A DNA stretch of 64,000 bases from Cliona cf. orientalis (lineage: Eukaryota > Porifera > Demospongiae > Clionaida > Clionaidae). Shown here piece after piece: positions 1-64,000 of the stretch (positions are counted from its first letter, which is position 1; every line of letters starts with the position of its first letter). The notes under the pieces were generated by a model. That model did not search any database, had not been told where the DNA came from, and saw nothing but the letters and a program-made list of their open reading frames with translations. Location: assembly GCA_963930775.1 (NCBI GenBank), contig OZ005705.1, forward strand, positions 1,550,001-1,614,000, in the 5' to 3' direction. Made by a program: the position numbers and the translations under genes.

Positions 1-3000
1 CACCAGACTGTTCAGGAAATGTATGCGGCAAGCAAGGAGTCCTTTATTGAAAGGATCAAGGAGGATTTGAATATTGAGATCATTCAATCTCCATTGACAC
101 GGCAAAATTACAAGAAGAAATTTCACCATATGATCTGCTGGGAAGAAAAAAGACACATTGAGATTCTTAATGAAAAGTAAGTGCATTTCTGTAACTAGAG
201 CTCTGTAGAGCACATACCCCGCGCGCACATTGCACAATCTATGAGTTGCTTTTGTGTGCATGGCTATAATTTTGTGAATTTCAGAAAATTAGTGGAAATG
301 CTGCTTAATTGTACGTAGCTACTGGAGGTCCCGGTGACAAAAAGCACTCTCTCTGCACCAGATCTAGACTACTAGGAGATATAAACTGATACTTGTAATA
401 TTTTTTGTAATAGTATAGCCGTCTTATTATTATGATTTGATTCCATGGGGCTGCAGATTTCAGGTCCGTCAGCGGATGCGAATAGACTATAGATTTCAAG
501 AGCATTTTTAATTTCGACGATCTTTACCAGTCATATTGTTGGCTACTTAGTTGTGCGCATGAGCAGAAAACACAATGGGCATGCATTATGCATTGGTAGG
601 CACTATCAATAGGCATGGTTACCTTAGCCAACAAAAAGGCACTATTTGTGACGCCCGTGGACCATATCCATCGATTTGACGCACAATGAAGCCAGTTTTT
701 TGCCAAATTCGATTGATTCGTTGTGTTTACGAGTCGCTTAGATGCCTACATCTCGAGATACGGCGATTTTTGTGCTCACGACAACGATAACGACAATGAC
801 AACGACAATGACACAACCAATTACTTTACCCCTTGCGCATAATAATGTCATCTCAAATTGAATTTCATAAGAATGTTTGATATAGGTGTAATGGGGTATA
901 CAACCTAGTATTGTATCAGGAGCGACTCAAACCAAAATGGCTTCGGAGATCTACAAGTGATCAGTCTCCAGCTACAGGATTTGTTCGCTATGGAATCATT
1001 GAAGGAATTGATCCTGACAAAATAGCATATGCAACACAAGCAAGTGAAGCTGTTTATATCATGGCAAACAAAGTCGAAGTGAAAGCCAACATCATGAGGG
1101 AGAACTATGATCATACAGATGAAAATTTATACATCGGTTTTACGGCAGAAGGTGTTGCACAGCTGAGAGAAGCATTTCCAGACTATACTAAAAGCAATAA
1201 GCGCTACGATCAAGTGATAGTTGAATTTGAAGTAAAGCATATGTTCTTTGATGGCTTAATCAAATCCGTTAACTATGTTGATCCCCTCATAATTCAACGG
1301 ATACTCCCACTGCCTCAAGATTTTTTGTCCAAGACTTCCAATTTCTTCCGATACAGACATGATATGCATGCCATCATCTCTCAGCTAGATCCAGATGACC
1401 AACTTACTGCACTAAAAGCAATAGCTCAGTGTCCAGCACAGTCACCTCCAATTCTCATTAATGGATCGTTCGGCACCGGGAAGACACGTGTCCTTGCAAT
1501 TGCAGCTTACTACATCATAGAAATGGCTGTGGAGCCAGCTAGAGTTCTAATCTGTGCTCACCATCAGGTTTCTGCTGACAATTTTATCGAGACATATTTT
1601 GGAAACATGATGACCAACAGAGATTTTTCAAAACGAGTCCGTTTAGTCAGGCTTACATCATCATACTACAATGTTCGCAGTGAAAGGTTTTCTAGATTTT
1701 ATACAAATTTCTACAATTTGTGTAAAGAAATGCGAAGTGAAAGAGCTTCAATCACTAGTGGTAATCTTCTAGTTGCCACTACATTTTCTACCGCAATTCG
1801 ACTACGTGAGTTATTTGATCCTGGTTTTTTTACCCATATTCTTCTTGATGAAGGAGCTCAAAGCCGAGAACCAGAAGCCATTGCTCCTTTATCGTTGGCT
1901 TCAAGTGGGACAAAGATAGTCATTGCAGGAGATTCATGTCAGGTAAATGCTTACTATATCATGCATACATACATGTATGTATACAATCTTAATGTAGGTT
2001 GGTCCCGCTTTACTTGTACTTGGTGATGAAACTCGTGCCAGTGGATTCCGGCTATCATTACTTGAAAGACTGCAGCTGGAATATGAAAAGATTGGTGGGC
2101 CAGCCAAGGATTGTTTGCTCACACTATCCACTAACTATCGCTGTCATGAGGACATTCTTGCCATTCCCCACCAGCTGTTTTATTCAGGCTTAAAGAGTAA
2201 AGCTCGACAAGCCAATCCCCACCCAAAAGCTGCCTATCCATTACTATTTATATGTTCCAACCTAACCTCGAATGTGTGCTCATCTGAAATTGAAGCTCGC
2301 ATTTTACTTGAACAAGTGAGCATGTTTATTCAGCACTGGCCCAGAAACGATAGCTCATGGGGTGACTTTGACCCAAAGAAAATAGCTGTTGTTACTTCAA
2401 CACGTCCACAGGTACTGCATGTATACACATTTTTTGCCGTAAATATCCACCATAATACCACCTTCCTTTTTAAATTAGTTGGTTACTACTAGAAATATGG
2501 AAAGAACTGAATGCAGAAATCTCCGTCACACTCGGATGATCACACTATATGAAATTCAGGGTATACAGTCATCTTACAATGTGTACTCAATGTAATTCTA
2601 TTTACTAAGTGCTTAATTCATGTCTTGTTGCTGCTCTTTCAGGTCAGGAGTTTCAGGCTGTTTTTTTAAGTACAACAGAACCCGTTGCTAAAGATGGAAA
2701 TACCCTTAACCCAACCAAGAGTCCTTGTGATCGTTACATTTTCAACACTGTCCTCACACGTGCCAAGTCACTTGTGGTGGTAGTAGGCAGTCCAAGAGTC
2801 TTGTTAAAGACTGAACAACACATGATCAAGCTGTATGGAGCTCAGGGGAAATGCTGGAGCCTCTATCTTAAATCATGCCTTGAGCATGGCACATTGAGTA
2901 TTCCTTCTTTGGTTGAAGCAGACAAAAATGTTACAGAAAGATTTGTTGCAGAATTAGCGGCTAATGTGGGTGCCACTCTCCCAAGTGATCCAAGAAAGTC

Positions 3001-3907
3001 TTCCAGAGCAAATTACAGGACGAAAAGCACCATTTCTAATGTTGCTTCAAGTGAACACGAAATGCGTCGATCAAGGGAAGGAATACACTCTCTTCAGTCA
3101 ACTGCTAGCCAGCATCCAGCAATTTCAGCCAAATCAAGAATCCATTTGGTTGATAAACGTCTGAGTAGTGATGAAAATATTTTCAAGCAAATGTCTCAAG
3201 TTTCCAGGAATATGCAACTAACAAGTTCAAGTTACTCACAGTCTGCCATCCCACAGCAACATCCAATGGGATCAGTGCCTGTGGCAATAAATCCTGAAGG
3301 AAATCGATTATTAAACAGTAACGTTACTGTAAAACAGAGTGTTCAAGAGAATAGGATTAGCGTTGCCAGCAGTGAACGAACATCCAATGCAAGGTCAGAA
3401 AATTCAGCACCCTCACCATCACTCTCAAGGCCAAAACAACGACGGAATGTTGAAGCTCCTAAATCAAGAAGCAGAGGTATAATAGCCGGCAATATTGTAT
3501 AGTATTAATCAAACTTACGGGTGTACTGTATTAGGTGATAATTTTCCAAAACCTCCAATACCGAAGACTCCAGCTGCTTCTTTGGTGACTCTTGGATCAC
3601 CACCTACAGCAGCATCTGCCACCAAAATGTCGTCTCCACCACAGCAACAAAGGAATACTACTTCTAGAATTACTGCTGATACTAGAAGAAATTCAGCAAC
3701 TAAAACAGTGGCACCCTCTCCCAACACACAGGCTTCTAGACCCATACCAGCAGAGCCCACTAAATCTAGGAGAGCAAGTAATGTCAATTACAGTCAATAT
3801 AGTACCACTGTTGATATTTTCCTTATTTTCTAGAAAAATCTAGATCAAAGGTCAATGTCACTGCATCTTCCAGCCATCCCTCACCATCACTAGCTGACTA
3901 TTGGCCG
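1..3907 (+). CDS. UPF1/HELZ2-like SF1 helicase module with Ser-rich tail (5' partial; probably the N-terminal part of the next entry)
   Basis: Exons read at 1-176, 886-1942, 1998-2411, 2479-2560, 2643-3476, 3535-3777 and 3834-3907; lengths sum to 2880 nt, exactly 960 codons, with consistent phases. The first exon encodes a conserved FHHMICWEEK segment shared with the two other helicase copies here. Helicase motifs follow in order: Walker A GSFGTGKTR (about 1465-1490), motif II DEGAQ (about 1849), motif III GDSCQ, TNYRCH (about 2128) and the motif VI region FNTVLTRAK (about 2742). After the helicase core comes a low-complexity Ser/Pro/Arg tail of about 340 residues. By family, this is an SF1 RNA helicase of the UPF1/HELZ2/MOV10 group, acting on RNA in cytoplasm. 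The 5' end lies outside the window. There is no RNB domain in this module. The last exon ends at a GTATGG donor that is phase-0 compatible with the exon at 3958, so this may be one gene with the following entry; read-through without splicing would stop near 3943. Confidence 0.72.
194..842 (-). repeat. Repeat family R1, copy 1 (inside an intron of the helicase module)
   Basis: About 650 bp, reverse-complement related to 21642-22255 and 22256-22828. Shared landmarks are ACTAGAGCTCTGTAGAGCAC at one end, a central block around a TCGATGGATACGGTCCACG-type core, and a TTTACCCCTTGCGCAT end. It makes up almost the whole intron 177-885. No ORF or clear terminal inverted repeat was seen, so it is a non-autonomous interspersed repeat of unknown class. 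Confidence 0.75.
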
Positions 3908-3957
3908 GTATGGACATCAATTTATTTATATTTTTCATTATAATTATTACTCTGCAG

Positions 3958-6900
3958 ACTCTCGGCGATGCAGCTAAGGTAAAAAGTTCTAAGAAAAGAA
4001 TTCCTCAAGAGCCTTTGCAATGTGCAGCACCAACACAAGTTGTTCCTGTCAAATTGCCTGAAGTACACTCTGAGTCCTTCTCAAAGTATAAGAGTGAGCT
4101 TGACATTGACCGACTGAAGCAGCCTTTAACAAGGGAAAGCTACGTTGAAAAATTTCACCACCTTTTATGCTGGGAAGAAAAAGAGCATGATGATCTTTTG
4201 AAGCAAAGGTATATGCATGCTATATTGTACTACATCCATTATATATCATACAGATTAATATTAGGTGTGCAGGTATATATGAAGTAACCATTTTTCAGCC
4301 TGGTTTCAAACCTCACAATTTAGAACATAATTATAGAATTGAGGAATTAATTCGCTTTGGGTACATCTCATGTACTGATGGAGATAAATTATCTTATGCT
4401 AAACAAGCGAGCGAAGGATCATTCATCATTTTGGATAAGCAAACTTATATTAAAGTTAAGCATGTCCATGCTTTTGTTCCGAAAGATGCCAATGCTAATG
4501 CCATTGTATTTGGCCTAACCAAGGAAGCAAATTCAAAGCTTGTGCACTGGTCTACTTTAGCCAGGACCAGGTGGTCTCGTGACTTACAGGTTCACTTTGA
4601 GTTAAAACACTCCTACTTTCAACGTTTACACAGCGCTTTGGATAAGATTACCTCTGAAAGTATCCGGAAGATTATGCCAAATAGTGAGAATTTTGCAGAT
4701 GATAGTGAACAAAGAAGCTGGAATCCAGGAAAGCCAGAGTATGAACATTTAGAGTTGGATTCATACCAACAACGAGCTCTTCGTACAATTTTGAACTGCA
4801 CACCTGGAGCTCCTGTGCTTGTAACAGGTCCTTTTGGAACAGGAAAGACCCGATTGCTTGCTAGAGCAGCATATGAGATACTTAAATCACCAAGGAGCAA
4901 AGTGCTGATCTGTGCCCATCACCAAGCCTCGGTTGATACATTCGTCAAGATTTTGGGTGAAGTCATAGACAATGATATAATGATTCGTGTAATTCCTAAT
5001 GAATCTTATCACTCAAAGATCAGGGATGAATACGATCATCTCTTTGTACCAAGGTATGAAGTGAATTATTCCCTTGAAAATGTCGGAATAAGATTGGTCA
5101 TTACCACACTCGGTACTTCAAATTTGAGGATCCGCTCCAAGTTCTCTCATATCTTAATTGATGAGGGAGCCCAAACAAGAGAGCCAGAAATTATCAGCCC
5201 TCTTCATTTTGCTCGTGAATATACAAAAATTATCATTGCTGGAGACCATCTTCAGGTAATAGCTAATAGTCTATTTTGCATCCCAAAACACAAAATGGTC
5301 GTAATGGAACATGCATACTATTTGATGGCTCATTAATACCATATATAGGTTGGACCTCAGCTTCTGGTGTTGGGTAAAGAGGCACAGGAGCATGGACTTG
5401 CAACCTCTCTCTTGGAAAGGCTCCACAACCAATACATCAAGCTGGGTGAAGTTACCGAGAAACATCTTGCCAGCCTCCTCACAAACCACCGCAGTCAGAG
5501 TGGCATTCTCATGCTTCCTTCTAGCCTGTTCTATGGCTCAACCCTTCAATGCCGAACAAAAGATAAGCCTCACCCTTTAGCTTCCTACCCTTTGCAATTT
5601 ATCTGTACAAGTTTAAAGCAAGCCAAGAGCTGTCCACACAGCACTGACAAACTGGAAGCTGAAATACTTTTGAACCAAGTGAGAAGGTTCGTCAATCAAT
5701 GGCCCGAGAAACAGTGGGGACGAAAGGATCTATCAAGTATATGCATTATGTCTCCATCAGCTGACCAGGTATCTAATAGTGCATTTTGATCCACGGTATA
5801 TATTATATTTCATTTCTTTGTTGCATGTATACAGTTTGCATTAATAAAGAAGACCATGCAAAATAGGTTCAAGGAGCTAAAGGGTATTGAAATATTGAAA
5901 GCGTACGAAATTCAAGGTAATAATAATTATTGGAGATAATATTATTTGTATTCCAGTACTACACTGATTTTTTTTTCTTAGGACGGGAATTCAAGGCCAT
6001 TTTTGTTGGTACTTCAGAGATAACCTATGTGGAAGACACAAATGGTCACAAAGAGGGTGAACCAAAAAATCTCACAAAAAGTGTATCTGATCGTTACGTG
6101 TTTAACACTGCAATCACACGTTCTCAGTATTTGGTTGTTGCAGTGGGGAATCCATTTCTTCTCCTTCATATTGAGAAGTGCATGGAGCAAATCTATGGAG
6201 AGAGAGCAGCTGATTGTTGGAGTCGGTTTATGAAGCAGTGTTTAGAATGCAATTCATTTCATTTTACAGACGAAGCAAAGTTGGAATTTGAAAAAGAAGA
6301 GTTTAGTTCACTAAGGGAAAACTTGTACAAGAGTTTATTTTCCATAGATTCTGAAGAGATTATTGATATTGAAACACCATCTGACAGCATTTTGAATACT
6401 TACAAACGAGAGCTTGAAAAAATCCCTGACTGCAAAAAAGCGAAACTGACCCTTTCAAGCGTCCAGGAGTCTGACCTAGCATGGATCATGAGTGATAATT
6501 TTGATCGAAAAGCTCCTACCACTGATACTGATGACGAAGAAAATGAAACATATGAGGATACATATGAATGTATTTTAGACTGCCATTCTTACCGAAAAGC
6601 AGAAGCGACTCCTATCGATAAACAGAAAAGGATTATTATTATTAGAGGTTCAGGGAATCGGATACCAGCATTTAGTGGTGACACTGTTCTAGTAGGTGTG
6701 TTTCCTAATAATCCAAAAGATAAGTGCTATGGCAAAGTATTAAAAGTAATGAATAGGGGACATGAACCAAGATTTCTTTGTAGAGTTTCTCATCGCAATC
6801 CAGTGATCTTTTATCCTGTTGATGAATTGAATCCAGCATTCTGTAATTTACCTAGAATCTCAAGAGATCTTCTGTATAGAAGAGATAGAGGTGCCGTTGA

Positions 6901-9900
6901 AGTTGAGCTGGAGTCACGAAGGGATGTAGTCGTATTCAGCTCCCATTCAGTTGGTATCAACATCCGAGAAGGGAAGGTTCCTCCCATTCAACAAATCATA
7001 CCCCTTTCAGTTGCTAAAGATATGCTATTCATTGTTGCCTTCATTCAATGGAAGAAGGACTATCGTACACCACTTGGAATTGTTATTGGTGCTATGCCTA
7101 AGGGTTTTACTGCCTTCAGTGCTGAACGACTGCTGAAAATGAAGCACGGAATTGAATATGATGATGACTGTATGAATGAGATGTCTGTAGATGCAGAGCA
7201 TGGACCCGACAGTGGAGAGCTCTACGATCGAGTGTTTACTATAGACCCTGATGGTGCCCAGAATTTAGATGATGCAGTGTCGCTTGTGAAGCAAAGTGAA
7301 TCTGCTGATGGAGGACAAGTTGAAACTTACCAACTTGGCATACACATTGTCAATTGTGCAAAGCACATAGAATATGATGAAGATATTGATAGAGAAGCAA
7401 GAAGAAGAGGAACATCCGTTTATGGAGGAAGAGAAGGAAAAATAATGCAAATGCTTCCAGCTGAAATCCGAGAGAAGTTGTCTCTGAAGCCGAAAAGGAT
7501 TAGGGATGTCATATCAGTTGTTGGCACTGTTGTGATAAGTCCCACCGGAATAGAGGTTCAAGAATCCACTGATTCAATGATTAAGATTGAGCAAGCTCAA
7601 ATTAAATCGTCTATCCAACTGACATATATGACAGCTCAGCAAGTCATGGATGGCATTGATGCTCCTGAATTGATGCCAGAGATACAACTTTTTAACAGTA
7701 AATTAAATCAGCCATCATTATCTAAAACCCTCCAACTTCTTTATAAGATAGCACTTCATCTAAGGAAGAACCGTTTACAATCTGACGCTGCTTATGCCTA
7801 TGATCTCAATGATCCAGAAGATTCTTACTGCTGGCAAGCCCACATGCTCATCGAGGAGTTGATGATTTGGGCCAATTCTGCCGTAGCCGCGAGAGTTCAT
7901 ATTCACTATCCGCATGCTGCTCTTCTGAGAAGACAACCAGAACCCAATCAAGAATCATTCAGTAGCTTCATTGATCATCACAAAAAAGTAGCGAATCTAT
8001 CTCTTTCCCTATCACGTTTATCAAGTGGTGTACAGTGTCACAATGATGGAGCTGAAGAAGAAGTATCCTTTGTCTTGGCTGTCACTACTCTGAATCAAAT
8101 CAGAGAAGCTATATCCACAAAAAATCTGGTTAGGCTAACCAGCTTGATTGCCTCAGACCGTTATCATCCTCAAATTGCAGCAGTTCTCTCTAAATTGAGG
8201 TCACTCTTCCCTAAAGCCGAGTACTGCTGTACCGATGAAGGAGAGGAAGATTCCCTATATCGGCACTACAGTCTCAAGTTAGACAATTATACACACTTTT
8301 CATCACCACTGAGAAGGTATCTCGACATTGAAGTTCAAAGAATGCTTGTGCAATTACTTGAAGCTTCTAAACTTGGTATTCCACCAAAAGAGTTTAATCA
8401 CGATGATCATGTGAAGCTATGCATTCAACTTAACAATAGAGTTAAGAATGCGAATCAATTTCAACGAAGCTTGAATGATGTGGACTTAGCAATCATGCTA
8501 AGTTCTAGCAGTAAAGTTTATGAAGCGTACATTGTTGATAATGTTAAAGGAACAATCGAAATTTGGTTTCCCCAGTTGGAACTCAAGGACCTACCAAAGA
8601 AGGAGAAGAAGATACCATTGAAATTTCTTGGTCCATTTGCTAGCATAAAAGATGAAGATTTACTCAAAAGAGAAAGTCATACATTCCACTGGAAAATGAA
8701 AATCACATCCTTTACAGCCGGGCAGGGTAAATTCATTTTTAAGATCCCAGGGTTATCTATCCATAGTGAGGATACAGATATGGCTGATACCATCATGGAG
8801 ATAGATTTATTAACATGTTATGATGACAGTAGCTCATCAAACTCTACCCTTGCTACTTTGAGCACTGTTAAGACTAAAGCATCTAGACGCACTCCAATAG
8901 CCACAGCAATACCGCTGAATGATTGGAGAAAGGCTTTGAGTTTTGTTAGAGAACCAAGTACTACGAAACTGAAGGTACTAGAAGCAATTTTTCCTAAGCA
9001 ATCTGCTGTCAATCCAGCTGGAACCCCAAACATTGATGCTAAGCTTTCGTCACCCTTTGTTACTGTTAAACATAGAGCAGATTTCAAGCCCCATGATGTC
9101 ATTCAAGTGTGGATGACAAGATCCATGGGAAGATCACTTATTGCTCCAGCTATACAGTTAGTTGAAGTTTCACCTCTTGTGCGTATCTGCGTACAGCATA
9201 ATTCCCATCCTTCCGAGTGTTTCTCTGATGTTAATCTTTCCTATGCCTCTAGAAAGTTCTACTCAGATATTAATGAGTACGTTGAATTATGGGAGAAAAT
9301 CGTGCTGGCAGAGGCAGCTGAGATAAGTGTAAGAGATAGCAGCCCAGTTGTCATTCAAGATGTAACTCTAAAGTGGCCTCACCTCTCCATTCCTTCAAAC
9401 TGTATTGATGAGGAATACTATCAACCAACAGATAGCATTGCTCTATCTCTTCCAGAGAAATACGTTGATAATTGCTCTGAGTTCATAAAATTCAATGAAG
9501 GAGATCTTGTATGTGCAAGATACGGTACAGATCCTCATGCAGAGATAAGAGCCGTTTTCCACATGGTAATTCACAAGATTCAGTATGAAGAGGAGGATGA
9601 AACTAGACCATCCAAGGTGTGGATGAAGTTCATTGGCGAGAATAATAGTAAAGTTTTTGAAAAAATGAAAGCCATTTTGGACACCAAATGTGAACTGCAA
9701 CTAATTTCTTTAAGTACAACCTCTCAGTAAGTTTTCATTTGTTACGTATTAAAATGATATCATTCAACATAAATACTTTAGACGAGTCTACCAGGGCCTT
9801 TTAAAGCTTCTTGATGCCAGTGGGAAGAATAAAGAACAAGAATCTTCTTCTAATCCAAAGAAACCACGAAAGAAGCGGGAAATTAGCAAATTAGTAGCAC

Positions 9901-12900
9901 ATATTGCCCTTGGAAGTCAAATAAATGTTCAAGGTAAGTACTAGAATGTTTAGTTAAGACGTAGCTTAATGCTGAACATATTGTATTGGTATGTGCATAT
10001 TATGTAGTTACTGATGAAAACAAGAAAGCTGCTATTAAAGTATTTAAGGAGCACCTACAAGCTAGACAGATGTGGATGTCACCTAACGTAGTGCTAAATC
10101 GTGTACAAGATGAGGCTTGTAACCAGGCACTTACTAATCCCTTCAAACTGATACAAGGACCACCAGGTATAATAATAGCTAACCCTCAAGTTTAAATTAC
10201 ACATAAGTGCTAATATTTCTGTTCATAGGAACTGGAAAAAGTGAGACAGGAGCTCATATTGCGTATACCTTTGCAATGGCAAACAGACGACTCTCTCCTA
10301 AAAAATGTGTGCTGTACTGTGGACCATCAAACAAATCAGTGGATGTTGTTCTTGGTAAGTTATAGACATATTGATTTCATCATGCACTATTGCTAATGGC
10401 TTGTCCTTTATATAATTTAGAAAAATTTCACACCCTTTGCAAATTGAACCCGAAGCTAAAATTGAAAATTCTAAGGATCTATAACCGAGCTGTTGAAAAA
10501 CAAGACTTTCCTGGTCCTGACAACAGGGAAAAACTGTCAGAATACAAGCTACCAGAATGTGCACCAAACTACACTTTGCATCATAAAATTAGGCAGAATG
10601 GCCCCCATGCTTCCAAATTGAATGAATTTGAGGAGAAATTTCAAACTCTACCACCAGGAAGCGTTATTGATGGAAAGACATACAGGGAGTATCGACAAAT
10701 TTTAATCAAAGCTGAAGATGCAGTTTTAGCTGAGCACTTTGACATAGTTATGTGCACCTGTAGTGAATCATCCAGTTACCGAGTGCGGAGGTGCATCTTT
10801 CCACGGCAGTGCATTGTGGACGAGTGTGGGATGGCAAGTGAGCCTGAATGCATCACTCCTCTCCAGTTGTGTGAGCATGTTGTGCTAATTGGAGACCATA
10901 AGCAGCTACAGCCAGTCATCATGTACAAGCCCGCTGCAGAACATGGACTCTCCACTTCACTCTTTCAGCGATATGCCGAAAAATTTGAGGGTGAGCATAT
11001 CAAGAGACTGACAATACAATACAGAATGGTAAGTAAGGGCCTTATAAATATGTATCTAGGTCAGTAACACTGATTACAATAATTAAAATATAATAGCATG
11101 AAGCAATCTGTGAATTCCCATCAAATCACTTCTACGATGGGCAACTAGAAACAGACGATTCTGTCAAAAGGCGAACCAACCCTGAGACAAAGCTAGATGG
11201 ATTTTGGTCTGGGCCAGAAAGATCACGGTGTCCCATTCTGTTCTGCCATGTTATTGGAAAGGAAGATGACCACAAGACAGGTAGTAAAACTACAGGAGGC
11301 AAGAAGATTGGTGTCGACTCAAAATTTAATGAAACTGAAGCAATGAAAGTGGTAAGATATATAAGCTATTTCATTGGAATTGACGATGCACTAGTGTCCC
11401 AGGCAAGTGCCTAGGTGCTCCCACTCCTGGGTAGCTATAGTTTGTGAATATGTACGTTATTTGTTCTTCTAGTTTGTGCTGGTGCCCCAGCCCCCATGAT
11501 ATGATTGGGGCGAGCCTGAGCGAGCCCCACATAAACGGTACAGCTGTGCGCGAATTGTATATATATTATTATTATTATTATTATTATTATGGTACGTCGG
11601 TCACGCGAAATTATATACCCAGTGATGCTCTACGGACATAAACGCGAAATATTCTATTGCGCATTCTCGTGCATGGGACACGGGCCGTATATACGCCGTT
11701 CTAATTTAGCGAATTGCAAATTTACACTCGAGCTTGATCAAGCCGTACCGCGCCGTACAGAAGCAAGCAGAAGGCTCCAAAGGAGGAGACTCTGAGCGAG
11801 ATAGAGCCTGTCATCAGCTCAATAGCGCAAGGACCAGCTAAGAACACGATAAAGATAGACTAGACATGCTGCTGAGGCTCACTGATGACTCTGATAACCG
11901 TGAGAGGCAATAGTCAGTTGAAACGTTCAACGGTATGTATTGACTGTCGGGCACTGAAGGATGGAGGGGACTATCATGCAGCTGTAGACCTACAGGCCTA
12001 CACGGCACTATGAGACTGTCTGTCATTGTTTGCCAGGCTTGGATCTGTATCAGTGATCTATCGTGCTATGGCTTTATTAAAGTTTTTGAGTCACAGCTAC
12101 TGACAGAGGCTCAGCTCAGGCTCGCCCCAAACAGGCCCTGCATGTCACTAGTATATAGTGTTCAGGTATGATATGCATTATTACATGCGTGCAAGGGGTA
12201 AAGCAATTGGTTTTATCTGTCGTCTGTTATCACCATGAAAATCATCACAGGCAATGAGCAAGTTGTATAATATTACGTATAAGCACCATTGAAATTGTCA
12301 GCATCATTAGGCCAATCAAACTACATTGTTAGTTTCTCGTCCACCCGTTTTTATATTTCTATGCGGGAGGGCGGTCATTATTCATTATTCATTATTCAAT
12401 ATTATGGCATTTTGAGGGTGTGGTTTCCTGGAACCGCCCAAATAATTAGAAGGTTTATAAACGCCAGTGCAGGACCAAGGGCCGAAAAATCTGGAGGTAT
12501 ACATATGCTGATTGGGTCAGTGCCTGTGAAGCTATTGATGAAGCAGATTGGGATTCTATAATTATGACTGAAAACATAGATGATGCGTGGGAAGCTTGGC
12601 TACAGCAATTTATGTCAATTATGAACCAGTTTATACCCAATTGTTCTCTGCAAAATAGACGAAACCTGCCCTGGCTCACAAAGTCTCTGATTAAGTCAAT
12701 TAAGAAACGAAATCTGCTCTATAAAAGAGCGAAGAAATCTGGCAGCTTCAGAAGTTACAAGCTAGCCCGCAATAAGACTCTAGCAGACATCCGATCAGCT
12801 AAACTCTCCTACTTCCGCAAATTAAATCCACGAGATCCCAAAAAATTTTGGAAAGCTGTCAAGTGCCTCAACAAAAGACCCAACTCGATGCCAACACTAA

Positions 12901-15506
12901 CTCTTGGTGACACAACTGCAGTAACAGAAAGTGAAAAAGCGAACCTCCTAAATTCCTATTTTCACTCATGCTTCAACAAGTCTCATACTCCGATAACACC
13001 CTCAGCCTGTTTGCGACTTTCTCCTGCAGCGAATCTTCTCTGTTCTGAAGACGAAGTGTTTGACCTCTTGGCAACCCTGGATGTGTCCAAGTCCACTGGA
13101 CCTGACGGAATCTCAGCCAGGATGCTGAAGTTCACAGCAACCAGCATAACCCCTTCAGTGACTAAGCTGTTCAATCAATCAATTATTCAGGCTCGAGTAC
13201 CATCCCTTTGGAAAAAATCTGTTATCGTTCCTGTCCCGAAAACATCAGATATAACTACACCAACTAATTATCGTCCAATCTCACTCTTACCTATCATCAG
13301 CAAACTCCTGGAAAGACATATTTATTCACTTATTCTACACCACCTGCAAGCAAATGACATCCTGACAACCTCTCAATGGGGATTCTTGGAGGGAAGGTCC
13401 ACTGTAACTGCTCTAATAAAATGCACAGATGATTGGCTAAAAAGTTTAGAAGACGGAAATGATACGTGCGCAATTTTCTTTGACTATCGTAAAGCTTTTG
13501 ACTCTGTCCCTCATTGCCCACTGATAGTGAAACTACGTTCCCTTGATGTCGACGATTGCATTGTCAGCTGGGTCAAAAACTACTTATCTGAAAGATGTCA
13601 AGTTGTTGCAGTTGATGGAGTGGAATCGGATCCCTTGCCAGTCCTCTCTGGGGTTCCCCAGGGCTCTGTTCTCGGACCACTACTCTTCCTAATTTACATC
13701 AATGATCTTCCACATGCTATTCAAGATGAATTTGCCCACTTAAACCTCTTTGCTGATGACCTTCTCCTTTATCGAATAATTACCTCTGCAGCAGACTATC
13801 TCCTCCTGCAAGAAATGATTTGTATAATTGAGCAATGGACATCAGATAATTACCTCAGTTTCAATACGTCCAAGTGCAAATGTATGATTATCTCGCGTAA
13901 GAGAAATCCTCCTCTGCCAGATATTCCCTTACAGTTGTGTGGAAGTGCCCTGGAAAGAGTTGACAGCTACAAGTATCTCGGAGTCTTGGTTTCTTGTGAT
14001 CTATCCTGGTCCGTGCATGTTGAATTTGCCTGTCAAAAAGCTCGGCGAGTATTGGGCTTGCTCTATAGAAGGTTTTATGGTCAAGCATCCCAGGATTCGT
14101 TAAAACAGCTATATCTATCTCTTGTACGACCGCATTTAGAGTATGCGAGCCAGGTGTGGGATCCTCACCTCGCCAAAGATAGAAATGCCTTGGAAAAAGT
14201 GCAAAAATTCGCGTGCAAATTGGCTACTTCTAAATGGAATAGCAGCTATGAGGAACTGCTGGATTTGACAGATTTAAAGCCCCTCCAGGACAGAAGGTTA
14301 GAATCTAAACTAGGACTGCTGTTCAAGTTGGTTCACAATCTCTGCTTCTTCCCGGATAACTCGTGGTCTTTCCGAACTAACAGCAGGTGCAACAGGAACA
14401 CCAACTCCTTGCAGTTGTCGAGACCATTTGCTCGTACTAATGCCTATATGGCCTCCTTCTTCCCCCATACTGTGGCAAACTGGAATCTGTTGGACAATAA
14501 TGCTGTAACAGCATCATCATACAAGTCCTTCATGCAAACTGTTAGTAACTAGCTAATTAATTTTAACTGCTCTCATTTTGTTATATATACACGTAGTTTA
14601 ACTAGGGTACACACCTGTATTAGCTTTAGTAGCTATTGTGTATCCATTGCATAGTATTGCATAAAGTATTATAAGCAAAAATTAAACACTAAGTAGAAAA
14701 AAAAAAAAGATTTCCTGCGCGAAAAATGTTTGGAGGAATTGGGAGCACTTGGGGAGATAATTTTTACACCGGCACGCAGAATGGGTCAAAACACGAGATT
14801 TGACATGAGAAAATTTTGATTCACGCCTTAGAATCAAAGTTACGGCCCTTTGAAGTTTCCCCATATGTTTGTACAGGGAAGCCATGCGTTTGCAATGTTT
14901 CCGCCCACGCGCTACGTGAGGGGCGGGGCCACGCCCGCACATAAACGTGACGACCTTTACCAACTTTTTGACAAAATAGAAATTTAGGCTGCCTGCTTGC
15001 ATTGTATGGTTCCACTATGCACCCAGCTCCATTATATGGTGGTTTTTGGATATATTTTTTTTTTCTGCTTAGTGTTCTGGTCGCCTTGTTATACACTAAT
15101 TATACACTAAGTAGAAAAAAAAAGCAAATTTAAATAAATAATCTAATTCATGGGGGGTTTGGGAGCACTTGGGGGGACAATTTTTACATGGGCACGCAGA
15201 ATGGGTCGAAACTAGAGATTTGATCCCGGGGAATTTTGATTTACGCCTTAGAATTAAAGTTACGGCCCTTTGAAGTCACCCCATATGTTTGTATAGGAAG
15301 CCATGCATTTGCAATGTTTTCCGCCCACGCGATACGTGAGGGGCGGGGCCACTCGCGCACATTAACGTGACGACCATTACCCACTTTGATCAAAATTGAT
15401 GTATAGGCTGCCTGCTTGCATTGTATGGCTCTACTATGCATCCAGCTCAACTATGTGGCCGTTTTCAAACAATTTTTTTTTTCTGCTTAGTGTTCTGGTC
15501 GCCTTG

Positions 15507-15540
<34 letters not shown>

Positions 15541-18500
15541 AGCAAAAAAGAGGTGTGGCTGGTGTTTCAAGGCAATAATGAAGGCAGATGCGGTAGGTAA
15601 AAACAGACGCGGGAGGTGACGAGAAACTAATATTCAAGTTTGTGTGGCCTTATACTTCAAATCATTTACTAGCAAGTCCACGAGCATCACGAACACTGCA
15701 TTATTAACCCTCGCCGCAAAGCGTAGGCGGAGGGTTACTGCAATCGTTTGGCGATTTTTGTCCGTCCGTCCGTCCGTTTGTTTGTTTGTTTGTCCGTCCG
15801 TCCGTCCGTCCGTCCGTGTGGTAAGGGTCGTCTGAGAGAAAGTACGCATCTGAGGATTACCAAGCATCAAGGAAGAGTGGTTACGTTAAGTCCTGCCCAG
15901 TGGTATAATAGTGTGCAGCTGTGGTTGCCATTCTGTGTTGTCAGTGCAGTGACAGTGTAAACAGGCAGTGGCTCTCAATTGAGTGCATAATTGAGTTTAA
16001 GTAGTCACAGAGGCTTTCAGTTATTATAGTGACATAGGCAGGTGCATCCCCCTAGCCTATATCATGCACTGACTCTGAAGAAAACAGGACTACCTCAGGT
16101 GCATGGTATATAGTATCGAACTAGATACATACTACCATATTATGGTAGTATGTATCTAGTTCAATACAAGGCTCCTTATATATTGAGCAGGCATACACAC
16201 AGAGATATGCTAGCTAGTATAGATCTACATGTCACGTGCATGAGTCATGCATGCGTGTAGCGGTGAGGGTTTTGCACTCCTGTGCATTCATTATTGGCTG
16301 TGGCTATACTCACTGCAGGCCAGCTGCTTCTGCTCATGTGCACTTCTGGCCTGGTATTTATAGCATGCTGCTTTCTGTGCAGATATAGATGAAGATACAG
16401 GGTAGTTAATATGTGCTCTAGAAAGCTCTATAGATAGTTTTGACTCTGGTTTTTGATCAGTAGTAATATTATTATGGTCTATAGCTAGCTCAGTGTGAAC
16501 CTTATCTGCTGCAGATTGAAATTGCTACCACTCTTTATAAAGTTCATGGAGTGAACATGGACCAGATAGCCGTTCTTACACCATACTCAGCGCAAAAGAC
16601 CCTCATCAATAAGAAAATGAAAGAAGCCAATCTTAAAATTAAAGTAGCATCTATTACTGAAAGTCAAGGTGAAGTGCACATTCATGACTATGATTGTACA
16701 ATGTCATGATCTTTTTGGTGTTGCATCAGGTGATGAGTATGGGATAGTTATCCTATCAACAGTGCGTTCACTTCCAGAAAAGGAAATTGCCAACCCTGAC
16801 CATGTTCAAGCTGATCGTGGGTGGCTCTATGAGACACTGGGATTTCTTACGGATCCTCATCAGCTGAATGTTGGAATTACAAGAAGCAAGTATGGCCTCA
16901 TCATTGTGGGTAAATGACCACTATATTCAATGTGCCATAATGACATTAATAATATTATTATTATCACATATAGGAAATCAGCTGTTGCTCAGATATGATG
17001 AAAACTGGAAAGCTCTTATTGAACACTACACTCAGAAGAAATGCTTACTAATGAATGGAGAGGAGTTTTGTAAAAGTACGACATTAAAACCCTCCCCCTG
17101 GACACTCGTTAAAGGTCATAGCTACATAAAGGTGTATGTATAGGTTATATACCGAGGTGCAGGTCTCTACGCTATTTACACAACCGAGGGCCGAAGGCCC
17201 GAGGCTGTGTAAATCGCGTAGAGACCGAACCGAGGTGTATAACGGACTTGTACCATGGGCTACGTGGCCCTGACGACGCATCCTCATGGTAGCAACGACA
17301 GCGCTGGCTATAAAAGTCGGCTCGAGCAGCACCCAGCAACACAGCAAAATAAAAAAAAATTTCGAATCGCCGTCATGACCGTGAAAGCCGTCTAGTATTT
17401 AATGCACCTACCGTCAGCTCATGGCCAGGCCTTCAAGAAGACCAAGATGCTTCGAAATTTCACAACGATAGCTTTCTTGTTGGACAGTGCAGTACAAAAT
17501 GTGCCTTCCTAGCCAGGATCTTCCTCGAGCTCCAAGATTCGCCGACTCAGCATCCAATTACTCCGCCCACTTATGGCAATTAACCTTCAACCTCACCATA
17601 GTATAGTACTATAGTACATACGCATAGTACTATCACAACGCAATGCGTAGTATATACAACGAGTACAGTCCTACTAGTGTGCCCTTAGGTAGTTATCAGA
17701 CCTTGTATATAAATACAAGGTTTGATAAGTGATTTATCAACCCCATATGGAGAAATCTGATTGGTCAGAATTTACAACCATGGTACAAGGAATATTATAG
17801 CCCCATCATACATTCTACTATACATGCTTGCATGCATGCACAATTAATATTTGTTATTATCTTCCATGCATCTTATGGATTCTTGCCAACAGTGGCCTAT
17901 AGCATCAAGGATTTGCTTTAGTACTCTATAGCTATTAGCTAGCGTTTCCACACAAAAAAATGAAGTTTTTCAAAACTTCTCAAAACTCTGGTAGGACGAA
18001 GATATTCTTGGACTAACACTAATCCTCACTCCAGGTCACGCCCCCACGTTCATTTGCCGAGATATCGAGACTTTAATTATTCTCCAAATTTTGGTAAAAT
18101 TCGCCATAACGTGGGGTACCATCGTTATACAGTATGGTAAATGCTTCCTCATACTGTCACTGGATGAGGACGATCAATTTAGTAAGGCAGCCACAGTAAA
18201 TCACAGATTGGAGCATATTAACCATCTGGCGCGACAATTTCGCCAAAAAACGCGAAATTTTTGCATCTCCACGTAAGAGTAATTTTGCACAGTATCATTC
18301 GAGATTTAGGGACCGTCCCAGTAGGCTAGCTAAATGCTGCAAAATGAGCGGTTTTTGGAAAGTTTGATTTTTTCGTTGGATACCCTATATTAGCTATAGT
18401 ATATAATTGTAGTACTGTATAGAAAATTTTTGCCAACTCATCCCCAGCTCTCGTTGATGAAATTTTTATCCATGCACAAAAATTGAAACCTTTCAATATC

Positions 18501-20208
18501 TCTGTAGTGTGAAAGCATATAGGTGAAAGTAGCCGGTGAAAATTTTCAGCGACACCATAATAATAATAATAATATAATAATGCATTAGCCAAAATCAAAT
18601 TTTAATGCTAAATATTGAACTATAGCATTGTAAATTTTACAGCTCGATCTACTTACTTCAATGAGGCAGAGAAGAGAGCTCAAGTTCCCTTTATGTGTCA
18701 TCATTTACTTGAATGTGATTACAATGCTCTTGAATACACCATTGAGGATCATGATATCACTCTGAGAATTCCAGAGGGAGCAGTGTCTAAGGGGGCAAAA
18801 TTTCACATTGAGATTGGTGTAGCAATGTATGGCCCGTTCATCTTTCCAGAGAAGACTCAAATAATCTCACCTATTGTCTGGCTTTGTGTTCAAGAAAGTG
18901 TTGAATTGAAGAAACCATTGCGATTAATTCTCCCTCATTTTCTTGTTGGCCTAAGCAGAAAAAGGCTACAATACCATAATATCGCATTTGCCAAGGCTAG
19001 TCATGAATATTCTTTTGAGAATGGCCAAATGATGTACAAGTTTGAAGATATCGGTGCTCAAGTTCTCCTTGCTTCAAGTGGAAATAAAGGTTATGGAGTG
19101 ATAAGATCAACACACTGTTGCTTTTATTGCATTGAGGCTAATCATACACCTGAATTAGCCAGGGATGCTGGTTACTGCCTGGCTAGAATTGAGAACAATA
19201 GTGTATTTTCACATCAAAGAAATGAAATTTGCTTTACTGCTGTTTACTTCCTCAGAACCTGCATCAAGGTGAGAGTATGATGTCATGTATGTATACGCTG
19301 ATTATTGGATTTATGCAGGTCATTTTTACTCTTATACCTTCAGGCTTTGGAGGAGCAATTTCCAGAAGAAGATGGTTATAAAATTACTCGCTATGATGCA
19401 TTTACGTTTAACATAGAACAACCTGAAGTATGTATCACGATTGTTCCATGTGATGAGAGTGACCAATATACGATAGCACTGGAACCTCTATCAGCCAAGG
19501 TATATGTTAGTGTAGTTATTGGAATTAACATGCACTCAGCTGCACACATATAATTATCCAGATTAAAGCATCTGAAATTGATTTTTGGAGAGAAGGATTT
19601 GATAGGATGCAACTAAAGCACATGACAAAGGTGTATCCACCTCGAGTCAAGATGACAATCATATTAAGAGATTTTGAAAGTCATAAACTTTTAATAAAGT
19701 TTTTAGGCTGCTCAACTGATTGTCAGCTGGACACTGAACTTATTTTGCCATTAGGTACGTGCTGAATCAATGCAACTGAAATAATTTTATTATTGTTGTG
19801 TAATAGGTTCTCTATGTTTAAGTCGTTCCTCATCAGCGACAAGTGGATCAGTTCTGGAACATCGATCACATACGGTATTTCCAGCTGGTAAGCCAGTAAA
19901 ATCCAATAATGATCTAAAAATACAACTATACTATTACTGTAGATGATAAGCCAGAATTAAAAGATGCATTCAAAACACTGCTTCCTCTTGCATCAAGCTG
20001 GAAAAGTATTGGCACTCTACTTGGGCTACGATCTGATATTCTTGATGGAATCCAATTAGATGAAAGAAGCACTGTGGATCAATTACAGGCAGTAACATCG
20101 AAATGGCTTAAACAGGTGAACCCTCCACCAACATGGAAAGTATTAGCTGATGCTATTGAGGAAATTGATGAACAAAAGGCTCAGGAGCTGAAATGCACTT
20201 TAGCATAA
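3958..20208 (+). CDS. HELZ2-like helicase-RNB-helicase protein fused to ZU5, UPA-like and Death domains
   Basis: Exons: 3958-4208, 4265-5255, 5349-5768, 5835-5916, 5982-9726, 9782-9933, 10008-10166, 10229-10354, 10421-11028, 11097-11351, 16515-16668, 16730-16909, 16974-17075, 18643-19268, 19344-19499, 19562-19754, 19807-19887, 19943-20208. They sum to 2848 codons plus stop with consistent phases. Helicase 1 has GPFGTGKTR, DEGAQ, GDHLQ and FNTAITRSQ. The 3.7-kb exon carries a cold-shock-like region and an RNB domain with FTIDPDGAQNLDDA and SSPLRRYLDIEVQR. Helicase 2 has GPPGTGKSET (split by an intron), DECGMA, GDHKQLQPV, QYRM and LNVGITRSK. This order is that of vertebrate HELZ2, an interferon-linked RNA helicase/3'-5' exoribonuclease. 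The C-terminus is a ZU5, UPA-like and Death-domain block. The fusion rests on matching splice phase (donor at 17076, acceptor at 18642) and the lack of an initiator Met at the start of the ZU5 exon. If the donor is not used, the protein ends at 17143 and the ZU5-Death part is a separate gene. Confidence 0.78.
11385..12155. mobile_element. MITE-like element with subterminal inverted repeats
   Basis: Near one end lies TTGGGGCGAGCCTGAGC (about 11505) and near the other its inverse GCTCAGGCTCGCCCCAA (about 12113). Similar CACTAGTG/CACTAGTA words flank the element. It contains an (ATT)n run at about 11567-11589 and no convincing ORF. It sits in the large intron of the HELZ2-like gene. Confidence 0.5.
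12450..14600 (+). mobile_element. 5'-truncated non-LTR retrotransposon (CR1/Jockey-like LINE)
   Basis: A single open frame runs from about 12450 to the stop at 14550-14552; the first ATG is at 12564 and gives 662 residues. Reverse-transcriptase motifs are intact: NYRPISLLPIISKLLERHI, FFDYRKAFDSVPH, GVPQGSVLGPLLFLIYINDL and the catalytic FADDLLLY, followed by YKYLGVLVSCDLSW and VRPHLEYASQVWDP typical of CR1/Jockey-group C-termini. The upstream in-frame linker RYTYADWVSACEAIDEADW is the usual region between endonuclease and RT, but the endonuclease itself is missing: an in-frame TAG at 12447 and unrelated sequence precede it. It is inserted in sense orientation in the intron 11352-16514. The unbroken RT frame suggests recent insertion. 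Confidence 0.85.
14687..15074. mobile_element. MITE family M2, copy 1
   Basis: About 388 bp bounded by inverted ends CACTAAGTAGAAAAAAAAAA and its near-inverse TTTTTTTTCTGCTTAGTG. It is about 80% identical by eye to the neighbouring copy at 15105-15492 in direct orientation. Non-coding. Confidence 0.7.
15105..15492. mobile_element. MITE family M2, copy 2 (tandem with copy 1)
   Basis: Same inverted ends as copy 1 (CACTAAGTAGAAA / TTTCTGCTTAGTG). Both copies are followed by TTCTGGTCGCCTTG; after this copy a poly-A run of about 32 nt (15508-15538) follows. The shared flank suggests segmental duplication of element plus flank, or insertion into a related element. Confidence 0.68.
15705..16271. 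mobile_element. MITE with AACCCTCGCCGC terminal inverted repeats
   Basis: Left end AACCCTCGCCGC (15705-15716) matches the inverse of the right end GCGGTGAGGGTT (16260-16271) with one mismatch. Inside are a (TCCG)n/(TTTG)n microsatellite at about 15759-15816 and a perfect 45-bp palindrome at 16118-16162. No ORF of note. Confidence 0.7.
16118..16162. repeat. Perfect 45-bp palindrome (22-bp arms, 1-nt centre)
   Basis: Left arm 16118-16139 starts GAACTAGATACATACTACC; right arm 16141-16162 is its exact inverse; only 16140 is unpaired. Lies inside the MITE at 15705-16271. Confidence 0.92.
17162..17226. repeat. Foldback (imperfect hairpin) in the intron between helicase 2 and ZU5
   Basis: The sequence from GGTCTCTACGC through TTTACACA to the centre GGGCCGAAGGCCC is mirrored by TGTGTAAA and GCGTAGAGACC. 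Flanking copies of ACCGAGGTG on both sides suggest it is part of a foldback element. Confidence 0.75.
17249..17799. mobile_element. MITE-like segment bounded by CTTGTACCATGG inverted repeats
   Basis: CTTGTACCATGG at 17249-17260 and its inverse CCATGGTACAAG at 17788-17799, with TATAA-like words just outside. No ORF. The remaining intron to 18642 is A/T-rich and shows nothing recognisable. Confidence 0.45.
18643..20208 (+). CDS. ZU5 - UPA-like - Death-domain exons (3' end of the HELZ2-like gene, or a separate gene)
   Basis: Listed apart because it could be annotated as its own gene. The first exon (18643-19268) encodes a ZU5 domain: ITLRIPEGAVSKGAKFHIEI is the typical opening strand pair, and it ends near THCCFYCIEA. 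Exons 19344-19499 and 19562-19754 look like a UPA-type beta domain (CITIVPCDESDQYTIALEPL). A short Ser-rich linker (19807-19887) follows, then a Death domain in the last exon (SWKSIGTLLGLRSDILDGI; PPTWKVLADAIEEID) ending in TAA at 20206-20208. ZU5-UPA-Death is the module of PIDD1, UNC5 and ankyrins; Death domains recruit adaptors or caspases. The first exon begins in phase 1 and its first in-frame ATG comes well inside the exon (about 18692), so an upstream coding exon is expected; the 17075 donor fits. The domain calls are firm for ZU5 and Death, weaker for UPA. Confidence 0.75.
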
Positions 20209-21342
20209 TTATTAAAACAGTATAACATACGTATACACCGTGAATGTCATACATATTATATGCATGCACATTATATATTACAGTACAATTACTAGATAGT
20301 CAATGGTACCAATATACATTTTATTATTAGTATTTATTATTATTACTGTGAACATAGCTAGCTCGAGCTCTAATTACTATTATGCATAATATGAAAAACT
20401 TGACCACATGCCCAGCAGCTGCATATAATGGTTCGTAATATTATGGTAAAAGATCGTCAATATAGTGCGTACACACATGATGTGTGCACGGTCCAAGCCA
20501 CATTGATGTTGGGGCCTCGATCGACCCCGATACTGACAATTTTCAATCAAGACAGGCGACGAACTCGACGGCGCCATACACTGAGCTTCTGAGCATCGGG
20601 TTGGTCGCGACATAATATGGCACACAGCGTGCGTATACTTTATTTTCAAGTTTGCAAGGCTAGCTTCATTTATCCACGGGATTACGTCAGTCACGAGAAC
20701 GCTTGCGTGTCTGAATCCTTTGAGGTTGCAAAATTAATATGGTGTTAGACAAGGTGGGGTTTTATCCCCTATATATACTCTTCACAGTGTACCTAGATGA
20801 GTTACTTCAACGATTGACAATGACTTCTCTTAGACTGTGTAACTATCTATGACCACTGAGACGTTTACGAAGAAAGTGTGATATAGAGAATACATATGCA
20901 AGGTTATACTATCACTATGCATCAAGCCTGATTATTTGGGGGGGGGGGGGGGGGGGGGGGGGCCTTCTGAAATATTGGGGGGTCAGTGGCCATCTTAGTT
21001 TGGCTCTTGACGATCCTTTACCTTATCATACTGCGGGCACCGTAGGATCAGGAACGGGGAAATGAGAAACGGGAAATTGGAAACGAAATAGGAAATGGTC
21101 GCCAAGTTATGTCTGGAAATGTTCCATAGAAGCAAGTCCTTTTCAAGTTTAATATCTTGGACTTCTGGCCATAAAGCTCATCTGGTATATATTACTGTGA
21201 AGAAAAAGTGACTCTATGACCCCATACTTTCTACTATGCAGCATCATGGTGGAGGGAGAAGGGGAGATGGAGGGGGAGAGAGAGGAGAAGAGGGCGGAGG
21301 GGATGCCCCACCAGTCAGCCCGAATTCAGTCATGACAAACTA
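20209..21342. other. Intergenic, repeat-derived
   Basis: About 1.1 kb after the Death-domain stop. About 20400-20760 is a diverged inverse relative of the M4 element at 28131-28602 (shared GACGTAATCCCGTGGAT). A run of 25 G lies at 20938-20962, followed by a purine-rich stretch to about 21300. No gene recognised. Confidence 0.6.
20938..20962 (+). repeat. Poly-G run (25 nt)
   Basis: Uninterrupted G homopolymer, seen directly. The exact length is prone to sequencing error. Confidence 0.9.
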
Positions 21343-21641
21343 TCAAGTGTCCTTTTGACCCTGTTGGCTATGACAAGGACCTGGTGGAGGCTCTTGGAGA
21401 GGGACATTGTACAAACCAACCCAAATATCACATGGTGAGCAGAAAGAGTCTCACTTATGCATGAGTAATTAAAGTTATTTCTTAGTAAGTGAAATTGAAA
21501 ATATCAAATGTTTTGTGATGAATACCTTAGTATTTTGACTTATAGTTTCTCCCAACTACACACAATTGCTGTTGAGAGCTAGAAGCCCTCTTCTGAGCTA
21601 TAGTGACATGTACATGTAGCATTGTTTTGTTACCCCATGTG

Positions 21642-22255
21642 CATGCGCAAGGGGTAAAGTAATCGGTCGTGTCATTGTCGTTTGCACCGTGCAAAAATCA
21701 CCATATCTTGAGATGTAGGCGTCTAAGTGACTCGTAAGCACAACGAATCAATTGAATTCAGCGAAAAACTGGCTTCAGTGTGCGTCAAATCGATGGATAC
21801 GGTCCACGAGCGTCACAAATAGTGCCTTTTTGTTGGCCACCATAGCCACGCCTATCGACAGTGCCCATCAATGCATGATGCATGATGCATGTCCATTGTG
21901 CTTTCTACCCATGCAGACAACTAAGCCTGTGGCCAAGCGTATGACTGGTAAAGATCATCAATGTTCTAAATAATGCTCGTAACATCTATAATAGTAACTG
22001 AAATCTGAAGCCCCATGCTATGTAAGGTAGCGATACTATTATTACACGTACAAGTTCATGTCTTCCTAGTCTGGGCTAGGTCTGGGTGCAGAGAGCACTG
22101 CATGTTTCAAGTGTCACTGGGACAACTAACTTGGGGCTGCAGTATTTCCATTATTTCTCTCAAGTTCACAAAATTATATCCATGCATGCACCGAAAGTAA
22201 ATCTATAGATTGCGCATTGGCAATGTGCGGGCAGGGTATGTGCTCTATGTGCTCG
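21642..22255 (+). repeat. Repeat family R1, copy 2
   Basis: Starts GCATGCGCAAGGGGTAAAGT and runs through the same blocks as copy 1 (inverse orientation) to GGTATGTGCTCTATGTGCTC. Sits inside the first intron of the katanin relic, nearly tandem with copy 3. A short related fragment (GCAAGGGGTAAAGCAATTGG) lies near 12190. Confidence 0.75.
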
Positions 22256-22828
22256 GTTGTGTCGTTGTTATCATCGTTGTGAGCACAAAAATCACCATAT
22301 CTCGAGATGTAGGCATCTAAGCGACTCGTAAGCACAACAAATCAATTGAATTCGGCGAAAAACTAACTTCAGTGTGCATCAAATCGATGGATACGGTCCA
22401 CGGGCATCACAAATAGTGCCTTTTTGTTGGCTAACGTAGCCACGCCTATCAACACAATGCATAATGCATACACAGTCAGCATTTTAATTTTTAACTCATT
22501 CCTCCCTCCATAGGTTACATGCTAGTTTTAGCTATCTCCAGCTAATCACGTTAACCACTGTTCTGTTTTTTTTTGAGCAGAAATTATTATAAATAAATAA
22601 AATAAATAAATACCCATTGTGTTTTCTGCTCATGCGCACAACTATTAGCCAAGAATATAACTGGTAAAGATCGTCGAAATTAATAATGCTCGTAGTCTAT
22701 CCACATACAATTGAGCAGCACTTCCACTAATTTTAAAACTTCACAAAATCATATAGCCATGCACACAAAAGTAACTCTACAGATTGTGCAATGTGCGCAC
22801 GGGGTATGTGCTCTACAGAGCTCTAGTT
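22256..22828 (+). repeat. Repeat family R1, copy 3
   Basis: Directly follows copy 2; lacks its first bases and carries an insert of about 150 bp (22465-22612) with an AATAAATAAATA run. Ends GTGCTCTACAGAGCTCTAGT, as in copy 1. Confidence 0.72.
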
Positions 22829-22927
22829 TCGCATTGTTTTTGAGATCAGTTTGATAGTTAACAAATGGAGCTTGGTTCTGATTGAAACATGATGATGTTT
22901 ATTTTATCATAGGAGGGGAATATATAA

Positions 22928-23068
<141 letters not shown>

Positions 23069-23452
23069 TAGTGCGTTTGTTTATGAGTCCTACGAGAGAG
23101 AGTAGAGAGAGAGGGGGGGGAGAGAGAGGGAAAGGGAGAGAGAGGGAGAGGGAGAGAGAGAGGTTGACTCTCTCTCACTTATAACTTTCGTTTTTGTTCA
23201 TACATATCCTCATACTTTTACTATAGTATTATCATTCTTCCTTTTTAACCATGGTGTACTGTGTTGTACACATTTACAAGTTTTGTACTAGGAGTTATTA
23301 TGTGCGCCATGAATAGAAGTACATGTAGGCACATTCCTTGTTTCTGTACAAACCCTCAGTCATTTTAAATGAAGATATTGAGGTCATTAAAAGAGAGAGA
23401 GGGAGGGAGAGAGAGATGCACAGCCATGATTCTCTCTTCCTCCTTGATGTAG

Positions 23453-23620
<168 letters not shown>

Positions 23621-24225
23621 TAATATTATATAACTATACCCACTACATGACAATTCAGCTGTTAATATGCATGGGGGCTCAACATTCATTCATGTCTATG
23701 TATTTACACTAGTATTATTGGCCCATAGATACATGTACATGTAGACTACTGATTACCTTTTACATGCCTAGCAACTGAGGTTGTAGTATCTGAACTGGTG
23801 TGCCTATGTATCATGCCCCGTGTTTCAATCTATGCCAATACTGGAATAGTACATGTTGGAAATGATATTCATACTGTAGCTTGTGGTACACAGGAAGCTT
23901 CAACTGTTAAAGGGTCACCCTTTAAGTTGATATAGAATATCAGCCCAATAAGCCTCTGGCACAGAGCTTGTCTACAGGCCCTAGCAGCTGCCCTAATCTG
24001 TCATGCCTTGAATTTTGCTCAGGGAGAACACTGTCAGCGCATTCGGTACAGGTACATGTGGTTACTAATCTTCATGATAAGTGACATGATATTATGTATG
24101 TACATGATGTACTCTTGACTTATCCAGTCAGTTGCTTGTCTTTACTATTAGAGTACAACTGTATTAGCACTGTACTATTCATATTGTCCATTACAAAATA
24201 GCTATAATATTATTATTATGTACCC

Positions 24226-24286
24226 TCTGTTCCGGCGATGACTCAGCTCAGTGATTAAGCTGAATCATTGCCGGAACAAAGTTGTA
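24226..24286. repeat. Short foldback in the katanin relic intron
   Basis: CTGTTCCGGCGATGACTCAGCT is mirrored by AGCTGAATCATTGCCGGAACA across a short loop. Probably a small MITE or its remnant. Confidence 0.6.
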
Positions 24287-24545
24287 TGCCATACCACTAG
24301 TGACTGTGTGTATGTAATTGTACATTGTGTAAGTCATCTCAGTTGTGCCTATTCGCCTTGTCATAGTGAAATGTAGTAAATTATTATAACTGTCCCTTCA
24401 TAATTGAAAGCAGTTATGCACATATACATATTATAGTACAGTCCCTTGAAATGAGGATATATTTCTTAATCAGGGGACTATGCATGGTCCTTGCTACATA
24501 GAGTATTGTACAAAACTATCCCTAAAATGAGGACACCTCCTTTAA

Positions 24546-24839
<294 letters not shown>

Positions 24840-26098
24840 TAATTATAAGTTAAACATGACCATACTGGGGATCAGGATCACAATTTGATTTTCCTCAAAG
24901 TTAATACTGTTCAGGCCAACCTAAGCCCAGCAATAATGCTTAGGTGCCTCAATCTTGAGAACCATGGGTGGTAGGGTGCATGTACATGTAAGACTTAGTA
25001 TGATATACATCACCTGTGCATGACATTCATATGAATTTTATTTTCTGGGTGTGTATGTCTAGTCAACCAGGCTACACAGTTGTATATAATTACAATCAAG
25101 ATTGCCATTTCTCCATAGATAGTGAGTATCCAGTTTCTGGGGTGACTTATGATTGTGTGGTGCCACAATGGTGACCTTGTATTGAGCATATCCAATAAAG
25201 ATAAGCTATCTGGGAATGACTACTAAATTCATCTATAGTTCATCTATGGGTAACTTTATTCACTGGGTTATGTGGAAATACTCCATTGCACACTCTGTAT
25301 TTGGCACCTGGGATTACAATGGAACTGGTGAATGTTAGCAAAAAAAGCAGAATTCCAGGATACATGGATTACAGTGGTTTGTCTAGTTCAATACTGTTAG
25401 TGAGAATTTCTGCTAATGTGGGCCACCACCTGCTGATATTCTTAGGCATAAGACCCCTTCAGCTGCCCACCCTAATAAATATATTGTGTGGCTGTTGTGG
25501 CTTGTTGGTGAAATATCCCTGGACTTTCCCTCAGTAGCTGTTGTGACTAATGACCCAGTGAGGGATTGTAGCATTTTTCCGTCAGCAGCTGAGCTGTGAC
25601 CTGGGAAGGTTGCGGTAATGCAGTAGTACCCTGCTCTATAGATAGGTGGAATTGTGTTGAGACAATGTGTTGCCAGCCAGTGTTTATGTGTGTGTACAGT
25701 GTTTAAGGTTGAGAGAGATAGGAGGAATAAGAGGGGGCATCACCAGCTTGGAGGAGTCCTCTCTCTCTTCCCCTTCCATCTCTACTCCCCCCTGTCTCTC
25801 TCTCTCCCCTTTTTCGTCTCTACTCCCTGCCCCCTCGTGTACGTAAGTCTATAATATCTATGATTTGTGTAAATAGTGACGATAGTAGGAGCTGAAATGT
25901 TTTGTTTATTGAGAGCTAAGCTTGTGTTTCCTAGATGGATACTAAATAAGGGAGTTTTTGATACAACACCTTCTCTACAAGGAAACTTTCACTAAGGCCA
26001 CTAATACATACAATCATGCTCTTTGAGGCAGAGGAATGCACATTACCTGATACCGTGCTGAAACTCTTTGCCCCCGGCATTATTGGTGTTAATATTGT

Positions 26099-26129
<31 letters not shown>

Positions 26130-26325
26130 AGAGATGTCAAGATGGCTGATGACTGTGATCTCGATGAGATAGCAAAGCTAACTGAGGACAGATACTGTGA
26201 CTAACATTTGCAGGTATATTATTAGTTTCATGAGGACTTTTGAGATGCCCTCAAAAAAGGTTCAACATCTGCCTCTGCAGCAGATTTAGTTAAATATGAA
26301 AAATGGATGGGGGAGCAGTTTAGTC

Positions 26326-26646
26326 TTAATGAATTTATTATTAGTCTTATTATTTTAAGTATCCAACACTTTTATGTCATAATAACATTAAGCTAAGTAC
26401 ATTAATAATTGTTAATGCGCACGCGCGCGTGCGTACAATAATAATAATATTATTGTAATGGGCGGGGTTTGTAATAACCGTTGTACATCTCAGCACTGAA
26501 GTAGTATAATACGGTATTATAATAGATCCGTGAAAGAGAGAGATTCCCTGATACAGCCAAAAATTGGATCTAGTTCTTCATATTTAGGAGACAGCAGACT
26601 GAAGGCTACGGTTGGTTGACTCCTGTGACCAGTGATCGATCGTACG
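26326..26646. other. Spacer between katanin relic and the second HELZ2-like gene
   Basis: A/T-rich spacer with an alternating GCGCACGCGCGCGTGCGT run at about 26417-26434. It should contain the promoter and 5' leader of the downstream gene, but no core promoter element is obvious. Confidence 0.4.
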
Positions 26647-29600
26647 ATGGCGGGGTTCGGTGAAGGCATGCCGCCGCGGCAATTGAACCCCACCGCCACT
26701 CAAACTGCAATCAGACCACTTCCACGGAACCTTCCAGCACACGTCACTCGAGTGAAACTTTGTGATAGAAGGCCCTCCTGTCGGGAACTTCACTGTACAT
26801 TCCCTCATAGTCAGCAAGAAATGAACGAATGGAACAAAGAGCTCCAAATACAGCAAGGTAAAGCTATTAACAATTATTATATCGAGCAGTAGCTAGGTTT
26901 CTTCTAATATAAAGAAGTAATCAGATTATGTCTACAGTTCAGTCTGTAGCTATAAATTTACAGTACCTGTGTCCTAACTGTAAACGTCCCATCCAAAATA
27001 CGTCCGGGGTACATAAACAGGTTAACGAGCTACGTCCGGGCATGTCGCCATCTAATATTGTCTGGTGGGACCGGACGCGATTCACCGTTGAACTGCGTCC
27101 CAAAGCGTAGAATATCGTCCCTTGCGCAGACTTCCGTTGCTTGCGGCTGCCGGACTCGTATCAAACAGTAGCAAGAGCATGGTCTTGACAGTAGTAATTA
27201 CTTAAGATAAAAATTTAATAATGTTGTTGTTAATACTGTCTTAGTATAATTATACTTTATTACATCCCGAATCCCAATCTGCAAAAAAGAATTCGGCCTC
27301 GCGATGTGGTAATTAATGATGAAGTGATGATGAAATGATGATGAAAGTTATAATGAAATTATATATGATGAAATTGGGGTGAAGACTGCTTCAAAATGTT
27401 TAGTTCGCATGAAAGGTTACTGGGACATAGAATTCGAACCTAGCGTAGAAGAGATCGTGGACTATCGATGAGATGTGGCGATTCTCTCAGTTCGCTTTCT
27501 TTGGCAAGCTCACACTCTGGGGGGATTTCCCTATTCAGTCTAGCACATGGCAGTAGAGGTCATGTCCGGGTCAACCGGCTCAAGCCGCGCGTCCCAATAT
27601 ACACGTATACGGAGCATGCACTGTTTGTCGATGTGTCCTAGTTCGAATTATGGCGGCGTACAGTAAGCGCGGTGCAATACTTATGAGGGACTCGGGATGT
27701 AGTCTAAGTTGTTCATTACATCCCGAGTCCCAATCCACAAAAAAGAATTCGGCCTCGCGATGAGGTAATTATGATGAAATTGGGGTGAAGACTGCTTCGA
27801 AATGATTAGCTCGCATGAAAGGTTATTGGGACCTAGAATTCGAACCTAGCATAGAAGAAATCGTGGACTATCGATGAGATATGGCGATTCTCTCAGTTCG
27901 CTTTCTTTGGCAAACTCGCACTCTGGGGGGATTTCCCTATTCAGTCTAGTACATGGCAGTGGAGACCGGGTCACGTCCAGGTCAACCGGCTCAAGCTGTG
28001 CGCCCCAATATACGCGTGTACAGAGCATGCGCAGTTTGTTGATGTGTCCAAGTTCGAATTATGGCGGCGTACAGTAGCGCGGTGTAATACTTTTCATGAG
28101 GGACTCGGGATGTAGTCTAAGTTGTTCACTATGCACTCAGTAGCTAACAATTTACTTTTTTGCGGTTATTAGGTAATTATGAGTAATTATGATGAAACCT
28201 ATAGTGTAATCTATGAGGTAATTATGAGAAAATTCTGGGACTTGAAATTCAGTGAAATATGTAGAGTATCTTGTGTGTATCCAGTGAATACCTTACAAGC
28301 AGCGATGACCGAACTTCATGCGTTCTCTACGCTGACGTAATCCCGTGGATATATGTGCGCTATATATAGCACGCACCATGAGCAGCGTGCCGCCAGACCA
28401 ATCTAGCTGTACTGCACTGTTGAGTTCTTCTTAGCTTTGAAATTCTTCACTATCGAGGTCCAGGGACACTCTCAGATTCCCGATGATACGAGGCTAGTCT
28501 GCGACTGAGGCGCCGGCATCGTATACTGTACAGTGAAGTGAATCCACTATATTGACGACCTTTACCACATACATCATTCAACTATGCAGCTACTGAGTGC
28601 ATGGTCAAGTTTTCATAATGAACAAAAATGAAAAACTATAGCTACTTATTATGATCTATAAATCAAAGATATTATACACACATCAACAACAAGAATGGAA
28701 GTGCCATAGTTCAGTGTCTCAAGGAACAGAGGAGAGTCCAACACAGCGTACATGATACCAATGCTCACACTTGTCGCATTGAATTATGTCTCCATATGAC
28801 TCTGGTATTTGGCAAATACTTTTACCTCCCAATAGGGGAAGTGATTGTTACGTCGGCTGTGTTTTCTTGTGGTTGGAAACCGCACAAGTTCTTTTTTCCT
28901 GAAACACTGCAAGAGGCTGGTGATTTCTCATTTGAGTTTGGTCAGATTCAAGGTCCTTTACATCATCTCCAAGTGCAGCATGTACTGCATGGCATAAACT
29001 CCACAGTCACTGGACCCTTTTTGCTGCTGAACTAGGGAATGCGCACAATGAGGTGTGGATCTACTTCTTCTCCATCTTCCTCTACAGTGATCAATGGACG
29101 ACAGACCAAGGCCAGCTGATGTGTCAATGAAGTATCGAGATCATCACCACCGAACTTGCTGTCATACACTGTCACTTCTCTTCCTATACTGGTTGATGTG
29201 ACCCAATGGTCACTACCAATATGATGAATCTGGATACCTTATTAATATTAAGTTTTGTCGCAAAGTACTGTACTTGTACATACCTTCACCCTGGATGGAA
29301 CAAAGCCATCATTCTGGCATAGTAGAGAAGAAGTGGGAACTGCTTCTTCAACAACGCTTGAGCTAGGTACACATGGTCATCACCAAGCCAATCCCATAGG
29401 AGAACTTCGAATCCTCTGCCATTTCGGCTTCAACCGATGTGCCATGGTGTTTAATTTGCTAGCCTGTTTTTCATATACAGTTCCTATGTGACAACTCGTT
29501 TAACCTACGTACCTAACATAGTCTGTGCAATTAACCTCGTCCGACCTTTGGCGCCTTTTTCATTGGGGCGCTCGTGGCAGCGGGCGGACGTTATCCTGGT

Positions 29601-32600
29601 GCACGGGACAGACATCGTTAACTGATGGCGTCCCCCCAGACGTATATTTTATGTCCCCCGGACGCAATTCTACGGGGGACGCGATATGGCATGACACCGG
29701 TACTGAAAAATTTGCACTTCTAGTAGTTACCGGCAACTAGCACGGTCCGCCAATTATTTTTGAAAGTGGGAGAAAGGATTCAAAGAACAAGCGGAGTTCG
29801 AATCCATGACCACCGCTCCACCAGCCCCAGGTCCAGCTCGACGTTGCTGGATGCCCTTTTTTTGCCAACTTTATACACCTTACCACTATATTACTAACCG
29901 CTGGTCACATTTTCCTGGAATATATCCACTAGCTTAGGTGTTCCGCCTGGAACATTTCCGCATGCGCATAATTGTTCCAGGCTGTGTAAATGTTCCATCT
30001 CTGTGAATGAACAGAATCTGATGATATGGAACAATTGTAGGATGCCTGAACTCAAAGATATGCCAATGATAGTGTAGTAAGTGGTATAGAAGACTCGCTA
30101 GCAGCTTGATATTCACAGGCCATCACTTTCCCAGAACGATTGTGGGAAGTGATCGTCAACTACTCAGGAACAGCACATTAATATTGATGATGGACTGTCG
30201 GGCAGTGCAAGACTCAGTAGAACACAACCAGGAGCGTATAATTGCACTCCTGACACAACTAAGATAATTCTGTCCAAGCTAAGACCCCCCTTCCCCCTTT
30301 TGTTGACAACTAGGTACTCTACCATGAGTGCACCACAGAAAATGGGCATGGCAAGTGAAAATTATCGATGCGCACTTATGTATGCAAATTCATTTTAGCC
30401 CCTGTATGTAATCTAAGGGCAGGAAGTAGATAGCTGAACATACTAGTTTAAGGCTCATCCTGAATTTCAAGTTTTCTCACCCGCTCTAAATCAACCAAAC
30501 GGCCACGCAGTACGGCATGACAGGAGCTCGAGACAACATTCATCAAAGAGTGTGGCTACCACATCTCGGAGAGCATATGAGCGGAAAGGTAACACAGATA
30601 CAGATGGTGATCATTTTGCGATCACTCAGAGCACAGAGACACTGGAGCTCTAGATCTAGAGCTGACAATGATAAACCTATAGTTGGACATCGACTGCTGT
30701 TTCTTCGTCTCTATAATAGTGCTTTCTTCATTTGCACCGGATCCGTTCTATTTACACTCGAATAAGCCATTGCCCGAATTTATTTACTTTCTATTTAACA
30801 CCAAATGGCAATATTAATAATTATTTTTGGCGTTCGGATAATTAGAGCGAGTATGGTATATAGCTAGGGATGCATTTTGTCTGATCTGTTATTGTCCCTA
30901 TGATACTGTTCTTGTTTGTATGCTCTTGATCCCTATTGGAAGCCATTGCTGGGAGAACTTGAAATCGTGGAAAAAGGCCATCGTTTCTGTGTGCTCTTAT
31001 GGCCATGCACACTCCTCCAATGACATTGTGCATTGGACTACCCACAATTAACACCTAGTTTTATTCAGAGAGTCAACAATGAATATTATAGTTAGTAGTC
31101 CATCAATTATCTTGAACTCTTCCATTTCAGAATGTCAAAGGAAAAGATGTACTAGTCAGGCTAAGTTTGAAGATCCCATACCAAACATTGATTCATCAGA
31201 AGATTTTCCAGTAAAATTAACTAATGCAACAAGATTGTCTTTTTTAATGATCATAATTTAATTTATTATAACATTATACAGACCTTGGAAGAAGCGAAGA
31301 AAATTCCAATGAGGCGTAGGACTCCGATTCCCTACCAACAACCCTCTGCGGTACATGTTGAAAATAGTAACACACCAAGTTATGAGCTCGATATCGAAGT
31401 CTTAAAGGAAGAATTGACCAGAAAAAATTACAAAAAAAAGTTTCATCACCTTCTACATTGGGAAGAAAAGGAACATCGGAGGATTCTAATTCAAAAGTGA
31501 AGTCCTGGCTATGCTTATTATTCCTGCATGATTATGGTAGTGCTTTTCTTTAATTATAGGTGTAATGGTATGTACAGTATATCTTTCATTTCACCACAAA
31601 ATCCTCCTTACATCTATGAAGAAGAAGACTCTGGTTACGATCGTTACGGTATCATTTCTGGTGAAGATGGAGACATTCTTGCATATGCCAAGCAAGCAAG
31701 TGAAGGCTCAATTGTCACCTTAAATGAAAAAGTACAGTTAAAGACAAAACATGTACGAGCAAGGATTCCACATGGAGATTATAATGCCAACTCCATCATC
31801 TTTGGATTGGATAAAGATGAGGAAGAAAAGCTTGCCAGGTGGAAACCTGCCACTAGGTATCGATATACTCACCCAGTTCCTTTGCAAGTCGAATTTATGG
31901 TGAAATACTCATATTTTAAAGGACTTCATGCTGCACTTTCCAAGCTAACACCAGCTGGTGTTCAGAAAATGATCCCCCTCCAACTGAATTTTGCCTCTTC
32001 CATATCAAGGCCATTCCGGCCTCGTCCACCTCTTTATCAAAACCTTCTTCTTGATTCTTACCAACAGCGAGCATTGTTCAGAATACTTAACTGTTCATCT
32101 GGAGCTCCAGTTCTTGTAACTGGACCTTTTGGGACTGGAAAGACACGAGTGCTTGTTAGAGCTGCTTATGAAATACTTGGGAAGTCAAGTAATCGAATTC
32201 TCATGTGTGCACATCACCAAAATTCTGTTGATACATTCATCAGCTATTTTGGGGAAATATTACAAGATCCTTGTAATCCTTGGCAAAAGAAAGTTGTTCG
32301 AATTGTTCTGAACGATAGCTATATGACAATCAATAAGCCTAAATATCCACACCTTTATAAAGCTAGAGCTGACCTTGACAGCATTGATCCATATGACCTT
32401 GTAATTACCACACTGGGTACATCACGTTCACTTTTGTACAAGAGTAATAAGCCATTTACTCATATCTTGATTGATGAAGGTGCCCAGACTAGGGAACCTG
32501 AAACCATCAGCCCTTTGTGTTTGGCTGAACACTTCACTAAAATTATCATTGCTGGAGACCATTTACAGGTATTAATAATTCTTATGTAATTTTGGAGCAT

Positions 32601-35600
32601 GACTTAAAATCACTCTACTCTCAGGTTGGACCCCGTGTCCTTGTTCTTGGTAAAGAAGCTCAAGAGCATGGATTGGGAACATCTCTTCTTGAGAGACTCC
32701 ATGCTTACTATGTCTCAAATGAGATGAATTCAGTAGCAAGTGAATACTCGGTCAGTTTACTAACAAACTACCGCTGCCACAGTGTAATTCTGATGCTATC
32801 CTCAAGCCTGTTTTATGGTTCTACCCTCCAACATCGAGCTGAACAAATGTCCCATCCTTTAGCTCAGTTTCCACTTCAGTTTATTTGCTCCAGCATCAAA
32901 AGAATGGGAAGTAATCCTCAGGGCAAGGATGAAGATGAAGCTCAAATCTTGCTGGAGCAGGTAAAAAAATACGTTACAAACTGGCCAAGTCATCTCCGGG
33001 GTCAAAAACATTTGGAAAGTATATGCATCATGACTTCATCAGCCGATCAGGTACAAATGATATTTCATGTATAGCTATCACTCTATTACTATAGCTCACA
33101 TTATGAATTATGTAGTATGCTCTGATCAACAAGAAATTATATCGTGGCTTTGAATCACTTAACGGCGTAACTGTTCTAAAATCTGATGATATTCAAGGTA
33201 TGGATGAGGTTTAATAGTGATTATTAAGGGATGATAGTTAGCAAATACCACCATTAAGTACATGGCCATGTTGTCATTCATAAAGGCTCATGCTCATACT
33301 TAGTAATGTAAACGTGACATAATATTATGGGAGAATCTTGACCTTATATTATACTATATGTTATTCAGGACGTGAATTCAGGGCAGTGTTTATTGGCACT
33401 TCTGATGGTACCTTCGATGATGGCAGTCCTCGAAACCCAACAAAAACTATATTCGATCCATTCATTTTCAATACAGCAATTACTCGTTCAAAATCCCTAG
33501 TAGTTGCAGTGGGAAATCCATTTTTAATACTAAATATCCAGAAACAAATGGAGAAAACTCATGGTGCCCAGGCAAAGTGTTGGAGTGAATTTATGAAGCA
33601 GTGCCTTGAATGCAATACCTTTCATTTCAGCAATATGTTAAAGGATTCTATCAAAAACAAAGAAGAGTGCAGCATCTATTTACATGATGAACTCTTTTGT
33701 GAGTTTAGAACAAGAATTGATATCGACGATAGTGAAAATCAAGGTGATACTATTCTTCAAGCCTATCAGGAAGAGCTTGAAAAAATATACGAGTATAAGG
33801 ATGCCAAGCTAACTCTCGCTCGTGCATCAAAAGATGATTTATCTTGGATAATGAATGAGCAAACTTCACAAGTCTCTGAGCAACCAGAAGCAAATGAAAG
33901 AGGACAAGAGAAAGATGAGGAAGAATATGTGGAAAAGTATGACTGCGTACTTAATTTTTACAGCTATCGTGAGGCTAAAGCAGAACCACTTGATCCTAAG
34001 AAGAAAGTTATCACAATAAGAGGGCCTGGAAACCGACATGGGGCTTTTGATCATGATACCTTTGAAGTTGGTGTGTTTCCCAATAATCCAGAGGGAAAAT
34101 GCTATGGCAGGGCTTTGAAATTGAAGGAAAGAGGAAGTGAAGCCACTTTTATATGTCGAGTGTCCCATCACAGTCCAGTGATGTTCTATCCTATTGATGG
34201 GAAGAATTCTAAATTCATTAATCTACCAAAAATTTCTAAACATCTCTTGCAGAAAAGAGATAAAGATGCTGTAAAAGATGAATTAAAGTCTGCAGATGTG
34301 GTAGTGTTTGATTATCATGCTATAGATTCCAACTGTGAAGGATTAAAGATTCCCCCTATACGACAAGTAATCCCACATAGTATTGCCAAAGATATGCTCT
34401 TTGTTGTTGCTTACCTGCGTTGGAAAAAGCCTTACCGTTTTCCACTTGGAATCGTCATTGCTGTACTTCCCAAAGGTCATACAGCATTCAAAGCTGAACG
34501 AATGCTGAAAGTGAAGCACAGTATTGAATACCATGCTGAAGTGGAAACTAGTACAACCACTATTGATATTGTTAAGAACAATGATGAATCTTTCTATGAT
34601 CGAGCATTCACAATAGATCCAGACAATGCCCAAAATCTGGATGATGCAGTATCACTTGTCAAGCTGCTACCTCAAGGTGATTCAAACCCGGCTGATGGTC
34701 CACTAGCTGAAAGGTACCAACTGGGCGTGCACATCATCAATTGTGCAAGACACATAGAAGCACATGGAGATATTGATGAAGAGGCAAAGAAAAGGGGAAC
34801 ATCAGTTTATGGTGGTAGAGAAGGGGGAAAGGTGATGCAAATGCTTCCTGCAGGAATACGAGAAGGGTTGACTCTGCTTCCCAATAAAGTTCGTAATGTT
34901 CTCTCAGTTGTAGCTAATGTATCGATTGATTCACATGGAATATCCATCACTAATATTGAGATCAAAGAAGCCCAAATCATGTCACGTGTCCAGTTGACAT
35001 ACTTAAATGCTCAGAAGATCATGAATGGAGAGAATGTTACCTCTCATGATCTTGCCCCAGCTATTCATCTGTTTGATGGTCAAGAAGATCAGCCATCACT
35101 ATCAAGGACATTGCAACTCCTTTACAAAATTGCTGTTTCTTTGAAGAAAGAGCGGCTCCTGTCTGATGCAACTTATTACTATGATATCAATGATAATGAA
35201 GAGTCTTACTGCTGGCAAACCCACATGCTTATTGCAGAGTTAATGATTTGGGCCAACGCTAAAGTAGCAGAAAAGGTGCACAAAGAGTACCCTGACACTG
35301 CTCTTCTTAGAAGACAACCTGAACCAAATTCAGATACCATGAAAGATTTTACAGAAAAGCATAAGAAGGTAGCAAATATGTCACTACAACTTTCTTCTTT
35401 GATTGGAAATCAGCAGGAAATCTCCGAGGATCAGCTATTTGTATTGACCAGCAAAAATCTTTTAGATATACAAGATGCCATTGCTTCTGAAAATATAGCG
35501 TATTTGACTGGTTTACTTTCCTCAGATTGTTATTATCCTCAACTTGCATCAGTCCACTCACAGCTTCGAGTGTGCCAAAATCCAGCCAAATACTGCTGCA

Positions 35601-38600
35601 CAGATAGAAATGACGAAGCTACTTTTTATCATCATTATAGTCTCCATTTGGATCACTATACCCATTTTTCTTCACCGTTAAGAAGGTATATTGATATTGA
35701 AGTACAAAGAATGCTGATACAACTGCCCGAAGTGGCAAATAGCCCTGTTCCTCATCAAGATTTTTCGCAAAGTAAACATCAAAGCCTTTGTAACCATTTA
35801 AATAGAAAACGTCGAAATGCTCGCCAGTTTGAACGAAGTATAAACAATGTAGGATTAGCATTAAAATATGGCCGTAGCAGTGAGATCCACATTACTTTCA
35901 TTGCCGACAATAGCAAAGGATCCATTGAGCTCTGTTTCCCAGACTTGGATCTCAAAGATATGCCACCAAGAGAACGGAAGATACCATTGAAATTCCTCGG
36001 TCCTTATGCCAATGTCAAAGAGGAGGATCTTATCACAGTATTTACCAATGACGATCAAGGACATCAACCATTCCATTGGAAAGTGCAAATGACCTCTTTC
36101 AGTGCTGAACAAGGTGAATTCATCTTTAACGTCCCTACTATACAAATACAGCCATTGCATGATGATGCTGAAGCAAGTGGCATCGCTGTTGAAATGTTCA
36201 CTGCCAATACTGCAGATCCAGATAGCCTCACATTATCAACTGTCAGGTACAATGCCACTACTAGTGATCCGTTAACCGTTGCCATACCTTTTGAACAATG
36301 GAAGAAAGCAACAGATTTTATCAAAAATCCAACCGTGGAAAACATGAAAGAACTAGAAAAAGTACTATCGAATTTACCAAGTCAAAGTGCTAATAAAATG
36401 ACAAAATTATCAGTATCAGTATCTTCTCCCTTTATCAATTGTCATTATCAAGCATGCTTTAAGCCACATGATGTCATTAGGGTGTGGATGACAAGATCCA
36501 TGAGGGAACCACTAATTATGCCAGCAATTCAGTTAGTTGAAGTTAACCCTCTTGTTCGCATCTGTGTACAGCACAATGCACACCCAGCAGAGTGTTTTTC
36601 AGATCAGAATCTCTCCAAAGCTTCAAGAAAGCACTACTCGAGTATTACTGAATATGTTCATACATGGGAGAAAGTTTTGCTAGCTGAAGCAGCAGAAAAA
36701 AGTGTAAAAGAGTCCAGGCAAGTCATTATTCATGATGTCACGCTAATGTGGCCAAAACTCGTAGTCCCTTCCAATTGCATTGGTGAAGAGTACTATGAAC
36801 CTGACAGTGTGGGCAGCATCAGTTTAACTCTACCTCAAAACTATGTGGATAACTGTTCAGAATTCATTCAATTCAATGAAGGTGACCTTGTGTGTGCCAG
36901 ATATGGAGTAGACTCACACGTATCTGCCAGGGCTGTCTTCCATATGGTGATTCATAAGATTAACTACAATAGAGATGATGAAACAAAACCTACAATGGTA
37001 ATGATGAAAATAATTGGTGATAGCAATCGTAGAATCTCTGAAAGAATGAAGATGATTCTTGAGAGTAAATGTGAACTCCAACTGATCGCTTTGAGTACAT
37101 CTTATCAGTAAGTTGCTCATTGTAGAAATGCACCCAAGTGCAGGCAGGAGTAGTGGTGCAGGTATGCATTTCCAATCCCTGTTATCCTCTTTTGTCTTTG
37201 TTATTGTAAGTGTAACACTACAAAACTTAGCTAGATATACCTGCCCTTGCTATACTTAGCACTCGTACATTTCAATATCAATAGGCGAGTATATCAGGGA
37301 CTACAAAAGCTCTTGGATGTAGAAAACGAAAGTAAGAATCGGAAACCAGCCTCAAAAAATCAATCTTCGAAGAAAGTAAGAGGTATAGGAAAGCTTGTTG
37401 AATTCGTTGCTCTAGGAAAAGAAATCACCTTAGATGGTAAGCTAGCATACCAATATCACATAATTTGAGACTAATAATAACAAACATTATTATGTTATTA
37501 TAGTCTCTCGTGAAGGCACAATAGCCAGTAGCATTTTCAGGAACCATCTCCAAGCGACGAGACTGTGGAGTGATCAAACAGTTACTATTTATAAATATCT
37601 AAATAGTGTGCAAAAAAGAGCTGCCCATCTTGCCTTTACCAAGCCATTTCAACTCATCCAAGGACCTCCAGGTTAGCTATAACAATATGTGCCTAATTAA
37701 TCAGTGCCCTGATAATTATTAATTATTACCGAATGATTATCCTGTAACTTGTAAATTTTAGGAACTGGAAAGAGTGAGACAGGTGCCCATATTGCATTCA
37801 CATTTGCGATGACAAACAGGGAGTTAGGAGCTCCTCAGAAATGTGTACTTTATTGTGGACCTTCAAATAAGTCTGTTGACGTTGTCCTAGGTAAGATATC
37901 AATAACAGTAGGATGATCCTAGAAAAGATGCATTGTATTTTCCACAGAGAAACTAAACAAACTCTGCAGTCAACCAAATATGGACCTCAAAATATTAAGA
38001 ATCTATGGCAGAGCAGTTGAAACAAGAGATTTTCCTGGTCCTGACAGCAAGGGTAAAGTTGATCAATCTGCAAAATCAGAGTACATCTGTCCTAAGTGGG
38101 CTCAAAAGTATGCTCTACACCATAAAATAAGAGATTCTGAAAGTCACCATGCCACCAAATTAAGAGAGTTCGAAGAGAAACTAGAGTCTTTACCAGCAGG
38201 TAGCATTGCTGACGGTCAAATGCGTAAAAGTTACAGACGAGCTCTTCTTGATGCTGAGGAAGCGGCTCTAGCGGATCAAGAGTTTGATATTGTTCTCTGC
38301 ACATGTAATGAAGCATCAAGCAAACGTGTGTTGAAGTGTGTCTACCCCAGACAGTGCATAGTAGACGAATGTGGGATGGCCTATGAACCCGAATGCATTG
38401 CACCTCTCGAACTGTGTGATCATGCTGTACTACTTGGTGACCACAAACAGTTGCAGCCTGTTATTGACTATAAACCGGCCAGAGACAATGGTCTCTCAAT
38501 CTCACTTTTTCAAAGGTATGCTGAAAACTTTGCAGCCAGTACCAGGACTTTGACCATACAATACAGAATGGTGAGTTCCTGTATTATGGAAGTATAATAT

Positions 38601-39534
38601 TGCTATAATATATTATTATCCAACTATTTTGCTGATACGTAGCATGAAGAAATTTGTGCATTTCCATCAAAGCAATTTTATAAAGGTGAATTGGAAACTG
38701 CTGAATCAGTAAAGAACCGAACAAATTCAGAAACCAAGCTCGACGGGTTTTGGCCTGGGCCAAAAAAATCAAGGTGTCCTATTCTCTTCTGCAATGTGGT
38801 TGGAAAGGAAGGTGATTATGAGACAGGCAGCAAAGCAGTTGGAGGGAAGAAAATCGGTATTGGGTCCAAATTTAACCAAAAGGAAGCTTACAAAGTTGTA
38901 AGAATTTTCTTTGCCTTATCACTTCCATGACTGTATCAATCACGGTTTACACTGTAGGTAAATATAGTGAAAGTTCTCACTAAGAAACACAGAGTAAACA
39001 CCAGTTGTATTGCTGTTCTCACACCATACTCGGCTCAAAAGAATCTCATTGAAGAAAAGATGAAAGAAGCAAAGCTAAACATCAAAGTTGCATCAATTAC
39101 TGAAAGCCAAGGTGAGATACATTTTCTGAGTAACTAGCTATCATTTGCTCTCAATGTGAAATTCTGTTAACTGCATGAAAATTTGCTCGTCCAGGTGATG
39201 AGTATGGCATAGTTATTCTCTCCACTGTGCGATCATTGCCAATTAAGGAAATTGCAAATGAAAAGCACGTTCAGGCAGAGCGAGGGTGGCTACTAGAGAA
39301 CCTTGGCTTTCTCACTGACGAGCATCAACTCAACGTTGGTATCACCAGGAGCAAATACGGCCTGATTATTGTTGGTAGGGTCAATCTTTTAAATAAATGT
39401 TATAGTTAGTGGATGCCAATTCTTTCACACTAGGTAACAAGAAATTATTAACTTATGACAATACGTGGAAAGCTCTCATCCAACACTATGAAGAGAGGGA
39501 GTGCTGTGTAGAAGGGGATACATTTTGTGTTTAA
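26647..39534 (+). CDS. HELZ2-like protein: CCCH zinc finger, helicase, RNB ribonuclease, helicase
   Basis: Exons: 26647-26857, 31131-31210, 31282-31496, 31560-32568, 32625-33050, 33116-33197, 33369-37107, 37285-37436, 37504-37671, 37762-37890, 37948-38570, 38643-38897, 38958-39111, 39195-39374, 39434-39534; 2507 codons plus TAA, phases consistent. The first exon has a CCCH finger (C-X5-C-X4-C-X3-H, residues LCDRRPSCRELHCTFPH) like those of HELZ proteins. Helicase 1: GPFGTGKTR, DEGAQ, GDHLQ, TNYRCH, FNTAITRSK. RNB: FTIDPDNAQNLDDA and SSPLRRYIDIEVQR. Helicase 2: GPPGTGKSET, DECGMA, GDHKQLQPV, QYRM, LNVGITRSKYG. It is a close paralogue of the gene ending at 20208, with the same intron positions, but it terminates in GDTFCV-stop without ZU5/Death. 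By family it unwinds and degrades RNA. The link from exon 1 across a 4.3-kb intron rests on phase and the finger's family; transcription might instead start near 31079. Confidence 0.82.
27261..27701. mobile_element. MITE family M3, copy 1
   Basis: Bounded by TACATCCCGAATCCC and GGGACTCGGGATGTA inverted ends. Non-coding. Lies in the first intron of the second HELZ2-like gene, next to copy 2. Confidence 0.78.
27717..28114. mobile_element. MITE family M3, copy 2 (tandem)
   Basis: Ends TACATCCCGAGTCCC and GGGACTCGGGATGTA. Very similar to copy 1 (shared AAAGAATTCGGCCTCGCGATG and ATGGCGGCGTACAGTA); both are followed by GTCTAAGTTGTTCA, so the flank was duplicated too. Confidence 0.78.
28131..28602. 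mobile_element. MITE family M4 with perfect 15-bp terminal inverted repeats
   Basis: ATGCACTCAGTAGCT at 28131-28145 and its exact inverse AGCTACTGAGTGCAT at 28588-28602. A diverged relative lies at about 20400-20760. Confidence 0.75.
28958..29395 (-). pseudogene. Ulp1-like (C48) cysteine protease relic
   Basis: Minus-strand pieces in order. WLGDDHVYLAQALLKKQFP (about 29290-29395) is the conserved block before the catalytic domain in transposon-type Ulp1 proteins. After an intron-like gap, HIGSDHWVTSTSIGREV gives the catalytic His and VYDSKFG the Asp (about 29120-29232). Then QQQKGSSDCGVYAMQYM gives the oxyanion Gln and catalytic Cys, ending at TAA 28958. The last part is one frame off the previous part near 29030, and an in-frame TAG occurs there, so the copy is broken. 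Such proteases are often carried by DNA transposons. It lies antisense inside the first intron of the HELZ2-like gene. The identification is from motifs only. Confidence 0.65.
29396..31130. other. Rest of the first intron of the second HELZ2-like gene
   Basis: No supported gene. A G/C-richer block at about 29530-29860 repeats words such as CGTCCCCC and CCCGGACG, resembling 26970-27120, and is likely repeat-derived. A palindrome AGCTCTAGATCTAGAGCT lies near 30646-30663. Confidence 0.4.
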
Positions 39535-39692
39535 TAGTGTAGCTATGCTGTTGATTATTCATAATATTTATTAATTTATTTTTATATTTTAGCACCTTCA
39601 TAGCTATTATCATTATGGCATTGCATACTTTGTATTGTAGATCTAGGCTATAATTATTAATCTAGTATACGTAGCAATAATTACTATGAATT

Positions 39693-40642
39693 TCATATTA
39701 GGCTATAGTCTAGATTTAGATTATCAACACAGTCCTTGCTATCTTGTGTATACTGTTTCATCATTGGTTCTTTCCATCCACCAAAAGCCTTAAAATTGTC
39801 AAAGGTTGGTTGGTTGTCATATTCGCTATACCTAATAATAGTGAGTACGTGATTAAGTATGGCAGAGTTCCTCATTGAATGTCATGCATTTGTAATACCA
39901 TAAAGGGTATCCTGATCCACCAGCGTAGTTGCTTCCCATTACTCCCACCCACTGGGATTCGCTTGTCAGCACACCAGTCGCAATTGGCTTGTATTTCTGC
40001 ATGAAATATAGTCCATTTAATTTTGTTATGATTAACTGTATAAATGTTGTTAATTAGCTATTCATACACTTGCTGCAGTCATCAATTCTTCAAAGTACTT
40101 CTGATTTGAAGTGAAATTTCCAAGCCAGTTACCTGGATACTACGATGTAATGAAAAATTTTAAGCTATTAATTTTGGTTTAATAGCAAGGTGAATGATGA
40201 TTGTTTACCTCAACATTCAACCAGATTTTATGAATCGATATGTTGGGAAGTGCTTTCACTAAATTAAAACATGCACAAGAGCATAATCTGAGATTGCTAA
40301 TGGATCCGCTAGAGTTGACATCATGTCTACTCGGAGGATAGACTCACTCATTTCATCCACTTGATTACTTGCTGATTTGCCACCAGGGCATGGAGACATG
40401 TAAATATCAATGTTTTTGAAGCCAGCATCTCTCGCCTTCAGTATGGTGTCACTGGCATCGGGGTCGGGAAAACAGCCGATGGTCCGATACGCGCGCACCA
40501 CCACAAACTCGTAATCTCTCTCTTTGAAGCATTTCAAATCGAAAGTAAACATCAGGCGAGACACATCTAGCCCTTTTCTTGCATCGATAGCCACTATATA
40601 AAATAGTAACAAAAACGTAAAATTTACTGCCAGACGGACCAT
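39693..40642 (-). CDS. GH25 lysozyme-like protein 1 (catalytic Asp replaced by Asn)
   Basis: Five exons: 40642-40358, 40258-40209, 40139-40068, 39996-39899, 39831-39693. It starts with a signal peptide (MVRLAVNFTFLLLFYIVAIDA), then KGLDVS, the glycoside hydrolase 25 opening strand with its first catalytic Asp, then an IYMSPCPGGK block. The second exon ends IWLNVE, where functional paralogues read IWLDIE; the Asp of the D-x-E catalytic pair is therefore Asn. The C-terminus has FGGWKEPMMKQY. GH25 enzymes cleave peptidoglycan; a secreted antibacterial or digestive role is the family expectation. This copy may be weak or inactive as an enzyme, and could act as a binding protein. It is the most 3' of four tandem copies on this strand. 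Confidence 0.82.
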
Positions 40643-40801
40643 CTCTGAGATTTATGGCCACTCCCACTTATGCTCCGCGGTACACGCTCAGATGCATACT
40701 ATAGGTCATTCTTCCGTATACAAATTTCTTCATAATGCAGTGGATGCATGCCTTAGCAACAATATCAGCTATGCACCTGCTAGAAAAGCAATAATAAATG
40801 G

Positions 40802-41700
40802 TTAATAACTGTAATCGTAATGACCACGGTCTCCTTGGTCATATTGCTTGATTGCTGGTTCAGTCCACCCTCCAAATGGACTGAAATCTTTGAATGATGG
40901 AGATCCATCATGGTGTACATACCTAAACACATGATCATCATTATCATAATGATTATCATATCCTACCATGAATTTATTAATGTTAATTTACCACAAAGGT
41001 AAAGACATCCCTCCTTTGTAATTGTCTCCCATCAGAGCTTCCCATTCTGACTGGTGGGTGTACACACCAGCTGGCTTGTGCTTCTGGATTTTCAAGAATG
41101 CAGCTTCAGATTTAATAGTCGAACAAAAATATTCTCCTTACTTGAGTTTCTGACACCAATTCTTCAAAATACTTTTGATTCGATTTCTGATCCTCAAACC
41201 AATTCGCTGACCTCTAGACATTAATTTTGTGAGAGTATTGTGCAATGATTACTATATATTTTTTTATCTATCCTGATAGTATATCTGTACCTCAATATCC
41301 AGCCAAATATGTCCATAGGATATTGTTTTCAAAGACTTTACTAAAGAAACAAGAGCATAATGGGTTGCCCTTAACAATTGCGTATACTTTTAATGTACTC
41401 ACCCATCTCCTGCACCTGCTGAGAAGCTGTTTTGTTGCATTTTGGACACGGAGACAAGTACACGTCGAAGTTATCAAAGCCCGCCTCGTACGCTCCTATG
41501 CTGTCGTTGATCGCGTACTCATTCACGGTCCCGTTGCTTCTGTAGCCTTGAAATATCGCGAAGCCATCGATCCCGGCTTCCATAAAGTCTTTAAAATCAA
41601 AATTATATAGCAAATCGGCTACATCCACCCCTTTTGTTGCATTCAAGGAAAACGGGGCCAACAGGAGTAGCAGTAGACACGCACTCGAAACGCGAATCAT
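40802..41700 (-). CDS. GH25 lysozyme-like protein 2
   Basis: Exons 41700-41403, 41340-41291, 41213-41142, 41083-40992, 40922-40802. The start at 41700 gives a clean signal peptide ([21 protein letters not shown]); an in-frame ATG further upstream would bury it. [14 protein letters not shown] opens the GH25 barrel and the second exon ends IWLDIE, so the catalytic Asp and Glu are present. The C-terminal [12 protein letters not shown] motif is shared by all four copies. Predicted secreted muramidase. A perfect NRF1-like palindrome TGCGCATGCGCA lies just upstream (41721-41732). Confidence 0.85.
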
Positions 41701-41720
41701 TATATTGTTTTCCCCGTTAC

Positions 41721-41732
41721 TGCGCATGCGCA
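41721..41732. promoter_or_regulatory. NRF1-like palindrome upstream of GH25 copy 2
   Basis: TGCGCATGCGCA is a perfect match to the palindromic NRF1 consensus, 21 bp upstream of the start codon at 41700. A degenerate version (GCGCGTGCGCA, 42774-42784) lies 39 bp upstream of copy 3. Confidence 0.6.
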
Positions 41733-41777
41733 AAATATTGATACGCGAGACACTAATCACATGATCTCAATCGCAGT

Positions 41778-42735
41778 CTACAGGTTAACATTGCTTGACA
41801 GAGAATAATCTAAATGTACACCACCAGAGTACTCCCACAGCCGCAAATATTGCTTCATCTTCGGTTTTGTCCATCCACCAAATGGTTTAAAATCCTTGAA
41901 TGATGGATAAGTGTCATTATGCACATACCTGCCGTTTATAATAGCATTAATATCACAATAATAGATCTAATGGTAGGTGGCTTTTCATCTTAACCTACCA
42001 GATTGGGTACTGAGCACCCATATGACTCTTTCCCATGATCCTTTTCCATGCCAGCTCACTGGTATACACTCCAGGTGGTTTATGCTTCTGCAAGATTGTG
42101 GACCATAATCGCAAACTTGGCAAAGCTATTAAAAGCTGCAAACCCTTCCATGTTGTTTAAACACTAACTTTGGTTTCAGTGAGTAGTTCCTCCAGAAACT
42201 TTTGATTAATCTTCTGATTTTTATGCCAATTCCCTGATACCTACAAAAATTAATCAATTGATTATTAAAGCAATAATTGGCAAAATTAAATGATCTTACG
42301 TGGACTTCTATCCATATCCGGCGATAAGCATACTTTACCATTGTTTCGTTGAGAATAGTCACTGTGTATATATTATAGGCCTAGGGGGGATCTGCCATGT
42401 ATGATAATGTATGCTAATCGCAGTGGGTGCGGCTTACCCATCTCCAATACTTGCTGCGATGCTGATTTATTACATCTCGGACAAGGAGACATGTACATAT
42501 CAAATTTATTGTAGCCAGCAGTACTTGATTCCTCACTGTCATTAACCAAATTAAGATTGACTGAGCCGTTGTTGCGATATCCTTGGAAAACCGCGAAGTC
42601 ACTGCAGCCCTCCAGTACGTAGTCTTTAAAATCAAAATTGTAAAGAAACACAGATACATCGATTCCTTTTAATGCGTACGCACTATACAAAATAGATAGC
42701 CCAAGCAGGGCAACTGGAGAAGAGAGAGATAGCAT
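41778..42735 (-). CDS. GH25 lysozyme-like protein 3 (both residues of the D-x-E pair lost)
   Basis: Exons 42735-42438, 42361-42300, 42240-42169, 42087-41999, 41928-41778. Signal peptide MLSLSSPVALLGLSILYSAYA, then KGIDVSVFLYNFDF and MYMSPCPRCNKSASQQV. The second exon ends IWIEVH at the position where copies 2 and 4 have IWLDIE, so Asp becomes Glu and Glu becomes His. That exon is also 12-15 nt longer than in copies 1, 2 and 4, with the acceptor moved upstream. The frame is open and all splice sites are canonical, so this looks like a maintained pseudoenzyme rather than a decayed gene. Confidence 0.8.
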
Positions 42736-42974
42736 TTTTACCCCTCGTGAGATAAGAATTGATAGAGGTACGTCGCGCGTGCGCAAAATCAAAGACTCCA
42801 CCCACTAGCGTGCAAAGGTCACTTGACTCTTGGGAAAATCCTATCGGGTAAACAGCAGCTTTTATCTTCAATTTGTGAATAATATATAAACACACTAAAG
42901 CTACAGAGTGTGTTGTATAAATTACTATAATAACATGATCTTTGTCCATTATGATTTAATTGCAGCACTCATGA

Positions 42975-43974
42975 TCAATAATAGTTGAGATCAACTCCAA
43001 CTCCACACTCGGTCCTGTCCCCTTCATACTGCTTCATGGCCGGCCTGCTCCAACCCCCAAAAGATCTGAAATCACTGAATGACGGATTGCTGTCATAGTG
43101 AGCATACCTGAAAGAAAGAAAGAGGGGAAAGGGAACACTGACAAAACTGTCTCTATAAAAAAGAAGTGATAGAGATTACAATACAGCTATCAAGATTATG
43201 ATTTTACCAGAGTTGGTGACTTGAACCACCAGTGTAGCTGTTACCGCCCATTATCTCATCCCACTGTGATTCACTGGCATACACCCCAGTTGGCTTGTGG
43301 CCCTATTAAAATTAATAGTGATCACAAGAAAACTTGGTGAACTGTTCAAAATGATTGCGTCAGGTTCGAATGCTTACACTTGCTGCCGACAATAATTCTT
43401 CAAAGAATTTCTGGTTCTCACTATAGCTTCCCCACCAATATTGTGAACCCTGCAACACGTATCATGGACAATCATCCTCACTATACCATTCCTTACTTGG
43501 GTATGACATGCAATGAACTGATGAAAAAGAGTAAGTATACAATCACATGATCATTAATACAGTACCTCAATATCCAACCATATTTGTCCGTAAGAAATGT
43601 TCAAGGCTTTGACTGGAAAAAACAAGAAGTAATTTGACTTACACATAGATCAATACAAATTATTCAATAAATTTACCCATTTCATCCACCTGTGCTGAAG
43701 CTGATTTGGCACATTTGGGGCAGGGAAACATATATACGTCAATATACTTGAAACCGGCCTGCCTCGCGTTGGCTATGGTGTGAATTGCGTTGGGGTCTGG
43801 TGAGCCGTAACTCCGATAACCACGTACTATCAAGAAATCGTAACCTGCGTTCTTGAGGCATTCGAAATCCTTGGGATACACCAGTGTAGAGACATCGAGC
43901 CCTTTTGTGGCATCCGCAGAGTACCAGCTGGACAGAGCCAGCAGTAAAAACGCATAGACAAAAGGAGACATCAT
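42975..43974 (-). CDS. GH25 lysozyme-like protein 4
   Basis: Exons 43974-43677, 43612-43566, 43449-43378, 43302-43208, 43107-42975. Signal peptide [20 protein letters not shown], then [46 protein letters not shown] and IWLDIE with both catalytic residues present. Ends [19 protein letters not shown]-stop. Predicted secreted peptidoglycan hydrolase. It is divergently transcribed from the TMEM35-like gene, start codons 134 bp apart. Confidence 0.86.
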
Positions 43975-43998
43975 CGCCAGTGAAAATGCCAGATCCGT

Positions 43999-44052
43999 AC
44001 CCCGCCCTCAAAGGAGGGCGGGGTCTGAGAACGTCCTATTTGCGCATGCGCA
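43999..44052. promoter_or_regulatory. Bidirectional promoter between GH25 copy 4 and the TMEM35-like gene
   Basis: Contains a perfect 11-bp inverted repeat (ACCCCGCCCTC, 4-nt loop, GAGGGCGGGGT; 43999-44024), i.e. two opposed GC boxes, and a perfect NRF1-like palindrome TGCGCATGCGCA at 44041-44052. The divergent start codons are at 43974 (-) and 44109 (+). Confidence 0.65.
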
Positions 44053-44108
44053 CAAACGGCCATAGACGACCACTTACCATATTATTATACCTAAAGTGTC
44101 TGACAAAA

Positions 44109-44618
44109 ATGGGCGCGAAGACTCTGGCTTGGCAAATCTCCACTGCTCTGGTGATTCTGCTGTTTGGCTTTGCAGGCACCGTCAAGGTCGCTCCTGCTGT
44201 CAGTGTTAACCTGCACAATGAAATGGTGAGATCACCAAGGCGTACAAAAATTTTAGAATCATCCTATAATAATCTCCCTGTCTTTTTACAGCGAAGCAAG
44301 TTCAATTCTTATGCTCGTATTCCACCATTTGATCTAATTGGTCTGGACCCAGGTCTCTACATGTTCACTGTTGGGCTGACGGAGGTGGTGTGTGTTCTTG
44401 TCATCATTCTCTCATTCTTTCTCGCCTTCCTTGGTCGTCCCGCTGTGCTGGCAACGTGGGCCCTCCTCATGCTAATGTTTGGAGCACTCTACACTCACTA
44501 CATGGTCGGCGATGCAGTGAACGAGATGGGCGGGGCCTTCTTTGGTCTTGCCATTGTGCTGATTAGGCTATACACCATGGACGCCCTCTGGCAGGCCGAG
44601 ATCAAGATTAAGGTGTAG
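44109..44618 (+). CDS. TMEM35-like (DoxX-type) four-helix membrane protein
   Basis: Two exons, 44109-44225 and 44292-44618. The short intron (66 nt, GTGAGA..TTTACAG) is also open in frame, so a retained-intron form would still be translatable. The first segment (ISTALVILLFGFAGTVKVAP) is a membrane helix followed by VNLHNEM and SKFNSYARIPPF; further helices are TVGLTEVVCVLVIILSFFLA, PAVLATWALLMLMFGALYTH and FFGLAIVLIRL, with a YMVGDAV loop. TMEM35A (NACHO) shows the same pattern of MGTIKL..P, EM, a helix ending before VGD, and a final helix; in vertebrates it is an ER chaperone for nicotinic receptors. About 147 residues, slightly shorter than TMEM35A. Family assignment is moderate; the ligand or client is unknown. 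A polyadenylation signal AATAAA lies at 44930. Confidence 0.7.
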   Translation: MGAKTLAWQISTALVILLFGFAGTVKVAPAVSVNLHNEMVRSPRRTKILESSYNNLPVFLQRSKFNSYARIPPFDLIGLDPGLYMFTVGLTEVVCVLVIILSFFLAFLGRPAVLATWALLMLMFGALYTHYMVGDAVNEMGGAFFGLAIVLIRLYTMDALWQAEIKIKV

Positions 44619-44958
44619 GCTGACAAAGAAAAACAACGCTATGTCATGCATGGTAGTCACATCCTAGACCCACATAATATTATCATAGTTAGCCTCGCCT
44701 TGGAGGATTATATTATCCCTTATTATCTTCAGTATGCTCTGCACTAGCTGTATGTGATTATATGAGCTTCTTTTATTGTTATCACATAGTATTACAAACA
44801 ATGACATTGCTAATTTCAAAAGGAAGCGGGGTGAACAAGAGGGAGGGAGGGGTTACAGTCATGAATACTGAATGACGTATTCCATAATAATAATATTATA
44901 ATGTAAACCAGGAAGTGTGTCGAATCTGAATAAACAATAATTAGTGGTCGTTGATCAG
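44619..44958. other. Convergent 3' spacer between TMEM35-like gene and RABL3
   Basis: Holds the 3' untranslated sequences of both genes; AATAAA for the + gene at 44930-44935 and its inverse TTTATT at 44772-44777 for the minus gene. No ORF of note. Confidence 0.5.
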
Positions 44959-45442
44959 TTAGTTATTAAGTGAGGGTGCTCTCCGTGCAAGAGGTCTGAG
45001 TCGTTCTGATGAGCTAGCACCACCGCTGCTAGAAGATGATGCCTACTGAACAGGAGAAAGAGAATAATATGATATTACGTGCCTCAGGGCCATCCCTATA
45101 ATTATTATAGTATTATGATAATACTGACCATACTATGAAATGATGAGGAAAAGAATCTTCTTTCAATCACCTGTGTGAAAAGGTATAATTTATAGTGGTC
45201 ATGGGCAACAAACCAGCCTATAATAATTATTATTCTAGCTCCATAGCCTCATCCCGAGGCCATCCCAGCATTAATTTTTAGTGGTAATTATCCACAAGAA
45301 AGTATATACCGATAATACATAACTGAAATGCTGGGAGGGCCAGGGGACAAAGTTGACTGAGCGCTTCTTACTTTGTCAAAGAATTTGTTTAACTCAATCG
45401 TCTGGTGGGAGTCTAGGGTAAAATGCTTGATCTTAGTGCAAT

Positions 45443-45508
<66 letters not shown>

Positions 45509-46862
45509 AGTTGTGTTTGTAATTGCCAACCAACTAAAGTTTTTACAAGCAAAATTGCCAGACACAAACAAACAAATCAGTTACACGTACAAGGCATTAA
45601 TTGGGGTGTGCACACCAATTAATGGTGTGAGTGTATGTGCGCATTTGTGCAAATGTGTGTACATTTATACAGGTAATGACACTGACCACATTGATAGTGG
45701 CAGCTCCAGCCACACTGCTGCTACTGGACGACTGCTTCACTGATCCATCAGTTTGATCCTAACAACCCAAAACATTACTTTTTTTTCAAATCTCCACACA
45801 ATAATATTAACGCTGCATGCTCACCAATTTTGTTCCAACAATCAGAATGGGCAGTTCCTGGTCGGCAAATTGCTCAGGATCATAGTCTCTTTCACTGAAA
45901 GGGAGAAAAAAAAAGATCTCACTCAGATATCATCTCACCTATATATACCATAGTGTCCCGGGCAAGCGCCCATGAACCGCATTTCAAGGGGCCACTGTAT
46001 ATAGCAGCTTCTATAAAAACATATGGGATTTTGATCGCCCATGTGGACCAAAATCGCGGGTTACGTTAAGCGCTCATGGGCACTTATCCAGTACATGTGT
46101 AGATATTACGGTAGTGCTTACTGGAATGAGTCGGAGTAGCCAGAGAGGCTACCAGTCATAGAGAGTCGCTTGCTACTCGCTGAGCTCGAGTTTGTACCAG
46201 ATGAAGGTCTGTTGCTCTGGTAGTACTCAGCAAGCCACTTGGAGAGGTGGCTATGAGACTTACGATTGGTCAGATCATGTACTAATATCAAGCCTGCTCG
46301 AAATAAGCCAGGGAGGGGTGGAGAGGGAGAGAAGGGATGCAGGAGAAATTATAGAGAGAGAGAGGGAGAGAGAAAGCAAGGGAAAGAGGAGCAAGATACA
46401 GAATGTGAATTTGAAATAAAGTTTACTCCTACCATTGACATTTTGGTAGAACACCGGTCGTCCTTTCTTGTGTGATGGTGAGCCTCCTACGTCCCAAAAC
46501 TCAAGGAAATAGCTAGTCGAAGAAGAGGGTGCCTTCCCGTAGTCATGGATCTATGCAACAGCAGGGAAATGGTCATGAGCAGATATGTACAAATCCACAA
46601 GTTAGCAAAAACTAATAGATCTATGTACCTTGACCTCCACATTACAGCCCACAGTCCAGCTGGGGTTGCTAAGCACCTCGCGGTGACAAATCAAGTGAAT
46701 CAAACTAGTCTTTCCAACACCTGTCAGTAAAAAAAGAGAAAGGGGGAGAAAAAAGAACAGTTGATTAAAATAGGTATAGAAGAGTTTCTTTGTGTGTTTT
46801 CAGCGCGTACCTGTGTTTCCTAGCACCAAGATTTTCACTTTCTTGAGATTCTCAGCAGCCAT
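44959..46862 (-). CDS. RABL3: RABL3-like small GTPase
   Basis: Eight exons: 46862-46811, 46720-46629, 46550-46433, 46281-46122, 45894-45825, 45758-45690, 45443-45372, 45042-44959. The protein starts [18 protein letters not shown]; with the next exon the P-loop reads [13 protein letters not shown], then [23 protein letters not shown] (G3), [28 protein letters not shown] (G4 region) and a C-terminal [21 protein letters not shown] and EQFAD are hallmarks of RABL3 (Rab-like 3), a GTPase without C-terminal prenylation cysteine; none is visible here either. Ser-rich inserts sit in exons 4 and 6. Exon 7 is preceded by a long (CA)n tract directly at its splice acceptor. It shares a short promoter with the + strand coiled-coil gene. 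Confidence 0.88.
45445..45504 (+). repeat. (TG)n microsatellite abutting a splice acceptor of RABL3
   Basis: About 30 TG units. On the gene strand this is (CA)n ending in the CACACAG acceptor of RABL3 exon 7. Confidence 0.95.
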
Positions 46863-46963
46863 GTCACTGTGGTTCTTAAGGGGTGTGGTCCGGTTGGGTT
46901 AGTGGGCGTGGCATATTGTAGTCAAGCCCCGCCTCAATTCAAAAATTCGAACTCGAGGGACGG
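46863..46963. promoter_or_regulatory. Bidirectional promoter between RABL3 and the CCDC57-like gene
   Basis: Only 101 bp separate the two divergent start codons. It contains GGGCGTGG and CCCCGCC (GC/CACC-box-like) and no TATA box. Confidence 0.6.
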
Positions 46964-49900
46964 ATGGCAACAACCAGTGGTCTAGAGCAGCTGGCGGAAG
47001 AGAAAGAGCAGGAGCTGCTTTTGATTAGACAACAGCAGGCACAGGCTGTGCAGGAGACACTCAAAGGTCAGCTTTATCAAAAAATGTCCTATGTGACACT
47101 GAAAATTCGAAGTTGTCTCAAATATAATATTTGAGTCTGCCAAACAAGTGCACCATAATATTATAACATGTCTTGATATAAATTAATAATTACGTATACC
47201 AGCTTTCCAAATTCCATATCTACAAGAGAGATTCTGCTAATTTATAGATTTAATATTCCTTCTTCAGGTGTGCAGAATGAGTTGGTGTTGGAGCGTCAGC
47301 GTCTCTCCCAGCTCCAGGCTGACTTTGACTACAACCTCGGCCTCCTCTCTCAGCGAGACGACGAGCTGGCCCACTACGAAAAGGCATTCGCTGAGTTGAA
47401 GAGGGTCATCAATAATCTACTAGCGGAGAACAGCGAACTCAAGGTGAGTGATGTATGTGTGTGTGCATAGTTCCCTTGGTGTTCATATGTGTGTTTGTTG
47501 GTAGTTGCCTAGCAACCAAAGTATTTATAGGCAATTTGCTGGCGGGTGGGTCATCATAAAGTAGGCCAATGATGAACAGAGGTCAACTACCAACAAAATA
47601 GTTATGCATCTCATGCACCCCAATTGCTGTCAGATAACTATTATGTGTGTGTTGTGTGAGTGTGTAATCTGCTTGGACTGAAGGATCCCATAAATCTCTT
47701 TAGGTGCGTATGGACGGTTTGCATACTGAGCTGGAGCAGAGCAGGCAGTCCCAACAGCAGCTAAAGGCACACTATGTCAAGAGAGTCGAAGAGCTTCACA
47801 CTCAAACTGAGGCATACAGACATGCCACTCAGAGTGAGGTAGAAAGAGAACGTGGCAAACTTGAGGAGCTGCAGAGACAACTGGAGCAGCGTCTCCTTGA
47901 AGTAGAAGGCGACATCCAATGTCAAAGAAATCACATCTCAGCTGAATTTGATCAACTCTCAAGGCAAAGAGAACATGAACACCAGATAAAAGTCTCTGAG
48001 CTAAATTCTCAGCTCCTCTCGAAAGAGGGTCAAGTGAAGCAGCTAGAGAGAGAGATAAAGATGGCACAGACTGCCAGGGCCTCGAGTGAAGAGCAGGCTA
48101 GGGGGAAAGAGAGTGAGGTGGCTAGGATGGAGAGAGAGATGAGAGAGCTAGAGTGGAAGATGGAGGACACCAGTAGCTGCCTGGAGAGCAGAGTGGCTGA
48201 GCTACAGGCACAGCTGGAACAAACACAGGCCATGGCCAGAGCTCACCAAGAAGACTTTCAAAAGAGGTACGCCACATATCGTGCACTTTGATTGTTCACT
48301 TACTCCAAATATCTCCTTCAAAATATTATAGTATTCTTGTCAATATTTTACAGGCATGATGAGCTAGATCGTAAGGTGAGAGAGAAAGAAGCCTGCATCA
48401 AGGCAGCTAGAGAGGTGAGTGCAGGAATACGTATGTGCATATATTACATCTTAGCAATGGTAGGTATAGTACATGTACATGTACAGTGTACATTCAGCAT
48501 TAAGAGTGTATTCCTGTATTTGTTGGTGTGTAGGCTCATAATAAGAGAGAGGGAGAGCTGGAGCTGCTGGTGACTGAGCTGAGAGCTCAGCTGGAGGGAA
48601 GGGAGTCAGAGATGAGGAGAGAGATTTGGGAGCACGAAGACACTCTCAAGGAGAAGGAACTCCAGATTCAAAGGTAATAAAATAAACACACATACATGTA
48701 ACACCAACAGCTTGAACGTGTTACTGCACTAACATAGGATCGTCCCCTAGTCCCTTTCCAGCTTTTCAATGTTGAACGCTGAAAATCTGGGAAGGGCCTG
48801 GGGACAAGGCTACACTAAGAGACAGCGGATGTTTGCCCATGACACTACGGTATAATCTGCTATGTGATTATGTGTCCATTACATCTGTATTCCCTCGTAT
48901 AGGTGTCGGGAGGATTTGGCTAGCTGTCAATCGTCACATGACGATCGAATCCGTGGTATGTCCCAGGAGCTGGTGGCCAGAGATCTGAAGCTACAGACAC
49001 TCGAGGACATGTGTGACAAACTCAGAGATGATGTGAGAAAGAGAGACTCAGATATTGAACGGTAAGATTGCTTTTGAATATGGACAGCCCTACTCCATAA
49101 AGTGGTCTTTCATGATCAAGCTTCTAGCGAGGCTTCTAGCCACATCTTGCATCCATTCTGAACTATGAAATTTTCCTGGAGAAAATTTCACAGCCATACT
49201 GAGACTCGCTAGAGACTACTATTCTCTACAGAAGTTTATCCTGTTTGTATAAATATGAACTATATCCAACTATAAGCCCTTGATGTGACTTAATAACATT
49301 CCCTAGCTTTAAGCAAGAGGTGAGTGCTGGTCTTGAGAGAGAGAAGAGCCTGGAGCAGAGTAAGGCCCAGCTTCAGTTGGACTGGGAGGGAAGGATGGAG
49401 GAGGTGGAGAGAAAGGCTTACGGCAAACACCAGGACATCATACAACAGCTAACCCAGGCAAAGGACAAGGTGGGCAGATTGAGTGTAAATCCTGTATGGA
49501 TAGAACAATGCAATCTTATATTCAGGCCATGCTTAACTGTACTGATGAGGCATAGCTACACAATAGCCTAGCCTTTGGGTACACTTATCAGAAATATAAC
49601 TTTGACACCCTCATAGTTATCCTTGGAGTGTGAAGAGCTGAGATCTGCTCTGGAGGAGAGAAGTGGTGTACTGACAGCTACCCAGCAAGAGAGAGACATA
49701 GCCATAGCAACACTCAACAAACACGGTCTGGCCAGTCAGGTGACTGATCATGTGACAGATCACATGACTCAGCTACAACACCTGAGACAGCAGAATGAGG
49801 AGCTGCACACAGTGATCAGACAGATGAGACAAGAAATAGAACAACTGGCCGAAACTTCCAACGGCAGCAAACCTCACCCCATTCCCAGCCAAGAAGACAG

Positions 49901-51333
49901 AAGCATGTTACCGACAGCCGGCTACATCCAATACATGGAGAATGAACTCATTAAGATAAAATCCGAGAACAGGCAACTTTTGGAGAGGATACAACAAGCT
50001 CCGCCCACTGGTAAGCCTCCCACACCCTTGTTAGCCTCACCAGGACGAGGAGGGGGGAGTAGTCCTGGTTCCCCTCGTACCGCTGGTGCAGGTGCCAGCT
50101 CAGCAGGAGAGAGAAGACAGCACCGGGGTCACCTGATAGCTCTCAGTGACACGATAGCCGGTCTTCAGAGAGAGAAGGGGGCACTGGAGTTGGCCGTGGT
50201 GCAGTTGAGGGGTAAGGTGGAGGAGCTCGAGACAAGCCTCAGCAGGGAACAGGAACAGGTGGGTGGGAGTGTACATGTAGCACTAGAAACCCTCATGTTA
50301 CGTTTGTAGATCAATAATTTTTATTACGCATACATGTTTTACTCAACTTGAAGCCAAAATTAGTGCTTATGTTTTTGATTGAAAGCATTATGTTGCACCA
50401 CTGTCTCACTTTATCCTTAATTTTGTACAGTACATGTTATCTCTTGTAAAGTGTGGTATACGTGTATCTATCTTGCAGGTGTACTTGTTGAAGGCCTGCC
50501 AGGTGCCACAGTCTAAGCTCCACCTCAAACTGCTCCAAGCCACCAAGGTCATCATCGCTCTTGTCAAGGAAAAGAAACAACTAACTGCTCAGCTAAAGGA
50601 AGTCTCAGCTAGCCTTGATAGGAGGAAGACCCCTCCAATTAGCAAGCCATCTTCCTCTGCTGCTGCTGTACAGCAGAGAGTGCAGCAGTGTGATAAATGC
50701 ATTCAGACTGCAAGAGACAGTCCACGTAATCATGTTCAGTGGACGTCTCAGAAATCATTGGAATCAAGTATATATCAGGGATCTAGAATGGGTCAACCAG
50801 ACTCTAAAGCTACTCCTCCTAGCTTGAGAAATAAACCGAAAGTGACTCCACTGAGTCCTAAAAATGCAATCCATGATCACCAAACTCATCATTCTATTCA
50901 CAAACCATCTGGCCATATTCAGTCGCAGCAGAATGAACAGCAGCTGGACGTCGATGTGTCTCTAACTTCTCTCAAATTCACGGACTCTTCTCTCGGTGAA
51001 TCCTCACTGCACCAAGTACTGCAGATGGTGGAGAGGGAGTTGTCATCATCGGATAACGATAGGGACGTACCCACGGCCGGTACCGTGAGACACTCCACAC
51101 CAGAGCCACCTGCCGATCATCAGCCATCACCACCACCACCACAACTACAAGAATTTTGTAAAGATAATGATGGTAGGTCGCTAGAGCTTGTGGGGAGTAA
51201 GGTGGTACCACGTGTACACACGCAATCAAAGAAGAATAGACAACCGCGGACAATGACACTGACTAGTAGGTCTAGAACACAGAATAGAGGTACGGTCCAA
51301 CCTAGGGTACGCAATTATAACATCAGAGACTAA
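46964..51333 (+). CDS. CCDC57-like coiled-coil protein
   Basis: Exons 46964-47066, 47268-47443, 47704-48266, 48354-48414, 48534-48673, 48903-49061, 49307-49469, 49617-50258, 50479-51333. Almost the whole protein up to about residue 800 is heptad-rich coiled coil with alternating Glu/Arg/Gln/Leu. The second exon has LQADFDYNLGLLSQRDDELA, which matches the conserved N-terminal block of CCDC57 (a centrosome/ciliary-base protein linked to CEP63 and microtubule nucleation). A second conserved-looking block is LLQATKVIIALVKEKKQL at the start of the last exon. The C-terminus is a low-complexity Ser/Pro/His tail. The frame is consistent across all junctions. The name is based on the N-terminal block only; another centrosomal coiled-coil family is possible. 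Confidence 0.72.
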
Positions 51334-51536
51334 GTATTGTCAATTTTTGTTACATACCATACATAAATAATATCTATAAAGAGAAAGATAATTAACACAA
51401 ATGAACTCAACAAGACTCAAAATGTCCATCATAATAATGTGTTTGCTGCATAGAGTGATATCAACAAAAATTCAATAGGCTTGAGGTTGGACGATAATAT
51501 ATAAAATAAAAATCTTAGTGTGTGTCGCTATTAATT
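51334..51536. other. Convergent 3' spacer between CCDC57-like and OCRL/INPP5B genes
   Basis: A/T-rich, 203 bp, must contain both 3' ends; AATAAA occurs at 51505-51510. Nothing else seen. Confidence 0.5.
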
Positions 51537-54500
51537 TTAGTTGTAGGGCTTTGTTAAGTCATTGACCAAAAACTGATAAATGAAGGTTGCCTTTTTCCTG
51601 TTCATGGCGTTAATGCTGCGCTTGTTTCGACTCTTGCGCTCCTCAAGGGGAGTCTTCAGCATAACCTCACCAAAGATAGTAGCTACGGAAGAAAGAGGGA
51701 AAAACAGTTCAAGCCCTAATTCTTACCGACAAGCCTGCATGGAACTGAACATTAACTTTGCCCGCTCTTGAGAAATATCCAGAAATACAAACTGACGAGG
51801 CTCAAGGCACTAACACTAAAGTAGTATTATACTCACCTAGCACTTTTGAGTCAAGTCCGTTTGCTTCTGAGAATTTGAGTAGATGTTTCATGAAGGTTAT
51901 CAAGAAGACAAACGTTCTCCTGTGGACCTTGGGCATCTGGGTCAGTACCTGTGCAAACATGAAGATAGTATCACAATAACAATAATTGTTAGTTCAGTGT
52001 GGCTAGCATGAGCCTTGTGTCAAGATTTTGGGGAAAGCAAGGGATGAAATGCTTTCAGTGTAAAATTAGTTATAATAGGAACATAATCACATGACAATAT
52101 CAAAAGTACTATCACAGTCTTGTCCAAAAAAAAAAGCAAACTAGAAACAAAGCTCAAAATAACACCAGGAGCATCATGATAAACACCATTACACACCTGT
52201 TTGCAGAGAGTGGTATTGTTGTAGCACTCCATACACCTCTGATGGAGGGCAAAGGGCACCACGGGGTCGGCCAGGGCAGCGAGGAAGGTGAGCAGAGCAC
52301 TGGCCACTGAGTAGGTGGAGCCTGGGAGCTCTCGCCCACCAGTGTCAAGCATGTTCATGATGTCCTCGATCTCAGAAGTACGACCACCATCGGAGAATAG
52401 ACCCTCCTACATGTATGTAGTGTTTGGTGTGTGTGTACCAGTATGAGGGGTGTAGATCCTAAGCTGTGATGAGCTATATGCACATCAGAAGTAGATAAGG
52501 GTCTGGTTATACATGTACATGTACGTAGCCTCATACCCAGGCCCTTTGGGTACGAGGCTAGGCTATACGCTACTTGTAATACCCAGAGGTGTATGAGAAA
52601 AGCATAATATGCAGACAAGCTCAAGGATGAGAATACACAATCGTAGTACTCCACCATTTTTGGAGTGAATTACATACTGTATAACTGATCACAAGGACTA
52701 TGCTTCCTGTTTGTGAGCAAGCTGTGAGCAAGCTGTGGTCAGTTGCCTACCTCCTGAGCTCCTTTTCTCTTGATGAAGTCAACCATGGTGAAGAGCTCCT
52801 TTGGGATGTCAAGAGGAGGTGGAGTTTGCTCCAAGGAAATCTCCTGGATGGACCCAGCCGGAGGGGGAAGGGGACATTGCTCCCACGATGAACTCTAATT
52901 ATGCAATAAACAAGAAAAATCATGATCTATCCAAGTAGGTACCAAACAGCAAAAGATCCCAAAACTATAACACACGTCCATGTACAATACAAAATGCACA
53001 ATATAATAGTATCTAACAGGAATCAGTACATACCAGGTCAACGAGCTGTGCGACGGGTACCTCCCTGATGTAGGTGTGGAGGTGGACCAGCGTCTCGAGG
53101 GAGGAGCCAAAGCAAGAGGGAAGGTAGTTGCCAGACACGGTGATGAAGAAGTCCTTCCCCTTCTCCAGATGGAGGACTAAGATGTCCTCGAGGAGGTCAT
53201 GGCCGTTGTTGAGGGCTGGAGCAGTGTCCTCATCCACATTCACTGTCAGCGTCATCACAGCATCCTCCACTGAATAACAATGGCATGGAAATATTGAATA
53301 TAATTATATGATTGTACATCCACCATCCCAGTGCCCACTCAATCTAAGCAGTGCAAAAAGGCAGAGCCACTTAGTTTGGTGCTTAGCCTTGAGAACTACA
53401 TGTAGGGTGGCGTAGTGGATTCTTTTTGATTATTATGTACACTTAATACATGTAGCTAGTATGATAATGACTATGCACTGTTTAGGCAATCATGCACATA
53501 TGTTCAGCCAGCTCACTATGGCTATAGGTACAATGTACGTGTATCCTCAATGTCCAACTTACAAGGCTGGATGACCGCTGACACCGGTTTGACCTCCAAC
53601 CAAGGCTTGCAAATGTTCTTTTCATCAAGCTTAGGGATGAATGAGATGTGGACCGGCCTGCGCCCAGTGTTGGTCACAACCAATCTCTGTTCATGCGGAA
53701 TCATGAACCGAACATTCCGGAACTGAAACTGTGGGAGGGAGGGAAAGGGAGAGAGAGAGAGGGAGGGATTGATTTATAAACAAGAAGTAATAATACAGTC
53801 TTTGCTAGTTGTACCCACCTCTGTCTTATTGAGGTCGACTTGAGGTAGTGTGTCATTCTCCAGTTTGTCCAGCCTCCAAGTGATCTCTTCCAGCACCTCC
53901 TTCTCTTTCTTTGCATCAACCACACGCACCTAAAGAAATCAAATAATAGATATACACTACATACATGTTGACAGCTTTGTACAGCACAGATGGTACAAAA
54001 TTAATATTCTATTATGCATACTACAATAATGCAGTATAGCGTAATTGCCACAAATATTTGTCGTGACTTTTTATCACACAAAATGACATAAATCTACATG
54101 TACAAGGACAGAGACAATGGAGATTGACTTACGCTTGCATCAAAGAGGGCGCTGACTGGTTTGTGGTCGCTGATGGTGAGTGCCGGATGGCTGCCGTAGG
54201 TCCTCTGGTTGATCTTAGCTCCCCGGTGGAGGATTCTGTCACACCACGCAGGGGGACGATGCTTCTCACTGAAAAAAATATCAAAACATTTAATATTTAC
54301 ATTATTATAGGTACCATTGTATATGGATTACCAATGCTGATCATGTCAAACACATTGCATAGGAAACCATGGCAAAAATGGTTATTATACTCAATCAAGG
54401 GACTAGTAGCCGAAGTAGAGGATACTGTAGCAAATGGCTAATTTGGCTAGCGCTAGGGGGAACCCCATTATTATTATACCGTATTTCTTCTAAAAATTCG

Positions 54501-57500
54501 GCATGAAAATAATAATATTGCTTTAGCTTTACCGAATTTTTAGAGGTTAATATTCAACATTCTGTCTGCGTGTGCATTCTATTCCCGTTTATAGCATATA
54601 CGCGTGACGACCTTTGCCGAAAATTAGAAATCATTTGGTAAAGGGTGCCGAAAATTGGAAGGGCTGAATTTTTAGAAGAAATACGGTACTCATAATCATT
54701 TTACATGTAATTATACGTTGTATACCTGGAGTCCCAGTCATTTGTTCCAGGGTCATACTTGTAAGTTGGTTTGAAGTCGATGGGCATCTCGATGAAGTCC
54801 CAGAACACATTGCCTCTCTTCATCTCGTTGAGCAGCTGGTCGTGCTTGAGCAGGGTCTGGATCTGAAAGCTGTCAGCGTGAGCCTTGATCACCTCAAAGG
54901 TCATCTCATGGGACGTCTGGACACGGTAGTTCAGGTCACCAATCCAGAAGATCATGCTACATGAATTACATCACAGTGACATCATTAGATTTAGTGCACA
55001 TACATGTACGTATACTCCTAGAATTTATTGCATACAGATGGTATCATGCATGGCTTACTCATGTTGAGAAATATCATAGGAATATTCAGCAGTGGCAAAC
55101 TGTAGCTTGTCCATCAAAATCTTGAACTCCTAAAAAATATGTAATATTGGGTAAAGGGTCGTCATCACCCAAACACTACCATGCATACAGCATATTGTGT
55201 GCTTACCCCATTCCTCTTCTCCACCTCCTCCATGTGAGCTGAGAAGTGAGTGTTGACGAAACAGAACGAAGAATGGAAGACATTGAAGTGGATGCCAACT
55301 CCGCCCTTGTTGCCCTGCAAACACGAGGGGGAGAGTACAAAGGTCAAAAATCGCACAACTGCGCGGACATTCAAGCAAGTATCGCATCTCATTAACCATT
55401 TGCTTTTTGTCATGTGACAATCATGTAGCCTAATTGAGTACAGGTGTGTCTGTTTTTGAGCTATGGGCTCTGTAACTGTACAGGTGTCCATGACTCTTAA
55501 ATTGCACGGTACATACAATGTACAGCAGAGTGGTTGTGCCAAACTGCATAGAGAGTCACCAATATCATTATAGTCATCAAGACCCAAAAAGGGTAGGTAT
55601 TGACGCTTGAATTTCAGTGTAAATACTGACGAATCAGTATGCTTGGAGGCTATGCTACCAGGCACCCTTACTATAGCGACCAAGAGGGCTGGCTGGCTTC
55701 AAGACTACACACACTCCAATGCCATCACACATGTGTACATATTTAGACTACACTGCAGCATATTTCAATCACCCTGAGTGAACAGTGACTAACCATTATT
55801 CCATGAAGCCCGGTGGCAATGAAGTCACTCTCCACATCAGAGACATTCATGTAGAGCTCCTGTTTGATGTAGACCAGTAGCATGATCCCAACCAGACGAT
55901 GGTAGCCAATCTACATACAATGTATGTGTGGGTGTGTGTATACGTGAGTGAGTACATCACTCTTTAGTTTGTGTGTGCATGTGCAATGTACTCTTGGCAT
56001 GTCCAGGTACTTGTATGTTTAAAAGTGTGTGTGTGAGTGCGTGTGTGCATGTGGGTAGTGTGCATGTGTGTGTGTGTGTGCACTACTTTGTGTTGTGTAC
56101 AAAATACCAAGCATCATGCTTTTGGCCAGCTTTGTCCCTCAAAACTTGGAAAGTCCATTTAAGCACATCCATCTATCGCATCCACACTATACACAATCAC
56201 CCTCCCCTCCCTCCCTCCCCACTAGCTATGGACTGACTGACATACCATGATGTAGCTGCCAGCCTTCCTGAGTGTGGTTGTGACACAGTGAATCCATGGC
56301 TCCTCCCTCGTCGACTCATTGCTTATCAAACACTGAGCACTCAGGTCCAGCTCTTGAAATCTGAGTGCATAAATTCAGCACTAATTTTGGCAACACGACG
56401 AAACGAGTATCATCAATACTCACATGTTATAGGAAGAGTCAATATGGGTACATATATTGAACGTACAGCTAACCAGCTAAACATACTCATAACTGTACTA
56501 GTACATATACATATACATGTAGGTATAGTAGTCACATGGGATGCATGATCAATGCACCACAACTACATGTACATGTAATGTATACGTGACATTGTGTTTA
56601 TGCATGCTCCCCTTTTACTACCAGGCTGCTCTATGATCATCTTCGCTCATCCCATGCCCCAATATAAAAACTTTGGTTGCTAGGCAATCACTAATCGTCA
56701 TACAGTGTTCATGTGCTCTCTAAATTGTGTATCAAATGCAATATCCAGAACATAAACTTTACTAATAGCAATCATAAATCGCCCCCTGTGTGTACGCTTC
56801 TCAGCCATAAACAGTTTAATAACGGATATTCAGGATTCAAGCATTGTATTACAACACACACTGATCCAGCGGTCTCCCCAGCATACACAAACATAATACA
56901 GTAGAACCTCATAATAACGAAAAATAGAGAGGCTTTTTTCCCACACACTGGGATGGATATCAATCACATCACCTCCTGAAATAAGGACGTCTCCTTTAAT
57001 CAATCAAGACGCTTCTAAGGCTTTCCACTATCGATAGATAATCTATCCACCACGTGCACTATTATATTATGTCAAAGAAATGCTGCTACATCTATTCATG
57101 ACAATTTTGCCTCACCCTACGGCATAGATATCTGGAGGAGGGCTGTGCTTCTCTCCGTCCTTGACTTGGTACTCCAGGAGCCAGGCATCGAGGTCGGCAG
57201 GAGGCATACGACCATTCACATTCCACGTTCCACAGAACACTCTAAAACATCAAAGATACACAAAAATACATTTTTAATCATATTATTGTTAATTAGTGCC
57301 CTGATTACCACTGGAGCATATCCAGTTTTAAAAGAACAAGTTTTACTTACAATAGATGAGGACACATACATGTAAGTATGTATCATGTAGCATAATATTA
57401 CGCAGTACATGCATGTATAATTTTTATTGGAGTGGCCACAATCGCTGACAACTCTACCGCATGTTCAACATAGCAAGACACGAGAATACTTAACTACTGA

Positions 57501-60500
57501 GAATCTGAGGAATTTCAGACGAAAACACACCACTCTACATCAATGTACACAACTGGGCTACTCGCTATCCCCATACTACATGTGTATACCCATAGATTAA
57601 GATATGCACCAGATACAAGTTTACACTACACAGCATACATAGTCTTAGATACTGTAACAATATCCTCCACACACATGTACAACTGCGAGGATACCATAAA
57701 GAACGCCATCATATAGTGCAGTCACGTACAGGTGTACATGGACACACAAGGCGTTTGTAAACTATAGTATACCATAGCTATACATGTAGGTAGAGCAAAG
57801 CAGTCTCAACGTTAAGTACTATTTTTGTTCACTACCCTACTTTTAGAGATGTTTAGTACCGTACCTGAGTTGCTTGGGGTTACAGAACTCCTCCTCCCTG
57901 TGCCTGAGCTCTGCCTGCATGATGCTCTCCCTGGCGGACTCCCCCGGCAGAGCTATCGGAACTCCCGGCCGATATCTGCTCACCCATTTACTCTTCTTGC
58001 CTTTTGTCGTACCGAATGAAGACAGAGTCGGTATCCTACTCCCAGCCCTCCTTCTCCCTCCTCGCTCCGTTCCTCGAGAGCTCCCTGATGATGATGATGA
58101 TGTCGAGGAGATCCGCTGACTAGCACTCATCTCTGGGTTTCTCATCCCAGCTTTGCTGGTTTGAGGTTTTCCAGAGCCGGAGAGCGAATTGAAATCTAGT
58201 CTTGTCGAGAAATTGCTATCGAGGCTGCCCTGTTTGAGCACTTTGCGAAGCTGAGTGGGAGAGTTGTCTGTACTCCGTGAGCGCCGACTTTTGTAGTCGA
58301 GTGGATCGTTGACGCCTTCTTGAGAGCCACTGCTGCCTCGTCCCGGGCTCTCCAGTCCGCCATTGATGTGCCTATCAGGGATTAATACAGGATCAATAGG
58401 TGGTTCTCCAGGAGCGGGGATCTTCCATTACTTTGGTGCTATTTTCTATGAAAGCTCAGTAGGTTCATCTTCTACTACCAATCCCAAACCTAAGGGTAAC
58501 CATCCCATTACCTGCTCAGGCAAACGTATGTACACTCGTAGACTTCAGAAATCTTAGGCTGCTTTTAAATTAGCATGTAACACTTAAAATGGGCTTGAGG
58601 ATGAGGCTAATGGGGAAATCCCTGTGTTTCCCATCCTCTAATTAAAATAAATCCCTACCTGTGATTATCTCCATCCACCATGCAGTGTCTACTGTCAGCC
58701 GTGCTCGAGAGGAGATCTTCTTCTGATCTCGTAACAAGAGGTTCAACTTCGCCGAGCGTTCGAAGTGGCTGGTACTCTTTCTTGAGCTTGGACAGATTGG
58801 TCTCGGAGGTGCAGTGTCTTATGTCGTGAGGGGGTCGGCCGTTTGCCTGAGGTAGCAATTCAGGGCCACTTGGGGAGTGAGGGAGAGGAACAAAAGAATC
58901 ATCAAACGGATTCACGTTGGTAAAATCGCCCGACACACGAAAGGGGTTGGACAACCGACGGTGGGAGAGAGTGGGACTAGAATCAGGAGTTGCCTCAGTA
59001 ACGGACAGTTCGACAATTTTTGGTGCCCGGAGTACACACAAGTCGTTATCGTTGGAATTGGGAACCGGAATGGGATTAGAGGGTTCCCTCGGCCTGGAAG
59101 GTGGGGCCGGCTGGGGTTGCTGGCTAGTACTGGTCTCATCTGACTTGGATGATGTGGAGCGCAGTGGATCAAAGTCATCCAAAAGACTTTCACATCCTGC
59201 ATATTATGAAAGTGGTGTGTGTGTGTGTACGTGTGTGTGTGTGTGTGCGTGCAGGATTACGCTATGAAACTAAAAACATGATTGCCTAACCACAAATCAA
59301 AGTCACGTTACAATTAATATCCTGTAGCTATAATAATGACTGGCACACTAAAATTATCAGTCAAACGATTATTCCTAAGAATCTCAAAGGGATTTTAATT
59401 ATTAGATTATTTGCATAAATTTTGTTAGAGCAATTGACTACAAATCACAAAACACAAAAGCAGAACCAACCAGGCATAATATTATGTATTTACATTGATA
59501 TACTGTACCCATCCTGGGGAACGTACATGTAATTACATGTATGTGTATCTATACACTAGCCAAATTAGTCATTTTCTACCATAATCCTTCACTCTTTGAT
59601 AACATTATTTCCGTAAGTTTCAGGAGCCCCTGAAGACTCACTGGCAATTTCCGTTTTTCCATCAGAGTTTGGTGTAATGATGTGACTCCATGGCCAGGTT
59701 TCGGGAAATCCCGTCCGTAACTCTCCCCTCTGTGCACCCAGGTCAATGAGGTGACCGGAATGGTTCTCACTGCTGGGCTGAGGCTTGGCAAACCGGTCCC
59801 AACCAGTTCTACAGTTCTCATATCCCTGAAGCCACTGGAAGGCTGTCGACGAATCAGCAGCAGAAGATTGATCTGTGATAAGGAAGGGAAGGAGGGAGGG
59901 TGGAGAGAGAGAGAGGGAGGGAGAGAGAGAGAGAGAGAAAAAGAAAGAAGGAGAGAGATGGGGGAGGGAGGGAGAGAGATAGAAGAGAGAGAGAGAGAAA
60001 GAGAGAAAGAGAGAGAGAGAGGAGGGAGAGAGAAGGAGATAGAAGAGAGAGAGAGGGAGGGGGAATGGGATAGAGTTAGTCAAGGGGAAAGTTATTCCAT
60101 TGTTACTCCTTATAGGTCGTGTGAGAAACTCGAGCTAAGGCAGACCGTGGGAGGTTAATTAATTAGCTCCAAAAGGCTCGGCCACTTGGAGGGAAAACAC
60201 TTGGACCACTTATAGTACTACAGTGCCCCCGAATCAGGGTAGACCAAACCATACCACTTACTCAGCTGGTAGAGGGCCTTGCTGAGCTGTGTGATGAATA
60301 CAGCTGTCTGTGCATCACAGGGCAGCTGCAGTACTAGCGAGGAGCCCTGACCGTTGTCCACCAGAACCTGGCAGTTCAGACCCTGGTTACCTGAAAACAC
60401 GGAAAAATAAAAAACAAAAACAAGACATGCTCTGTCACTGTTGTTTTCCTCTTACAAGTTGAGCATGCATTTACATAGAGTTTGTTCCATCCACCAATAC

Positions 60501-63500
60501 TTCCTATAGTAGGGGTACTCTCAGAGCAAACATAAAAAATATGGACTTATATGTACATGCAAAACACAAGTACCAAAGATAGGGAAATTCAGGTGGCTTA
60601 CGGCTATACAGGTGGGTGACCTATATAGTATAAATTTATGTACCATACATGTACATGGCTGTGTACCCAACAGAGACCTGAACGACAGAAGCTACATGTA
60701 GCTGCACAGAGGAACAAGTTGCCTTATTTAGCATGAGAAAGCTTATGAACTTCACCCACTGAGGGGATAAGATCATATATACACAAGTGGGAGTAAGAGC
60801 TGGCTGGGATGGGAGCTACATGTACACGTACTGACACATACCCTCCACCTTAACACCTGGATCAAGGCAGTTTACACAATGGAATAATTGGGCAATCTTT
60901 TTATCACCTTCTTCAAGGTTCAACTGAACAGGACTGATTACTAACAACAGTCTCCCATTTGCACAAACTACTAAAGGGAGGAAAAAGTGTGACGCGGAGT
61001 TACTAGATACGGTTAAAGAAAATGAAACGACCGATCGATAAAGGCTCTGAAGGGAAACATTAGGCCAGTGTTTGGCTACTCAAGCATCGCAGCTGTTGTT
61101 TGTTATGGTACTGTTGAAAAATAGTGCTCTTTCTGGAGTAAAAGCCGTTGCAGACACATACATGTACACACACACACACACACACTCTATCAAGTAAATC
61201 GCAAAAGCTAATCGCTCACACTGAGATTACAACACACTCCTTAAATTATGTACACGAATGTTAGATATTTTAATACATGGACAAGGTATACATGTAGTAA
61301 TAATAATAGAGTTTTAATCAAGTGATATTATGTATGTACGAAAATTATCCCATGCAGTGCATCTATACAGTATCAGCTGCTGTAAGAGGAACTTTCAGAG
61401 TCATTAGGTAAAAAAAAAACAATGAAACTTGTAGTGTTTAAACACAAATCCCAAGCCAAAAAATTGGCTAATAAAAATTATTCATGTGCATTATAATCCT
61501 ACATACGTATCTATCAGTAGAAGAGTTAGTTTTTACCTTGCATCTGAGCGCTGAATGTGCCTCGTATCGGGTAGAAAGCTGTCACGTTGATATCTGCCTG
61601 TTGTTTTATGCCAAACATGAACAACCTGCAGGTGAACGTCAACAAGATCGAATAGAATCAATAACAATAACAATTGGAATGTCACATTCAAAGTTATGCA
61701 GTGAGCAATGGATAAGGATGGAGAATGCAGTGGTTAGCTTGGCTTAATTGGCGGAGATTAATTTGATTAACCATCGCATAATTTGTTAATCCACAAGGTA
61801 GTATATATATTTATTAGCTTTTAATTGTGGGTACAGTGGAATTTTTCTTCCCCTCCCCCTCTCCCCCCCCCCTCCACAATGGTCGCCTCTTCCCTCCCTC
61901 CCTTTCAGCATACCTAGCCTACACATGTAAATCAATGTCAAGTCTACCAGCTACAAGTACATGTAACTACCACTCTGTGTTGCTTCTACTATTCATCCAT
62001 ATGGTCACAATATCTCGAGTGCTATATACCAATAAAAAAATACTGCCCATTACAGAGAGTATGTTGTAAATACACATGGCTCGAGAGCAGTGGTTTCAGT
62101 GGGTGTACTGCGCGTAATTCAATCTACCACACCGACCCAATACAAACACTAGCAGCCCATCAGTATCAACATTCCTTTCTAGTGCTCATGTATTACTGTT
62201 GGACACACAGTGACATGTATCTATATACATGCATAGTACATAATTTTTTGTGCATAGTAAAGTTGAGTACATAAATGGAATGTGGGTTGCATTGTTTTGA
62301 TGATATTCTGGTAACAAGAATAAAGAGAGTCGTTTGGAAATTGTAAAACTTACGCATGCTCTTCGGTTCCCTCGTGTCTAACCACAGCAAAGAGCCGGTG
62401 CTCTGGAGAAGGCAGACCAAGAAGAAAGCCTTGGACAACCTGTGGTGAGGAGGGGGGAGAGAGAGAGAGGAGAGAGAGAGGAGAGAGGGAGAGGGAGAGG
62501 GAGAGAGAGAGCGGGAGGGAGGGAGAATCAGAGTCAGTCACATATGGCATGCAGCTGTCATGAGTTTTGACTTACGAAATGTATGCAGGAACAAAAAACT
62601 AAACATTCTCAGGAAACACCATCATTTCTTAAAGAATGTGGCTGATGATCTTGGTTTAATACGGCCAAATATATACACATGTACATGCACACACACCATA
62701 CACACATGCATACCCACACACACTCACAACCCTAGCACATGCACAGGGACATAATGAGCTGATAGCTACAGCAAATGAAAGCGAATAATAATATTATCAA
62801 TGAACGGCTGTGCTTGCTAACACTACAAGGGATAAACACATACATGTGTAGTATAAGCCATGTGACGGTGTCCGCAAACCTTCAAAATACACTCTCACCA
62901 CTAGATCGAAGGAACTAACCTAATAGCAACACACCTGGACTACCAAACATACAGATCCCCCACACATTACTGCTTACGTAGGCATAAAGAGAAATACGGT
63001 CGACTAGCTTGGCTACAAAATTATGTCTATACATGTAGGTTTACATATAATATATAGATGTAATGGGCATCAAGAATTAGCACTTGTATATAATATTATA
63101 CCCTTCCTCCCCACCACCATGCTCCTGGGGACTTGCCAGCTTACATGTAACTGGTAGTCTAAGAGCATCACACTGACACTGGAGATGTCGAGTGTGTGCA
63201 TTCAATTCCCACTCAAGACCTTGAAAGATATCTCGAGTCTTTGTAAACAATAAACAAGTGCTACCACCTACATGTACGAACTTTTCATACTCTTTGCAAG
63301 CCAGTCCCTCATATCTGAAGCACAGGTGGTTTGCCACTGAGACTATCAATGTTGAGGGTCCCGAGTGAGGAGGTATTAAACCGTCCTATATAGCGGCCCT
63401 TGCAACTCAGGAAAGGGGTTAATGAATAGGGGTATTGAGGACTCACCATTACACACGTGTCTGCAGGTCGCAGTAGTTGCTGGATGATACCGGACTGATC

Positions 63501-63963
63501 CATGCTATCAGAAGCAGCTGTAAGTGCAAGAGAACAATGGCTAGCTAGTACAAAACAAACATACATTAAAGCCAATAAGAGCACCATAGGTGTGTACTCT
63601 ACACTGAGCATTCCATTGTCACCTAATTTAACATCAACTACTGTATATTAAATGGGTCACACCACCACCAGATTCGCTCAAGACGTTTTACTGAGAGAAA
63701 TTAGGCTTCATACACAGCTGACTGAGCAGATACTGGCTTGAATTAGGGACTCAGTAGCTACGTTGCTAGGCACTCTGTGTATTTCTACGCAGCTGACCTT
63801 CAATGTAAAAGACAGGCTTAGTTCGCCTGGGTCTCGGCCTTGAGATCCCCGACAACATCTGTGCCGCCGCCACGAAGCTTAACTCACTCTCTACAATCCT
63901 TCTAGTAGTCAGTAGCTTAGTATACTTGAGCTCGCTATCACTCACTTGAATAGTTTTGACCAT
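51537..63963 (-). CDS. OCRL/INPP5B-type inositol polyphosphate 5-phosphatase (PH, 5-phosphatase, ASH, RhoGAP-like)
   Basis: Exons: 63963-63798 (tentative), 63517-63447, 62439-62354, 61626-61537, 60970-60842, 60390-60262, 59872-59642, 59196-58659, 58371-57865, 57241-57116, 56360-56246, 55910-55794, 55314-55207, 55129-55059, 54956-54726, 54268-54133, 53929-53819, 53728-53563, 53269-53034, 52894-52751, 52406-52197, 51948-51837, 51682-51537. The N-terminal PH domain begins [11 protein letters not shown], as in INPP5B. A long disordered linker has a clathrin-box-like LIDLG and two NPF motifs. Catalytic signatures: [54 protein letters not shown] and [10 protein letters not shown]. Then an ASH domain ([20 protein letters not shown]) and a RhoGAP-like domain starting [14 protein letters not shown]. 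By family it hydrolyses PI(4,5)P2 and related lipids on endosomes, Golgi and clathrin-coated membranes. Start Met is either 63503 or, if the tentative 5' exon is real, 63963 or beyond the window. Confidence 0.9.
54477..54688. mobile_element. MITE (212 bp) with about 25-bp terminal inverted repeats in an OCRL/INPP5B intron
   Basis: TACCGTATTTCTTCTAAAAA at the left and its inverse TTTTTAGAAGAAATACGGTA at the right; a TA at each edge is compatible with a Tc1/mariner-type target site. No ORF. Confidence 0.82.
56890..57020. repeat. Possible terminal fragment of a DNA-transposon-like repeat
   Basis: CAGTAGAACCTCATAATAACG, then AAATAAGGACGTCTCCTTTAA; a related AAATGAGGACACCTCCTTTAA block occurs near 24522-24545. 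Known MITE families often start CAGTRGAACCTC. Ends not resolved. Confidence 0.4.
59878..60065 (-). repeat. Long CT-rich tract directly upstream of an OCRL/INPP5B splice acceptor
   Basis: About 180 nt of (GA)n/(GGA)n on the + strand, i.e. almost pure pyrimidine on the gene strand, ending a few bases before the acceptor of the exon starting at 59872. Confidence 0.85.
62451..62525 (-). repeat. CT-rich tract upstream of the OCRL/INPP5B PH-domain exon
   Basis: GA-rich on the + strand, pyrimidine on the gene strand, just upstream of the acceptor of exon 62439-62354. Confidence 0.8.
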
Positions 63964-64000
63964 TCCACATCCAGAGTGCACACCCTTTTTCCTGTCCTGT

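Follow-up and report, generated by a model that had tools for sequence, protein, structure and literature searches.

Cliona cf. orientalis carries, on the forward strand of the 64,000-nucleotide stretch of DNA analysed here (the window; contig OZ005705.1, positions 1,550,001 to 1,614,000), exons for a HELZ2-like helicase/RNase followed by exons for a ZU5-UPA-Death module. The original prediction, made from the DNA letters, joined the two into one protein. The question raised by this locus is whether the exons form a single gene, or whether two genes lie side by side.

Exon structure and the HELZ2-like half

Re-derivation of the exon table gave 18 predicted exons between 3958 and 20208 (+ strand), with GT-AG at every border and a single reading frame. 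The joined exons come to 8547 nt, corresponding to 2848 codons plus a stop that occurs only at the end, in agreement with the sum first proposed; leaving the last helicase exon at the phase-1 GT at 17070 instead of 17076 gives 2846 codons. Fifteen of the 17 introns measure 52-93 bp, and both long ones carry inserts. The domain order along the model is helicase, RNB, helicase, ZU5, UPA-like exons, Death. This order, also part of the original prediction, was recovered by Pfam searches of exon frames and spliced parts, and by exon homology for the UPA-like part. The domain search of the conceptual protein that the prediction had called for matched the helicases, RNB, ZU5 and Death, and gave no Pfam match for the UPA-like part.

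Helicase 1 is encoded by exons 3958-4208, 4265-5255, 5349-5768 and 5835-5916, and runs on into the large exon at 5982-9726, which contains the end of helicase 1, OB_HELZ2 and RNB. Helicase 2 follows in exons 9782-9933, 10008-10166, 10229-10354, 10421-11028, 11097-11351, 16515-16668, 16730-16909 and 16974-17075 (all on the + strand). Pfam searches of the exon frames identified RNB (2.9e-55) on the large exon, and OB_HELZ2 (PF25049; 6.3e-09, 36 bits against a cut-off of 29.3), besides AAA_11 and AAA_12 in helicase 1 and AAA_11 in helicase 2. Searches of the spliced parts identified AAA_11 (8.8e-19) and AAA_12 (9.6e-21) in helicase 1, and AAA_12 (6.9e-49) and AAA_11 (1.5e-40) in helicase 2. Helicase 1 contains the motifs GPFGTGKT (Walker A) and DEGAQ, and Walker A is kept in both helicase modules. 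The RNB segment IDPDGAQNLDD contains equivalents of the three catalytic Asp residues of human HELZ2, D1346, D1354 and D1355 (PMC9839780): D1003, D1011 and D1012, in TIDPDGAQNLDD, show equal spacing and were matched by eye. From these sequence features the helicase-RNB-helicase half can be firmly assigned to HELZ2, with a predicted 3'-5' exoribonuclease activity. The helicase 2 intron at 11352-16514 measures 5.2 kb, swollen by a reverse-transcriptase-like ORF at 12450-14552 (recognized by eye) and by other inserts.

The 2848-codon model has no start codon; its first exon, at 3958, follows a phase-0 acceptor. Upstream on the + strand lies a further SF1 helicase, U (Pfam AAA_11 2.3e-17, AAA_12 4.1e-08), with exons 886-1942, 1998-2411, 2479-2560, 2643-3476, 3535-3777 and 3834-3907 placed by Pfam and junction scores, and a further exon at 1-177. 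The U frame leads into exon 3958: joined from 886 to 5255 by way of 3535-3777 and 3834-3907, it stays open for 1315 codons, and the introns between U and the HELZ2-like gene measure 50-56 bp. Because the frame continues upstream of exon 3958, a protein joining the halves would span at least 2848 codons. Helicase U may belong to the same gene as the HELZ2-like part, possibly giving a three-helicase protein, or may be a neighbour. The HELZ2 paralog in the window, paralog B, has the same 5' border, with an exon start at 31282 and the preceding exon ending at 31210. The initial part of U is closest to a helicase on contig C15 (41%). A CCCH-like finger, recognized by eye, lies upstream of U at 6911-7141 of locus L051.

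The ZU5-UPA-Death tail and its family

The tail begins with the ZU5 exon at 18643-19268, which, as originally described, is entered in phase 1 and lacks an early Met. It continues on the + strand with two UPA-like exons (19344-19499 and 19562-19754), a Ser-rich linker exon (19807-19887) placed by the exon table and relatives, and the Death-domain exon, including the stop (19943-20208). On the exon frames, ZU5 scored 21.9 bits (Pfam cut-off 21) and Death 23.2 bits (cut-off 22.6). When the tail was scanned as one spliced piece, both dropped slightly below these values, ZU5 to 20.4 bits and Death to 19.1 bits, each under its cut-off. Among the ZU5-Death family members scanned, four of five match each of these Pfam families at E up to 0.1. 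Neither the UPA-like exon frame 19302-19550 nor the same part of the spliced tail had a Pfam match, and no UPA structure occurred among eight PDB matches in a sequence search up to E 10. The two middle tail exons were assigned as UPA-like because the same exons, in the same phases, are present in other ZU5-Death genes, with homologous exons in L047-L050.

Sub-threshold PDB sequence matches were obtained to the death domains of THOC1 and RIPK1, and a PDB profile search gave no match at E <= 0.05. A single-sequence AlphaFold model of the Death exon contains five helices (pLDDT 64.5), and Foldseek with this model gave no match at E <= 0.001. The model of the ZU5 exon alone (AlphaFold, pLDDT 32.6) was not usable.

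The genome searched comprises 217 Mb in 149 contigs. ZU5 matches number at least 65 in one search and at least 71 in another with this exon as the query (itself included), merging to at least 101 loci, and Death matches number at least 150. The tail intron phases (0,0,1,1) are identical in L048, L049, L050, L036 and L053, and the tail is 50-53% identical to four relatives, which are 47-63% identical among themselves. To judge by its exons, the tail is intact, without decay, and belongs to a large ZU5-UPA-Death family. Copies of ZU5 with internal stops are present elsewhere in the genome. No relatives outside this genome were confirmed in viral contigs or prokaryote genomes.

The ZU5-UPA-Death cassette is promiscuous in this genome. 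In L036, L016, L015, L030 and L009, ZU5 is read in the same unbroken frame as a long N-terminal part. By eye, this part is GTPase-like in L036, zinc-finger and membrane in L016, and membrane in the other three; a Pfam search of the five frames named ZU5 only. Two of the 25 AAA_12 loci are followed, on the same strand and within 5 kb, by a ZU5. The expected number is 0.029, a value that assumes an even spread, which the clustered ZU5 genes violate, and that comes from locus tables giving lower bounds. In L054, ZU5-UPA exons are preceded, ~1 kb away on the same strand, by a NACHT-LRR frame (1130-5721; NACHT 8.3e-23), and a NACHT-ZU5 combination has been reported in early animals (PMC12909245). 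L054 is a possible NLRP1-like gene, and its stretch yielded no Death exon. Among relatives of the ZU5 exon, the third best is L052 (C2:9775000-9782000), upstream of which lie two matches below their cut-offs, one COR-A-like (24.7 bits, cut-off 35.3) and one Death-like (21.6 bits, cut-off 22.6). When spliced, L052 contains two in-frame stops, and it is perhaps decaying.

A candidate second fusion on C15 (L042/L043, C15:6976500-6990499) was not relied on. There a CCCH/helicase gene, a duplicate shortened relative to the copy on C9, is followed after 3.4 kb by a ZU5-UPA cassette of the same orientation, with an undefined junction. This neighbour pair could be a coincidence, the C15 ZU5 being one of two copies. 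The C15 cassette is followed by a weak subtilase-like piece (14.9 bits, below the cut-off). Behind the C9 helicase gene, on the same strand, are exons resembling an eIF2-alpha-kinase-type kinase (L044 3490-7618, by eye).

The junction: one protein or two genes

In the ZU5 exon, the open frame starts 12 codons ahead of the conserved block, and the first Met occurs only at MCHHLL. The 15 residues ahead of this Met are 67% identical (40/60) to four relatives, compared with 57% (428/748) for the rest of the exon; these relatives, L047-L050, are the first, second, fourth and fifth best ZU5 matches rather than a random sample. The 56 base differences within those 45 nt fall mainly at third codon positions (33, against 11 at first and 12 at second positions). 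Among seven of the eight best ZU5-exon matches (C19:2536451 was left out), Met is absent upstream of the conserved block in four, and available in three (L050, L052, L054). L049 has a single phase-1 acceptor at the ZU5 exon start. Because the pre-Met stretch shows protein constraint and a Met is absent, an upstream coding exon is needed.

Ahead of the ZU5 exon, no exon of fitting phase is visible other than the last helicase exon. Its phase-1 donor at 17076, named in the original prediction, was found again, together with other phase-1 GTs at 17070 and 17115. The contested donor (17070-17077, + strand) is the GT at 17070 or 17076, scoring 4.6 and 4.7 bits; the GT at 17115 is poorer (2.8 bits). 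Seven of 27 local real donors score lower than these two (leave-one-out scoring on the same 27), and 17 of the 86 GT sites between 17000 and 18700 reach at least their level. The junction donor is usable but mediocre. The ZU5-exon acceptor at 18643 scores 7.5 bits, ranking second of 103 AG sites. Agreement of phase alone at the helicase/ZU5 junction would occur by chance in ~1 in 3 cases.

The gap between the two exons contains two high-copy interspersed repeats on the + strand. Repeat 1 (~17135-17789) has at least 27 further copies at 85-97% identity, and repeat 2 (~17937-18390, borders approximate) at least 12 at 95-97% identity. The non-repeat part amounts to ~460 bp in three pieces of 59 bp (right after 17075), 147 bp and 252 bp. 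A genome search found no second copy of the 147-bp or the 252-bp piece; the 59-bp piece was covered by the repeat search only. This unique part exceeds the other insert-free introns of the model in length, and comes close to the 587 bp that is the median distance between genes in the compact genome of the sponge Amphimedon (PMC4773876). The gap contains 19 pieces running from an ATG to a phase-1 GT. Eight have a positive donor score, all inside the two repeats, leaving, among single-exon leaders, no positively scoring candidate for a separate ZU5 first exon outside the repeats.

Four HELZ2 paralogs were compared, namely paralog B (31282-39531, + strand), a tandem sister that served as the control and stops right after helicase 2, and the genes at C12:8751229, C12:5968918 and C12:8149599; the count leaves out RNB loci at C11 and C9:4.93 Mb. 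All four lack a tail. Three stop 1-2 residues past a conserved Phe, and C12:8149599 stops 20 residues past it. A stop at 17143 would put the end of the window gene 24 residues past this Phe, not far from the 20 of C12:8149599. Since the 17143 stop sits in repeat 1, it is repeat-derived sequence. The window gene lacks the stop that three of the four paralogs have just after the Phe, which may be taken as weak support for a fusion. No ZU5 match was present behind paralog B within the window, and among the four paralogs only C12:8751229 has a ZU5 within reach on the same strand, 18.5 kb downstream.

A genome search with the junction-spanning protein (39 matches) revealed no retrocopy or joined copy. 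Four ZU5-side matches (C2:9776780, C3:1602287, C4:1644522 and C14:6983161) extend past the junction by 4-16 residues; they were rejected, as no helicase sequence was present at these loci. A katanin-like AAA ATPase, recognized by eye, precedes both HELZ2-like genes (L051 2579-6616, and ~24546-24842 of the window). The katanin-like and HELZ2-like pair is apparently tandem-duplicated, with ZU5-Death exons after the first only. On the - strand of the window, 40259-44007 contains four similar short secreted-looking frames, GH25-lysozyme-like by eye, which form a small tandem family.

We favour a fusion over two adjacent genes, because the ZU5 exon requires an upstream coding exon and the unique ~460 bp contain no credible alternative. 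We put at about one half the probability that a HELZ2-type protein gained a C-terminal ZU5-UPA-Death part by splicing its last helicase exon into the neighbouring cassette. What stands of the single-protein claim is the coding constraint up to a Met-less acceptor with no other credible exon upstream; the tailless paralogs, the mediocre donor and the shortness of intergenic gaps of the Amphimedon kind count against it. These last points suit two adjacent genes, an arrangement that is possible though rather doubtful, in which a HELZ2-like gene would end at 17143 or close to it. The ZU5-UPA-Death adaptor would then be a gene of its own, either with a first exon in the gap, perhaps within a repeat, or starting from the Met codon that the last helicase exon has at 17051. 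All four paralogs end within 20 residues of the junction point, fair-donor candidate first exons do occur within the repeats, and ZU5 exons with a Met exist, though L052 may be decayed and L054 is the locus where no Death exon was found. Short intergenic gaps are usual in Amphimedon, and two genes ~460 unique bp apart would be ordinary by its median (PMC4773876). Two genes are harder to reconcile with conserved coding sequence that reaches the acceptor, with a unique gap devoid of positively scoring single-exon leaders, and with a HELZ2 stop that would have to come from a repeat.

Both forms might also be made, the tail being optional: a long form that carries it, and a short HELZ2 polyadenylated within the intron. 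The frame is open to 17143, poly(A)-signal-like hexamers occur at 17083 (ATTAAA) and 17348 (AATAAA), and a weak donor would suit inefficient splicing, but ~2 such hexamers are expected in the gap by chance (a hand estimate from base composition), and we consider this improbable. It is more improbable still, to the point of being hardly credible, that the cassette is an unexpressed fragment that has lost its first exons. No first exon of its own is recognizable and stop-containing copies occur elsewhere, whereas this copy has five intact exons with canonical sites, and is as similar to its relatives as they are to each other.

Relation to known sensors and a possible mode of action

RIG-I and MDA5 combine an SF2 helicase with N-terminal CARDs, and are not known to carry an RNase or a ZU5-UPA part. 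They resemble the fusion in concept, as an RNA helicase with a death-fold signalling domain. Human HELZ2 shares with the sponge model the two SF1 helicase modules around RNB, a Walker A motif in each, the three catalytic Asp and an OB-fold, whereas a ZU5-UPA-Death tail is not described in the available part of that source, and the sponge locus has an extra in-frame helicase upstream (PMC9839780). NLRP1/CARD8, with its FIIND, and PIDD share the layout of an upstream part followed by ZU5, a UPA-like part and a death-fold domain (PMC3210808). The sponge model differs in its helicase/RNase N-terminal part, in ending with Death (as in PIDD) and not CARD, and in the sequence at the autoproteolytic cleavage motif, which is HFS or SFS in PIDD and NLRP1 (PMC3210808). 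Aligned by eye, this site reads HCC (residues 2566-2568) in the sponge model, which does not match the HFS/SFS motif with its buried Phe; in several relatives it reads HFC. UNC5 receptors also have ZU5-UPA-Death with the cleavage-motif Phe replaced (Leu-677 in UNC5b; PMC3210808), but carry a membrane receptor part in place of the RNA enzyme.

Fusions of TRADD-N to Mov10, DDX60 and RLR-like helicases, or to UPA-ZU5, are reported from marine invertebrates (PMC8195603). They too join RNA helicase/RNase parts with death-signalling adaptor parts, whereas the adaptor and the helicases are different and RNB is not mentioned in the text available from that source. A literature search that most subscription journals lay outside found nothing joining HELZ2 with ZU5, or HELZ2 with invertebrates and a death domain. 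Transcripts of the sponge D. avara have been called HELZ2, in a report whose available text contains neither ZU5 nor death (PMC11229196). If real, the fusion would vary a known theme, an RNA helicase with a death-fold adaptor in an NLRP1-like layout, and would not constitute a new category.

In such a protein, the helicases and RNB might bind and degrade foreign or transposon RNA, while the ZU5-UPA-Death part would be closed on itself, as in UNC5. Engagement of RNA, or clustering, could then open the tail and expose the Death domain, which might recruit Death-domain partners and lead to cell death or an inflammatory output. Cleavage of the PIDD/NLRP1 type is not expected, because the HFS/SFS site reads HCC. 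The idea of a PIDD/UNC5-type switch would therefore be kept in its UNC5-like form, a closed module appearing to fit better, and cut-and-release is unsupported by the sequence.

Human HELZ2 is the product of an interferon-stimulated gene that restricts LINE-1, for which the helicases mattered more than the RNase (PMC9839780). We tentatively picture the sponge gene as encoding a single cytosolic RNA-unwinding and -degrading protein with its own Death output, an NLRP1-like layout on an antiviral exoribonuclease, in which a mobile cassette was spliced onto one HELZ2 copy as one case of a wider habit, in this genome, of placing the cassette behind different sensor parts. If this is true, RNA handling would be linked directly to death-fold signalling within one chain in an early-branching animal, and the locus would show how immune sensors come together through exon-cassette exchange.
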